NCBI GenBank assembly: GCA_903880855.1
Contig: CAIRQX010000122.1
Coordinates: forward strand, 1 to 64,000
From: an uncultured Burkholderiales bacterium
Lineage (GTDB): Bacteria; Pseudomonadota; Gammaproteobacteria; Burkholderiales; Burkholderiaceae_C
Direction: 5' to 3'
Length of the DNA stretch: 64,000 nt
Shown: one piece after another, positions 1-64,000 of the stretch
How positions within the stretch are numbered: position 1 is the stretch's first letter
Layout: every line of letters starts with the position of its first letter
Translations under genes and position numbers: made by a program
The notes under the pieces: model-generated
What the model saw: only the letters and a program-made list of their open reading frames with translations
The model's database searches: none
What the model was told of the DNA's origin: nothing

Positions 1-501
1 CTACACCCCGGTGACAACTGGATGATGCATGTGGTGGCCGAGCAAATTCAACCCGGCGATATCGTGGTCGCGGCAATCACTGCTGACAACTGCGATGGAT
101 TTTTTGGTGATTTGCTAGCAACGTCTTTCATGGCGCGTGGCGCCAAAGCTTTGGTGATTGATGCAGGTGTCCGCGATGTGCGTGAACTGACTTCCATGGG
201 ATTTCCCGTTTGGAGCAAAGGCATTAGCGCTAAGGGCACGATCAAAGCCACGATCGGTTCTGTCAATATTCCTGTGGTGTGTGCAGGCGTAAACATCGAA
301 CCTGGCGATGCGGTGGTGGCCGACGATGACGGCGTAGTGGTGGTGCCAGCAGCGTGGGCGCAAAAAGTGGCAGACGCAGCTGAAGCCAGGGAAGCCAATG
401 AGGGCGAGAAGCGCGTCAAATTGGCCGCTGGTGAATTTGGGTTAGATATGTACAAGATGCGCGAGTCCCTTGAAAAAGCGGGTTTGCGCTATATCGACTA
501 A
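1..501 (+). CDS. ligK: 4-carboxy-4-hydroxy-2-oxoadipate aldolase / RraA-family protein, 5' truncated by window edge
   Basis: Frame open from base 1 ([12 protein letters not shown]...); RraA-like [24 protein letters not shown]; first gene of a lig operon. Confidence 0.85.
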
Positions 502-505
502 CAGC

Positions 506-1360
506 ATGCAGCTGATTCAACGCATTTTTGCTATTGCACTAAGCACTAGCCTATTGGTTGGTGCTTTGATGCTGAGCGGATGCGCGTCCTTGAATGCGAC
601 AAGTGCCAGTATTCCTAGTGTTTCACCGCAGACCAAAAACACTTTGGCACCAACGGGTGTTTTGCGTGTGGGTGTCTATCTGGGCAGTCCAACTTCTTTA
701 GTACGCGTACGACCTAGCGGAGAATCTTTGGGTATTGCCTTAGAGCTTGGAAAAGCTTTGGGACGGCAACTGGGTGTTCCGGTTCAAGTGGTTGAATTTT
801 CCCGCGTGGCTGAAGTCATTGCAGCCATCAAAGACGAGAGAGTCGATATGACTTTCACCAATGCCACGGCTGCGAGAGCGAAAGAGATTGACTTCACAGC
901 ACCATTGGTGCAATTGGAGTTGGGTATTTTGGTCCCCACCAATACATCGATTAAAAATTTTAGTGACGTGGATAAACAAGGCGTTCGACTGGGTGTCAGC
1001 CAAGGCAGCTCTTCGCAATCGGTTTTAGGGCAACGCCTTAAGCAAACGACGATTGTTCCAGTCCCCTCTTTAGAGGTGGCTGCCAGTAAATTGCAAAACA
1101 AAGAGTTGGATGCTTTTGCAACCAACAAGGGCATCTTGTTCGAATTGAATGAAAAGCTCTCAGGCTTTCAAGTATTGCAAGACCGCTGGGGCTTGGAAAA
1201 TCTTGCTATCGCTATTCCTAAAGGAAGGCAAGATGGCTTGCCTTTTCTGAATGTTTTCGCCCAAAAAGTCCGTGAAAACGGTCAACTGGATCTCATGATC
1301 AAACGCGCAGGCCTGCGCGGTATGACTAAGCAACTTATCACTGAACAGGAATCACCATGA
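506..1360 (+). CDS. Periplasmic amino-acid-type (family 3) solute-binding lipoprotein
   Basis: Signal peptide with lipobox LSGC; TGVLRVGVYLGSPTS and RVDMTFTNATAARAKEIDFTAPL typical of family 3 SBPs; ATG at 506 preferred over 470. Confidence 0.75.
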   Translation: MQLIQRIFAIALSTSLLVGALMLSGCASLNATSASIPSVSPQTKNTLAPTGVLRVGVYLGSPTSLVRVRPSGESLGIALELGKALGRQLGVPVQVVEFSRVAEVIAAIKDERVDMTFTNATAARAKEIDFTAPLVQLELGILVPTNTSIKNFSDVDKQGVRLGVSQGSSSQSVLGQRLKQTTIVPVPSLEVAASKLQNKELDAFATNKGILFELNEKLSGFQVLQDRWGLENLAIAIPKGRQDGLPFLNVFAQKVRENGQLDLMIKRAGLRGMTKQLITEQESP

Positions 1361-2322
1361 CTTTCTTTAAGCGGTTCATAGCCCTCATTGGTTTGGCTCT
1401 ATGCATGGGAGGTACGTTTGCACAAAGCTACCCTAACAAACCTATCAAAGTCATCGTGGGCTACGCCGCAGGTGGCGCGGTTGACATAGTGGCGCGCACG
1501 ATCGGGCAAAGTATTTCTGGTCCTTTGGGGCAGCCCGTAGTGGTAGAGAATAAGCCGGGTGCAGGAACCAATATCGCGGTGAAAGCCACCATCACTGCTG
1601 AGCCTGATGGCTACACCCTAATGATGGCCGCCAATGCTTTGGCTGCCAATATGTCTTTGTATCAACCCGCACCATTTGATGCAGAGCGAGATTTGGTCGC
1701 TGTGTCGCTGATTGGCCGAGTACCCGTGGTGATTGCTGCCAATGCCAATGCGCCATTCAACAACGCCAAACAATTGATCGATGCTGCCAAAGGCAAACCC
1801 AATAGCATTGCCTATGGCTCTCCTGGAAATGGTTCAACCCCGCATATGGCAATTGAATTGTTTGCACGCGCTGCGGGTATTGATTTACAACACATCCCTT
1901 ACCGAGGTGGTTCACCAGCTATTACGGACGTGATTGGCGGGCAGTTGCCTTTGGTTGCAGTCAATGCCCTAGAAGTCTTGCCCCACGTCAAAAGTGGCAA
2001 GCTCAAAGTGTTAGCAGTATTGAGCCCTAATCGCAGTTCAATCTTTCCAGATGCGCCGACGATTGCTGAATCTGGTTTTCCTGGCTTTGAGGCATCCGTT
2101 TGGTATGGCTTGGTAGCGCCTGCCGCAACACCCAAACCCATCGTGCAAAAACTGTATGAAGAAGTGCAAAAAGCATTGCAAACCAAAGAAGTGCGTGAAC
2201 GCATGAATGCCGTGGGTGGTGAAGTTGTGCCAGGCAGCGCTGAGATGTTCACTAATTTGATCCGATCTGAGCGTGCGCGTTACAGCAAGTTAGTGCGCGA
2301 GGCGAATATTCAACCTGATTAA
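1357..2322 (+). CDS. Bug-family (TctC-type) tripartite tricarboxylate transporter substrate-binding protein
   Basis: YPNKPIKVIVGYAAGGAVDIVAR, GQPVVVENKPGAGTNIA motifs. Confidence 0.9.
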   Translation: MTFFKRFIALIGLALCMGGTFAQSYPNKPIKVIVGYAAGGAVDIVARTIGQSISGPLGQPVVVENKPGAGTNIAVKATITAEPDGYTLMMAANALAANMSLYQPAPFDAERDLVAVSLIGRVPVVIAANANAPFNNAKQLIDAAKGKPNSIAYGSPGNGSTPHMAIELFARAAGIDLQHIPYRGGSPAITDVIGGQLPLVAVNALEVLPHVKSGKLKVLAVLSPNRSSIFPDAPTIAESGFPGFEASVWYGLVAPAATPKPIVQKLYEEVQKALQTKEVRERMNAVGGEVVPGSAEMFTNLIRSERARYSKLVREANIQPD

Positions 2323-2341
2323 ATTGATTGAGAAAGACGAC

Positions 2342-3256
2342 ATGGAGTTTCAAAAAACAGCCGGATGGCTAGATTGGTACAGCGGCCCTAGCAAGCCAAC
2401 ATTCAAGCTACCTGCAGGCGCAGTAGATGCCCATTGCCATGTGTTTGGCCCTGGCGCAGAGTTTCCCTACGCACCCGAGCGCAAGTACACGCCTTGCGAT
2501 GCGTCTAAACACCAGTTGTATGCATTGCGCGACCACTTAGGCTTTGCACGCAATGTCGTGGTGCAGGCCACTTGTCATGGTGCAGACAACAGAGCCATGG
2601 TCGACGCCTTGGTGCAATCTAACGGTAAAGCACGCGGTGTAGCTACTGTCAAACGCAGCGTGAGTGACGCGGAAATACAAGCGATGCACGATGCGGGTGT
2701 GCGGGGTGTGCGTTTCAACTTTGTCAAACGTTTAGTGGACTTCACCCCCAAAGACGAATTGCTGGAGATTGCGACCCGTATTAAAAAATGGGGTTGGCAT
2801 GTAGTGATTTATTTCGAAGCAGTTGACCTGCCCGAGTTGTGGGACTTCTTCACCGCATTACCTACCACCGTGGTGGTAGACCACATGGGGCGCCCGGATG
2901 TGGATAAACCTGTCGACGGTCCTGAATTTGAATTGTTTGTGAGGTTCATGCGCGAACACAGCAATGTGTGGAGCAAAGTGACTTGCCCAGAGCGTTTATC
3001 TGTAAAAGGGCCTAAAGCCCTGAACGGAGAAAAAAACGCCTACCAAGACGTGATTCCTTTTGCCAAGCGTATCGTGCAAGAGTTCCCAGACCGTGTGTTG
3101 TGGGGCACCGATTGGCCACACCCCAACTTGAAAGACCACATGCCAGATGACGGGTTGCTGGTCGATTTCATTCCCCACATAGCACCGACTGCAGAGTTAC
3201 AAAAGAAATTGCTGGTCGACAACCCTATGCGTTTGTATTGGCCTGAGGAGACATAA
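2342..3256 (+). CDS. ligI: 2-pyrone-4,6-dicarboxylate hydrolase (amidohydrolase)
   Basis: VDAHCHVFGPGAEFPYAPERKYTPCDA, WGTDWPHPN; operon context; ATG at 2342. Confidence 0.9.
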   Translation: MEFQKTAGWLDWYSGPSKPTFKLPAGAVDAHCHVFGPGAEFPYAPERKYTPCDASKHQLYALRDHLGFARNVVVQATCHGADNRAMVDALVQSNGKARGVATVKRSVSDAEIQAMHDAGVRGVRFNFVKRLVDFTPKDELLEIATRIKKWGWHVVIYFEAVDLPELWDFFTALPTTVVVDHMGRPDVDKPVDGPEFELFVRFMREHSNVWSKVTCPERLSVKGPKALNGEKNAYQDVIPFAKRIVQEFPDRVLWGTDWPHPNLKDHMPDDGLLVDFIPHIAPTAELQKKLLVDNPMRLYWPEET

Positions 3257-4602
<1,346 letters not shown>

Positions 4603-4627
4603 TTGTTAAATTTTGGAGAAACACACT

Positions 4628-5584
4628 ATGTCTAAAACCATCAAAGTGGCGCTCGCAGGTGCGGGTGCTTTTGGCATCAAGCACTTAGACGGTATCAAAA
4701 ATATCGACGGCGTGGAAGTCGTATCACTCATCAGCCGCGAGCTAGAAAAAACCAAAGAAGTTGCTAGTAAATACGGCATCAAGCATGTGACGACCAAACT
4801 GGAAGACAGCTTGGCTTTGCCAGAAGTCGATGCTGTCATTTTGTGTACCCCCACACAAATGCATGCGGCCCAAAGTATTGCTTGCTTGAAAGCAGGCAAA
4901 CACGTGCAAGTGGAAATTCCTTTAGCAGATAGTTGGAAAGACGCTGAATCGGTAGTGGCTTTGGCCAAAGAAAAAGGCTTGGTTGCCATGTGCGGACACA
5001 CCCGCCGCTTTAACCCCAGCCACCAATATGTGCACAACAAAGTGAAAGCAGGGGAGTTCAATATCCAGCAAATGGATGTGCAAACCTATTTCTTTCGCCG
5101 TACCAATATGAATGCGCTTGGCCAAGCCCGTAGTTGGACTGATCACTTGTTGTGGCACCACGCTGCGCATACGGTCGATTTGTTCGCTTACCAAGCAGGT
5201 AGCCCGATTGTCAAAGCCAATGCGGTGCAAGGGCTGATTCATCCAACGCTTGGTATTGCTATGGATATGAGCATCCAGTTGAAAGCAGCTAACGGTGCAA
5301 TTTGCACTTTGAGTTTGTCTTTTAACAACGATGGTCCTTTGGGTACGTATTTCCGCTACATCGGTGACAACGCAACTTACCTAGCGCGTTACGACGATCT
5401 GTACACTGGAAAAGAAGAACAGATCGATGTGTCCAAAGTGGCTGTGTCTATGAACGGTATCGAACTACAAGACCGCGAGTTCTTTGGCGCGATCAAGGAA
5501 GGCCGTGAACCCAACTCCAGCGTGTCGCAGGTGTTGCCTTGTTACAAGGTGTTGCATGAATTAGAGTTGCAACTCAATAGCTAA
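4628..5584 (+). CDS. ligC: 4-carboxy-2-hydroxymuconate-6-semialdehyde dehydrogenase (Gfo/Idh/MocA family)
   Basis: KVALAGAGAFGIKHLDGI Rossmann motif; directly after ligB. Confidence 0.88.
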   Translation: MSKTIKVALAGAGAFGIKHLDGIKNIDGVEVVSLISRELEKTKEVASKYGIKHVTTKLEDSLALPEVDAVILCTPTQMHAAQSIACLKAGKHVQVEIPLADSWKDAESVVALAKEKGLVAMCGHTRRFNPSHQYVHNKVKAGEFNIQQMDVQTYFFRRTNMNALGQARSWTDHLLWHHAAHTVDLFAYQAGSPIVKANAVQGLIHPTLGIAMDMSIQLKAANGAICTLSLSFNNDGPLGTYFRYIGDNATYLARYDDLYTGKEEQIDVSKVAVSMNGIELQDREFFGAIKEGREPNSSVSQVLPCYKVLHELELQLNS

Positions 5585-5613
5585 TTTTATAAAAACGGTA
5601 AAGGTGAATTGGC

Positions 5614-6336
5614 ATGTCATTACTTGGAGAGGCTGCAATTGCTATGTGGTGGGATATAGATCCCAGCATCCGTAGAGAGTTTGAACATTGGCACTCCCAT
5701 GAACACTTTCCTGAGCGACTCAGTATTCCAGGATTTTTAAGAGGTTCACGTTGGGCGCAGGTAGATGGAGGAAAAGGTTTTTTCATCATGTATGAACTCG
5801 ATCTATACGCATCTTTATCTTCACCACATTACTTGGAGCGATTAAATAAGCCAACACCTTGGTCAACTAAGCTGATGCCCTATCACATCAATATGGTGCG
5901 TAGCCAATGTCGTGTGTTGGAGAGTAGGGGAGGGGCTACGGCTAGTTATGCACTTACTTTGCGGTTATCACCTAAAAGTGAAAAAGAGTCTGATTTGCGT
6001 AAGTATTTGAAAACCTTCTTTGATAAAACTGTGTGGCAAGCAGGTATCACTGCTGCACACCTTTTGCATACGCAAACTCCAGCAATTGCACAAACCAAGG
6101 AGCAAGAGATTCGAGGTGGCAATGATCAAACCGCTGATTGGATCGTAGTTGTTACGGGTTACGAAACCGAAGCTTTGAATACTTTGTTAAAAACCGATTT
6201 GTCTGAACGCGCATTAGCCAAAGTTGGTGCTGATGGGCCATTGGTCAGTGGGCTTTATTCTTTGTCCTATACGGCTATGGCGAGTGATGTGCAAGATATA
6301 GCGCAACTTCGACCCGATAAGGTATCACTCAATTAG
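5614..6336 (+). CDS. Uncharacterised protein with possible dimeric alpha/beta-barrel (EthD-like) fold
   Basis: 240 aa ORF; REFEHWHSHEHFPERLSIPGFLRGSRW motif; complete ORF after ligC. Confidence 0.7.
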   Translation: MSLLGEAAIAMWWDIDPSIRREFEHWHSHEHFPERLSIPGFLRGSRWAQVDGGKGFFIMYELDLYASLSSPHYLERLNKPTPWSTKLMPYHINMVRSQCRVLESRGGATASYALTLRLSPKSEKESDLRKYLKTFFDKTVWQAGITAAHLLHTQTPAIAQTKEQEIRGGNDQTADWIVVVTGYETEALNTLLKTDLSERALAKVGADGPLVSGLYSLSYTAMASDVQDIAQLRPDKVSLN

Positions 6337-7243
6337 ATCCCTTTAAAGTTTGGTAGTAGCGAATGGTTTCGCGAATACCCTCTAACAAACTCTTTTCGGT
6401 TCCTAAAGGTAGCAAGCCATTGTTGTATTCGTTGACTGAGTTAGCTGCACTTGGAAGCGGTGAACCTTCGCAGCTTACGTGCGCATTGGGGACTACGAGG
6501 TGAATAGCCGCAACAACTTCTTGCATAGTGGCGATGTGACCTGTCAGATTGAGAGTATGTGCGCCTGTGAAAGTAGATTTCACTGCGGCTTCATAGGCCG
6601 CGGCGACATCATCTACATACACCATGCCTGCACTACCTGTGAAGGGGATCGCGTAAGTTTCTCCCAAAGCTGCAGCTCGGCAAGCTAAAGAGGGGCCTGC
6701 GCTTAATCCGCTATCTCTGCCAGGCCCATACACCACAAATGGGCGCATACCGATACTGGCAATATGGTGGTCTTCCCAGAATGCCCTGGCGCTTCCTTCG
6801 TTCGCAAGTTTGTATGCGCCGTAATGCGTAGTTGGAAATGGCACTTGACCATCAGCAGGACCAAAAACTCCCCCGCTGCTCGTATAAATCACGCGCGCAA
6901 TGCTGTGCTGTCTGGCAGCTTCAAACACATTCAGGGTGCCCATCACATTGATTTGCGCTCCCCTTAGTGGATCTTGTCGACACATGGGTGTAAGGACTCC
7001 AGCTAAATGCACAATGGCATGGCAATCTCTCGCAGCTAAGAGAACGTCTTTGCTATTTGCAATATCTCCCTCCCTCCATTCGATCGATTGAGCTAGTTGA
7101 TTACCAGCCAGCGTTTGTATACGATCCCGTGAAAGATGGGTATCCATAATCCTTACTGGGAAGCCTGCAAGAAGCAATCGCTTTGCAACCCAAGCGCCCA
7201 AGAATCCGCCTCCCCCAGTGATCAGTATGCGCATAAAGTCCAC
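6329..7243 (-). CDS. NAD-dependent epimerase/dehydratase (extended SDR)
   Basis: RILITGGGGFLGAWVAKRL; YGAYKLANE catalytic motif. Confidence 0.88.
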   Translation of the reverse strand: MDFMRILITGGGGFLGAWVAKRLLLAGFPVRIMDTHLSRDRIQTLAGNQLAQSIEWREGDIANSKDVLLAARDCHAIVHLAGVLTPMCRQDPLRGAQINVMGTLNVFEAARQHSIARVIYTSSGGVFGPADGQVPFPTTHYGAYKLANEGSARAFWEDHHIASIGMRPFVVYGPGRDSGLSAGPSLACRAAALGETYAIPFTGSAGMVYVDDVAAAYEAAVKSTFTGAHTLNLTGHIATMQEVVAAIHLVVPNAHVSCEGSPLPSAANSVNEYNNGLLPLGTEKSLLEGIRETIRYYQTLKGSN

Positions 7244-7408
7244 CTCTTTTGAAATATTGATTATTTAGTAGGTCAAGGTTAACTGGGAATTTAAGATAAA
7301 AATGAGCAGATACATTGATCGAGGGCTTTCCCCGATGCTGAGTTCCATTCAACCCAATATGCTGTGAGATCGGTCTATTTTGTAAGCGCAACATCAGGAG
7401 TAAGACAA

Positions 7409-8401
7409 ATGAATTTTTCCCAACAACGCAGAAAATTAGTTCAATCGGGAGCGATTTTGACGGCCTCCAGTCTGATGCCTCTTGCTTTTGCGCAGAACAA
7501 GATCCCATTGATTTTTTCTGAAACCATGACGGATCAAGATATTCGTGCGAAATTGTTGGTTGAAAAATTTGGACCATCGCTTGGTGCAGATTTCGAATTC
7601 AAGCCCTATTTTGGAGCTACTTTGTTCAAACAAGGGACAGAGATTGTGGCAATGCAGCGTGGTAACTTGGACATGGGAGCGTTGTCGGTATCCGATATTC
7701 AACGCCAAATTCCAGAGTGGGGCATCGTGGGTGCGCCTTATGTGTTCCGCGATTTAGCGCATATGCAGAAAACATTTGCAAGCGATATCGGACAAGATTT
7801 ATTCAAGATGTCTGAAGAAAAAATGGGCATCAAGATGCTGGCTGTCTACTACATTGGCACGCGCCATGTCAGCACACGTTTGAAGAAAAAAATTAACAAA
7901 CCTGCTGACTTGACAGGTGTGAAGTTGCGTATGCCAGCAGGCGAGGGGTGGCAATTTATTGGTACTGCGCTAGGAGCTAACCCAGTACCTGTGGCCTTTA
8001 CCGAGGTTTATACGGCATTGCAAAGTGGCGCGATAGATGCCCAAGATAACCCGATGCCATTGACTAAGACCATGAAGTTCCATGAAGTCTTATCTCAACT
8101 CGTTTTGACTAATCATTTGGTAAATTTCAATATTTTGTCGGTTCGGAAAACCAAATGGGATACCTTGTCAGCAGCTCAAAAGCAGCGCTTGCAGGCATCG
8201 GCAGATGAAGTCTCTGCCCTGATCACGGCACAAATGGTGAAAGAAGAATCTGAGCTTGTGACATTTTTTAAATCACAAGGATTAGATGTCTACACGCCCG
8301 ATACCAAAGCATTTCGTGATAACGCCATTGATATCATCAAGAAATCAAAATACATCAGTGAGTGGAAGCCCGGAATGCTAGAGAAAATTAGCGCACTCTA
8401 A
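7409..8401 (+). CDS. TRAP transporter solute-binding protein (DctP family)
   Basis: Signal peptide; GVKLRMPAGEGW, FTEVYTALQSGAIDAQDNP; followed by DctQ and DctM. Confidence 0.93.
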   Translation: MNFSQQRRKLVQSGAILTASSLMPLAFAQNKIPLIFSETMTDQDIRAKLLVEKFGPSLGADFEFKPYFGATLFKQGTEIVAMQRGNLDMGALSVSDIQRQIPEWGIVGAPYVFRDLAHMQKTFASDIGQDLFKMSEEKMGIKMLAVYYIGTRHVSTRLKKKINKPADLTGVKLRMPAGEGWQFIGTALGANPVPVAFTEVYTALQSGAIDAQDNPMPLTKTMKFHEVLSQLVLTNHLVNFNILSVRKTKWDTLSAAQKQRLQASADEVSALITAQMVKEESELVTFFKSQGLDVYTPDTKAFRDNAIDIIKKSKYISEWKPGMLEKISAL

Positions 8402-8410
8402 ATAAACGTT

Positions 8411-8929
8411 ATGTTTAAAACGCTAGACAGAGCGGGCCTCTTCTTATTGGCGCGTTCTGAGAATGTTGCCGCGGTATTGATGTGCACAATGATGGGTTCA
8501 TTCTTGTACCAAGTCATCTCGCGTTATGTCTTCAATAATGCAACGCCTTGGGCGGAAGAAATTTGTGTCATTTGCTGGGTTTGGTCCGTGTTGTGGTGTT
8601 CGGCTTTTGTCGCGCGTCCAGACGATGACATACGTATAGATCTGATCACCGTTGCCGTTTCTCCGATGACAAGGCGTGTCATTGAGGGGGCTTGTAGCTT
8701 GGCCATCATCATCCTGTTCGTTATTGGCCTGCCAGGGGCTTGGAGTTATGTGACCTTTATGAAGGTTGAGACGACAGCGGCTTTAGGCTGGCGATTCAAC
8801 TGGGTATTTTCTGTCTATATTCTTTTTGGCTGTGCCGTCATCGTTCGTCAATCATGGGCGTTGTGGTTTTCTATTACAGGACGGGGAAAGATGCGATATG
8901 TCGAAGGCAGAGAGGCCGCTGAAATATGA
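8411..8929 (+). CDS. TRAP transporter small permease (DctQ family)
   Basis: Four hydrophobic segments; VISRYVFNNATPWAEE motif; position between DctP and DctM. Confidence 0.9.
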   Translation: MFKTLDRAGLFLLARSENVAAVLMCTMMGSFLYQVISRYVFNNATPWAEEICVICWVWSVLWCSAFVARPDDDIRIDLITVAVSPMTRRVIEGACSLAIIILFVIGLPGAWSYVTFMKVETTAALGWRFNWVFSVYILFGCAVIVRQSWALWFSITGRGKMRYVEGREAAEI

Positions 8930-10230
8930 GTTTTATCCAAAGTCCATTCGGACTCACAGTATTGATGATTTTAGGCTTGACGATGTTTGGAGCTCCGATT
9001 GGTTTGTCAATGATTGGGGCTTCCATCTTCTATCTCTTTTTTGTGGGGCAAGACATCGGTATTGCCGCTGAACAACTCTTGCAAGGTATATACAACAGTT
9101 ACACATTGCTCTCAGTACCACTATTCATCATTGCAGCGAACTTTATGTCACTAGGTGCAATGAGTGACAAGCTGATGCAGTTTTGTAACGCCTTGGTAGG
9201 GCGTTTTCGCGGTGGTATGGGGCATGTCAACGTGATCTCCAGTTTAATATTTGCAGGCATGTCAGGTTCTGCTGTAGCTGATGCAGTGGGCATTGGTAAG
9301 TTGACTATTGAGATGATGGTTAAAGATGGGCGCTACACGCCTAGCTATGCTGCAGCTATAACTGCCGCTACTGCAGTCATTGGTCCCATCATTCCGCCAT
9401 CTATTCCTATGGTGTTGTACGCATTAGTATCAGATGCGTCTATTGGATATTTGTTTTTAGCTGGGGTGATCCCCGGAATTTTGATGGCCTTAGTTATGTC
9501 TATCGTCAACTGGCGTATGGCGATAAAACATAACTTTCCAGTTGAGGCGCCCGTTCCTTTGCGTGAATTGCCACGGATTACCTGGGAGTCTCTGCCCGCA
9601 TTGATGATGCCAGTGGTCTTATTGGGTGGTATTTACGGCGGTGTTATGACGCCAACGGAAGCTGCCGCCGTGGCTGCGGCTTACGCCTTACTTGTTTCGT
9701 GGTTGTTGTATCGCTCGGTAACCTTGCGTGCAATCTATGCATCGCTTATTTCAAGTGCGCGTAATACAGCTTCGGTTGGTATTTTGATTGCTGGTGCTTT
9801 GGTTTTTAATTACGTAGTCACAATTGAAAATATCCCTGTCGATATCAAGCTGTGGTTGGATGGATTTCATCTCAACATGTGGCAATTCTTGCTGATGGTC
9901 AACCTGTTGTTACTGGTTTTGGGTTGCCTTCTAGATGCAAGCACCGTCTTATTGGTCATTGTTCCTATTTTGATTCCAACCGCACAAGCATTGGGGATCG
10001 ATATGGTTTATTTTGGGTTGGTGGTGGTCGTTAATTTGATGATTGGTCTAATCACTCCTCCTTATGGATTGTTGCTTTTTATCGTAGCAAATATCACCCG
10101 TGCACCCTTCTCGGCGATTGTCAAAGATACGATGCCTTTTATTTATGCATTGATTGCTTCGTTAGCCATCATGACGGCTTTCCCTGACTTCGTACTTTGG
10201 TTGCCTCGTCTCATGGGTTATAAAGGATAA
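8926..10230 (+). CDS. TRAP transporter large permease (DctM family)
   Basis: IGPIIPPSIPMVLYALVSDASIGYLFLAGVIPGI; LITPPYGLLLF. Confidence 0.95.
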   Translation: MSFIQSPFGLTVLMILGLTMFGAPIGLSMIGASIFYLFFVGQDIGIAAEQLLQGIYNSYTLLSVPLFIIAANFMSLGAMSDKLMQFCNALVGRFRGGMGHVNVISSLIFAGMSGSAVADAVGIGKLTIEMMVKDGRYTPSYAAAITAATAVIGPIIPPSIPMVLYALVSDASIGYLFLAGVIPGILMALVMSIVNWRMAIKHNFPVEAPVPLRELPRITWESLPALMMPVVLLGGIYGGVMTPTEAAAVAAAYALLVSWLLYRSVTLRAIYASLISSARNTASVGILIAGALVFNYVVTIENIPVDIKLWLDGFHLNMWQFLLMVNLLLLVLGCLLDASTVLLVIVPILIPTAQALGIDMVYFGLVVVVNLMIGLITPPYGLLLFIVANITRAPFSAIVKDTMPFIYALIASLAIMTAFPDFVLWLPRLMGYKG

Positions 10231-10962
10231 ATGGTGACGGCATCGTATGATTTCTCGGGGCAAGTAGCCGTTATCACTGGCGGCAGTGGTGGCATCGGTA
10301 AAGCCATTTCCCAACGTTTACAGCAAAGTGGTGCGCAAGTATGTAATTGGGATGTGCATGTAAATACTGCTCACCAAGGTAGCCATTTCATACACGTAGA
10401 TGTCACCTCTGAGCAGTCTGTGCATGAAGCCATGGACCAAACTTTGTCAAAGTTCGGAAAAATCGATATCTTCGTAAATTCAGCAGGCATAGCAGGACCT
10501 GTTGCCAATGTTTCCGACTACTCGCTTGAAGACTGGCATCGTGTCATGGATATCAATCTCACCGGCACTTTTCTATGTTGTCGTGCTGCAGTCGCTCACA
10601 TGCAAAAAAATAATCGTGGACGTATTGTCAATTTGGCGTCTATCGCTGGTAAGGAAGGTAATCCCGCCCAGTCGGCATATTCAGCTTCTAAAGCTGGTGT
10701 GATTGCATTGACCAAATCGTTAGGGAAAGAGTTGGCGAAATCCGAAATTCGGGTCAATTGCATTGCACCTGCAATGGTTGCCACCGAACTGCTTGACCAA
10801 ATGACTGCAGAAAAAAGAGAAGAAAACTTTTCCAAAATTCCTATGGGACGCGCAGGATTACCAGAGGAAATTGCCTCCATAGTTGCGTGGCTTTCCAGTG
10901 ATGATTGCTCTTTTTGCACCAGTACGGTTTTTGACGCCTCTGGAGGGCGTGCAACATACTGA
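10231..10962 (+). CDS. Short-chain dehydrogenase/reductase
   Basis: AVITGGSGGIGKAI; AYSASKAGV catalytic YxxxK. Confidence 0.92.
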   Translation: MVTASYDFSGQVAVITGGSGGIGKAISQRLQQSGAQVCNWDVHVNTAHQGSHFIHVDVTSEQSVHEAMDQTLSKFGKIDIFVNSAGIAGPVANVSDYSLEDWHRVMDINLTGTFLCCRAAVAHMQKNNRGRIVNLASIAGKEGNPAQSAYSASKAGVIALTKSLGKELAKSEIRVNCIAPAMVATELLDQMTAEKREENFSKIPMGRAGLPEEIASIVAWLSSDDCSFCTSTVFDASGGRATY

Positions 10963-10978
10963 TGTCTAGATCTAGCAA

Positions 10979-11830
10979 ATGGATACAACTAACACCATCT
11001 CCAAGAAGATCAGGCAACGATACTCTTTGGCGCACTTAACAGCGCTGCCATTGCCACCTCATGAACTTATTGATTTGGCGATTGCGACTGGCTATGACCA
11101 TGTAGGCGTAAGACTGCTACCACCCGCGCCTGGCATTGCTGCCTACCCAATCATGGATGAACCTTTGATGCTGAAAGAGGTAATGGCACGTGTGGACGAA
11201 CATCCGCAGATGGTGTGGGATATAGAAGTGATCCGACTCATGCCTGGCTTTCAAGTTAATACATTCGAATCTGCCTTGGCGTGTGGCCAAGCGATGGGAG
11301 CGCGTGCTGTTTTGGTTTCTGCAGGCCCCGTAGAAGACCCTTTTGAACTGGCGCACTATTTTTCTGATTTTTGTGAATTGGCTGGAAAGTGGGGCTTGAC
11401 TGCTAATTTAGAGTTCATGCCTTGGACACCTGTACCTGATCTCCTAACAGCGCATGCACTTATTAAAACCGCTGGCAGGCCCAGCAATGCCAGGATTTTG
11501 GCAGACACCATACATGTGGAAAGATCCCGAACAACATTGAAGGATTGGGCAGAACTACCCGCATCTTTGATTGACTATGTGCAATTTTGTGATGCGCCCG
11601 CAGGTGTTCCTGACACACTAGAGGAAATTTTGCGGCAAGCACGCTATGAACGGCTATTACCTGGAGAGGGAGGTATTGACCTGCAGGGCTTTTTGCGTCA
11701 CTTACCAATAGGTCGCCCCATTGCTGTTGAATGTTGGCACCATCTGCGAACTCCTGCCCTAGGTTTTGAAGCTTGGGCGCGCCAAGCACTACAAGCTACA
11801 CAACATCTGGTTCATACTTTTTCACACTGA
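10979..11830 (+). CDS. Sugar phosphate isomerase/epimerase-like TIM-barrel protein
   Basis: GYDHVGVRLLP; TANLEFMPWTPVPD; FCDAPAG; paralogous to 16112..16921. Confidence 0.85.
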   Translation: MDTTNTISKKIRQRYSLAHLTALPLPPHELIDLAIATGYDHVGVRLLPPAPGIAAYPIMDEPLMLKEVMARVDEHPQMVWDIEVIRLMPGFQVNTFESALACGQAMGARAVLVSAGPVEDPFELAHYFSDFCELAGKWGLTANLEFMPWTPVPDLLTAHALIKTAGRPSNARILADTIHVERSRTTLKDWAELPASLIDYVQFCDAPAGVPDTLEEILRQARYERLLPGEGGIDLQGFLRHLPIGRPIAVECWHHLRTPALGFEAWARQALQATQHLVHTFSH

Positions 11831-11838
11831 AAGTGTTT

Positions 11839-12282
11839 ATGGTAAAAAAAATATTCATTCTTAACGGCCCTAATCTGAACCGACTCGGAAAACGCGAGCC
11901 ACATATTTACGGAACGGAGTCCTTAGCAGATGTCAAAAAACGCTGTAATGCGCATGCAAAAATATTAGGCCTTAAAGTAGAGTTTCGGCAAACCAATTTC
12001 GAGGGAGTATTGGTTGAAAGCGTGCATGATGCGATAGATGCAGGCGACGGCATTATCATTAACCCAGCAGGTTTAACTTTCACATCGGTTCCTTTAATGG
12101 ACTCGCTAAAAATGTTTGACGGCCCAAAGATTGAGTTGCATATCAGTAATGTGCACACCCGAGAACCCATCTATCACAACTCCCTGATTTCACGTGTCGC
12201 TACAGCAGTGATGGCTGGTTTTGGGACGGATGGATACCTAATGGCATTAACCTGGATGTCCATGAAACTAGCAAAGAGTTGA
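11839..12282 (+). CDS. Type II 3-dehydroquinate dehydratase-like protein with active-site substitutions
   Basis: FILNGPNLNRLGKREPHIYG, IELHISNVHTREP; but TFTS for THTS and IYHNS for FRHHS. Confidence 0.85.
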   Translation: MVKKIFILNGPNLNRLGKREPHIYGTESLADVKKRCNAHAKILGLKVEFRQTNFEGVLVESVHDAIDAGDGIIINPAGLTFTSVPLMDSLKMFDGPKIELHISNVHTREPIYHNSLISRVATAVMAGFGTDGYLMALTWMSMKLAKS

Positions 12283-12290
12283 AATCGCAT

Positions 12291-13331
12291 ATGCATAAAT
12301 ACAGAATTGCCATCATTGGCGCAGGAACCATAGGCCGAACACATATTGAAGCCGCTATGAAGAACCCTGCTGTTGATATTGTGGGAGTAGCCGAGCCACA
12401 TGAACCAGGAAAAGTCTGGGTGCAAAGGCATCAAATTCCTTGTTTTGCTAGCCATGGTGATTTGCTAGATAAAACTAAACCCGACGGAGTGATCATTGCC
12501 ACACCTAATGATGCGCATGCCAATATTGCGCTAGATTGTCTGGGTAGCGGTGCGGCAGTTCTCGTCGAAAAACCTATTGCTGATACGCTTGCGAATGCCC
12601 GTAGTATTTGTGATGCAGCGCAAGCCAAAGGTTTACCAGCATTGGTGGGGCATCAGCGGCGCCATAACCCCATCATGCAGCAAGCTAAATCAATTGTGGA
12701 ATCAGGCGTGCTTGGAAAGCCTGTCAGCATGACGGCCATGTGTACTTGGTACAAGGATGACGACTATTTCAAAGCGGCGTGGCGTCGTCAATCAGGTGGT
12801 GGGCCTGTTCTCATTAATCTGATACACGATATAGATTTGATGCGGTTTTTGTATGGAGACATCGCTAGCTTGCAAGCCATGACGTCTAACGCCATTCGCG
12901 GTCATGAAGTCGAAGATACCGCTGTGTTGATGATGCGCTTTGTCAATGGCGCACTTGGAACCGTTACCGTGTCAGATACGACGGTATCGCCTTGGAATTA
13001 CGATTTATCCGCTCGGGAAACCGATAGATTTCCACAACAGGACATCAACTCCCATTTTTTCTCCGGAACCCATGGTTCTTTGACCTTGCCTAAATTAGAA
13101 GTCTGGAGTTACAAAGACCAACGCCATTGGGAAAAGCCGATCAGCGTGATGCGATGTGAACCTATGCGTGCTTCGCCCTATGAAGCGCAATTGAATAATT
13201 TCTTAGGTGTAATTGCAGGCAAAGAAAAACCGGTTTGCTCAGCCTTAGATGGGTTGCGTGCATTGGAGGCCGCTTTGGCTGTGCGGGAATCTGCGGCTAG
13301 TGGACTAGAAATACGCTTGAACCCCGCATAA
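12291..13331 (+). CDS. Gfo/Idh/MocA-family oxidoreductase
   Basis: YRIAIIGAGTIGRTHIEA; LVEKPIADT; ATG at 12291. Confidence 0.9.
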   Translation: MHKYRIAIIGAGTIGRTHIEAAMKNPAVDIVGVAEPHEPGKVWVQRHQIPCFASHGDLLDKTKPDGVIIATPNDAHANIALDCLGSGAAVLVEKPIADTLANARSICDAAQAKGLPALVGHQRRHNPIMQQAKSIVESGVLGKPVSMTAMCTWYKDDDYFKAAWRRQSGGGPVLINLIHDIDLMRFLYGDIASLQAMTSNAIRGHEVEDTAVLMMRFVNGALGTVTVSDTTVSPWNYDLSARETDRFPQQDINSHFFSGTHGSLTLPKLEVWSYKDQRHWEKPISVMRCEPMRASPYEAQLNNFLGVIAGKEKPVCSALDGLRALEAALAVRESAASGLEIRLNPA

Positions 13332-13344
13332 ACTGCATAAGTCT

Positions 13345-14922
13345 TTAGCGATCAAAAGAGGTGGCATCCATCAGCAGGATGTCTTTTGCGAGTCGAGGTT
13401 TAAAACCCATTTGGTCCAATACATCTCTTTGTAAATCAATACCAGGTGCGATTTCAAAAAGTTCAACGCCGTGTTGCGTCAGCCTAAAACTAGCACGCTC
13501 TGTTAAATAAAGAACTTGCTGTTTTCTGACCTGCGCCTGAGGCCCACTGAATGTTATTTGATCAACCTTAGGCACAAGTTTTTGCACTTTGCCTTGTTCT
13601 AACACTTCCATTTTTCCTTGACCCGTTGCCAGTTTGACCCCCTTGGCTGCAAAGGTTCCACAAAATACGACTTTGCGAGCGTTTTGTGCGATGTCGATGA
13701 AACCACCTGGCCCCACGGTTAGGCCACCTAGTTTGCTGACATTGACATTTCCTTCTTGGTCAAATTCACCGAAGCCAAGAAACGCGATATCGAGTCCACC
13801 GCCTGAATAAAAATCGAATTGGGTAGGCGCGTCGAGCATAGCGGTTGCATTGCGCGCATAACCAAATAAAACACCATCCATCAGGGTTCCACCGTAGGTG
13901 CCGTGTTCAATGGTTTGGTAGATGCGATGCTGTTCGTTGCGGGCTGCAATTATTTTTGCGACAGCATCTGGCACGCCAACGCCATAGTTGATCACAGGGC
14001 GTAATTTATTGGTGTTGAAGAGTTCTGTGTAGGCTCTGCGCGCAATGGCTTGCCTTTCGCTGAATTCTTCCTTAGAGGCTGAGACTTCGTTCGCATGGTC
14101 TATAGCCTCACTGTGTGTTCTGGTCTCACCGAATAGTTCGCCACTGAATGCAGGATCAAAGGGAATGTCATAGCTCGTTTTCTGATTGGCATCAACGACG
14201 ATGGCATCTACCCATGCCGCTGGAATTCTTACCTCACGCGCTTTCAAAGATCCTCTAGGTAAATGTTCTTTGACCTGAACAATCACCTTGCCATCGCTAT
14301 TTTTCGCGGCTAATGCAAGTGACTGTGCATCTAAGTTGGCGGCTTCATGTTCAAAGCTGATGTTTCCGTCTTCATCCGCAGCACTAGCGCGCACGATGGC
14401 AATATGAATAGGGAAGGGCTTGTAGCGTAAATATTCGCGCCCATCCATCACCACCACTTCTGATAAATCGTCTTTGGCAGAGGCATTCATCTTGCCGCCG
14501 CCCATACGTGGATCACACACGGTTCCTAAGCCTACGTGTGTGAATAAGCCAGGTCGACCAGCACCAATCTCGCGCATAAGTTGGCTTGATACGCCGCCTG
14601 GCAATATATAGGCTTCGATCTTTTCATTGAGGGCCAGTTGTTGCATTGCAGGAGACCAAACCCAATGGCCACCGATCACGCGTTTAACCAAGCCTTCATG
14701 CGCAAAGCAGTTCATGCCTGTCGTCTTTTTATCGCCTATTCCTAAGGCATGCATCACCGTGAGGTTGCGCGGTCTTTGTGTAGACAAAAACCGGTGTTGT
14801 ATAGCCTCAAACAGGTGAGAAGCTTCCATCAAGCCACCCCCACCGCCCATCAAACCTACTGTGTCACCGTCTTGAATTAAATCGGCAGCTTGTGCAGCAG
14901 TCATGAATTTTCTGTGCATCAT
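13345..14922 (-). CDS. Acyl-CoA:acetate/3-ketoacid CoA-transferase (family I)
   Basis: GDTVGLMGGGGGLMEASHL; YQTIEHGTYGG with putative catalytic Glu; QFDFYSGGGLDIAFLGFGEFDQEGNVNVSKLGG. Confidence 0.9.
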   Translation of the reverse strand: MMHRKFMTAAQAADLIQDGDTVGLMGGGGGLMEASHLFEAIQHRFLSTQRPRNLTVMHALGIGDKKTTGMNCFAHEGLVKRVIGGHWVWSPAMQQLALNEKIEAYILPGGVSSQLMREIGAGRPGLFTHVGLGTVCDPRMGGGKMNASAKDDLSEVVVMDGREYLRYKPFPIHIAIVRASAADEDGNISFEHEAANLDAQSLALAAKNSDGKVIVQVKEHLPRGSLKAREVRIPAAWVDAIVVDANQKTSYDIPFDPAFSGELFGETRTHSEAIDHANEVSASKEEFSERQAIARRAYTELFNTNKLRPVINYGVGVPDAVAKIIAARNEQHRIYQTIEHGTYGGTLMDGVLFGYARNATAMLDAPTQFDFYSGGGLDIAFLGFGEFDQEGNVNVSKLGGLTVGPGGFIDIAQNARKVVFCGTFAAKGVKLATGQGKMEVLEQGKVQKLVPKVDQITFSGPQAQVRKQQVLYLTERASFRLTQHGVELFEIAPGIDLQRDVLDQMGFKPRLAKDILLMDATSFDR

Positions 14923-14924
14923 GG

Positions 14925-16085
14925 CTATCGGTGGATATCAAATAGTGCAGCGCCCTTTTTGAGTGCGCTCTTTGCAATAACACCTCGGTGTATTTCGCTC
15001 GTGCCATCGTAAATGCGGTAGATACGGGCATCGCGGTAATAGCGTTCAATGGGCAGCTCTTTGCAAAACCCCATCCCTCCAAAGACTTGAACTGCCCGGT
15101 CTACGACGCGTCCAAGGGTTTCAGCGGCATGCACTTTGACCATCGCGATTTGTTCCCGGGCATCTAATCCTTGGTCTAGCATCCAAGCCGCTTGGTAGAC
15201 CATCCAACGGGCTGCGTTGATCTCAATCACGCTATCGGCCAACATGTGTTGCACCATCTGGAAGTCTCCAATACGCGTATTGAATTGATGACGGTCATTG
15301 GCGTAAGACAACATCATTTCGCATACATGCGATGCTTTTCCAACAGCGCGCGCTCCCACTTGGGCCAGGCGAACAACATTCAAGGCGCCCATTGCTAACT
15401 TGAATCCTTGTCCTACCTCGCCCAATAGCGCTGTATCTTCCAACTGCACATTGTCAAAAAAGAGTTCAAGGTGTGGCGTTCCGCGAAGCCCCATCATTTT
15501 TTGGTCTTTGCCTACCGTAAATCCGGCAAGTCCTTTGTCAACCATAAACATGCTGATCTCTTTTTCACCAGTCTTGGCCGACACTAAAAAGAAGTCACTC
15601 CACTCACCATCGCTGATGAAGTGCTTAGACCCATTGAGCACCCATCCTTTATCGTTTTTCTTTGCATGGGTTTTGATGCCTGCTGCATCGGAACCTGCGC
15701 CTGGTTCTGTGATGCAGATTGCGCATGTACGTTTACCCTCGACGCTAGGTTTTAACCACCTTTCAACTTGATCGTTCTTGCAGTGCAATAGGGGTTCATA
15801 GACATTGCCAAACGCACGGCGAATCAATATGTCTGTGGTGTGACCAAATTGTTCTTCACACAATATTCTGTCTAGATTGGTGAGGCCACCACCACCAAGT
15901 TCAATTGGCATATTCATGGCAAATAGGCCAAGTGCTTTACTTTTTTTATAAATAGCGTTTGCATGGATGCTCTCGAGATGGCCTTTTTCTTCGACTTCAT
16001 CCTCAAGGGGTTTGAGTTCTTCCGAGATGAAGCGGCGTACCGTTTCAATCATCATCCTTTGTTCATCATTCAGTGCGAAATCCAT
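14925..16085 (-). CDS. Acyl-CoA dehydrogenase
   Basis: AICITEPGAGSDAAGIKT; QVFGGMGFCKELPIERYYRDARIYRIYDGTSEIHR. Confidence 0.95.
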   Translation of the reverse strand: MDFALNDEQRMMIETVRRFISEELKPLEDEVEEKGHLESIHANAIYKKSKALGLFAMNMPIELGGGGLTNLDRILCEEQFGHTTDILIRRAFGNVYEPLLHCKNDQVERWLKPSVEGKRTCAICITEPGAGSDAAGIKTHAKKNDKGWVLNGSKHFISDGEWSDFFLVSAKTGEKEISMFMVDKGLAGFTVGKDQKMMGLRGTPHLELFFDNVQLEDTALLGEVGQGFKLAMGALNVVRLAQVGARAVGKASHVCEMMLSYANDRHQFNTRIGDFQMVQHMLADSVIEINAARWMVYQAAWMLDQGLDAREQIAMVKVHAAETLGRVVDRAVQVFGGMGFCKELPIERYYRDARIYRIYDGTSEIHRGVIAKSALKKGAALFDIHR

Positions 16086-16111
16086 ACATCACTTTCGGGC
16101 TATGTTGTTTT

Positions 16112-16921
16112 TTACTGGACAGATTCTTTGGTTTTTTGAAGGCATTTTTTAGCCCACGCAGCATTCGAAAACTTGGCTTCTTTTTCAAGATTGACCACCT
16201 CGACACTTATTGGTAAATCATTGGGTAAGGCGTTGAATAAGCCTTTTAAATCAATGTTTCCTTCGCCAGGTAACTCGCGGGCACACCGGGCGCTATGAAC
16301 CAACTCTTCGGTGGTGAAGGAGGTGCCTGCTTGACCATCGCAGATTTGGCTGTAATGCAAGAGTGAAGGATCAATTGCGCTTATATCTTCTAAAGTGGTA
16401 TGCGAGCGCCCGAAATGCAGGGCATCAACCAAGATACCTGCATTCATGGGGGAGCCAGCATTTTTGACAATCCTTGATGCAGCAAGTGCATTGGGAACAG
16501 CTGTCCAGGGCATGAATTCAAGGTCGGCTGTCAACCCAAAGGGTTGCATGGCTTCACATAGCTTTGCGTAATTGTCAGTCAGCCTAGATTCATTGGCATC
16601 ATCTCCGGCGACCAAGATGGCTTTTGCTTGGAGCGTAGCTCCGATTTCATACAGGGCATCCCATGCGTGTGCATCGAAAGATGCGTTGATTCGAATTAAC
16701 TCCAGATCAAAGATGCCAATGCCAGTGTCCTGGAGGACAGCTAAAGTTTCTTTCAACTCGTGTGGTCTGTCGATTAAGAACTGCTGAGGTGCATTGGGCG
16801 CATTGGGCCACAGTCTCAGCCCAACATAGTCATAGCCGCTTTCAGCAGCGACCAAAACAGCTTGATGCGGGGTGCAACGGTGCGAAGTAAGGTATGCAAG
16901 AGAAAAACTACGTTTTGTCAT
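16112..16921 (-). CDS. Sugar phosphate isomerase/epimerase-like TIM-barrel protein
   Basis: GYDYVGLRLWP; TADLEFMPWTAVPN; paralog of 10979..11830. Confidence 0.85.
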   Translation of the reverse strand: MTKRSFSLAYLTSHRCTPHQAVLVAAESGYDYVGLRLWPNAPNAPQQFLIDRPHELKETLAVLQDTGIGIFDLELIRINASFDAHAWDALYEIGATLQAKAILVAGDDANESRLTDNYAKLCEAMQPFGLTADLEFMPWTAVPNALAASRIVKNAGSPMNAGILVDALHFGRSHTTLEDISAIDPSLLHYSQICDGQAGTSFTTEELVHSARCARELPGEGNIDLKGLFNALPNDLPISVEVVNLEKEAKFSNAAWAKKCLQKTKESVQ

Positions 16922-18695
16922 ATTTACCTTTTATTCCCGCTCTTTCCAAAGCATGCTTTGCTGCTAAATAGCCAAACGTAAGACCAGGTCCAATTGTTAT
17001 TCCTGGCGCAGGGTATACGCCACCCATGATGGAATGCATGTCGTTGCCGCATGCGTAAAGACCATCGATTGGGTGACCATTGGCATGCATGACCCTGGCA
17101 TCGCAGTCGGTAACCAAGCCAGTCGCAGCGCCAATATCTCCTGGGTACAGAGCTATTGCATAGAAAGGTCCTTGACGAAGGGCGCCTAGGCAAGGGTTAG
17201 GTCCTTTCCAAGTCGCGTCACCGTTAGCACGTTGGTAATCTGTGGTGCCACGTTGGAAGTCATCGTCCACGCCTTTGTCTGCGAATTGGTTGAATCGCTC
17301 TACGGTTGCTTTGAGTTTGTCTTCAGGGACCTTGAGTTTCTGCGCCAATTCAACCAACGTTGCGCCTTGCTTAAGGTAACCGTCCGTAAGGAAAGAGTCT
17401 AGACCTTTTCCGCCAGGGCGAATCATGCCAAGGCCATAACGTTTGAGTGCGCCTGCATCGCATACCAGCCATGTTGGAATGCTAGGTGTCTTTTGGTTGT
17501 GATCTTGCATGGCGATGCCAAACAGATGGTAGGAGGTGGATTCGTTTAGATAACGCTCACCTTGGCTATCGACAGCCATCATTCCTGGCTTACCTCTATC
17601 CATCACAAAGTGAGGGAAGGCTGCAGTAGTTCCATCTGCGCGTTGGCGAATAGATACAGGTGCCCAAAAGGCATGGGTTAATCCCCCAGTGCCCAACTGG
17701 CCACCCACTTGCAGTGCTAAATCTTGCGCGCTACCCGTATTTCCCGGTCCTACCGAACACCAAGACTCTTTGGCGCCAGGCAGCATGTCTGATCGACGTG
17801 TGGGATGGTGGTTAAAACCACCACTGGCCATCACAACACCTCCTCTGCATAGCAATGTGCGTTGAACTTTTTCTCCGTTTTGTAATGTTTGTTGAAGTAC
17901 TGCGCCTTCAATGGTGTTGCCGTTTTTTAGCAGTTGCGTGACTTCTGTTTGTGTCACCAACAAACCTTTACGTGCGATGTAGCTATAGAGCATGCGCGCA
18001 ATCATTGCGTTACCCATTACCAAGCGTGTGCTTCTAGGGTGGATCATCTTGTCTAAAAGGTGTCGCGTAATGATTCGTAAGCTATACCTAAAAGACGCCC
18101 ATGTTTTGGTTAAGCGGAGCAGATGGAAGATGTCATCGCGGTCGACCATCATTCCACCGAGCACCGTGAATTCAGGAATGGGGTTGCGAACCAGCGTGAG
18201 GTTGGGGCCTAGCAATTTGCCATCAAACGGTTGCGGTTCAATGGCTCGTCCTTTGAGAACCGAACCTTCTAGTTCGGAAAGATAGTCTGGGTGAAGAGGA
18301 CGAACTTGGAACTGCAATGCCGTGTGGTCTTCTAACTTGGCGATAGCGAGGGGGCCGTTGTCGATAAAAGCCTGTCGCAGTTCTGGATCTGATCGTTCGC
18401 CTACAGCATTATTTAAAAAAGTTGCAACACGCTCCGGTGTGTCATCAGGGTTGACATGTAAGCCGCGTTTTGTACCAGGTACCCAGCTGGTTGATGCCGA
18501 TAAAGCCGTTGTGCCACCCACGTGTGCCATCCGTTCTACCAAAAGAACTCTTGCACCATCTATCGCTGCATTGAGAGCGGCTGAAAAACCGGCGCCGCCA
18601 GAACCTATGACCAAAAGGTCGACCGTTTCTTGGTCCTCAAATTGCGCTAACTCGGTATCAATATGTTGGGTAAGGGGGGTGAGATCTTGGCGCAT
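16908..18695 (-). CDS. FAD-binding dehydrogenase (fumarate reductase / 3-ketosteroid-delta1-dehydrogenase superfamily)
   Basis: VDLLVIGSGGAGFSAALNA; C-terminal GGVYPAPGITIGPGLTFGYLAAKHA. Confidence 0.9.
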   Translation of the reverse strand: MRQDLTPLTQHIDTELAQFEDQETVDLLVIGSGGAGFSAALNAAIDGARVLLVERMAHVGGTTALSASTSWVPGTKRGLHVNPDDTPERVATFLNNAVGERSDPELRQAFIDNGPLAIAKLEDHTALQFQVRPLHPDYLSELEGSVLKGRAIEPQPFDGKLLGPNLTLVRNPIPEFTVLGGMMVDRDDIFHLLRLTKTWASFRYSLRIITRHLLDKMIHPRSTRLVMGNAMIARMLYSYIARKGLLVTQTEVTQLLKNGNTIEGAVLQQTLQNGEKVQRTLLCRGGVVMASGGFNHHPTRRSDMLPGAKESWCSVGPGNTGSAQDLALQVGGQLGTGGLTHAFWAPVSIRQRADGTTAAFPHFVMDRGKPGMMAVDSQGERYLNESTSYHLFGIAMQDHNQKTPSIPTWLVCDAGALKRYGLGMIRPGGKGLDSFLTDGYLKQGATLVELAQKLKVPEDKLKATVERFNQFADKGVDDDFQRGTTDYQRANGDATWKGPNPCLGALRQGPFYAIALYPGDIGAATGLVTDCDARVMHANGHPIDGLYACGNDMHSIMGGVYPAPGITIGPGLTFGYLAAKHALERAGIKGKYDKT

Positions 18696-18710
18696 ATAAA
18701 AATATGTGGA

Positions 18711-19505
18711 TTAAACCTCTAATAAGAACTGGACCATGAGTTCTCGGACTTGCAAAAACATATCTTCGCCGGCCGTGGTTTTGCAGCCTTTGGCGCGCGC
18801 TACAGCTATCAACGGAGGAATTGCGGGGGCTGTAATGACACAGCCGATGAACATATTTGGTGTGATGGTATCTAAGTCAAAGGGGCTAGGGTCTGTCTCC
18901 CGCATACCAACGGGTGTTGCATTGATAGCTACATCAAACCCCATGATGTTAGAGCTACCGACGTAGACACGGCCATGTTTTAAGCTGTTAAGTCGGTGAA
19001 TGAGGGAATCACGGCGTTCGGTGTTTTCGTCTTGTATGGCCAGCTCTTTGACACCTGCTAAAACCAGACTGTGTGCGATGGCGGATCCTGCGCCGCCAGC
19101 TCCCACGAGGAGAGCTGTTTTATTTCTGAGGTCGAAGCCCTTGGATTCGATGGCCTTGACATAGGCTATTCCATCGAACATATCACCATGCCAACTGCCG
19201 TCTTTATTTCGTCGGATCGTATTCACCGCACCTAAAAATTCTGCTCGGGGTGAGCTGGTGGCGCAGAGGGCGTGACAGTCAAACTTATGTGGGACGGTGA
19301 CGATGATGCCGTCGATATTACGCATCAATGAAACGCCTCCAAACCATTGTTTGAGATCTTGGCTAGGTACTTGGGCTGGAATGCAAACGGCGTCTTTGCC
19401 ATGTTGCTCAAAAGCTTGGGTCACGCCAAAGGGAGACTTTACTTGGGCAATGGGATCGCCGACGATGAAGTAAACGCGCGTGGCGCCGCTGAAGTTATCA
19501 AGCAT
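18711..19505 (-). CDS. Shikimate dehydrogenase-family protein
   Basis: GDPIAQVKSPFGVTQAF; VTVPHK; GAVNTIR; GAGGAGSAIAHSL; INATPVGM. Confidence 0.88.
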   Translation of the reverse strand: MLDNFSGATRVYFIVGDPIAQVKSPFGVTQAFEQHGKDAVCIPAQVPSQDLKQWFGGVSLMRNIDGIIVTVPHKFDCHALCATSSPRAEFLGAVNTIRRNKDGSWHGDMFDGIAYVKAIESKGFDLRNKTALLVGAGGAGSAIAHSLVLAGVKELAIQDENTERRDSLIHRLNSLKHGRVYVGSSNIMGFDVAINATPVGMRETDPSPFDLDTITPNMFIGCVITAPAIPPLIAVARAKGCKTTAGEDMFLQVRELMVQFLLEV

Positions 19506-19601
19506 GTTTGCAATATTGGAGTGGGTGAATATGGGAAATGATTAGTATGGCCCTAGGCAATAGCTGAGATTTTTCATCAAATACAGATAAATAGTTTTGT
19601 G

Positions 19602-20384
19602 TCAAATCAGCGGACGCAAACTTTGCGCGACCTCGCGTAAAACTGGTAACACACGATTGACAGCTTCTTTGGAGGTTTCCAGCTGAATCGGCATGCTGAC
19701 GGTGAGCGCGCCTTGCACATTTCCTTTGTGGTCACGCAAAGGCACTGCGACGCCTCGGTATGCCAAGTCGAGTTGTTGCTCCGACAGAGCCCAGTCTTGG
19801 GCGCGAATGCGAGCGAGTTCAGTGCGCATGCGCTTGGGGTCTGTGATGGTGTGTGAGCTGAAGGCCTTGAGTTCATGCGTGGCCAGCCATTTCTCTACTT
19901 CTTCTTCACCCAACAGCGCCAACAACAAAACCCCAGCTGATGTCACGTGACAGGGAACGCGCGCGCCCAAGGCAAAGCTTGTGTTCATACTGCGGTTTTG
20001 ACCATTACGCGCGATATAGACCAAATCAAAACCATCGAGTACCGCTAGAAAAGAAATTTCTTGTGTTCCCATCGCCAAGCGTTGCAACGAAGGTTGTACG
20101 ATGCGTGGTAAGCGCGCGGACTCCAAATAAGACTGACCCAATCGCATCACCTTTGGTGTGAGCCAAAACAACTTGCTGTCGGTCATCACATAACCGAGGT
20201 GCAACAAAGTCAGCAAATAACGACGCGCTGCAGTGCGCGTCAAACCGCAACGTTGCCCGGCTTGCGTAGCAGTCAATCGGGGGTTGTTTTCGTCAAAGGC
20301 TTGCACAATGGCCAACCCTTTGTCGAGGCCGGCGATCCAGTCTTTTTTGTCGAGGTTTGGTGGTTGCGTCAGCAGTGTGCTCAT
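19602..20384 (-). CDS. IclR-family transcriptional regulator (PcaR/PobR-like)
   Basis: GLAIVQAFDENNPRLTATQAGQRCGLTRTAARRYLLTLLHLGY wHTH; C-terminal effector domain; alternative start at 20429. Confidence 0.92.
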   Translation of the reverse strand: MSTLLTQPPNLDKKDWIAGLDKGLAIVQAFDENNPRLTATQAGQRCGLTRTAARRYLLTLLHLGYVMTDSKLFWLTPKVMRLGQSYLESARLPRIVQPSLQRLAMGTQEISFLAVLDGFDLVYIARNGQNRSMNTSFALGARVPCHVTSAGVLLLALLGEEEVEKWLATHELKAFSSHTITDPKRMRTELARIRAQDWALSEQQLDLAYRGVAVPLRDHKGNVQGALTVSMPIQLETSKEAVNRVLPVLREVAQSLRPLI

Positions 20385-20590
20385 AGGTAATACAAGGGGA
20401 AACCCGAGATGGGTTTGATCATCGCACACTGTAGATCGTTAATCGCGCATTTGGGATTTATTTCCGATGTTTTTTCCACTTTTCCCTTTAAATTCAACAG
20501 GTTTAGTTACTTTGAAATGAAAGCTACTGTTTTTTTAACACCGAGCGCTATTAAAGGGCTCATTTCCAACCGTCACTAGGAGACATCTAA

Positions 20591-21733
20591 ATGAATAAAC
20601 GTTCCACATTGAAAGTCGTTGCGGCTGCAACCGTATTGGCATTTGCTGGATTGGCCCAAGCCCAGCAAACCATCAAGATCGCCAACATTGTTGAGCTTTC
20701 AGGACCAGGCACAACGGCTGGCACTTTGTTTAAAAACGGCGTCGAGTTGGCGGTCAAAGAAATCAACGAAAACGGTGGCATCTTGGGCAAGAAGATCGAG
20801 AGCACAACGGTCGATACCCAAACTAATCCTGGTGTCGCCAAAGGTTTGACGCAAAAAGCAGTCGATGACGGCGTATTAGCTATTTTTGGCCCTGTCTATT
20901 CAGGTTCCATCATGGTGTCTATGGCTGAGAGCAAGCGTGGTGAAGTTCCTAACTTCACCGGTGGTGAGGCTGCCGCGATAACGCAGCAAGGCAATCCGTA
21001 TGTATTCCGTACCGCTTTCGGTCAAAGTACATCCTTTCCAAAGTTAGTGAAATACATCAACACCAAAGCCAAAACACTCGCTGTCATTTATGTGAACAAC
21101 GACTTTGGCAAAGGCGGTCGCGACACTTTGACCAAACTCATGACGGGTGGACCTACCCAAATCGTGGCCGATATTTCTACTGACGCGGGTCAAGTAGATT
21201 TTTCTGCTGCCGTGTTGAAGGCTAAGCAAAGCAATGCCGATGCGATTTTTGCTTACACCAACGAAGAAGAGTCAGCACGCCTATTGCGTGAGTTGAAGAA
21301 GCAAGGTTGGACCAAGCCGGTGATTGGTGAGACCACGCTGACTGGTCAAAAAGTGATCGAGTTGGCAGGTGATGCCGCCAATGGTGCAGTGGCCCACGTG
21401 GGATTGACGGTGGACGCTCCCATTCCTGAAATGTTGAAATTCAAAGCCAAGTACTACCAAGCCTATGGAAGCATTTCAGACCATAACGGTATCAAGGGTT
21501 ACACCGGTGTCTACATCTTAAAAGCTGCGATTGAAAAAGCCGGCAAGATCGATCGCAAAGCAGTCACGGATGCGCTCCACGGCATTCAAATCAGCGCCAA
21601 GAAACATCCTGGCGTGATCATGGACGTGTCTTTTGATGAAAAAGGCGACTTAGACCGTGAGAGCTTCTTGGTCGAGGTGAAAAACGGTCGCCAATCTGTC
21701 GTGGCTACCTTGCCTGCACTGTCTAAGAAATAA
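20591..21733 (+). CDS. Branched-chain amino acid/aromatic-type ABC transporter substrate-binding protein
   Basis: Signal peptide; IKIANIVELSGPGTTAGTLFKNGVELAVKEINENGGI. Confidence 0.93.
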   Translation: MNKRSTLKVVAAATVLAFAGLAQAQQTIKIANIVELSGPGTTAGTLFKNGVELAVKEINENGGILGKKIESTTVDTQTNPGVAKGLTQKAVDDGVLAIFGPVYSGSIMVSMAESKRGEVPNFTGGEAAAITQQGNPYVFRTAFGQSTSFPKLVKYINTKAKTLAVIYVNNDFGKGGRDTLTKLMTGGPTQIVADISTDAGQVDFSAAVLKAKQSNADAIFAYTNEEESARLLRELKKQGWTKPVIGETTLTGQKVIELAGDAANGAVAHVGLTVDAPIPEMLKFKAKYYQAYGSISDHNGIKGYTGVYILKAAIEKAGKIDRKAVTDALHGIQISAKKHPGVIMDVSFDEKGDLDRESFLVEVKNGRQSVVATLPALSKK

Positions 21734-21742
21734 ACCAGTCTG

Positions 21743-22618
21743 ATGACCGACTTTCTACAACTCTTTTTCAGTGGCCTAGCCACTGGAAGTATTTACGCAT
21801 TAGCTGCCTTGGGTTTTACATTGCTCTGGCAAGCTTCGGGGACGATTAACTTCGCCCAAGGCGAGTTTGTGATGTTGCCCGCATTCATGATGATTGGATG
21901 TTTGCTGGCTGGCATGCCTTTGTTGGTGAGCTTTTGCGTGAGTTGTGTTTTGTCGGTCTTGGTTTTGGGTTGGTTGTTCAAGCGTGGCCTGGTAGACCCT
22001 TTGTTTAAGTACGGCATGATGCCGATCGTCGTAGCGACTATCGGCTTGTCGATTGCCATGCGCAATGGGGTCCGTGCAGGTTTTAGCGCGGAGCCTCAGC
22101 CATTCCCCAATTTGTTTCCTGACGAAATCTACAACGTTGCTGGCGTAGTAGTCTCTGGAAGCGATGTAGGCACTTTTGTCTTTGCGATGGCACTGGTGCT
22201 TGTGACACAAGCATTTTTAGCGAAGACTGTGACTGGCCGTGCCATGCAAGCAGTCGCGCAAAACACAGAGAGTGCCTCGGTGTTGGGTATCAATGTGCCT
22301 CGCATGATTTTTTATACCTTTGCGATCAATGCATTGTTGGCCGCTGCAGCCGCTATTTTGGTGACGCCCACTTATCTTGCGAAATTCGATATGGGCGCAT
22401 CGCTCGGAACCAAAGCTTTTTTTGCAGCCATCATTGGTGGGTTCAACAATTCACGTGGCGCCTTGTTGGGTGGTTTGATCGTGGGTGTGTGTGAAAACTT
22501 GGCGGCTGCCTATATTTCATCCGCCTATAAAGACGCAGTGGCCCTGATTATTTTTATGGTGGTGATTTTGTTCAAGCCACAAGGTTTGCTGGGTAAAAAA
22601 GTAGAGCGCAAGGTATGA
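21743..22618 (+). CDS. Branched-chain-type ABC transporter permease (LivH-like)
   Basis: FFSGLATGSIYALAALGFTLLWQASGTINFAQGEFVM. Confidence 0.95.
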   Translation: MTDFLQLFFSGLATGSIYALAALGFTLLWQASGTINFAQGEFVMLPAFMMIGCLLAGMPLLVSFCVSCVLSVLVLGWLFKRGLVDPLFKYGMMPIVVATIGLSIAMRNGVRAGFSAEPQPFPNLFPDEIYNVAGVVVSGSDVGTFVFAMALVLVTQAFLAKTVTGRAMQAVAQNTESASVLGINVPRMIFYTFAINALLAAAAAILVTPTYLAKFDMGASLGTKAFFAAIIGGFNNSRGALLGGLIVGVCENLAAAYISSAYKDAVALIIFMVVILFKPQGLLGKKVERKV

Positions 22619-23610
22619 GGAAACTTGCACTTTTCTCCATCTTGTTGGGTTTGCTGGCCTTGGTTTTTGCACCCACGCTATTGAAAAACCACGGCATCTA
22701 TTTATTCACCTATTGGCTGATTTATGTCATCGCCGCTATGGGTCTTAACTTGACGGTTGGCTATGCAGGGCAAAAGTCGCTTGGGCATGCTGCCTTCTTT
22801 GGAATTGGTGCTTACACCCTCGCGGTCATGCTCAAGGCAGGTTTGAGTTTTTGGTTAGGTCTACCCATGGCAGCCTTGGGTTGTTTTATCGTGGGATTGG
22901 CTTTGGGCTTTCCAGCATTGCGCGTACAAACTATTTATTTGGCATTTGCCACTTTAGGCTTCAACACAGCCATCTGGTTGGTGATGCGCAACGAAGAATG
23001 GTTAACAGGCGGTACGTTTGGTATCAATAACATTGCGCGTCCTGAAGCCTTTGGCATCAGCTTCGATGGTAATTTGGCTTATTACTATTTGGTGTTGGGT
23101 ATTGCGCTTGTATTGGCAGTTCTACTCTTAGGTCTATTGCGTTCTCCTTGGGGGAAAGCGTTCACTGCTCTGCGCGATAACCCGATACGCGCCGAAAGCT
23201 TGGGGGTTGATATCCGTAACTACACCTTGTTGAGCTTTGCCATTGGGGCTGCTTATGCGGGTATCGCTGGGGCGTTGTTTGCTTCGTTGGTGCAATTTAT
23301 TGACCCCTCTCCATTTAACGTGGAAGCCTCCATCATGATGTATCTGATGGTGGTGGTCGGCGGCCCTGGTTACTTCTTTGGCCCCATGATTGGTGCAGCG
23401 GTGGGCGTAATCTTGCCTGAGTGGCTGCGTTTTGCACAAGCTTGGTATTTGTTTGTATTTGGAAGTGCCGTAGTTGTTTTGATGATTTGGTTACCAGATG
23501 GCCTGTTGAGTATTCCAGACCGTATACGCGCCAAACGCCAATCGCGTGAAGCATCTGCCTTACGTGCATCATCTGGCAAGCAGCAAGCAACACAAGGGGC
23601 GAAAGCATGA
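22615..23610 (+). CDS. Branched-chain-type ABC transporter permease (LivM-like)
   Basis: GLNLTVGYAGQKSLGHAAFFGIGAYT; ALRDNPIRAESLGVD. Confidence 0.95.
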   Translation: MRKLALFSILLGLLALVFAPTLLKNHGIYLFTYWLIYVIAAMGLNLTVGYAGQKSLGHAAFFGIGAYTLAVMLKAGLSFWLGLPMAALGCFIVGLALGFPALRVQTIYLAFATLGFNTAIWLVMRNEEWLTGGTFGINNIARPEAFGISFDGNLAYYYLVLGIALVLAVLLLGLLRSPWGKAFTALRDNPIRAESLGVDIRNYTLLSFAIGAAYAGIAGALFASLVQFIDPSPFNVEASIMMYLMVVVGGPGYFFGPMIGAAVGVILPEWLRFAQAWYLFVFGSAVVVLMIWLPDGLLSIPDRIRAKRQSREASALRASSGKQQATQGAKA

Positions 23611-24365
23611 CCTTGGCCCACAACCACCCCGTGTTGAAGGTAACCGGTTTGAAGAAGGCCTATGGCGCAATTCAAGCCGTTGGTGGCGTATCGTTTGAAG
23701 TGCATCCTGGCGAAATTTTTGGAGTCATCGGCCCCAATGGTTCTGGCAAAACGACTTTGTTCAACAGCATGTTGGGACAGATCACGCCAGACGAAGGCAA
23801 GATCGAACTCAATGGGCAAGACGTCACGACCTTAGGACCGCTAGAACTCAATCGCTTGGGTGTGGGTCGCACCTTTCAGTCATTACAAGTGTTTGGCAAG
23901 ATGACGGTGCGCGACAACTTGATTGTTGCTGCGCAAGAGCACCAAGGCAGTTTGTTCAGTCGTATGTTTGCACCCGGTGATTCAAGTTTGGGTGGCAAGG
24001 CGGACGCTTTGATCGAGCAATTCCATATCAGCCACGTAGCAGATAAAAAAGCCGGTGAACTGAGTTACGGACAACAAAAGTTGGTCGATATCGCCATGGC
24101 GTTTATGAGCGACCCAGATTTGGTGTTGTTAGATGAACCCTGCGCAGGTGTGAATCCTGCATTGGTGGGTGGGATATCGAAGTTGCTAAAAGAACTGAAC
24201 CAGTCGCGTAAAGGCAGCTTTGTAGTGATCGAACACAACATGGACTTTGTGATGGCGTTATGCCATCGGATCATGGTGATGGTGGAGGGCGAAGTACTCG
24301 CCATTGGCACACCCGCGGAAATTCGTGCGAACAAACAAGTGCTCGACGCCTATTTAGGAAATTGA
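23607..24365 (+). CDS. Branched-chain-type ABC transporter ATP-binding protein (LivG-like)
   Basis: GPNGSGKTT Walker A; LSYGQQKLVDIA signature; VLLDEP. Confidence 0.95.
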   Translation: MTLAHNHPVLKVTGLKKAYGAIQAVGGVSFEVHPGEIFGVIGPNGSGKTTLFNSMLGQITPDEGKIELNGQDVTTLGPLELNRLGVGRTFQSLQVFGKMTVRDNLIVAAQEHQGSLFSRMFAPGDSSLGGKADALIEQFHISHVADKKAGELSYGQQKLVDIAMAFMSDPDLVLLDEPCAGVNPALVGGISKLLKELNQSRKGSFVVIEHNMDFVMALCHRIMVMVEGEVLAIGTPAEIRANKQVLDAYLGN

Positions 24366-24366
24366 C

Positions 24367-25092
24367 ATGACCACTCCATGCATTGAATTCAAAGATGTAG
24401 TCGCGGGTTACAAAGACTTCATGATTCTCAACGACTTGTCGTTCAGCGTACCAACTGGGTCTATCACCTTGTTGATAGGACCAAACGGGGCTGGTAAGTC
24501 AACTGTTCTCAAAACTTTGTTTGGTTTGCTAACGCCCAAACAAGGACACGTTTACTTGAACGGCGAAGAGATTACAGGGTCAAGCCAAAAAGATTTACTG
24601 GCAAAGGGCATTGCCTTTGTGCCGCAAGGACGTAATTTATTTGGCCAACTGTCTGTCTATGAAAACCTAGAACTCGGTGGTATCACCATCGGCATGAAGG
24701 CAACGCATGAGCGCATTCCCGAGGTGCTAGAGTTTTTTCCACGGCTGAAAGAGCGTATGAACTCCGCTGCGTCCTCCTTGTCTGGCGGAGAGCAAAAGCA
24801 GTTGGAAATCGGCCGTGCCCTGTTATTGCGCCCCAAGGTTTTGCTGATCGACGAGCCTTCTATAGGTTTGTCACCGATAGTCGTACAAGACGTTTTCAAA
24901 CTGTTGAGAAAATTGGTACATCAAGGTACGACCATATTAATGGTGGAACAAAACGTCAAGAGCGCTTTGAAGTACTCGGATGATGCGATTGCTTTGGAGT
25001 CTGGCCGCTTGGTCTTACACCAGTCTGCAGCCGAGATCTTGGCTGACCCTGAAATGGATCGTTTGTTTTTGGGTGCTAGCGTTAAGGTGTAG
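24367..25092 (+). CDS. Branched-chain-type ABC transporter ATP-binding protein (LivF-like)
   Basis: GPNGAGKST; LSGGEQKQLEIGRALLLRPKVLLIDEPS. Confidence 0.95.
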   Translation: MTTPCIEFKDVVAGYKDFMILNDLSFSVPTGSITLLIGPNGAGKSTVLKTLFGLLTPKQGHVYLNGEEITGSSQKDLLAKGIAFVPQGRNLFGQLSVYENLELGGITIGMKATHERIPEVLEFFPRLKERMNSAASSLSGGEQKQLEIGRALLLRPKVLLIDEPSIGLSPIVVQDVFKLLRKLVHQGTTILMVEQNVKSALKYSDDAIALESGRLVLHQSAAEILADPEMDRLFLGASVKV

Positions 25093-25187
25093 GAGTGCGC
25101 TTAGCCGAGGCTTATCATGCGCCAAAATGGCACATGTCGGGGTTTCACGCGGTCGCTCCCTTTTCTGACTTTTAAAGGCTTGTATTT

Positions 25188-25631
25188 ATGAAAATTCTTA
25201 TGCTCCATGGAATTAACCATGATATGTTTGGTAGGCGTGACCCTGCGCAATACGGCACGATCACCTTAGAGGAGATCAATGCCGGTTTACAAAAATTGGG
25301 CAAAGAATTGGGCGCCGAAGTGGAATGCTTCCAAACCAACCATGAAGGCGCGATGTGCGAGCGCATCCACAAAGGTTTCTTGGATGGTGTGGATGCCGTC
25401 TTAATCAACGCGGGTGCATGGACGCATTACAGCTACGGCATTCGAGATGCATTAGCGATATTGACGTGCCCAATTGTTGAGTTGCACATGTCCAATATCC
25501 ATGCGCGTGAAGAATTCCGCCACAAGTCTGTTTTTGCTGAAATTGTCAAAGGCCAAATCTGTGGATTTGGTTCTGATAGCTATTTATTGGCTCTGCGTGC
25601 CGCAATATCGGCGGTAAAGGGTACTAAGTAA
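25188..25631 (+). CDS. Type II 3-dehydroquinate dehydratase
   Basis: GRRDPAQYG; INAGAWTHYSYGIRDAL; VELHMSNIHAREEFRHKS; catalytic residues retained. Confidence 0.88.
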   Translation: MKILMLHGINHDMFGRRDPAQYGTITLEEINAGLQKLGKELGAEVECFQTNHEGAMCERIHKGFLDGVDAVLINAGAWTHYSYGIRDALAILTCPIVELHMSNIHAREEFRHKSVFAEIVKGQICGFGSDSYLLALRAAISAVKGTK

Positions 25632-25634
25632 AAC

Positions 25635-26468
25635 ATGACGATCAATGGCAATACTGAACTGATCGCACACATTGGGTATCCGACACACGCATTCAAGTCT
25701 CCACTAATTTACAACCCGTATTTCGAACAGGCGGGTATCAATGCCTTGGTCGTGCCTATGGGCTGTCAGGCAGAGCATTACCCTGCATTTTTAAAGTCGG
25801 TGTTTGACCTCACCAATATCCGAGGTGCGCTCATTACCATGCCGCACAAAGTCACGACGGTGTCGTTGCTTGATGAAGTGACCGCAACTGTGAAAGTAGC
25901 GGGTGCTTGCAATGCCGTGAAACGCACCAGCGACGGACGATTAGTAGGCGACATGTTCGATGGCGCAGGTTTTGTGCGTGGTGTGCAACGCAAAGGCTTT
26001 GATCTAAAGGGTAAACGTGTTTTGGTAGTGGGCACTGGTGGCGTAGGCTGTGCGATTGCTGCTTCGCTTGCTGCTACTGGCATCGCTGCAATTTCTTTGT
26101 TTGATGTCAACACTGCATCTGCCCAAGCTTTGGGAGATCGCTTGAAGCAACACTACCTAGCGATTGAGGTGCGTTGCGGATCGAATGATCCTGTCGGTCA
26201 CGACTTGGTTGTCAACGCTACGCCCATGGGGATGAACGAAGGCGACCCTCTACCTATGGATGTTTCGCGTATTTCGCCAGACGCATTTGTGGGCGAAGTG
26301 GTGATGCGCACAGAAATCACAGCGTTTCTAAAGGCTGCTCAAGACCGAGGTTGTCAAGTGCAAGTAGGTTCAGACATGTTGTTTGAGCAGATCCCTGCTT
26401 ATTTGGAATATTTTGGTTTTGCTACGACTACGGCTGAGAATTTGCGCGAAATTGCACAACTCGGATGA
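25635..26468 (+). CDS. Shikimate dehydrogenase-family protein (second paralog)
   Basis: HAFKSPLIYNPYF; ITMPHK; GACNAVKR; GTGGVGCAIAASLAA; VNATPMGM. Confidence 0.88.
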   Translation: MTINGNTELIAHIGYPTHAFKSPLIYNPYFEQAGINALVVPMGCQAEHYPAFLKSVFDLTNIRGALITMPHKVTTVSLLDEVTATVKVAGACNAVKRTSDGRLVGDMFDGAGFVRGVQRKGFDLKGKRVLVVGTGGVGCAIAASLAATGIAAISLFDVNTASAQALGDRLKQHYLAIEVRCGSNDPVGHDLVVNATPMGMNEGDPLPMDVSRISPDAFVGEVVMRTEITAFLKAAQDRGCQVQVGSDMLFEQIPAYLEYFGFATTTAENLREIAQLG

Positions 26469-26518
26469 TCTACGCTGTTTGGTCTAATCTTCATATTAGT
26501 TGCTGTTAGGAGTCATCT

Positions 26519-27409
26519 ATGAATACCAATCCACTGCACAGAGAAGCTGTCCCAGAGACCCCCAACCGTTTAGGGATTGATGGGATTGAGTTCATCGAAT
26601 ACACCACCTCACACCCACAAGCGTTGGGTCAAGTTTTAGAGAACATGGGTTTTAAACCGGTGGCGCGTCACCGTTCTCGTGAAGTAACTTTGTACCGCCA
26701 AGGCGGTATGAATTTAGTTGTCAATGCTAATCCAGAAGATGCGCGTATGAGTGGTGCTGCTGATGGTGAACCCGTGATTTCTGCAGTCGCTTTCCGTGTA
26801 CAAGATGCTTTAAAGGCGCATACCCGTTGCATCGATTTAGGTGCATGGACAGTACCCAGCCATGCTCAAGCGATGGAGTTGCACATTCCTGCGATTCACG
26901 GGCCAGGTAGTACACGGTTTTATTTTGTCGACCGTTGGAAAGAATTCTCCATCTACGACATCGACTTCAAACCTATTCCCACAGTAGACCAGCATCCGAA
27001 GTCGATAGCAGATATGTCTTACTTTGGTGTAGTGCAATACATCGGCGCGGGCCGCAGTGCAGATTGGTTGGCGTATTTTGAAAATATTTTTGATTTCACA
27101 TTTGTGCCAGATGACCAACGCTTTGGCATTTTGCCCAAGGGCAAGTTGATGAAAAGCCCTTGTGGCCAATTTTTGTGGCAACTGATAGAACCCGAGCCTT
27201 GGATGGATGGAGACGAGTCGCCAGAGTTGCTGCAACGTGTTGGTTTAGGGGTGGCAGATGTGGGCGCGGCCGTCAAGATGCTCAAAGGCCAAGGGGTTGA
27301 ATTTGTCGAATCTAGCCAGCTGCATCCAGAAGACAGAGGCGCATTGACCCGCGGCATGTTGGGCTCTGTCTCTTTTGAATTGGTCCATCAAACCAAATCT
27401 TCTGCGTAA
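26519..27409 (+). CDS. VOC / 4-hydroxyphenylpyruvate dioxygenase-like protein resembling the QuiC1 C-terminal domain
   Basis: GIDGIEFIEYTTSHPQALGQVLENMGFKPVARHRSREVTLYRQGGMNLVVNA; YFVDRWKEFSIYDIDF. Confidence 0.8.
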   Translation: MNTNPLHREAVPETPNRLGIDGIEFIEYTTSHPQALGQVLENMGFKPVARHRSREVTLYRQGGMNLVVNANPEDARMSGAADGEPVISAVAFRVQDALKAHTRCIDLGAWTVPSHAQAMELHIPAIHGPGSTRFYFVDRWKEFSIYDIDFKPIPTVDQHPKSIADMSYFGVVQYIGAGRSADWLAYFENIFDFTFVPDDQRFGILPKGKLMKSPCGQFLWQLIEPEPWMDGDESPELLQRVGLGVADVGAAVKMLKGQGVEFVESSQLHPEDRGALTRGMLGSVSFELVHQTKSSA

Positions 27410-27418
27410 GGGGCGGCC

Positions 27419-28303
27419 ATGAATTTGCTCGATGGCTTTGGCATGGACACGATCACGATGGCAGGCTCATTAGACGCTAAGTTGTCTGCCATGAAGCAAG
27501 CTGGTTTTTCGCAAGTGATGTTGATGGCGCGAGATTTGGTGGGGCACCCTGGTGGTGTGCCTGAGGCGGTCAAGGTCATTCAAGCAAGTGGTTTGCGACC
27601 CACTGGCTTTCAAGTTTTACGTGATTTCGAGGGCCTTTCTGGCCATTTGCATAGCTATAAAGTAGATATTGCGAAATCGATGTTGGAGATGTGTGCCGCG
27701 ACAGGTAGCAAAGTGTTGTTGGCGTGCTCTTCTTCATCACGCCACGCTACAGACGATTTAGACCACATCGCCAGAGATTTGAAAAAACTCGCCATGTTGG
27801 CTTTGCCACTTGGTATCAAGGTCGCATATGAGGGCCTGTCTTGGGGAAGAACGGTCAACGAGTTCACTACCTCTTGGGACGTGGTGTGTCGCGCAGATTG
27901 TCCTAATTTAGGAATTGGCCTAGATTCATTTCATATCTTTGCCGCCAAAACATCCTTAGATGCCATCGAAGATTTAGACCAAGAAAAAATCTTTCTCGTG
28001 CAGTTGTCAGACTTCATGTGGAACGAGACGCCAACGTTTGAAGAACGTATGACGACGGCACGCACCTTCCGTGTGTTTCCTGGTGAAGGCGTGCACAGCG
28101 AAGACTTGGCCGATTTAGTGATGCGCTTAGACCGTATCGGTTATCGCGGTGACTACAGTTTTGAAGTGTTCAACGACGATTACCAGCAATTACCATTGAG
28201 CACCGTAGCAGAGCGGGCTAAAAAAAGCGCGACTTGGTTGCACAATGATGTGCTGCACCGATCTGCACCTCTTCCATCGTGGACTCGTCAACACAAGGCT
28301 TAA
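27419..28303 (+). CDS. 3-dehydroshikimate dehydratase candidate (sugar phosphate isomerase/epimerase TIM barrel)
   Basis: VAYEGLSWGRTVNEF, LGIGLDSFHIFA, IFLVQLSDF, FRVFPGEG, YSFEVFNDDY resemble the QuiC1 N-terminal domain. Confidence 0.82.
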   Translation: MNLLDGFGMDTITMAGSLDAKLSAMKQAGFSQVMLMARDLVGHPGGVPEAVKVIQASGLRPTGFQVLRDFEGLSGHLHSYKVDIAKSMLEMCAATGSKVLLACSSSSRHATDDLDHIARDLKKLAMLALPLGIKVAYEGLSWGRTVNEFTTSWDVVCRADCPNLGIGLDSFHIFAAKTSLDAIEDLDQEKIFLVQLSDFMWNETPTFEERMTTARTFRVFPGEGVHSEDLADLVMRLDRIGYRGDYSFEVFNDDYQQLPLSTVAERAKKSATWLHNDVLHRSAPLPSWTRQHKA

Positions 28304-28308
28304 TTTTT

Positions 28309-29310
28309 ATGCAACAACGTCAACTTGGTCCTTTCACTGTTTCCGCCATTGGTTTGGGGTGTATGAACTTGAGCCATGCCTATGGCACGCCCCCTTCGGC
28401 AGAAGTGGGTGAGGCATTGATCCACAAAGCCTTAGATATTGGTGTCACGTTGTTTGATACAGCGGCTATTTATGGTTTTGGTGCCAACGAAAAATTAGTG
28501 GGCAAAGCCTTAAAAGCACATCGCCAAAAAATTACGCTGTGCAGCAAAGGCGGTATGGCGGGTGTTGAATTTCCAGACGGCGTGAAACGCGTGATCGATG
28601 GCAGACCCGAGACCATTCGTAAAAACTGTGAGGACAGCTTGAGCCGATTAGGCACAGATGTGATTGACTTGTATTACCTACACCGCTGGGACAAGAAAGT
28701 CCCCATTGAAGAGAGCGTAGGAGCGATGAGCGATTTGGTGCGTGCAGGCAAAGTTAAAACTTTGGGCTTGAGCGAGATCTCTGCAAGCACGTTGCGCAAA
28801 GCACATGCGGTGCACCCCATCACTGCCTTGCAAACCGAGTACTCTTTGTGGACGCGCAACCCGGAAATTGCAGTACTACAAGCCTGCAAAGAATTGGGCG
28901 TGACTTTCGTAGCGTTTAGCCCCGTAGCGCGTGGCTTTTTATGCGCAGGTGATTTGGCGATCGACCAGTTTGCAGAAAAAGACATTCGCCGCACCATGCC
29001 GCGTTTTGCACAAGACACCTACGCTGCCAACTTACCTTTGCGCAAAGCCTACCAAGACTATGCAGCTAAAGTAGGTTGCACTCCAGCGCAATTGGCTCTT
29101 GCTTGGTTGCTGCAAAAAGACAGCACCTTGATTCCTATCCCTGGCACACAAAACATTGCGCATTTGACTGAAAACATGCATTCGCTGGATGTCCACTTAT
29201 CGGCTAAGCAAATGCAAGAGTTAGATGCTTTGGTGAATCAGCATACGGTAAAAGGTGCGCGCTATAACGCGCAGAGCTCGATTGAAGTGGATACGGAAGA
29301 GTTCGCTTAG
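28309..29310 (+). CDS. Aldo/keto reductase
   Basis: [50 protein letters not shown]. Confidence 0.94.
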
Positions 29311-31676
29311 ATCGTGTCAATAAAGCTACGCAACTTGTCGCTACGGCTTGGGTGCTTCAATTTACGCAAAGCCTTGGCTTCAATCTGACGGATGCGTTCG
29401 CGCGTGACGTCGAATTGTTTGCCGACTTCTTCCAAAGTGTGGTCGCTGGTCATCTCGATACCAAAACGCATGCGTAGCACTTTGGCTTCGCGTGGTGTGA
29501 GTCCGTCCAAGATGTCTTTGACCACATCGCGCAAACCAGCTTGCATCGCTGCTTCGATAGGCGCAGTGTTGACGCTGTCTTCGATGAAGTCGCCTAAATG
29601 GCTGTCGTCATCGTCACCGATCGGTGTTTCCATGGAGATAGGCTCTTTGGCGATCTTCATGATCTTGCGGATCTTGTCTTCTGGAATTTCCATCTTCTCG
29701 GCCAAGACGCTGGCATCTGGCTCGAAACCAAACTCTTGCAAGTGTTGGCGGCTGATACGGTTCATCTTGTTGATGGTTTCGATCATGTGTACCGGAATAC
29801 GGATGGTGCGCGCTTGATCGGCGATGGAGCGAGTGATTGCTTGGCGAATCCACCATGTAGCGTAAGTTGAGAACTTGTAGCCACGGCGGTATTCGAACTT
29901 GTCGACCGCTTTCATCAAACCGATATTGCCTTCTTGGATCAAATCTAAGAACTGCAAACCACGGTTGGTGTATTTCTTGGCGATAGAGATAACCAAGCGC
30001 AAGTTGGCTTCGATCATTTCTTTCTTGGCGTGGCGTGAACTGCGCTCACCTTCGTTCATGCGCTTGTTGATGTCTTTGAGTTGGTCCAAAGGCACAACGA
30101 CACGCGCTTGCAAGTCGATGAGTTTTTGTTGCAACTCTTGGATAGGCGGAATATTGCGGCTCATGGTGGCAGACCAATTTTTGCCAGCAGACGCTTGCTT
30201 TTCCACCCACTTGATATTGAGCAGGTTGGGTGGGAAGTCTTTGATGAAAGTGGCTTGTGGCATGCCGCACTTGTCAACGATGATGCGGCGCAATTCGCGT
30301 TCTTTCTTGCGCACCTCGTCGACCTGACCGCGCACCATTTCACAGAGTTTTTCGATGGTCTTGGCGGTAAAGCGGATGGTCATCAGCTCTGTGGTTAAGG
30401 CTTGCTGCGCTTTGAGGTAACCAGGTGAGCCGTAGCCTTCTTTGTCGTAGACCTTACGCAGCTTGTCAAAGTGCGATTGCATACGGTCGAAGTGGGCGAG
30501 GGCTTGGGTTTTGAGCTCTTCCAGTTTCTTGGTGAGGGCTTTGGAGCCGCCTTTGCCATCGTCGTCATCTTCTTCGTCGAATTCGTCAAAGTCTTCTTCG
30601 GCCACGTAGTCGTCGGCTTCGTTCAAATTGTTGAATCCGTCGACCACGGTGGAGATCACCACTTTGTCTTGTCGGATGTCGTCAGCCATCGCAAGAATGG
30701 CAGCGATGGTGGCGGGCGAGCCACTGATCGCTTGCATCATGTCCATCAAGCCGCCTTCGATGCGCTTGGCGATTTCAATTTCGCCTTCACGGGTCAGCAA
30801 CTCGACAGTGCCCATTTCGCGCATGTACATACGCACTGGGTCTGTGGTGCGACCGAATTCGCTGTCTACCGTAGACAGCGCAGCTTCGGCTTCTTCTTCC
30901 GCTTCTTCTTCCGTGGCGGCGGTAGGTGTGTTGTTGTTCAGGAGCAGGGTTTCAGCGTCTGGGGTGTGTTCGTAAACGGCTACGCCCATGTCGTTCAACA
31001 TGGAGATCACGACTTCCATGGTTTCCGCGTCGACCAGTTTGTCGGGCAAGTGGTCAGAGATTTCGCCATGGGTCAAATAGCCGCGTGTCTTACCGAGTTT
31101 GATCAGGGTTTTAAGGCGCTGGCGGCGCTTTTGCATGTCTTCTTCAGACAGCACGGTTTCGTCGAGGCCGAATTCTTTCATCAAGGCGCGCTCTTTCGCC
31201 TTGCTGATCTTCATGCGAAGGGGTTTTACTTTTTCGGCAGTCGCGACTTCTTCGCCTTCAAGGTCGGCTTCGATATCGCTCAAGTCTGTGTCGTCTAAGC
31301 CTTTGCCTGTTTTGCCTTTGGCACTAGATTTAGCGGCTTTTTTACCGGTGGCTTTGGGGGCGTGGGCAACGACGGCTGGTTTTTTAGCGGGCGCTTTTGC
31401 AGGAACTACTTTTGCTGATGGCTTTGCGGCTACTTTAGAAGTTGCTTTGGTAGCAGGTTTAGCAACTGCTTTGGCAACAGGCTTTGACGTGGTTTTTGCA
31501 ACTGGCTTGGCTGGCGACTTCGCCACAGGTTTTGCAGGAACTTTTTTGGCTACAGGTTTTGCTTTCACGAAGGGCTTGGCGGCAGTCTTAGCTACGGGTT
31601 TGGCGGCCGCTTTGGGGGCAACTTTTTTAACGGCCTTCTTGGGAACTGGCTTTTTGGATTTGGAGGCGACGGGCAT
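29307..31676 (-). CDS. rpoD: RNA polymerase primary sigma factor (sigma-70) with long Lys/Ala/Pro-rich N-terminal extension
   Basis: [62 protein letters not shown]; region 4 [22 protein letters not shown]. Confidence 0.98.
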
Positions 31677-31884
31677 GAAAACTCCTGAACTTCAAATGAA
31701 AACACTCACTCCGCGCTGAAACCTGCGCGTCAATGAACTGAAAAAGGGAGGAACCCTAGGAATTAGGCAAGCTAGGTGGGCGAACATTTGGTGTGCAGTC
31801 CTTGCGGTTTAGCGGCGAGTCGTGCGCTGATGTCACGGTTGGCCTGGCCCGGAGGTGCTGCTGTCGCACTTGCCAAAGATGTGG

Positions 31885-31912
31885 ATTATACCTATATTCC
31901 CTGATTTAGCAA
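31885..31912 (-). promoter_or_regulatory. Sigma-70 promoter for rpoD (TTGCTA - 16 bp - TATAAT)
   Basis: Minus strand TTGCTA AATCAGGGAATATAGG TATAAT between dnaG stop and rpoD. Confidence 0.7.
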
Positions 31913-31929
31913 GCCCCCATTGAGGTTTT

Positions 31930-33786
31930 TTAGGGCGTAGAGGCAGAGGCACTGCCTATTTGCTTGCGCCGTTCATACAAGGCTTTGTAGCGGGTAAGGG
32001 CGGTGGGATCCGATTGGGAGTTTTCGATCGCTTGTTTCATCTGTGCGTCTAAGTTTTCGAGCAACATTTTTTGCAAAATACTATGCAATTCTTGGCGCGC
32101 ATCTTTGGCGTGTTTGCTGTCCACAGAATCTTGGGTAATGGTTGGGTCAGGATCGTCAAGTGCGGTTGTAAAACTGGAGGACATCACGCGTGTGGCCAAT
32201 GCCTCGCATTCATGGCCGCGCAGTCCTTCTAGCAAAGCCGCCCAACTGAGGCTGCCGTGTTCGTGGTGTTGGTGGTCGATCCAGACAAACAAGGGGCCGT
32301 GGGGCGGCGCTAGGCTGCATAGAAGATCATGGTCTTCACCCGACAGCTCTTGCCAAATTTCCATGTTGGAGAGTAAGACCCGCGCGGCGTGGTCGGCTCT
32401 GCCCGCGGGAATTTGCCGGGTACCGCGCGTCCAAGTACGGGGTTTTTTCTTGAAATCAAAACTACGCTTGGCGTTCGAGATCGGTGGAATCCACAGGTCT
32501 TGCAATTCATTGGTGCCGAGCTCACACAGGCTGGCAATTTCACCAAGCAATTGGCGCTTGAGCGCGCCATCTGGCAAGGCCATCCACATGGGTTTGGCGT
32601 TGCTGGCGAGGTGCGCACGGCCCTCGGCGCTGTTTAAATCACAGCCCTCACGGGCAACTTCAATCAGCATGCGGCTCAAAGGCACCGCTTCGGTGACGGC
32701 ATGGGCAAAAGTTTCTTTGCCAAAGGTGCGTATGTAGCTATCGGGGTCATGCTCGGCGGGCAAAAACAAAAACTTGATGCTTCGGATATCCGTGGCATAA
32801 CTCAGCGCGCCATCTAAAGCTTTTTTGGCCGCACGGCGGCCTGCACTGTCTCCGTCAAAAGCAAACACGACGTTGTCGGTGAATCGGAAAAGTTTTTGGA
32901 TGTGATCGCCCGTGCAGGCTGTGCCCAACGTGGCGACTGCGTTGGCAAACCCAAGTTGGGAGAGGGCGACCACGTCCATGTAGCCTTCGGTCACCAAGGC
33001 GTAACCGAGATCGCGCATGGCTTGGCGGGCTTCAAACAAGCCGTAGAGTTCGCGGCCCTTGCTAAATACGGGTGTCTCAGGCGAGTTCAAATATTTAGGT
33101 GTGCCGTCGCCTAAAACACGGCCCCCAAAACCGATGCATTCGCCTTTGATATTGCGAATAGGAAACATGACGCGGTCACGAAAACGGTCGTAGCGTTTTT
33201 CGTCATCATCGCCTTCTTGTTGGGTGATGACCAAGCCGCTCTCCACCAATAGTGTGTCTTGGTAGTCTGGAAACACGCTAGCCAAGCTTCTCCATCCGTC
33301 AGGGGCATAACCCAAGCCAAACTGTCTGGCGATTTCTCCACTTAAGCCGCGATTTTTGAAATACGCGATGGCTTGTGGCGAAGACTTGAGGTGTTTGCGA
33401 TAGGCTTCGCCCGCTTTTTCTAGTACTTCGGTCAGCGTGGTTTGCTTTTGGCGTGCCTGGGCGGCGCGTTCGCGGTCTTGGGGGGAGACGTCTTCTTCAG
33501 GCACTTGCATGCCTGCGTTTTGGGCTAGGTCTTTAACGGCTTCGACAAAGTTCATGCCGGCGTGGTCCATCAAAAAGCCGATGGCGTTTCCGTTTTTGCC
33601 GCAACCAAAACAATGGAAAAACTGCTTGGTCGGACTAACCGAAAAAGAGGGAGATTTCTCGCCGTGGAAGGGGCATAGCCCCATGTAATTAGCGCCGCCT
33701 TTTTTGAGAGTGACGTAGCGTCCCACTACCTCGACCACGTCGGTGCGGTCGAGAAGTTCTTGGATGAATGTTTGTGGGATCGCCAT
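31930..33786 (-). CDS. dnaG: DNA primase
   Basis: CPFHGEKSPSFSVSPTKQFFHCFGCGKNGNAIGFLM zinc domain; VTEGYMDVVALSQLG Toprim. Confidence 0.98.
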   Translation of the reverse strand: MAIPQTFIQELLDRTDVVEVVGRYVTLKKGGANYMGLCPFHGEKSPSFSVSPTKQFFHCFGCGKNGNAIGFLMDHAGMNFVEAVKDLAQNAGMQVPEEDVSPQDRERAAQARQKQTTLTEVLEKAGEAYRKHLKSSPQAIAYFKNRGLSGEIARQFGLGYAPDGWRSLASVFPDYQDTLLVESGLVITQQEGDDDEKRYDRFRDRVMFPIRNIKGECIGFGGRVLGDGTPKYLNSPETPVFSKGRELYGLFEARQAMRDLGYALVTEGYMDVVALSQLGFANAVATLGTACTGDHIQKLFRFTDNVVFAFDGDSAGRRAAKKALDGALSYATDIRSIKFLFLPAEHDPDSYIRTFGKETFAHAVTEAVPLSRMLIEVAREGCDLNSAEGRAHLASNAKPMWMALPDGALKRQLLGEIASLCELGTNELQDLWIPPISNAKRSFDFKKKPRTWTRGTRQIPAGRADHAARVLLSNMEIWQELSGEDHDLLCSLAPPHGPLFVWIDHQHHEHGSLSWAALLEGLRGHECEALATRVMSSSFTTALDDPDPTITQDSVDSKHAKDARQELHSILQKMLLENLDAQMKQAIENSQSDPTALTRYKALYERRKQIGSASASTP

Positions 33787-33800
33787 GAAAGCAAAGATGC

Positions 33801-34559
33801 TTATTTCGGCGCAAGTCGAATAGCACCATCCAAGCGAATGACTTCACCGTTGAGCATTTCATTTTCAAAAATGTGCAAAGCGAGTTTGGCGTAGTCTTGC
33901 GGCGTGCCTAAACGGGAAGGAAAGGGCACGCTGGCGGCCAAAGAGTCTTGCACTTCTTGGGGCAGGCCAAACATCATGGGTGTGCGGAAGATGCCAGGCG
34001 CAATCGTCATATTGCGAATGCCGTTACGCGCCAAGTCACGGGCGATGGGAAGCGTCATGCCCACTACACCGCCCTTAGAAGCGCTGTAAGCGGCTTGCCC
34101 CATTTGTCCGTCATAGGCGGCCACCGAGGCGGTTGAAATGATGACACCGCGCTCGCCGCTGGATTCAGGTTCGTTTTGGCTCATGGCTTCAGCCGCCAAG
34201 CGGATCATGTTGAAGCTGCCGATCAAGTTGACCGTGATCGTCTTGGTAAAGACATCTAATTTGTGTGCGCCGTGTTTGCCCACGGTTTTCTCAGCGGGGG
34301 CGATGCCTGCGCAGTTGACCAAACCCATCAATTTGCCCATAGACACAGCTTTGGCGATGACGGCTTGTCCGTCGGCTTCTTTGCTGACGTCGCAGGCGAC
34401 AAAAGCGCCACCGATGTCTTTGGCCACGGTTTGGCCCTTTTCAACCTGCATATCGGCAATCACCACATGCGCGCCATGTTGCGCCAAAGCGCGGGCAGTT
34501 CCTTCGCCCAATCCTGATGCCCCGCCTGTGACGATAAAAACCTTGCCTTGGATGTCCAT
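33801..34559 (-). CDS. SDR family 3-hydroxyacyl-CoA dehydrogenase-like protein
   Basis: [41 protein letters not shown]. Confidence 0.88.
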
Positions 34560-34606
34560 GAATATCTCCGATGTGTGTATGAAGGTGTCAGACGTGTCTT
34601 TTTACG

Positions 34607-34621
34607 TTGACGTTACGTCAA
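34607..34621. promoter_or_regulatory. Perfect dyad TTGACGT-T-ACGTCAA, candidate operator
   Basis: 7-bp inverted repeat in the intergenic region between divergent SDR and patatin genes. Confidence 0.5.
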
Positions 34622-34705
34622 TTATGCTGGAACGTCGATCAGGGACAATCTGTCCGCTTGCAGATCGCCAGCTTAGAAACGCCACCTTTCAGAGTAAGAA
34701 ATCCA

Positions 34706-35710
34706 ATGCCTCAAACTACAGCGCCATACAAAACCACTGACCAAAACACTACGGGTGTATTCCAGTCATGTGCATTGGGAGTTAAGGCGAACAGCGCAAT
34801 AGGCAAGTTGGTGTTGTTTGCCTTTTTGGCGGTGATGACGGCTTGTAGCACCCAAGGACCTGTTAAATCCAGCACGGGCGCTGCATCTGAAGGCACTAGC
34901 AAAGAATCGACGGCGGATACATCTGCAGTCAAGCGCGTTCCCAAGTTCGGTTTGGCCTTAGGCGGCGGTGCTGCAAGAGGATTCGCCCATGTAGGCGTGA
35001 TTCAAGTGCTGGAAGAAGCAGGGCTCAAGCCTGACTTTGTCGTGGGAACCTCTGCCGGTAGTTTGGTCGCAGCCTTCTACGCCAGTGGAAAAAACGGCGC
35101 GCAATTGCAGCAACTCTCTGAAACCATGGACGAAGCGACCATCACCGACTGGGCCATTCCCCTGATAGGCCGCGGAATGATGCGGGGCGACGCTTTGGCG
35201 CGCTATGTCAACAGCAAAACAGGTAACCAAAAAATTGAAGACCTACCCATGTCTTTGGGCGTCGTCGCAACCGACTTACATACAGGACAGGGCGTTTTAT
35301 TCCAACGCGGCGACTTGGGCACGGCGGTGAGGGCTTCCAGTTCAGTGCCCTCTGTTTTTGAGCCCGTCAAGATTGGAACGCGCGAGTTTGTTGACGGTGG
35401 CTTGGTATCACCAGTGCCAGTGCGATTTGCCCGCCAGATGGGCGCAGAGTTTGTGCTGGCAGTAGACATTTCCAGCACACCAGAGACCGCAAAAACAGGT
35501 GATATGTTCCAAATATTGATGCAAACCTTCACCATCATGGGTAAAAGTATCAACACCTTTGAGCTGCGCGAGGCAGATGTTGTAGTCAGGCCGGCACTTG
35601 GTGCGATAGGTTCAGCCGAATTTAGTGCAAGACGTAAATCTATTGAAGCTGGACGCGCTGCCATGCTTGCGGCCCTGCCTAAAGTGAGAGCTGCGCTTTT
35701 GCCCCGCTAA
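34706..35710 (+). CDS. Patatin-like phospholipase family lipoprotein (RssA-like)
   Basis: FGLALGGGAARGFAHVGVIQVLEEAG; GTSAG; DGGLVSPVPV. Confidence 0.9.
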   Translation: MPQTTAPYKTTDQNTTGVFQSCALGVKANSAIGKLVLFAFLAVMTACSTQGPVKSSTGAASEGTSKESTADTSAVKRVPKFGLALGGGAARGFAHVGVIQVLEEAGLKPDFVVGTSAGSLVAAFYASGKNGAQLQQLSETMDEATITDWAIPLIGRGMMRGDALARYVNSKTGNQKIEDLPMSLGVVATDLHTGQGVLFQRGDLGTAVRASSSVPSVFEPVKIGTREFVDGGLVSPVPVRFARQMGAEFVLAVDISSTPETAKTGDMFQILMQTFTIMGKSINTFELREADVVVRPALGAIGSAEFSARRKSIEAGRAAMLAALPKVRAALLPR

Positions 35711-35740
35711 AAAAAGAGGGCCCGTCTTGCGACGGGCCCT
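35709..35740 (-). terminator. Rho-independent terminator of the phasin gene
   Basis: Perfect 10-bp stem AGGGCCCGTC-TTGC-GACGGGCCCT; U-tract when read on the minus strand. Confidence 0.85.
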
Positions 35741-35798
35741 GCAAGGGATCTCAACACCCTAAGGTGATAAAAAGATCCGAGGAGACAATCTTTTTAAA

Positions 35799-36341
35799 TT
35801 AACGCTTTTTAGCAACTGTCTTGCTTACTTTTGTAGCAGTCTCAGTCACAGCGTGGAAGTTGCTTTCGGCCAAGTCAGTAGCTTGCTTGACAACTTTTTG
35901 TACAGACTCAGCAGCAGTATTGCTTGCATTGAGGGCTTGCTTCAAGAAAGCGACAGCAGACTCAGAGCCAGCTGGCGCGTTTTTCAAAGCGGAATCAAAA
36001 AAGCTAACCAACTGCTTTTGAGCTTCTGCGGCTTTGGCTTCTACTGTCTTGCCTAATTCAGCGCCAGACTCAGAGGTGATTTCATACACATGGCGTGAGT
36101 AAGAAGCAGTTTTTTCAGCCAAAGGTTGGAAAAACTCAGTTTGTAGTGCCAAAAATTGCTGTGGGTCTTTAGCACCCATCAAGCTTTTGAAGAAGTCAGC
36201 AGACTCGGTTAATGAGCTGCGTGCAGCAGTCAAGTTGAGTTCCACCAGCTTTTCAACGCTAGCAAAAGCGTCATTGCTCATGGCGAATACGTTGTTCAGG
36301 GCTGCTTTGTTAGAAGCGACGATTTGTTCAGTAGTGATCAT
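35799..36341 (-). CDS. Phasin family protein
   Basis: VAEKTASYSRHVYEITSESGAELGKTVEAKAAEAQKQLVSFFDSALKNAPAGSESAVAFLKQAL. Confidence 0.93.
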   Translation of the reverse strand: MITTEQIVASNKAALNNVFAMSNDAFASVEKLVELNLTAARSSLTESADFFKSLMGAKDPQQFLALQTEFFQPLAEKTASYSRHVYEITSESGAELGKTVEAKAAEAQKQLVSFFDSALKNAPAGSESAVAFLKQALNASNTAAESVQKVVKQATDLAESNFHAVTETATKVSKTVAKKR

Positions 36342-36377
36342 GTGAATCTCCAGAAGTGTGAAAGTTGAAAAAAAATG

Positions 36378-36391
36378 TTGCTTTGCAGCAA
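36378..36391. promoter_or_regulatory. Inverted repeat TTGCT-TTGC-AGCAA, candidate PhaR-type operator in phasin leader
   Basis: Dyad TTGCTTTGCAGCAA rich in TGC/GCA in the phasin 5' region. Confidence 0.4.
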
Positions 36392-36399
36392 TGGAATGG

Positions 36400-36427
36400 A
36401 GTTTAGGGTTATCCCGAGGTTTTGCAA
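36400..36427 (-). promoter_or_regulatory. Putative sigma-70 promoter for phasin gene (TTGCAA - 16 - TAAACT)
   Basis: Hexamers and spacing read on the minus strand upstream of 36341. Confidence 0.4.
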
Positions 36428-36531
36428 CACTTTGGAGGGTTAGGCGCGTGCTTTAGAGGTGACAGCCTAAATACCGACTTAACGGGGCAGGCGGAGACAA
36501 TGGGCTATTAAGACAATGCCAAACAGGGGTT

Positions 36532-37467
36532 ATGCGCGCTTTTTATTCGGATCAATTTGTATTACCGCTTCCCCAGGGACACCGATTTCCCATGGGCAAG
36601 TACCGTGTTTTGCGAGACCGCTTGGCAGTTGAGATACCCGAGATACAAACCAACGTCGCTGAACCTGCCACCGATGGTGAATTGGCCTTGGTACACGCGC
36701 CGCACTACATACAGGCGGTAGCGCAAGGCACATTGGGTGACAAGGCGCAGCGAGAAATTGGCTTTCCTTGGTCGCCAGAAATGGTGGCAAGGTCCAGGCG
36801 ATCCACTGGAGCCACCATCATGGCTGCAAGGACTGCTTTGTTTGGACGCGAAGGCATTGCCGCCAATTTGGCGGGGGGAACCCACCACGCCTATGCGGAC
36901 AAAGGGAGTGGTTTTTGTGTTTTCAACGACGCGGCGGTTGCGACCCGCTTGATGCAGAGCGAATGGAGTCGCCAGCACCGACAGCCTTTGAAAGTGGCCA
37001 TCATCGATCTAGATGTGCACCAAGGCAATGGAACCGCGCACATATTTGGAAAAGATGACTCGGTTTTCACGCTCTCTATCCACGGCGCCAGAAATTTTCC
37101 TTTTGCCAAAGAAACTAGCGATTTGGACTTGGAACTGCCAGATGGTTGCGACGACAGCGCCTATTTACAAGCATTAGAAAAAGCATTGGAGACCCTGGAA
37201 AACCGCTTTGAACCTGGCTTGGTGATTTATCTGGCTGGCGCCGACCCACATGAAGGCGATCGACTAGGCCGCCTGAAGTTGAGCTTTGATGGCCTTGAGG
37301 CAAGAGATCGACGGGTGTTCGACTGGGCCTACCAAAAAGCGGTTCCAATGGCTTTCGCTATGGCCGGAGGTTACGGCGAGAACATTGCCGACACGGTGCA
37401 GGTGCAAATGAATACCTACCGTGTCGCCTATGCGTATTGGCAACGCTGGCAAAATCGCAGCTTATGA
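36532..37467 (+). CDS. Histone deacetylase / acetylpolyamine amidohydrolase family protein
   Basis: GGTHHAYADKGSGFCVFNDAAVA; VAIIDLDVHQGNGTAHIF. Confidence 0.95.
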   Translation: MRAFYSDQFVLPLPQGHRFPMGKYRVLRDRLAVEIPEIQTNVAEPATDGELALVHAPHYIQAVAQGTLGDKAQREIGFPWSPEMVARSRRSTGATIMAARTALFGREGIAANLAGGTHHAYADKGSGFCVFNDAAVATRLMQSEWSRQHRQPLKVAIIDLDVHQGNGTAHIFGKDDSVFTLSIHGARNFPFAKETSDLDLELPDGCDDSAYLQALEKALETLENRFEPGLVIYLAGADPHEGDRLGRLKLSFDGLEARDRRVFDWAYQKAVPMAFAMAGGYGENIADTVQVQMNTYRVAYAYWQRWQNRSL

Positions 37468-37913
37468 GTGAAAAACCTATCGAACGCGTCTTGCCTCAGT
37501 CGCGTAGTACTTTCAAAGTGTTTCGACAAATCACCACGCGTTGGGAAGACAACGATGTGTACGGCCACATTAACAACGCTGTCTATTACAGCTATGTAGA
37601 TACTGCGGTTAACGCGCATCTCATTGCGCAAGGGGCTCTAGACATCCATGCCGGCAAAACGATTGGCTTGGTGATCGAGAACCATTGCAACTTTTTTGCG
37701 CCTCTGGCCTTTCCGCAAACCATTGAAGCGGGTATCCGCGTCAGCAAAATCGGCAAATCCAGTGTCAGGTACGAAGTAGGATTGTTTGCAGAAGGCGAAG
37801 ACCTTTGTGCAGCCTTGGCCCACTTCATCCACGTCTATGTCAACCTCCATGACAGACGTCCCGTCACAAACCTGCCCCCCGAATTACAAAATGTTTTGGA
37901 GAAATTGAGATGA
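37464..37913 (+). CDS. Acyl-CoA thioesterase (hotdog fold)
   Basis: TRWEDNDVYGHINNAVYYSYVDTAVN; ATG overlaps upstream TGA. Confidence 0.93.
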   Translation: MSEKPIERVLPQSRSTFKVFRQITTRWEDNDVYGHINNAVYYSYVDTAVNAHLIAQGALDIHAGKTIGLVIENHCNFFAPLAFPQTIEAGIRVSKIGKSSVRYEVGLFAEGEDLCAALAHFIHVYVNLHDRRPVTNLPPELQNVLEKLR

Positions 37914-38620
37914 CCACTCCCGTAAGCGACAGCCAAGCCGTTGACCATGCCATCACTTCGCGCATGTCAGCCCGTGCTTTCACGAACCAAGCTGTGCCCA
38001 AAGCCTTAATCACCGAGATCTTGCAAGTTGCAAGCCGCGCACCATCGGGCACCAACACCCAGCCTTGGAAAGTCTATGTATTGCAAGGCAAGAGCCGTGA
38101 CACCTTGGTTGAAAAAGTCTGTGCAGTGCATGACGCCATGCGTGCCAATCCAGAAGTGGCCAAGCAATACCAAGAGCAATATGACTACTACCCCACGCAG
38201 TGGGTCAGCCCATATATCGACCGTCGCCGGGAAAACGGTTGGAGTCTGTACGGCCTATTAGGTATTGGAAAAGGCGACAAAGACAAGATGCATTTGCAGC
38301 ACCAACGCAATTTCAAATTCTTTGATGCCCCCGTGGGAATGATGTTCACCCTCGACCCCATCATGGGCCGAGGCTCGATGTTTGATTACGGCATGTTTGT
38401 GCAAAACATCATGTTGGCGGCACGCGCGCGTGGTTTGCATACATGCCCGCAAGCTGCTTGGAATCACTTCCATAGCATCATCCTGCCGCACATTGGTGCG
38501 GGTGAGGGCGAGATGCTAGTGTGCGGTTTGTCGCTTGGATGGGCGGATACCTCAGACAAGGTGAATACTTTTACAACACCGCGCGTTCCTGCTGAAGAAT
38601 TTACCCATTGGCGCGATTGA
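37910..38620 (+). CDS. Nitroreductase family protein
   Basis: [43 protein letters not shown]. Confidence 0.94.
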
Positions 38621-38624
38621 CCCC

Positions 38625-39809
38625 ATGATCATCACCAGTCTGCTTGACACAGACCTCTATAAATTCACCATGATGCAGGCTGTGCTGCATCAGTTTCCTC
38701 GCGCGCAAGTTACTTATAAATTTAAATGCCGTAATCTTGGAATTGCGCTGGCGCCTTATGTGCAGGAAATTCGAGGCGAAATTAAATCCTTGTGCAGTTT
38801 GAAATTCCAAGACGACGAGCTGGGATGGTTACGCAGCCTGCGTTTTATAAAAAGTGATTTCGTTGACTTCCTTGGTCTATTTCGACTGAACGAAAAATAC
38901 ATACAAGTCACCCCTACACAAAACGGTGAGATCGACATCACCATCCAAGGACCTTGGTTACACACCATATTGTTTGAGATTCCTGTGTTGGCCATTGTGA
39001 ACGAGGTGTATTTTCGTAATACCCAAAAAGTGCCAGATTTCGTTGAAGGCCGCAATCGCCTCGAGAGAAAAATAGAAACCTTACGCGCTGAACGACTCAG
39101 TGATTTAAAAATTGCTGACTACGGTACCCGCCGCCGTTTTTCAAAAGCTTGGCATGAAGAGTTGTTGCGTGTGCTCTCCGTCAAATTAGGCACAGAGCCT
39201 ATTGGACAGTTAGCGGGTACAAGCAATGCACTATTTGCGATGAAGTTGAATTTGCGCCCGCTTGGCACGATGGCCCATGAATATTTACAAGCCTGTCAAG
39301 CCCTAGGGCCTCGTCTAAGAGACAGCCAAGTGTTTGGCTTTGAGACCTGGGCACGTGAATACCGTGGCGACTTGGGCATTGCCTTGAGTGACGTCTACGG
39401 CATTGAACCGTTCTTGCGTGACTTCGACATGTATTTCTGTAAGTTGTTTGACGGTGCTCGCCATGACAGTGGCGATCCGTTCACGTGGGGTGAGCGCATG
39501 ATCGAACACTACCGGCAAAACCGTGTTGACCCCATGACCAAGACGTTGATCTTCAGTGATGGGTTGACGGTCGAGCGCATCATCGCCCTCTACCAACAGT
39601 TCAGAGGACGTTGCCAACTTGCTTTCGGAATTGGTACCAATCTGACCAACGATCTGGGCTACGAGCCCTTGCAAATAGTGATCAAGATGGTGGAATGCAA
39701 CGGCCAACCTGTGGCTAAGCTTTCAGATACGCCCTCTAAAAACATGTGCGAAGACCAAAACTACTTGGCGTATTTACGCCAAGTGTTTGGTATTGCATCG
39801 CCAACCTAA
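38625..39809 (+). CDS. pncB: Nicotinate phosphoribosyltransferase
   Basis: [38 protein letters not shown]. Confidence 0.96.
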
Positions 39810-39818
39810 AGGCCGCCG

Positions 39819-41093
39819 ATGGTTACATTGCTCATCATTATTTTTGCCATCACCTATGCGGCTATTGCCTTCGAACATCCGCTCAAAATCAATAAATCGG
39901 CTTCAGCTTTATTGGGAGCAGGGCTGCTATGGGCCATTTATGCGCTTGCTTCTACTGACTATGCGCAAATTAACCAAGAGTTATCAACCAGCTTAATCAG
40001 TACCGCGCAAATTGTTTTCTTTTTGATGGCTGCTATGGCCATTGTTGAGGTTGTAGATGCACACCAAGGCTTTGATGTGGTGACTGCAAGAATCAATACG
40101 CAAAGCTTGCCGATGTTGCTGTGGATTATTTGTTGGGTAGCTTTTTTCCTAAGCTCAATTTTGGATAACTTAACAACGACCATTGTGATGATTTCTTTGG
40201 TCCGTAAGCTCCTCGACAGCCGAGAAGATAGATTGTTTTTCGCTGGAATGATCGTGATCGCTGCAAATGCTGGGGGTGCATGGTCACCCATTGGTGATGT
40301 GACAACGACCATGCTTTGGATCGGGGGGCAGATTACTCCGCTCGCAATTATCCAAACCCTGTTCTTACCTTCACTGGTAAATCTCTTGGCACCACTTTTG
40401 GTCGTTAGTTGGATGTTGCGGGGTAAACGTGTGATGGCCCCTGCCCAGATTGAATCAACCGATGGGTTTTCTACCTCGGTTTTTGAGAGGAACACCATGT
40501 TCTTCTTGGGCCTTGGCGTATTGGTTGCTGTACCGGCTTTCAAAACAGTCACCCACTTACCTCCATTCATGGGGGTTCTATTGGGATTAGGGCTGCTTTG
40601 GATAGTGGGTGATTTGATACATAAAGATAAATCTTTCGAAGCCAGAAACCATCTTGACCTGTCTACCGCCTTGTCTCGGATCGATATGTCATCGATTGTG
40701 TTTTTTATCGGAATTCTTCTTGCGGTCTCTATTCTTGAACACACGCATGTTCTTTCTTCCCTTGCTGCGTGGCTTGATGAAACTGTGGGTCGACTAGATT
40801 TGATTGTTTTATTGATCGGACTGGTGAGCGCTGTTGTAGATAACGTACCTTTAGTCGCCGCTTCAATGGGGATGTATAGCCTTGAAAAGTACCCTGCAGA
40901 CAGTTTTATATGGGAGTTTCTTGCCTATTGCGCGGGTACAGGCGGATCCATATTGATCATCGGTTCAGCAGCGGGTGTTGCTGCGATGGGAATAGAAAAG
41001 ATAGATTTCGTGTGGTACTTGAAAAAAATCAGTGGACTTGCTTTTATTGGATACATTGCAGGTGCACTTGTATACATGGCTGAGTTCGCCTGA
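39819..41093 (+). CDS. nhaD: NhaD-type sodium:proton antiporter
   Basis: SSILDNLTTTIVMISLVRKLL; IAANAGGAWSPIGDVTTTMLWIGGQ; AVVDNVPLVAASMGMY. Confidence 0.88.
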   Translation: MVTLLIIIFAITYAAIAFEHPLKINKSASALLGAGLLWAIYALASTDYAQINQELSTSLISTAQIVFFLMAAMAIVEVVDAHQGFDVVTARINTQSLPMLLWIICWVAFFLSSILDNLTTTIVMISLVRKLLDSREDRLFFAGMIVIAANAGGAWSPIGDVTTTMLWIGGQITPLAIIQTLFLPSLVNLLAPLLVVSWMLRGKRVMAPAQIESTDGFSTSVFERNTMFFLGLGVLVAVPAFKTVTHLPPFMGVLLGLGLLWIVGDLIHKDKSFEARNHLDLSTALSRIDMSSIVFFIGILLAVSILEHTHVLSSLAAWLDETVGRLDLIVLLIGLVSAVVDNVPLVAASMGMYSLEKYPADSFIWEFLAYCAGTGGSILIIGSAAGVAAMGIEKIDFVWYLKKISGLAFIGYIAGALVYMAEFA

Positions 41094-41118
41094 GCCTTTC
41101 TCTCAATCTATTGAACAT

Positions 41119-42378
41119 ATGGATATACAACTTGATTTTGTACTTGGACTTGTTGGCATAAATTTATTTTTGTTGGTTTTATTAGTTTGGCACTCCATTT
41201 CAAAATCCTCTCGCGATAACAAGCTAGACATTCAAAAATACCTTGACGAAAAATTAGACCGTTTAGAAAGAGCCTTACGTCTTGAAGTGACAGAGGCATC
41301 GCGTGATGCGCGTCAAGAACTCACACAAAACTTAGCTACCTTTCAACAAAGCCAAATTCAGCAACTCAGCCTGATGCAAAAGTCTGTGGGGGACACTTTG
41401 CACCAACAATTGCAGCAGTTACAAAAAAGCAATAGCGAAAAGCTAGATGAGATGCGTCGCACAGTCGACGAAAAATTGCAAACTACGCTTGAAAAACGTT
41501 TGTCCGAGAGTTTCAAACAAGTTGCAGAAAGATTAGAGCAAGTTCATAACGGACTGGGCCAAATGCAAAAACTGGCACAAGGCGTAGGCGACTTACAGCG
41601 CGTCCTCACCAATGTGAAGACGCGGGGCATCGTGGGCGAAGTGCAGCTAGAAGCTTTGTTAGAACAAGTCCTCACCATTGAGCAATACGCCAAGCAAGTA
41701 GAAACCAAGCCGCGCAGCAACCAGCGTGTAGATTTTGCGATTCGCTTTCCCGGTCGCGGTGGGCAAGATGGTGAACCTGTCTGGCTACCAATTGATGCGA
41801 AATTTCCGCGTGAAGACTACGAGCGTTTATTAGATGCCCATGAGCGTGCAGATGTGCTGGCGACCGAGGCCTTTTCTAAAGCATTGGAAGTGCGCATTCG
41901 TACCGAAGCCAAAAGCATCGCAGAGAGCTATCTGGCGCCACCGCACACCACCGACTTTGCAATTTTGTTTTTACCCATAGAAGGTTTGTATGCGGAAGTT
42001 TTGCGCCGACCGGGCCTTGTGGACAGCTTGCAACGCGACTACCGCGTGACTTTGGCGGGACCGACCACCTTGCTAGCCATGCTCAATAGCTTGCATATGG
42101 GTTTTCGTACGCTGGCACTGGAGCAACAGGCCTCTGAAGTCTGGAAGGTCTTGGGTGCTGTGAAAACGGAGTTCGAGCGCTACGGCGATTGGGTAGAAAA
42201 AGTACGCGAACAAGTTCAAAAAGCAGCAGACACTTTGGATAAGGCGGACACTCGTAGCCGACAAATGCGACGCGCTTTAAAAAATGTAGAAGCCTTGCCA
42301 GAAGGCGAATCACAAAAATTCTTACCACTAGTCGATGAACCGTTAGACGACACGGATAGTTTGGATACGACGCTTTGA
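41119..42378 (+). CDS. rmuC: DNA recombination protein RmuC
   Basis: Coiled-coil N-terminus; TRGIVGEVQLEALLEQVL; PIDAKFPREDYERL; GPTTLLAMLNSLHMGF. Confidence 0.94.
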   Translation: MDIQLDFVLGLVGINLFLLVLLVWHSISKSSRDNKLDIQKYLDEKLDRLERALRLEVTEASRDARQELTQNLATFQQSQIQQLSLMQKSVGDTLHQQLQQLQKSNSEKLDEMRRTVDEKLQTTLEKRLSESFKQVAERLEQVHNGLGQMQKLAQGVGDLQRVLTNVKTRGIVGEVQLEALLEQVLTIEQYAKQVETKPRSNQRVDFAIRFPGRGGQDGEPVWLPIDAKFPREDYERLLDAHERADVLATEAFSKALEVRIRTEAKSIAESYLAPPHTTDFAILFLPIEGLYAEVLRRPGLVDSLQRDYRVTLAGPTTLLAMLNSLHMGFRTLALEQQASEVWKVLGAVKTEFERYGDWVEKVREQVQKAADTLDKADTRSRQMRRALKNVEALPEGESQKFLPLVDEPLDDTDSLDTTL

Positions 42379-43526
42379 AGCGCGAACTTTTTAGATTGAT
42401 TGCAGGACAAGTTTGCCTGCATGCCTGCATGACCGGTATGCGCATGGCTACGCCTTTGATGGCCTTGCGTGCTGGAGAGAGCGCTGCGACGGTCGGTTTT
42501 CTTTTGGCCTTGTTTGCATTGACACAAGTTTTCTTGGCCTTGCCTGCTGGTCGTTATGCCGACATGCATGGGCTCAAAAGGCCAGTGGCTTGGAGCGTGT
42601 TGATGGCTAGTTTGGGTGCTGCCAGTGCAGCGATTTGGCCTAGCTTTCCGGTGTTGTGCTTTAGCGCGTTGATGACTGGTGGCGCAACTGGTGCCGCGAT
42701 CATTGCATTGCAACGTCACGTAGGGCGAGCGGCGCAAGATGTGACCGAGATGAAGCAAGTCTTTAGTTGGTTGTCAGTAGGTCCTGCTATTTCCAATTTC
42801 ATTGGCCCATTCAGCGCGGGTATTTTGATCGACTATGCAGGCTTTCAATGGGCTTATGCAGCGATGGCGGTGTTTCCCATCTTGGCCTGGTACTGGGTTC
42901 GTCAAACACATGAACTGCCCGCTGTTGTCAATCCTCCTGGGCATGAGGCAAACAGTGCATGGGATTTACTCAATGACACCATGTTTAGGCGTTTGTTGTT
43001 GGTGAACTGGTTTTTATCGGCGTGTTGGGATGTACATACCTTTGTCGTGCCTATCTTGGGTCATGAACGGGGCTTAAGTGCCTCGTCCATTGGATCCATC
43101 TTGGGTGGTTTTGCGATTGCCGCTGCTTTGATTCGGTTTTTGTTACCCATGGTTGTCGCTAAATTACAAGAGTGGCAAGTCATTACCTCGGCCATGCTGA
43201 TTACTTCTGCTTTACTAGGAATTTATCCATTTATGCAAGGTGCATTAGCGATGGGTATTTGCTCGGTATTTTTGGGCTTGTCGCTGGGGTCAGTGCAACC
43301 AATGGTGATGAGCACCTTGCATCAGATCACACCAGAGTCACGCCATGGGGAAGCTTTGGGGTTGCGCTTGATGGGCATCAACGCATCGAGCGTGTTGATG
43401 CCTATGTTGTTTGGTGTAGCGGGCACGGTGATTGGTGTGGGCGCTGTTTTCTGGTGTGTGTCTTTAGCGGTGGGTCTAGGCTCTCGCAGCGCGTATTTGC
43501 TCAGAGTGCATAAAAAGCACGAATAA
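42375..43526 (+). CDS. MFS transporter
   Basis: Twelve-TM-like hydrophobic pattern; LPAGRYADMHGLKRPV; TTG start overlapping rmuC stop. Confidence 0.88.
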   Translation: MKRELFRLIAGQVCLHACMTGMRMATPLMALRAGESAATVGFLLALFALTQVFLALPAGRYADMHGLKRPVAWSVLMASLGAASAAIWPSFPVLCFSALMTGGATGAAIIALQRHVGRAAQDVTEMKQVFSWLSVGPAISNFIGPFSAGILIDYAGFQWAYAAMAVFPILAWYWVRQTHELPAVVNPPGHEANSAWDLLNDTMFRRLLLVNWFLSACWDVHTFVVPILGHERGLSASSIGSILGGFAIAAALIRFLLPMVVAKLQEWQVITSAMLITSALLGIYPFMQGALAMGICSVFLGLSLGSVQPMVMSTLHQITPESRHGEALGLRLMGINASSVLMPMLFGVAGTVIGVGAVFWCVSLAVGLGSRSAYLLRVHKKHE

Positions 43527-44373
43527 CTTCCCACGCATCTTCTACCGTGTCGACATAGTGAAACAGTTGTAAGTCTTCCTCGGCAATCACACCTTCTTCC
43601 AGCATGTTTTCTGGATGAAATACTTTTTTCCAGTACTCGGTTCCGAACAACACAATGGGTACGGGCTTTGCCTTTTTGCATTGCACCAAGGTTAAGGTTT
43701 CGAACAATTCGTCCATCGTGCCAAAGCCGCCAGGAAACGCTACCAATGCCTTGGCCCGCATCATGAAATGCATTTTGCGTAAGGCAAAGTAGTGGAACTT
43801 AAAACTCAGTTCGGGCGTGATGTAGGGGTTAGGCGTTTGTTCATGGGGTAGGGCGATATTGAGTCCTACACTGATGCCGCCCGCTTCAGACGCGCCACGA
43901 TTGGCGGCTTCCATAATGCCGGGCCCACCGCCTGTGCATATGAAAAGCTTGTTCGGGTTGTGTTTATTGGCGCTGTATTGGGCAATCAAATGACCGAATG
44001 CACGTGCTTGCTCATAAAAGTGGGCATTACGTACCAAAGATTCTGCGCGCTTGATGTCTAGGGCCATTCCAGAGCTTATCGCCGACTCCAAAGTTTTTTG
44101 TGCTTTTTCTTGGCTTTGAAAACGCGCGCTGCCAAAAACGACAACCGTATGTTCAATGCCTTGTTCTTGTTGCGCCAAGTCGGGTTTGAGCATTTCCAAC
44201 TGAAAACGGATGCCACGCGTTTCCCGTCGCAGAAGAAATTCGGGGTCAGCAAAAGCAAGGCGATTGGATTCAGGTACTAGCGCATCACCGCTTTGGCTCT
44301 GAGCTTTCAGTATGTCCCACGCTTGCGATAAGCGCGGGTCTTGGGGGTCAAGCATTCCATCCATAAAAATCAC
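43501..44373 (-). CDS. LOG family protein (TIGR00730 type)
   Basis: VVFGSARF; CTGGGPGIMEAANRGASEAGG; AFPGGFGTMDELFETLTL. Confidence 0.95.
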   Translation of the reverse strand: MIFMDGMLDPQDPRLSQAWDILKAQSQSGDALVPESNRLAFADPEFLLRRETRGIRFQLEMLKPDLAQQEQGIEHTVVVFGSARFQSQEKAQKTLESAISSGMALDIKRAESLVRNAHFYEQARAFGHLIAQYSANKHNPNKLFICTGGGPGIMEAANRGASEAGGISVGLNIALPHEQTPNPYITPELSFKFHYFALRKMHFMMRAKALVAFPGGFGTMDELFETLTLVQCKKAKPVPIVLFGTEYWKKVFHPENMLEEGVIAEEDLQLFHYVDTVEDAWEVIRAFYAL

Positions 44374-44396
44374 CTTGATGGTTGGTCGGAAAAATT

Positions 44397-44421
44397 AAAA
44401 AGGCCTGCAAGCAGGCCTTTT
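44397..44421 (-). terminator. Rho-independent terminator downstream of efp (potentially bidirectional)
   Basis: AAAAGGCCTGC-AA-GCAGGCCTTTT hairpin flanked by A- and T-tracts. Confidence 0.85.
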
Positions 44422-44438
44422 GTTGAAGAGTTGCAGGA

Positions 44439-44993
44439 TTAAACGCGTTTACGGTATTCGCCAGTACGCGTATCGATTTCGACTTTATCACCTTGCGCCA
44501 CAAAAATAGGCACTGGCACTTCGAAACCGGTAGCAATTTTGGCGGGCTTCAATACTTTGCCAGACGTGTCGCCTTTGACTGCTGGCTCAGTCCAAGTGAT
44601 CTCACGCACGACAGTGGTGGGCAATTCAACCGAGATGGCTTTTTCGTCGTAAAAAACGACTTCAAGCGACATGCCGTCTTCAAGATAGTTCAAAGCATCG
44701 CCCATATTGCTGGCTTCGACTTCGTATTGGTTGAATTCGCTGTCCATACAAACATACATGGGGTCAGCGAAATAAGAATAGGTACATTCTTTTTTGTCCA
44801 AAATGACTTGGTCCATTTTGTCGTCTGCACGAAACACCACCTCGGTACCGAAGTTGGCGATCAAGCTTTTGAGCTTCATGCGCACAGTGGAGGAACCGCG
44901 TCCGCCACGGCTGTATTCGGTGCGCAGGACCACCATGGGGTCTTTACCATGCATGATGACGTTGCCGACGCGTATTTCTTGAGCGGTTTTCAT
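44439..44993 (-). CDS. efp: Elongation factor P
   Basis: [35 protein letters not shown]; Arg at position 32; start at 44993. Confidence 0.97.
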
Positions 44994-45066
44994 AGGTGAA
45001 GTTCTTGTAAGTGAATGAGAGATTTCCGAAGCTTTTAGCCGCTTGGAAAGCGCAAAGCCCCTGATT

Positions 45067-46158
45067 TTAGCGTTTTTGGGACACAAATCGCTCTAATTGT
45101 GTGACCAAGTCTTCTTGGCGCTCTAATTGGCTCGCATTTTGACGGGCCCAAGTTGTCCAGTTTTCGAAGTGTTTTTGCTCTATTGAGGGTAATGGGGTGC
45201 CACTAATGCCATTCCAAAAAGCATGGATGGCCGCCAAATCTTGGGGCATTTGCAGAGTTTCACAAAAGGCTTGTAGCTTTCTGTGGTGCGCCTGATCGTC
45301 TTGCGGATAAATGTGCCAAACAAAGGGCTTACCAGCCCATAAAGCCCGAATAACGGAGTCTTCTCCTCGCACGAAGTTCAAGTCACACGCCCATAGCAAA
45401 TGGTCGTAATTGGTTTGGCTCAGGTACGGCAACTGTTCAATCTGCAAGTGGCCTGCACCGCTGGCAGGTATTTGCAAAACATTTAATGCTTGCGCAACAG
45501 CTTGTTGCGATCGTCCTTGCGTGACTAGGAGGTTGGTAGGCGTTTTATTGATGACCAATTGCTTGAGTAAATCTTGCAAGGCGCTAGGTTCGTAACAAAA
45601 CAGCGATATCCAACGCGTTTGTGGATGCGCTTTAGTTTTAGATATTTGAGGTGCGTAGCGCGCTAGCCATGCATTGCGGTCGAATGCGGATTGCCTTTGC
45701 TTTAAATCGGTCTCGCGTATCAAGCCGCCTGTGCCATTGACAAAGCCTGGGTAAAAAAACCATTTGATCTGACCTTTGGCGGTGCCTTGCATAACTGGGG
45801 ATGCTAAACCGTGAGATTGCGTGACATAGCCTTCTGCGCTCAAGTATTCAAGGTTTATCCAAGTTGATCTCTGCTGTGCAATCAAGTTCTCGATAGGGGT
45901 AGGCAGTTTGCAACCAAAAGCTTCGATGACTACATCACCCAACTTCAAAGCGGTCTCAGCATCAGACCAATTGGATACTTCAACTTTGGGGTGACCGTGG
46001 GGTGCCATCCAAGCCAACGCGCTGGCATCGTCCACCCAAAGGCGAACGGAATGTCCGCGTTCGGCTAATTCAACGGCCAAACGCCAACTGACCCCGAGGT
46101 CGCCGTGGTTGTCGATGACGTGGCAAAAAATATCCCACTGCAAAAGTTTGGAAGTCAC
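45067..46158 (-). CDS. earP: EF-P arginine-32 rhamnosyltransferase
   Basis: [37 protein letters not shown]; adjacent to efp; start uncertain (GTG 46158 or TTG 46143). Confidence 0.93.
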
Positions 46159-46183
46159 CCGCGAGATTGTCCACAATACGCAG

Positions 46184-48088
46184 ATGTCTGAAGAAAACTC
46201 GCCAGAACCTGCTCCGTTAGAAGAAGTCGCCAATCGCCATAGTGCTGAATTGTTGGCACAGGTCGCTGCGCTCCCTGGTTTGCCTGGTGTCTACCGTTAT
46301 TTCGACGAGAACGAGCAGGTGCTTTATGTGGGCAAAGCTATCAGCTTGAAAAAGCGTGTGGCAAGTTATTTCCAAAAAGAAAAATCTGGAACCCGCATAG
46401 GACATATGGTGAGCAAAATCGTGCGGATGGAAACCACGGTGGTGCGTTCGGAAGCCGAGGCTTTGTTGCTGGAACACAACCTGATCAAGTCGCTCAAACC
46501 CCGATACAACATTTTGTTTCGAGACGACAAGAGCTACCCTTATTTAAAAATCACACGCGCTACAGATACCTCTAAAAACAAAGCCAGCAATGTGTCAAGG
46601 GTGGTCTATTACCGCGGAGCGGTAGATAAACGGCATGAATATTTTGGTCCCTACCCCAGTGTGTGGGCAGTGCGCGAAGCCATTCAGTTATTGCAGAAAG
46701 TTTTTCGCTTGCGTACCTGTGAAGATACCGTGTATCACAACCGTACACGTCCGTGTTTGCTGTATCAAATCAAGCGATGCTCAGCGCCATGTGTAGGCCA
46801 TATCTCTTTAGAGGCCTATCAAAGCGATGTCGATAGCGCCATGCGACTCTTGCGCGGTCAAACCCAAGAAGTGATGCAGTCCATTGAGGCGCGCATGATG
46901 GCGCATGCAGATAAGTTGGAGTTTGAGCAGGCAGCAGAGTTGCGTAACCAAATGGGTGCTTTGTCCAAAGTTTTGCATCAGCAAGCCGTGGATACGGTGG
47001 GTGACCAAGATGTCGATATCTTGGCCGTCAAAGTGCAAGGAGGGCGTGCTTGCGTGAACTTGGCGATGGTGCGAGGCGGTCGCCACCTAGGTGATCGGGC
47101 TTACTTTCCTGTGCATGTGGACGATGCAGAACCGACTGAAGTTTTAGAGGCTTTTTTGAGCCAGCACTATATTGAAATACCTGTTCCGCCCACGCTAGTC
47201 ACCAGCCATGCAGTGGATAAGCAGTTAATACAAACCTTGGTTGAACAAACTGGGGTCAAGATCAACGCTGTCCATAACCCCCGCGAACAGCGCAAGGTGT
47301 GGTTGGAAATGGCGCAACAAAATGCCGATATCCAACTTGCTCGGTTGTTAGCTGAAGAAGGTTCGCAACAAGCGCGAACGCGCTCTTTGGTCGATTCCTT
47401 AGATTTAGACGTCGACAACCTGGATGTGTTTCGGATGGAATGTTTCGACATTTCGCATACAGCAGGTGAGTCGACCCAAGCCTCTTGCGTGGTGTTCCAC
47501 CACCACAAAATGCAAAGCAGCGAATACCGCCGCTACAACATCGACGGCATCACGCCAGGTGATGACTATGCCGCCATGCGCCAAGTGCTAGAGCGCCGTT
47601 ACAGCAAACTCGCTGAAGCGGTGCGCGCAGGAGAAGGTAAGTTACCCGACCTGGTTTTGATTGACGGAGGCAAAGGCCAAGTCTCGATGGCACGCGAAGT
47701 GTTTGAAGCTCTTGGGCTAGATGTCTCGCGGATTGTGGGCGTAGAAAAAGGCGAAGGCCGTAAGGTGGGACTAGAGGAGTTAGTCTTTGCTGATGGCCGT
47801 GAAAAAGTCTATCTAGGCCGCGATTCAGCAGCATTGATGTTGATTGCACAGATACGAGACGAGGCGCATCGCTTTGCGATTACCGGCATGCGCGCGGCGC
47901 GGGCCAAGGTGCGTGTTGGAGGTAGCACCCTAGAAGAGATTGCTGGCATAGGACCTAAGAAGCGCGCCAAGTTGTTGCAACGTTTTGGCGGTGCGCGCGG
48001 AGTAGCGCAAGCAAGTGTGCAAGACCTCTGCAGCGTGGAAGGTATTTCTTTAGAACTTGCGCAAACTATTTATCAGGCTTTACGTTAA
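46184..48088 (+). CDS. uvrC: Excinuclease ABC subunit C
   Basis: [41 protein letters not shown]-terminal HhH. Confidence 0.97.
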
Positions 48089-48155
48089 GTATCTAGCTGA
48101 TTAAAAACTGTAAGCCTACAAAATTTGTAATGGCTAGCTTATAAATTGGTGCTTT

Positions 48156-48869
48156 TTAGGGTTTAACGATTTCTAGCAAGCGATCTAGCCCGCCTTCTTG
48201 GATAGACACCATGGCTTGTTCGCGTACTTTGGGCTTGGCGTGGTAAGCCACAGAGAGTCCTGCAACGCCCATCATTAACAAGTCATTTGCGCCGTCTCCC
48301 ATGGCGATGCTTTGTTTAGGCGAGATGCCCATATCAGCACAAGTTTCAAGAAGTTTTTTACGCTTCTCTGCACCATCGCAAATATCACCCCAAGGCTGAT
48401 CAACTAACTGACCTGTGAGGTGTCCATCTGCAATTTCAAGAACATTGCTGCTGGTGAAGTCAATGTTGAGCATGTGCCCTACACGGTCCGCAAAAAAAGT
48501 AAAACCTCCGCTGACTAGTAATACTTTCATGCCATGTTGCTTACATGTGTCTACCAATTCTTTAGCACCAGGGTTCAGCCGCAAGCGCTTGGTAAAGACA
48601 TCATCTAAAGCTTCTTGGGGCACGCCTTTCAGCAAGGCCACGCGTTTGCGCAAACTGTCTTTGAAATCCGTGATTTCGCCCCGCATGGCGGCTTCAGTAA
48701 TGGCGCTGACTTCAGCTTTACGTCCAGCCGCGTCGGCTATTTCATCAATGCATTCGATGTTGATCAGGGTCGAATCCATATCAAACGCGATGAGCTTGAA
48801 GTCATTCAATGCAAGCGGCGGTTCGATGCCTTGAATAAAAAGTCCTGGAGCAAATTCTTGTTGTGCCAT
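48156..48869 (-). CDS. serB: Phosphoserine phosphatase
   Basis: LIAFDMDSTLINIECIDEIAD; VLLVSGGFTFF; AMGDGANDLLMM. Confidence 0.96.
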   Translation of the reverse strand: MAQQEFAPGLFIQGIEPPLALNDFKLIAFDMDSTLINIECIDEIADAAGRKAEVSAITEAAMRGEITDFKDSLRKRVALLKGVPQEALDDVFTKRLRLNPGAKELVDTCKQHGMKVLLVSGGFTFFADRVGHMLNIDFTSSNVLEIADGHLTGQLVDQPWGDICDGAEKRKKLLETCADMGISPKQSIAMGDGANDLLMMGVAGLSVAYHAKPKVREQAMVSIQEGGLDRLLEIVKP

Positions 48870-48903
48870 GCAATTTTTAAAAGTAACGCTTGCGCGAGAT
48901 TAT

Positions 48904-51900
48904 CTAGGTCACTGAAGCAGTGGGTGCTGGTTTAGATGGGGCGATTGGAGTTCCCAAAGCCCGCAAAATATCTTGCACCATCTTGGCTCTGGCCATGGGT
49001 TCTGGAAGTTCACGCTCGATACGAAGCCTGTCATTGCCAGCCAACTTGATGTGTTTGTTTTTTTGTACCAACTCGATGATGCGCATGGCGTCAAACGGTG
49101 GATTGGGTTTGAAACTGATGATCGTCACATGCGGTGTCGCATCTACCTTGGTCACGCCATAGTCACGGGCTTTCACACGTAAACGATGAACATCAATCAA
49201 GGTTTGGGCTTGAGTTGGCAATTTGCCAAAACGGTCCACCAATTCTTCTAGCAAGCCATCAATCTGGTCAGATGTTTTGGCAATCGCTAACTTCTTATAG
49301 AAAGACAGTCTCAAATGCACGTCGCCGCAGTAGTCGTTGGGTAGTAGAGCTGGTGCATGTAAATTCACCTCTGTAGTTGCACTGAGTGGGCTTAGCAGAT
49401 CGGGCTCTTCACCATTCTTCAAGGCGCGAACCGCTTCGCTCAACATCTCGTTGTAGAGTTGAAAACCAACCTCCAGCATATTGCCGCTTTGGCTCTCGCC
49501 CAAAACTTCGCCTGCACCTCGAATCTCAAGGTCGTGCATGGCCAAGTAAAAACCAGATCCCAGTTCCTCCATTTGTTGAATAGCATCTAGTCTTTGCGTG
49601 GCTTGTTTGGTGAGCGATTCAATGTCAGGCACCATCAAATATGCATAGGCTTGGTGGTGACTGCGTCCCACACGACCACGCAATTGGTGTAGTTGAGCCA
49701 AGCCAAATTTATCAGCGCGGCTCATGATGATGGTGTTGGCAGTTGGCACGTCAATGCCAGTCTCAATGATGGTCGAGCAAAGCAATACGTTATAGCGCTG
49801 CGTTACGAAGTCACGCATCACACGTTCGAGTTCGCGCTCTGGCATTTGCCCGTGGGCAATAGCAATGCGGGCTTCGGGTAAGAGTTCTTCTAAGCGCGCA
49901 CGACGGTTCTCGATGGTGTCGACTTCGTTGTGTAAAAAATAACACTGACCACCGCGTTTGAGTTCGCGCAACACTGCTTCACGTATGACGCCGTTGCCTT
50001 CGGTACGTACAAAAGTTTTGATGGCTAAGCGTCTTTGCGGTGCGGTTGCGATGACGCTGAGGTCGCGCAAGCCTTCCAGTGCCATGCCTAGAGTACGTGG
50101 AATGGGGGTCGCTGTGAGTGTCAGTACATCGACTTCCGCGCGAATGGCTTTCATCGTCTCTTTATGGCGGACACCAAATCGATGCTCTTCGTCGATGATC
50201 AAAAGCCCTAAGTCTTTGAACTTGACACTCTCGCTCAGAAGTTTGTGCGTGCCTATGACGATATCGATTTGCCCATCAGCCAGTCCTTTGGCTGCCAAAG
50301 TAATTTCTTTGGCAGAGCGAAAACGACTCATCTCTGCAATTTTGATAGGCCACTTGCTGAAACGGTCGTTCAGTGTTTGAAAATGTTGTTCTGCAAGCAA
50401 AGTAGTTGGCGCCAAAAAAGCCACTTGTTTGCCGCCAGTGACCGCCACAAAAGCTGCGCGCAGCGCCACTTCGGTTTTGCCAAAACCCACGTCTCCGCAA
50501 ACCAATCGGTCCATAGGCCGTGGACTAATCATGTCTTGGATCACAGCGTGAATCGCGGCGCGTTGGTCTGCAGTTTCGTCAAACCCAAAATCGTTGGCGA
50601 AGGTTTCGTAGTCTTGCGGTGAGTAGCGAAAAGGGTGTCCAACCCTCGCTGCACGTCTTGCGTAAATATTGAGTAGTTCGGCTGCGGCATCACGCACTTG
50701 CTCCGCCGCACGACGTTTGGCTTTATCCCATTGGGCCGAGCCCAGTTTGTGCAAAGGAGCTTCGTCGGCGCTCACGCCTGTGTAGCGACCAATCAAATGC
50801 AATTGACTGACGGGCACATACAACACGGCTTGGTCGGCGTATTCCAGATGCAAGAACTCTTGTAAAACGGGAAGACCTTCGTCCGTTTTTTTACCCAAAT
50901 CCATATTGATCAAGCCACGGTAGCGGCCGATGCCATGGGCGTTGTGGACGACGGGGTCGCCGACATTGAGTTCTGATAAATCTTTGATCAGGGCTTCAAC
51001 ATCGCTAACCTGTTCTTGTTTTTTTCTTCTGCGCGCAGCCGGTGCGATAGCGAACAGTTCTGTTTCAGTGATGAAGTCGATGCCGGTTTCTAGCCAACTA
51101 AATCCCACCTGGAGATGGGAAGTAGCGATACCAATTTTTTCTTGGGATTTTTCGAAGTCGTGAAGGGATTCAAAGACTACAGGGCTGAGTTCGCTGGCTC
51201 TCAAGAAATCTAAAAGGCTTTCGCGACGCCCATCGCTTTCCGCCAAGATGAGCAAGCGGTGGGCGGTGTTTTTGGCGTACAGCTCTAGCCGCTCCAGCGG
51301 GTCAGTAGCGCCCCGCATCACCATCAAATCTGGCAAGGATTGTGCGAAGGTGTTTTCGCTACTGGCGGCATTGTATGGACGCAGAGCTAGTTGCGCGTGT
51401 TGGTTAGCCGTTGCAAAAAACTGTTCTGCGCTTAAAAACAAACTGGCCGGAGATAGCGCAGGTCTTTCGGGGTCGCCTTGAACTAATCGGTAGCGCTCTT
51501 GCGTGTCTTGCCAAAAGCGTTGAAAAACGGGTTCTAGTTCACCATGCAGTACCACGATGGCTGACGGACTGAGATAGTTGAAGACGGTGGCGGTTTCTTC
51601 AAAGAACAAGGGCAAGTAATACTCAATACCTGCAGTCGCAACGCCATTTCCAATGTCTTTGTAAATTCGGCTTTTGGTTGGGTCGCCTTCTAATAATTCA
51701 CGCCAGCGCTTGCGAAAGAGCCCACGCGCATCTTGGTCCATGGGGAACTCGCGCCCAGGAAGCAGTCGCACTTCAGGCACGGGGTACAAACTACGCTGAC
51801 TGTCCGGGTCAAAGGTGCGAATTGAATCGATTTCGTTGTCGAATAAATCGACGCGGTAGGGAACCAAAGAACCCATAGGGAATAAATCGATCAAACCACC

Positions 51901-52392
51901 GCGCACCGCATATTCACCAGGGCTTACAACTTGCGTGACATGGCTGTAGCCAGCCAAACTCAGTTGTTCTTTGAATTTCGCTTCATTGAGAGATTGCTTG
52001 ACCTTGAATTCAAATGTGTAGCCTGCCAAGAAAGACGGCGGCGCAAGTCGGTAAAGCGCAGTGGTTGCAGGAATCAAAATGACATCTGCATCGCCCTGCG
52101 AAATTCGCCACAGAGTCGCTAAGCGTTCGCTGATCAAATCTTGGTGTGGTGAAAAACTGTCGTAAGGCAGAGTTTCCCAATCAGGGAAGAGCACACAACG
52201 CACTTCTGGTGCGAAGAAGGATATTTCGTCTTGCAGACGGTGTGCATCCGCAGCATCGGCAGTGACGATGGCGACTTGGGTCTTTTTGGATTTTTCTTGT
52301 ATGCCCAATTTAGCAAGCCATAGCGCATCGGCTGAGCCAACAGGGCGATCAATGGCAAATCGTTTGCCGGTACTCAATGAAGGCAGGTGCAT
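48904..52392 (-). CDS. mfd: Transcription-repair coupling factor
   Basis: [52 protein letters not shown]. Confidence 0.97.
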   Translation of the reverse strand: [1162 protein letters not shown]

Positions 52393-52415
52393 TGGGTTGA
52401 TTCTAGAATGACACC

Positions 52416-53147
52416 ATGTCTCACCCCTCAGCAACAACGCATCAGATGTATGCATTGATTCCTTGCGCGGGTAGTGGCGCGCGTGCTGGCTCCACGGAGC
52501 CTAAGCAATATCGCGACATTGCTGGACTTCCTATGGTGATCCATACCTTGCGCGCGTTCAATGCTGTGGTGAGAATCAGGCAAGGTTTAGTTGTTGTAGC
52601 CCCCGATGACATCGTTATGACTGGTTTAATTCAAAAACATGGCCTTTATAACTTTCAAGTCGCAGGAGTTGGTGGTGCACAACGTTCAGACAGTGTGTTG
52701 GCCGGCCTCAATGCCTTGATGGTGCACGGAGCCAAATCGGACGACTGGGTGTTAGTGCATGACGCTGCACGCTGTTTAATCACACCGCAACAAATTGATG
52801 GTTTGATAGATGCTGTTACCTCAGACCCCGTTGGCGGACTTTTGGCGCAACCGTTGGCTGATACCCTGAAGTCCGCAGATCACAATCGTGTGGTCGCCAC
52901 AGTGACCCGCGTTGATAAATGGTTAGCCCAAACACCACAAATGTTTCGGATCGGACCACTGAAACTCGCAATTGAGCAAGCGGGGTCAACTGTTACCGAC
53001 GAATCGTCTGCTATGGAGTCTATGGGGTTGCATCCTTTGTTGGTGGCTTGCGATAGCCATAATTTCAAAGTGACCTATCCACAAGACTTTGCGCTGGCAG
53101 AAGCTATTTTTCATATGAGAAACAACCATTTGCATGGAACACGCTAA
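52416..53147 (+). CDS. ispD: 2-C-methyl-D-erythritol 4-phosphate cytidylyltransferase
   Basis: [42 protein letters not shown]. Confidence 0.96.
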
Positions 53148-53616
53148 ATTTCGTATTGGTGAGGGTTGGGATACGCATGCGCTGGTGACAGGGCGTCCAC
53201 TTGTTATTGGAGGCGTGCATATTCCCCATACACACGGTTTATTAGGACATTCAGATGCAGATGTATTGCTGCACGCGATTACAGATGCTTTGCTTGGCGC
53301 TGCTGCGTTAGGTGATATCGGTAGGCACTTTCCTGATACCGATGCGCAATTTAAGGGCGCTGACTCTTGGCTTCTTTTACAAAAAGTGGGTCAATTGTTA
53401 ACAGCTAATGGCTATCAAGTGGGCAATATTGATGCAACTGTGATTGCGCAAGCTCCCAAGTTAGCTAGTTTTATTCCTGCCATGTGCGAGCGGATCGCCC
53501 AAGCCTTAAACATTAGCCTCATACAGGTCAACGTAAAAGCCAAAACCGCTGAAAAAATGGGCCCAGTCGGAAAGGGCCTAAGCATGGAGGCGAGAGCCGT
53601 TGTGTTGATTTATTGA
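53134..53616 (+). CDS. ispF: 2-C-methyl-D-erythritol 2,4-cyclodiphosphate synthase
   Basis: [56 protein letters not shown]. Confidence 0.97.
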
Positions 53617-54020
53617 TTTTTGGGGTGGAGGGCGACTAGGCCGTCCACTATCTCTCGCACGATGCGTTTTTGCTCACACTTGAGCAACAAATATTTAACG
53701 ATGAGTTGCTGGTCAATGAGATTGACTTTGTCTTCAGCAATGTTTTTATCAAGCGACTTAGAGGGCGGTGTGCCAAAAAGCAAACCTTCTGGCGAAATTT
53801 TGAGCCACTTGCACAAGATAAGTAACTTGTCTTGTTTGGGAACAGAAACACCCATTAACCAATTGCGTGCCGCATGGGAAGTGATGCCATCACCCCAGTA
53901 ACGTAAATTGAATTCGTTCGCAACGACGGTGGCGGAGGGGCGAATGCCTGCTTCTTTGAGGGCAGATCGAAGACGTTCTGCGAACTTTGAAGTTTCTTTG
54001 GTGGGAGGGGTGCGTTTCAT
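53610..54020 (-). CDS. Putative helix-turn-helix (XRE-like) transcriptional regulator
   Basis: [13 protein letters not shown]...[39 protein letters not shown]. Confidence 0.75.
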
Positions 54021-54094
54021 TCCGCTAAGTTAACATTTGTTTTACCTTTATAGTTAATTATAGGTTAAAAACTTATTAATTGAGTATTTAATTA

Positions 54095-54877
54095 TTACTG
54101 AGCAGCCCAGCCGCCATCCATATTCCATGCAACGCCACGCACATTGTCAGCAGCCTTGGAGCACATGAACACAGCCAAGGCGCCTAGTTCCTCTGGGGTT
54201 GTAAATTGCATCGACGGTTCTTTCTCGCCTAGCAACATCTTGGTAGCTTGTTCATTAGAAATTTTTAATTCTGATGATTTGGCATCGACTTGTTTTTGAA
54301 CCAAGGGTGTGAGAACCCAACCAGGACAAATGGCATTGCAGGTCACACCGGTGGTGGCATTTTCTAGAGCGGTTACTTTGGTCAACCCGACTAGTCCGTG
54401 TTTGGCGGCTACATAAGCAGACTTTTGGGCTGAAGCCACTAATCCGTGCACAGAGGCCACATTGATGATGCGTCCCCAGTTTTTTTGCCGCATGTGGGGA
54501 ATCGCTAAGCGCGACGTATGAAATGCGCTGGTGAGGTTGATGGCAATGATGGCGTCCCATTTCTCAACTGGGAAGTTTTCTATCGAAGCTACATGCTGAA
54601 TACCAGCGTTATTGACCAAAATATCTACGCCTCCAAATTGTGTTTTGGCAAATTCCATCATGTCTTGGATATCGCTTGCTTTGCTCATATCTGCAGGGTG
54701 GTGTGCAACTTTGACCTTGCAAGCCTCAATTGCTGCTTTGGGGCCTGCAACATCACCAAACCCATTCATCACGATATTGGCACCTTCTTTGGCAAGCGCA
54801 ATCGCGATGCCTAGTCCAATGCCGCTGGTGGAACCAGTGACCAATGCTGTTTTACCTGCAAGCTGTAATTGAGACAT
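54095..54877 (-). CDS. bdhA: 3-hydroxybutyrate dehydrogenase (SDR)
   Basis: GKTALVTGSTSGIGLGIAIALAKEGANIVMNGFGD; KSAYVAAKHGLVGLTKV. Confidence 0.93.
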   Translation of the reverse strand: MSQLQLAGKTALVTGSTSGIGLGIAIALAKEGANIVMNGFGDVAGPKAAIEACKVKVAHHPADMSKASDIQDMMEFAKTQFGGVDILVNNAGIQHVASIENFPVEKWDAIIAINLTSAFHTSRLAIPHMRQKNWGRIINVASVHGLVASAQKSAYVAAKHGLVGLTKVTALENATTGVTCNAICPGWVLTPLVQKQVDAKSSELKISNEQATKMLLGEKEPSMQFTTPEELGALAVFMCSKAADNVRGVAWNMDGGWAAQ

Positions 54878-54946
54878 TTTTAAACCCCTTTTGAAAATAA
54901 TAAAAAACTTGTGACATTATGAGGTTTTGAAATTTAAACACTTGCA

Positions 54947-57106
54947 ATGGAAGACGGAGTTTTACAAAAGGCTAGGAATTTTTCCCAACCGCTATTGGAA
55001 GGAAGCACCTTAGATAGCGGAGAGGACGTGCTTGCGCATGCCGATGCAATGGTCGAGATACTTGACCAAATGGGTGACTCGCAAGATATGCAGGCCGCTT
55101 GTTACTTGGTCTATGCCTGCGACCACCTGGCTAAGCCAGAAGATGTCATTGGCAAGGCTTTTGGTGCCAGTTTTGCCGCTTTAGCCATTGAGACATCGCG
55201 CTTGATTCGCATTCAAAGACAGGCGCGCATACCTGCATCCGAAGGTGTCCAAGCTGATCTAGGTGTAGAAAACGTTCGCAAAATGTTGCTGGCGTTCTCA
55301 CGCGATTTACGCGTGGTGATGCTACGCTTGGCATCGAGGCTACAAACCTTACGCCATTATTCGGTATTGAAAAAACCACTGCCCAGTGGATTGGCCCAAG
55401 AGTCTCTCCAAGTTTTTGCACCTTTGGCTAACCGCTTGGGTATTTGGCAAATCAAATGGGAATTGGAAGACCTTTCGTTTAGGTTTACTGAACCTGATAC
55501 TTACCATCAAGTTGCGCATTGGTTAGATGAAAAACGTACAGAGCGTGAGATCTATATCGCTTCTGCTTGCGCATCCATTACATATGGCTTGAAAGAGCAG
55601 GGTATTGAAGCAAAAGTTTACGGGCGTCCCAAACACATCTACAGCATTGTCAAAAAAATGCGTGACAAAAATATTGGGTTTGAAAAGGTGTTGGACATTC
55701 GTGCTTTTCGTATTCTTGTCGACTCAGTTCCCAATTGTTACGCTGCACTGAGCTGGGTGCATAGCCAATATGCACCTATGGTGGAAGAGTTCAACGACTA
55801 TATTGCGCGGCCCAAGTCGAATGGTTACCAGTCACTGCACACGGTGGTGCGTGATGCGCAACAAAAAGCGATTGAAATTCAGATAAGAACTCAGAGCATG
55901 CATGACCATGCAGAACATGGTGTTGCTGCCCACTGGGCCTACAAGGAAGCGGGCAAGAAAGGCTATTCGGGTGTTTCTGCCACTGGAGCCTACGATGCCA
56001 AGATTGCCGTGTTGCGTCAATTGCTGGCATGGGAAAGAGAGATGTCGTCCGCCGACTCGCAATCTAGCGCGAACAACTTTCAAGGCACACGAGTTTCAGA
56101 GGCCGCGCCTGACCGTATATATGTGCTGACACCTGAGGCGGCTGTGGTGGAACTGCCGGAAGGCGCAACCCCGATTGATTTCGCCTACACCTTACACACC
56201 AATTTAGGACACCGTTGCCGCGGCGCGCATATCGATGGCGTCATGGTGCCTTTGAACACAGTTCTCAAAAACGGACAAACCGTTTCCATCACAGCCATCA
56301 AAGATGGTGGTCCTTCTAGGGACTGGCTTAACCCAGAGTTGGGCTTTTTAGTAAGCGCCAGAGCGCGTGCGAAGGTGCGTGCTTGGTTCAATGCGCAGGT
56401 GTTCCAAGAGACGGTGTTTAAGGGACGCGAAGTTGTCGAGAAATTATTGCAACGCGAAGGTAAATCCAGTACCAATTTAGATGAGCTATCAGGACAGCTG
56501 GGATTTAAATCTTCTGAAGCATTATTTGAATCCGTTGGTAAGGAAGAATTTTCTCTAAGGGCGATCGAGCAATTTTTAAGACCCAATGCAGTTATAAACG
56601 TCACACCTGACGATTACATATTGCTCAAAAAATCAAAACCTACCAAGCCCTCAGAAAACGGCGGTGTTTTGGTGGTGGGCATGGATTCTTTGCTGACGCA
56701 GTTGGCAAAGTGCTGCAAACCGGCGCCACCCGATGAGATCAAAGGCTTTGTGACCCGCGGTAAAGGCGTGAGCATCCACCGTGAGGATTGTTCCAACTTT
56801 GCGCAAATCGAAAGGAAAAATCCTGATCGCGTCATTGAAGTAACTTGGAGCCATGCAAAAGTTGCGCAGCCACTGGCTTATCAAGTAGATGTGTCGATTG
56901 AAGCTTTTGATAGACAAGGCTTACTAAGAGACATCTCTGAAGTTTTTTCTAAAGAAAAAATGAATGTGGTCGGTGTGCAAACCCAATCCATCAAGGAAGT
57001 AGCTTGGATGACATTTACCGTTGAGGTCTTTGATACGCGCAAACTCAACAAAGTTTTGGGTCTCATTGGAGAAGTCAAAGGGGTACGCAACACTAAAAGA
57101 CGTTAG
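54947..57106 (+). CDS. spoT: RelA/SpoT-family (p)ppGpp synthetase/hydrolase
   Basis: YSIVKKMRDKNIGFEKVLDIRAFRILVDSV; NGYQSLHTVV; TGS and ACT domains. Confidence 0.92.
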   Translation: MEDGVLQKARNFSQPLLEGSTLDSGEDVLAHADAMVEILDQMGDSQDMQAACYLVYACDHLAKPEDVIGKAFGASFAALAIETSRLIRIQRQARIPASEGVQADLGVENVRKMLLAFSRDLRVVMLRLASRLQTLRHYSVLKKPLPSGLAQESLQVFAPLANRLGIWQIKWELEDLSFRFTEPDTYHQVAHWLDEKRTEREIYIASACASITYGLKEQGIEAKVYGRPKHIYSIVKKMRDKNIGFEKVLDIRAFRILVDSVPNCYAALSWVHSQYAPMVEEFNDYIARPKSNGYQSLHTVVRDAQQKAIEIQIRTQSMHDHAEHGVAAHWAYKEAGKKGYSGVSATGAYDAKIAVLRQLLAWEREMSSADSQSSANNFQGTRVSEAAPDRIYVLTPEAAVVELPEGATPIDFAYTLHTNLGHRCRGAHIDGVMVPLNTVLKNGQTVSITAIKDGGPSRDWLNPELGFLVSARARAKVRAWFNAQVFQETVFKGREVVEKLLQREGKSSTNLDELSGQLGFKSSEALFESVGKEEFSLRAIEQFLRPNAVINVTPDDYILLKKSKPTKPSENGGVLVVGMDSLLTQLAKCCKPAPPDEIKGFVTRGKGVSIHREDCSNFAQIERKNPDRVIEVTWSHAKVAQPLAYQVDVSIEAFDRQGLLRDISEVFSKEKMNVVGVQTQSIKEVAWMTFTVEVFDTRKLNKVLGLIGEVKGVRNTKRR

Positions 57107-57136
57107 AGTCTGATACACTTGTGTTTTCGGACATTT

Positions 57137-57213
57137 AGGCGCGTAGCTCAGCTGGTTAGAGCACCACCTTGACATGGTGGGGGTCGTTGGTTCGAGTCCA
57201 ATCGCGCCTACCA
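57137..57213 (+). tRNA. tRNA-Val(GAC)
   Basis: AGGCGCG/CGCGCCT acceptor, TTGACAT anticodon loop, GGTTCGAGTCC T-arm, encoded CCA. Confidence 0.95.
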
Positions 57214-57234
57214 ATTTTTCCAATCCCACAGAGT

Positions 57235-58614
57235 ATGAATACGGCACACATTCCCAAAGTGGGTTTTGTGAGCTTGGGCTGTCCCAAGGCGTTGACAGAC
57301 TCTGAGCTCATATTGACGCAATTAAGCGCACAAGGCTATCAAACCTCAAAAACTTTTGAGGGTGCTGACTTGGTGATTGTGAATACCTGCGGATTTATCG
57401 ATGACGCAGTTAAAGAAAGCTTAGACACCATTGGCGAAGCATTAGCCGCGAACGGCAAAGTGATTGTCACGGGCTGTTTAGGTGCAAGATCCAACACGGA
57501 TGGCAGCAACATGGTGCGAGCCTTGCACCCCAGCGTCCTCGCTGTCACAGGCCCACACGCCACACAAGAGGTGATGGACGCGGTGCATCTGCACTTACCT
57601 AAACCCCATGATGCTTTTATTGACCTCATACCGCCTCACAACATCGATACAGGCGTTAAATTAACGCCCAAGCATTACGCTTACCTCAAGATCAGCGAAG
57701 GTTGTAATCACCGCTGTACTTTTTGCATCATCCCATCCATGCGCGGAGACTTAGTCAGTCGCCCCATTGGCGATGTGCTGAAAGAAGCGCATGCTTTGTT
57801 TGAGAGTGGCGTCAAAGAGTTGTTGGTCATCAGCCAAGACACCTCTGCTTATGGTGTTGATGTGCAATACCGAACTGGTTTTTGGGATGGTAAGCCCATC
57901 AAAACTAAAACGCTGGAGCTTGCGAAAGCTTTAGGCGACATTGCTCAGAGCTATGGCGCTTGGGTACGTTTGCACTATGTTTATCCGTATCCAAGCGTTG
58001 ACGACATCATTCCCTTAATGGCCACTGGCCATGTGCTTCCGTATTTGGATGTACCTTTTCAGCATAGCCACCCTGATGTGTTGAAGCGCATGAAGCGCCC
58101 TGCTAGTGGTGAAAAAAACTTAGAACGAATTCAGCGATGGCGGGAAATGTGCCCGCAAATTGTTATTCGCAGTACGTTTATTGCTGGCTTTCCGGGTGAA
58201 ACCGAAGAAGAGTTTGATCATTTATTGGACTTCATGCGTGAAGCCAAGATTGATCGTGCTGGTTGCTTTGCTTACAGCCCTGTTGAAGGCGCTACAGCTA
58301 ACCAAATCCCTGGCATGTTGCCTCAAGCTTTAAGGCAAGAACGAACTGCGCGTTTTATGCAAGTGGCAGAAGAGGTTTCCGTGAACAAGCTCACATATAG
58401 AGTGGGCGACACCTTGCAAGTTCTGATCGATTCTGCACCAGGCAGCGGCAGAAAAGGTGGTGTTGGAAGAAGTTACGCAGAAGCACCGGAGATTGATGGT
58501 GTGGTGCGTTTATTACCTTCTGAAAAAATCAGCAAGGTTTTGAAAGTGGGTGAATTTACGCGCGCTAAAGTTGTTTCAACGCAAGGTCATGACCTGATTG
58601 CGTCGCCAATTTGA
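57235..58614 (+). CDS. rimO: Ribosomal protein S12 methylthiotransferase
   Basis: [23 protein letters not shown]; radical [11 protein letters not shown]. Confidence 0.96.
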
Positions 58615-58633
58615 CGCATAAATCATTTAGGAT

Positions 58634-58720
58634 TGGTGCCCAGGAAGGGACTCGAACCCCCACGATCTTGCGATCGCCAGCACCTGAAGCTGGTGCGTCT
58701 ACCAATTTCGCCACCTGGGC
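58634..58720 (-). tRNA. tRNA-Leu(CAG)
   Basis: Minus strand GCCCAGGTGGCGAAATTGGTAGACGC...CCAGCTTCAGGTGCTGG...GGTTCGAGTCCC..CCTGGGCACCA. Confidence 0.95.
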
Positions 58721-58743
58721 ATTTCAGGAATGAAAGGGATTCT

Positions 58744-60990
58744 ATCAAACATACCTCACCAACCAGTGGTTTACTGGAAGAGTTTGAAGGCACTGTGTCG
58801 GGCCATCGCGATGGACATGGCTTTGTTCAACGTGACGATGGGTTGCCAGATATTTATTTACCACCGAATGAGATGCGTGCTGTTTTACACCGCGACCGTG
58901 TCAAAGCGCGCGTGGTGCGGTTTGATCGCAAAGGACGTTCTGAGGGCCGTGTGGTGGAGATTTTGCAGCGCTCTACGCAGCCCATCATCGGCAGACTTTT
59001 ACAAGAAAGCGGTGTCTGGTTAGTTGCTCCCGAAGACAAACGCTATGGCCAAGATGTTTTGATTCCTAAAAGTGCGACTGCACGTGCAACAGTGGGCCAG
59101 GTGGTGGTGGTGGAGTTGACTGAACCGCCCAGTTTGTATGGCCAACCGGTGGGTCGGATCAAAGAAGTATTGGGTGAGGTGGATGACCCAGGCATGGAGA
59201 TTGAAATTGCGGTGCGCAAATATGGCGTGCCACATGAATTTTCTGAAGCCTGTTTAGCCCTTGCCCGTGGGCTGCCTGACAAAGTTCGGCCCCAAGATAA
59301 AAAGAACCGTGTTGATCTCACCGATATCCCGTTGGTCACGATTGACGGTGAAGATGCGCGTGATTTCGATGATGCGGTGTATTGCGAACCTGCCAAAGTG
59401 GGCCGTTCTAAGGGTTGGCGTTTATTGGTTGCAATTGCCGATGTGAGTCATTATGTTGAGACCGGTAGTGCGATAGATATCGATGCATACGACCGTGCCA
59501 CCAGTGTTTATTTCCCGCGCCGTGTGATTCCGATGCTGCCTGAGAAACTATCCAATGGCTTATGTTCACTCAACCCTGATGTTGAACGCTTGTGCATGGT
59601 GTGCGATATGTTGATCACCACATCGGGTGAAGTGCATGCTTACCAGTTTTATCCGGCTGTGATGTTTAGCCATGCTCGGTTTACATACACCGAAGTAGCT
59701 GCCATTTTGGCGAATACACGTGGCCCTGAAGCTGCGCGCAGAAAAGACCGCGTCAACGATTTGATCCATTTGCACGATGTGTATGGCGCTTTGCTGCAAG
59801 CGCGCAAAGCTAGGGGTGCAATCGATTTTGAAACGACCGAGACACAAATTGTGTGTGACGACAGTGGCCGTATTGAAAAGATCGTCCCGCGTGTTCGTAA
59901 TGATGCCCACAAGTTGATTGAAGAAGCGATGCTTGCGGCCAACGTGTGTAGTGCAGACTTTATTTTGCAAAGTAAGAACCCCGGTTTGTTCCGTGTGCAC
60001 GAAGGCCCTACGCCTGAGAAAAAAGACACCCTACGAAATTACCTGAAGGCTACTGGTATTGGAATGAATATTTCCGATAACCCCAAGCCAGCAGAGTTTC
60101 AAGCTATTGCGGAGGCTACAAAAGAGCGTCCTGACGCATTACAAATTCACTCTATGTTGTTGCGTTCTATGCAACAGGCTATTTACACGCCGATCAATAG
60201 CGGACACTTTGGTTTGGCTTTCGAAGCTTATACACACTTCACTAGCCCTATCCGTCGTTACCCAGATTTATTGGTGCATCGGGTGATCAAAGCCATCTTA
60301 GAAAAGCGACGCTACCAATTACCCGCTTTGCCCACACCTGGAGAGGCGCATGCAAAACTCGCGCGCCGTTTAGCCTCCAAAGTACGCCAACCAGAAACGA
60401 CACCCGCAATCAAAGTAAAAATTTCTGCTGACCAGCAAGCATGGGAGGCTGCCGGTTTGCATTGCAGCGCGAATGAACGCCGCGCGGACGAAGCGAGCCG
60501 TGATGTGGAAGCTTGGTTGAAATGCAAATACATGCGAGAGCATTTGGGAGAAGAGTACAGCGGCGTGGTGTCGTCTGCGACAGGCTTTGGTTTGTTCGTG
60601 ACCTTAGATGCAATGTACGTAGAGGGCTTGGTGCACATCACGGAGCTCGGTGGCGAATACTTCCGTTTCGATGAAGCAAAACAAGAGTTGCGTGGTGAAC
60701 GTTCCGGTATTCGCTACGCGATTGGTTCGCGTGTGCGCGTACAAGTCAGCCGCGTCGATTTGGATGGCCGCAAGATCGACTTCAGATTGGTCAGAGATGA
60801 CGAAGAATTAACTGCACGTTTTGGCAAAGATAAAAACGAGGCTGGGGCAACCAAGTTCAAATCTTCTGCAAAAAAGCCTTTTGTCAGAGACGCTGAGAAA
60901 TCTTCTAAGTTACGCGGTGTCTCTAAGCCTAGTGGCAAGGCGAGCATGAAAAAGAGCACAGGCCCTAAAAGTAAAAAACCTAGAAAATAA
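58744..60990 (+). CDS. rnr: Ribonuclease R; start codon uncertain (no ATG/GTG/TTG between the tRNA and the first domain)
   Basis: VSGHRDGHGFVQRDDGLPDIYLPPNEM CSD; DIPLVTIDGEDARDFDDAVY; S1 domain; basic C-terminal tail. Confidence 0.93.
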   Translation: MKHTSPTSGLLEEFEGTVSGHRDGHGFVQRDDGLPDIYLPPNEMRAVLHRDRVKARVVRFDRKGRSEGRVVEILQRSTQPIIGRLLQESGVWLVAPEDKRYGQDVLIPKSATARATVGQVVVVELTEPPSLYGQPVGRIKEVLGEVDDPGMEIEIAVRKYGVPHEFSEACLALARGLPDKVRPQDKKNRVDLTDIPLVTIDGEDARDFDDAVYCEPAKVGRSKGWRLLVAIADVSHYVETGSAIDIDAYDRATSVYFPRRVIPMLPEKLSNGLCSLNPDVERLCMVCDMLITTSGEVHAYQFYPAVMFSHARFTYTEVAAILANTRGPEAARRKDRVNDLIHLHDVYGALLQARKARGAIDFETTETQIVCDDSGRIEKIVPRVRNDAHKLIEEAMLAANVCSADFILQSKNPGLFRVHEGPTPEKKDTLRNYLKATGIGMNISDNPKPAEFQAIAEATKERPDALQIHSMLLRSMQQAIYTPINSGHFGLAFEAYTHFTSPIRRYPDLLVHRVIKAILEKRRYQLPALPTPGEAHAKLARRLASKVRQPETTPAIKVKISADQQAWEAAGLHCSANERRADEASRDVEAWLKCKYMREHLGEEYSGVVSSATGFGLFVTLDAMYVEGLVHITELGGEYFRFDEAKQELRGERSGIRYAIGSRVRVQVSRVDLDGRKIDFRLVRDDEELTARFGKDKNEAGATKFKSSAKKPFVRDAEKSSKLRGVSKPSGKASMKKSTGPKSKKPRK

Positions 60991-62238
60991 TCACTTCACC
61001 CGTTGGTAGTCAAAGCCCTGCATATCTATTTCTGCACGGTGATGTGACACCATATCGGCAACGGCTTTCGCGCTTCCGCAAGAAAGCGCCCATCCGCTAG
61101 AGCCATGGCCTAAGTTAAGCCATACACCTTTCACGCCACTTGGACCTACCAACGGGGGGCCATCTGGCAACATGGGGCGGGAGCCTTTCCATATCTGCAC
61201 ATTTTCTTGCGTGCGTGCTGCGCCAGGGAACCAATCGTTCAGTACATCGAATAAGGTTTTGATGCTTTGTTTCCGAAGTGTTTTTGCATCGCCACCAATT
61301 TCGGCTGAGCCTGACACGCGAACACGTTGGCCTAAGCGCGTGATGGAAATTTTGTACCGCTCATCCATGACGCCACTGCGGGGCGCGTCTAAGGGTTCGC
61401 GTACCGCAGCACTAATGGAATAGCCATGCACGGCCATCAAGGGAATTTTGATGCCAAGGGGCTTGAGGAGTTCTGTGCTAGCTAGTCCAGTGCACGCTAC
61501 AACTGCATCAAACTTTTGCCCCTTATCTTGAGAAGAGATCCGGATTGTGTGTGGTTGTTCTGGCGTAAGGTTTTGTACATTCGCATTGAGTTCGAATTCA
61601 ACACCTAGATCTTCTGCTTCTTTTTTGAGAAGGTATGCGAACTCACGGCAGTTGCCTACTTCGTCATTGGGGAAATAGATCGCCTCTAAAAGTTTGGTTT
61701 CTGTATTGAGCGCAGGTTCTATTTCACACGCCTCAGTTGGAGAAAGAACTTTCAGATCTAGGCCTTCCGCGCGCATGAGTTCTATGGATGCCTGCAGCAA
61801 TTTGCGTTCGCGCTCTCCACGCAACAGCACCATATAACCCTGTGATCGGTCATGGTTGAGATGCAAACGTTTGCTGAGTTCGTGCATCCTTTGCTGGCTG
61901 TATTGGGACAGGTCTAGTAGGTTTTTGCGATTACGGTTGAATGTGTTGCTGTCGCAAGCACGCCACCATTTAGAGAGCCATGCCATTTCTGCCAAACCAA
62001 GCCCGGAAATGCGCACAGGAGCATTTTTTCTGCCCAATTGGGAGAGTACATACCAAGTCATGCCAGGTTTTGCCCAAGGGGTGACATAGCCTGGAGAAAT
62101 CACACCAGCATTCGCAAAACTACATTCTTGTGCCACAGAACTGTTGCGCTCGAACACTTTGACCTCATGGCCTTGCATGGCAAGTTCGTAGGCAGTGGTG
62201 ATGCCAACCACTCCTGCACCGATCACGGCGATTTTCAT
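60991..62238 (-). CDS. dadA: D-amino acid dehydrogenase
   Basis: MKIAVIGAGVVGITTAYELAMQGHEVKVFERN; NLGHGSSGWALSCGSAKAVADMV. Confidence 0.95.
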   Translation of the reverse strand: MKIAVIGAGVVGITTAYELAMQGHEVKVFERNSSVAQECSFANAGVISPGYVTPWAKPGMTWYVLSQLGRKNAPVRISGLGLAEMAWLSKWWRACDSNTFNRNRKNLLDLSQYSQQRMHELSKRLHLNHDRSQGYMVLLRGERERKLLQASIELMRAEGLDLKVLSPTEACEIEPALNTETKLLEAIYFPNDEVGNCREFAYLLKKEAEDLGVEFELNANVQNLTPEQPHTIRISSQDKGQKFDAVVACTGLASTELLKPLGIKIPLMAVHGYSISAAVREPLDAPRSGVMDERYKISITRLGQRVRVSGSAEIGGDAKTLRKQSIKTLFDVLNDWFPGAARTQENVQIWKGSRPMLPDGPPLVGPSGVKGVWLNLGHGSSGWALSCGSAKAVADMVSHHRAEIDMQGFDYQRVK

Positions 62239-62286
62239 GGGCAATGCTCTCGTTGGCTATGTTAGAATAACGGGGTTTTGCGAAGT

Positions 62287-62310
62287 AAGCACCACTTTAG
62301 TGTGCTTTTT
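62287..62310 (+). terminator. Terminator-like hairpin in the rpsB 5' leader (possible attenuator)
   Basis: AAGCACCAC-TTT-A-GTGTGCTT with one bulged C, followed by TTT. Confidence 0.45.
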
Positions 62311-62421
62311 GTGAAGCTAATCCTCGAATCAGTTCACTCAAGGTGTTTCTATAAGTACTCTTTTTAGAGATCTTGTAGTAATCAAGAACTGCATTTTAGA
62401 CCTAACCTTTGGAGTACATCT

Positions 62422-63165
62422 ATGTCAGTCACTATGCGCGAAATGCTAGAAGCCGGCGTCCACTTCGGACACCAAACCCGTTTCTGGAACCCAAAAATGT
62501 CGCCCTTCATTTTTGGCCATCGCAACAAAATTCACATCATCAACTTGGAAAAATCATTACCGATGTTCCAAGAGGCTGCCAAGTTCGCTAAGCAGTTGTC
62601 TGCTAACCGCGGCACTATTTTGATGGTCGGTACCAAACGCCAATCCCGCGAAATCGTCGCTGCTGAGGCCCAGCGTGCTGGTGTCCCTTTTGTGGACCAG
62701 CGTTGGTTGGGCGGCATGCTGACCAACTTCAAAACGGTCAAAACTTCTATCAAGCGTCTGAAAGACATGAAGATCCAGCAAGAAGCCGGCTTGGACGCGC
62801 TGTCTAAAAAAGAACAATTGATGTTCCAACGCGAGATTGAAAAGCTCGAAAAAGACATTGGCGGTATCCAAGACATGGCTACTTTGCCTGACGCAATATT
62901 TGTGATCGACGTCGGTTATCACAAAATTGCGATTTTGGAAGCCAAAAAATTAGGTATTCCATTGATTGGTGTGGTGGACTCTAACCACTCGCCAGAAGGC
63001 ATCGACTACATCATTCCAGGTAACGACGACTCATCCAAGGCTGTGACCTTGTATGCACGCGGCATTGCCGATGCGATTTTGGAAGGCCGTGCAAACGCTG
63101 TGAACGACGTTGTCAAGGCAGTTGCTGCTGAGGGCGCTGACGAATTCGTTGAAGTGGCTGAGTAA
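62422..63165 (+). CDS. rpsB: 30S ribosomal protein S2
   Basis: [45 protein letters not shown]. Confidence 0.99.
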
Positions 63166-63183
63166 ACAAGAGCTTGATTTTTT

Positions 63184-63209
63184 AAAGGGGCTCACGTTAG
63201 CCCCTTTTT
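63184..63209 (+). terminator. Rho-independent terminator/attenuator between rpsB and tsf
   Basis: AAAGGGGCT-CACGTT-AGCCCCTTT followed by T-tract. Confidence 0.8.
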
Positions 63210-63257
63210 CATAACTGAAACCCAATACACAAACTATTTATTGATACGGAGAAATAC

Positions 63258-64000
63258 ATGGCTGCAATTACCGCAAGCATGGTGGCTGAATTAAGGGGCA
63301 AGACAGACGCCCCCATGATGGAGTGCAAAAAAGCTTTGACCGAGGCCGATGGCGACATGGCCAAAGCCGAAGAGTTGTTGCGCGTCAAATTAGGAAGCAA
63401 AGCTGGCAAGGCCTCTAGCCGCGTCACTGCTGAAGGTGTTGTTACCAGTTTTCTAGCAGGCAACAAAGGTGCTCTGTTAGAAGTTAACTGCGAAACCGAC
63501 TTTGTGACCAAGAACGACAGTTTCTTGGCCATGGCGCAAGCTGCTGCCAAATTGATAGTGGATAACAACCCTGCCAATGTTGAAGCTATGGGTGCTTTGT
63601 CATATAGCCAAGACGGCTTTGGCCCCACTTTGGAAGATGTGCGCAAAGGTTTGATTGGCAAGATCGGTGAAAACATGAGTTTTCGTCGCTTCAAGCGTTT
63701 CGAAGGCGCTAACGCATTGAGCGCTTACTTGCACGGAACACGCATCGGTGTGGTCGTCGAGTTTGAAGGCGCTGAAACTGCAGCAAAAGACGTAGCCATG
63801 CACGTGGCCGCCATGAAACCCGTGTCATTGACCAGCGCTGATGTTCCTGCTGAACTGATTGAAAAAGAGCGTTCAGTCGCTACCGCTAAAGCGGCAGAGT
63901 CAGGTAAACCTGCTGATATCGCGACCAAGATGATCGAAGGTTCCGTGCAGAAATATCTCAAAGAAGTTTCTTTGTTTAACCAACCCTTTGTGAAGAACGA
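63258..64000 (+). CDS. tsf: Translation elongation factor Ts, 3' truncated by window edge
   Basis: [52 protein letters not shown]. Confidence 0.98.

Follow-up and report, generated by a model that had tools for sequence, protein, structure and literature searches.

The window analysed here (the whole 64,000-nucleotide stretch) comes from a freshwater Limnohabitans-like bacterium and carries an island of 12 genes at 7409–19505, which had been proposed to form two convergent operons beside lig genes and to be a single system. Gene families were assigned with Pfam and NCBIfam profiles, by which each of the 12 genes was confirmed; all are intact and tightly packed, and the LigAB cluster adjoins them. 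Because the gaps within each gene run are only -14 to 26 bp, the plus- and minus-strand runs represent two real operons. Two more genes of the system lie upstream of DctP, and an IclR gene outside the island as originally delimited heads the minus operon, 96 bp before AroE1. The features are:

3257–5584, plus: LigA, LigB and LigC (OxRdtase_C Gfo/Idh) (PF07746, PF02900, PF19858), likely the downstream ring-cleavage genes for the island
5614–6336, plus: u5614, orphan 240-aa protein, predicted tandem dimeric alpha+beta barrel, monooxygenase/anthrone-oxidase-like
6329–7243, minus: NADepi, NAD-dependent epimerase/dehydratase family (PF01370; homologues at 45–54% in KstD loci)
7409–8401, plus: DctP, TRAP solute-binding protein (PF03480, 202 bits)
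8411–8929, plus: DctQ, TRAP small permease (PF04290)
8926–10230, plus: DctM, TRAP large permease (PF06808, 366 bits)
10231–10962, plus: SDR oxidoreductase (PF13561; homologues at 49–55% in KstD loci)
10979–11830, plus: TIM1, metal-dependent isomerase/dehydratase-type barrel (PF01261)
11839–12282, plus: AroQ1, type II dehydroquinase family (PF01220, 168 bits)
12291–13331, plus: Gfo/Idh/MocA oxidoreductase (PF01408; homologues lie in KstD loci and next to AroQ1-type genes)
13345–14922, minus: CoAT, YdiF/FadX-type fused class I CoA-transferase (2ahu, YdiF, E=1e-116)
14925–16085, minus: ACD, acyl-CoA dehydrogenase with Asp replacing the usual catalytic Glu (IYDGT)
16112–16921, minus: TIM2, paralogue of TIM1 (PF01261-type TIM barrel)
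16908–18695, minus: KstD-like FAD flavoprotein (NF009477, 824.6 bits against a cut-off of 758)
18711–19505, minus: AroE1, shikimate-dehydrogenase family (nearest solved structure 4k28, E=6e-38)
19602–20429, minus: IclR regulator, PcaR/PcaU-like (TIGR02431, 268.0 bits against a cut-off of 284.75)
20591–29310, plus: divergent neighbour LivKHMGF-AroQ2-AroE2-HPPD-like-DSD-AKR, an ordinary quinate/shikimate-to-protocatechuate set

The lig neighbours (3.3–5.6 kb) and the AroQ/AroE/dehydroshikimate dehydratase (DSD) set at 25.2–28.3 kb noticed earlier are both real by their profiles. The orphan protein u5614 had no Pfam or NCBIfam match; its AF2 model (pLDDT 84) is closest to the PDB folds 5f9p and 3mcs, and its homologues adjoin KstD in Alphaproteobacteria. 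No operator or regulatory motif shared between the promoters of the two operons was found in the intergenic regions of the island.

In the minus operon, KstD is predicted to be a ring-ketone alpha,beta-dehydrogenase. It keeps the equivalents of KstD1 Y119, Y318, Y487 and G491 (alignment to 4c3x, with a 20-residue numbering offset), residues which we take to be catalytic, and this conservation supports desaturation chemistry, while the substrate is one that we infer. Its scores against the ChcC1 and ChcC2 oxocyclohexanecarboxylate dehydrogenase models are below the cut-offs (421.1 against 900 and 293.6 against 1000). AroE1 retains K65 and D102, with S14 replaced by V and the Q244 region changed; 5-ketofructose reductase (7cok) is among its structure matches, and AroE-family enzymes can use such other substrates.

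In TIM1 the E/D/Q/E ligand positions are aligned, and both TIM barrels fall into one KstD-linked clade, apart from dehydroshikimate dehydratase (100/100), which rules both out as dehydroshikimate dehydratases. Since neither is a DSD, the AroQ/AroE/DSD set supposed to be present in the island is incomplete, and the DSD of the window sits at 27419–28303. Nor does specialisation follow from the presence of the set at 25–28 kb alone, because the TRAP–AroQ1 half of the island resembles ordinary SDH-TRAP-AroQ-QuiC-pca clusters of rhizobia and Paracoccus. AroQ1 belongs to the type II dehydroquinase family by PF01220, yet its pocket is altered by two linked substitutions, H85F and R117Y in the numbering of S. 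coelicolor. It is a member of a catabolic subfamily present in rhizobial and Paracoccus TRAP/QuiC/pca clusters, where such genes accompany SDH, QuiC and pca, and its relatives in other Burkholderiales reach only 45–54%, mostly in other contexts. These substitutions were rejected as proof of a new substrate because the subfamily also occurs with QuiC and without KstD. The solved structure nearest to DctP is 4pf6, whose ligand is presumably KDO, and CoAT matches 2ahu over its full length, with the Glu of TIEHG, presumably catalytic, aligned with TVETG.

A conserved core was observed in other genomes, consisting of AroE1, KstD and TIM, usually with a second KstD (KstD2), a NIPSNAP protein and an IclR regulator. 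In all 32 loci with at least 60% KstD identity AroE1 and KstD are no more than 1.5 kb apart, as against none of the 12 loci below 50%, an association beyond chance; among the former, those with flanking sequence carry KstD2 and NIPSNAP in 19/19 cases and TIM in 18/19. The core is also found in Diaphorobacter, Rhizobium, Paracoccus, Paraburkholderia and Klebsiella. In Phyllobacterium (L060/L066/L072), one locus combines SDR, u5614, NADepi, AroQ1 (61%), Gfo, KstD and QuiC, and one of Aquibium a TRAP transporter (DctM 63%) with SDR (52%), NADepi (53%), KstD (48%) and QuiC. In another Comamonadaceae genus, TRAP-Gfo-AroQ-DSD-AroE converge on CoAT-ACD-TIM2-NIPSNAP-KstD2. As gene families of both operons share single loci elsewhere and the convergent layout recurs, the two operons form one system, as the original prediction had it. 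The gene set is conserved and, as far as found in the searchable literature, undescribed and assigned to no known substrate, most subscription journals lying beyond that search. Co-occurrence in other genomes, whose lack would have refuted the original prediction, is conserved, and overall that prediction is partly supported. KstD2 is absent from this strain (a 168-contig draft genome) and present in relatives, so that the pathway here may differ from theirs or be incomplete.

The outlets adjoining the core are LigC in several Limnohabitans and pca with hydroxyquinol-type genes in S. meliloti. An aromatic acid as end product agrees with the position of lig beside the island and of pca in other genomes, in line with the LigAB substrate of the original prediction. 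Since the core also adjoins paa genes, the outlet is not always protocatechuate.

Judged from the protein families, the island may serve the catabolism of plant-type hydroaromatic carboxylic acids that are akin to quinate and shikimate and have a polyhydroxylated cyclohexane or cyclohexene ring, a reading in which we place about even confidence, the substrate itself being a guess from those families. The TRAP transporter would import a hydroaromatic acid, AroE1 would oxidise a ring hydroxyl to a ketone, and SDR and Gfo/Idh might cover other ring positions or stereoisomers. KstD would then act next to the ketone, taking a hydride and a proton off the two adjoining ring carbons in the manner known for 3-ketosteroids, and AroQ1 and the metal-dependent TIM enzymes might, by water loss or a double-bond shift, give protocatechuate or gallate, the resulting catechol acid ring being cleaved by LigAB. 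The IclR regulator at the head of the minus operon is of PcaR type. In this strain, ACD and CoAT may stand in the place where relatives have KstD2–NIPSNAP and may contribute a second desaturation by way of a CoA thioester, e.g., from the acid to the 1-ene acid. An example that could fit all parts has dihydroshikimate or 3,4-dihydroxycyclohexanecarboxylate as the starting acid and 3-dehydroshikimate or protocatechuate as the product.

A plainer explanation, unlikely though of some weight, is that the plus operon amounts to an ordinary quinate/shikimate cluster with partial redundancy, SDR and Gfo being its quinate dehydrogenases, and that the adjacent minus operon has no relation to it. Alphaproteobacterial plasmids do carry TRAP-AroQ-QuiC-SDH-pca clusters without KstD (DctP 43–48%, DctM 61–63%, AroQ 58–61%), and R. 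leguminosarum has AroQ1 at 72% with SDH, QuiC and pca; however, TIM1 of the plus operon falls in the KstD-linked clade, Gfo faces KstD-TIM2 in the nearest relative, and homologues of SDR, Gfo, NADepi, u5614 and AroQ1 share loci with KstD in Rhizobium, Phyllobacterium and Thalassobaculum. It is quite improbable that the KstD module acts on some other alicyclic ring, such as that of a steroid, a terpenoid or a cyclitol, and has recruited AroE1 and AroQ1, as the genes around it are lig, pca, DSD and QuiC, and no steroid or iol catabolic genes were noticed in the window or in the majority of the clusters inspected, even though KstD matches solved 3-ketosteroid dehydrogenases, the best NCBIfam match of Gfo is inositol 2-dehydrogenase IolG (152.9, far below the cut-off of 355) and IolI is among the matches of the window's DSD barrel. 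The S. meliloti locus, an exception among the inspected clusters, has an iolG annotation.

The CoA genes could instead be central: CoA activation of the acid would come first, dehydrogenation by ACD next, as when cyclohexanecarboxylate is degraded, and aromatisation last. This appears improbable, given that ACD (76–87%) and CoAT occur together in only 6/68 KstD loci with at least 50% KstD identity and in one further locus are found by themselves next to a LysR-like gene, and that ACD is far below the cyclohexanecarbonyl-CoA dehydrogenase cut-offs (238.2 against 650; 156.5 against 575.35). The pair nevertheless adjoins TIM2-NIPSNAP-KstD2 in nine loci where CoAT reaches at least 80%. Most ACD orthologues have Phe before the catalytic position, as reported for alpha-substituted substrates including cyclohexane-1-carbonyl-CoA (PMC11659651), whereas the window enzyme has Tyr before its Asp. 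The ACD–CoAT pair is a mobile accessory outside the conserved core, and the CoA steps originally proposed are not supported as part of that core.

The preferred reading, a system for quinate-related acids, shares with quinate/shikimate catabolism (qui/qsu; which we take to comprise quinate/shikimate dehydrogenase, DHQ dehydratase and QuiC/QsuB) the AroE- and AroQ-family enzymes, a protocatechuate-type outlet and TRAP or ABC uptake, but differs in having a KstD-type desaturase, TIM barrels of another clade, Gfo/SDR and, as further barrel proteins, NIPSNAP or others, in lacking an internal DSD and in the altered AroQ1 pocket. In the aerobic cyclohexanecarboxylate route (ChcB, ChcC1/ChcC2), for which NCBIfam holds family models, an alcohol dehydrogenase forms a ring ketone and KstD-like desaturation gives the aromatic acid; the island would follow the same order, with an AroE-type dehydrogenase, no P450 seen and ChcC scores far below cut-off. 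KstD of the island belongs to the fold family of 3-ketosteroid delta1-dehydrogenase and retains its four catalytic residues but is linked to AroE and lig/pca, with no steroid catabolic genes noticed in the window. AliB-type CoA-dependent degradation likewise has an acyl-CoA dehydrogenase and a CoA-activating enzyme, whereas the island has a CoA-transferase rather than a ligase, Asp as the base, scores below all family cut-offs and only an accessory pair.

Alicyclic acids, those of the quinate type included, are common constituents of leaf litter and of the organic matter of fresh waters, and to our knowledge bacterial routes for alicyclic acids beyond the quinate pathway are poorly known. A broader and doubtful proposal is that KstD-type ring-ketone desaturation, not DSD dehydration, might turn hydroaromatic acids into catechol acids in freshwater Limnohabitans, rhizobia, Paracoccus and Klebsiella, 3-dehydroshikimate being desaturated at C4–C5 to gallate directly; if true, such aromatisation would be a candidate for the breakdown of alicyclic dissolved organic matter. 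The module has cultured hosts, among them Limnohabitans Jir61, B9-3 and 2KL-1 and Diaphorobacter HDW4B, and its substrate is therefore directly testable. It is present in abundant freshwater bacteria, in several proteobacterial classes and also on plasmids, and as many as 30 of 84 genomes from the host genus contain a TIM gene of the KstD-linked clade.

The island in this draft genome is a real, conserved catabolic module which, judging from its sequence, most likely acts on hydroaromatic acids, and no description of it was found in the open literature searched. Its parts work similarly to those of the quinate pathway and of the Chc pathway (cyclohexanecarboxylate aromatisation), yet the membership tests placed it in neither. 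The host genome that contains the window comprises 2.8 Mb in 168 contigs, and its closest kin are Limnohabitans and other Comamonadaceae. All 12 genes named in the original prediction were found and none is disrupted; in both operons, intergenic spacing among them ranges from -14 to 26 bp, indicating tight packing. The island and its neighbours are arranged as follows:

3.3-5.6 kb, LigA, LigB and LigC
7409-13331, plus strand, TRAP transporter genes DctP, DctQ and DctM, followed by SDR, the TIM barrel TIM1, the dehydroquinase AroQ1 and Gfo (Gfo/Idh/MocA)
13345-20429, minus strand, an IclR regulator (first gene of the operon) akin to PcaR/PcaU, AroE1, KstD, the TIM barrel TIM2, acyl-CoA dehydrogenase (ACD) and CoA-transferase (CoAT)
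20.6-28.3 kb, LivKHMGF-AroQ2-AroE2-HPPD-like-DSD, the last being a dehydroshikimate dehydratase

In the last of these regions (26519-28303), QuiC appears to be divided into two genes in reversed order, with the HPPD-like part before the dehydratase part, each of which matches NF042435.

Conservation was assessed by scoring neighbourhoods around KstD relatives in 80 fetched loci. AroE1 was located within 1.5 kb of KstD in all 32 loci with a KstD identity of at least 60%, in 24 of 36 at 50-60%, and in none of the 12 below 50%. Among the 19 loci with KstD identity of at least 60% and sufficiently long flanks, a NIPSNAP protein and an additional KstD (KstD2) were present in all, and a TIM barrel in 18. 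An equal gene set occurs on annotated plasmid records of Diaphorobacter, Rhizobium, Paracoccus and Paraburkholderia, and a Klebsiella record has the order AroE-KstD-NIPSNAP-KstD2-TIM-MFS. In K. pneumoniae CP125156, the AroE-KstD-NIPSNAP-KstD2-TIM cluster (L097:9168-14586) lies a short distance past cyoE; this record is 5.37 Mb long although labelled a plasmid, and its KstD frames are in pieces.

KstD2 is absent from the window and present in its closest relative, locus L121, which, in contrast to the window, has no ACD-CoAT pair between TIM2 and Gfo. In most Limnohabitans loci, including L013 (5845-8238), KstD2 and NIPSNAP are fused into a protein of about 800 aa, whereas elsewhere they are separate genes. 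The PDY motif present in KstD at the Tyr119 site is often missing from KstD2.

The two convergent operons, which had been predicted to belong together, probably do form one system, as suggested by the TIM barrels, by shared loci elsewhere and by the recurrence of the convergent layout in L163, a locus from a different Comamonadaceae genus. In the TIM-barrel tree, TIM1 of the plus operon (on a long branch) and TIM2 of the minus operon fall into one KstD-linked clade of 54 rows, which is split from DSD/QuiC with support of 100/100; the assignment of both as dehydroshikimate dehydratases is thus not upheld. In Phyllobacterium and Rhizobium, KstD and QuiC are flanked by relatives of SDR, AroQ1 (61%), Gfo, the NAD-dependent epimerase/dehydratase family protein NADepi (6329-7243) and the 240-aa orphan protein u5614, and a single Aquibium locus (L073) carries TRAP (DctM 63%), SDR (52%), NADepi (53%), KstD (48%) and QuiC. 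The u5614 family (window 5614-6336), a repeated neighbour of KstD in Alphaproteobacteria, has no Pfam model, an invariant WH..EH.PERL..PGF motif and a predicted duplicated dimeric alpha+beta barrel fold.

The ACD-CoAT pair is accessory, being found in only 6 of 68 loci with a KstD identity of at least 50%, which argues against CoA activation and dehydrogenation being central to the route. The remaining CoATs retrieved at >=80% all adjoin TIM2-NIPSNAP-KstD2. Cassette ACDs have Asp at the position of the usual catalytic Glu, and the residue before it is Phe in most of them and Tyr in the window ACD; for alpha-substituted substrates such as cyclohexane-1-carbonyl-CoA, smaller residues are reported at the position preceding the catalytic residue (PMC11659651). 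It is possible that CoA-transferase and dehydrogenase jointly act as a net acid-to-1-ene-acid desaturase.

Since equivalents of the catalytic KstD1 residues Y119, Y318, Y487 and G491 are kept in KstD (alignment to 4c3x), this enzyme should desaturate beside a ring ketone. The ketone would be supplied by its constant partner AroE1, whose nearest structure is 4k28; in AroE1, Lys65 and Asp102 are conserved and Ser14 is replaced by Val. The E/D/Q/E metal-ligand pattern is retained in both TIM1 and TIM2. Acting at C4-C5, KstD could convert 3-dehydroshikimate to gallate, and, acting at C1-C2, 3-oxo-dihydroshikimate to 3-dehydroshikimate; gallate would be a LigAB-type substrate, and 3-dehydroshikimate would reach one through DSD at 27.4 kb.

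The plus operon resembles a known type of quinate/shikimate cluster, as AroQ1 shares 58-72% identity with AroQs of plasmid clusters, most of which are of the SDH-TRAP or ABC-AroQ-QuiC-pca type. In the AroQ1 group, 13 of 13 aligned AroQs have Phe at His85 and Tyr/His at Arg117 (S. coelicolor numbering; both ring-hydroxyl contacts in DHQase structures), while all 11 rows with His85 have Arg117. AroQ1-type AroQs form one clade, so the change is a single evolutionary event. The replacements were rejected as proof of a new AroQ1 substrate, since AroQs of this subfamily also occur in QuiC clusters that lack KstD.

The only dehydroquinases found in the host genome were AroQ1 (11839-12282) and AroQ2 (25188-25631), both in catabolic clusters, and no type I dehydroquinase was found there. 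Similarly, AroQ2 is the only one in genome G033 (8 contigs, 100% complete), the counterpart of Limnohabitans Jir61, and lies inside a catabolic cluster there. A catabolic dehydroquinase may thus also serve the shikimate pathway. An AroQ-like gene is also present on about 100 Klebsiella plasmids; in the one plasmid inspected (L139:6001-6450), it sits in a RidA/polyamine-ABC cluster, and DKNGAYG replaces the usual REPxIYG, the catalytic Arg seemingly being lost.
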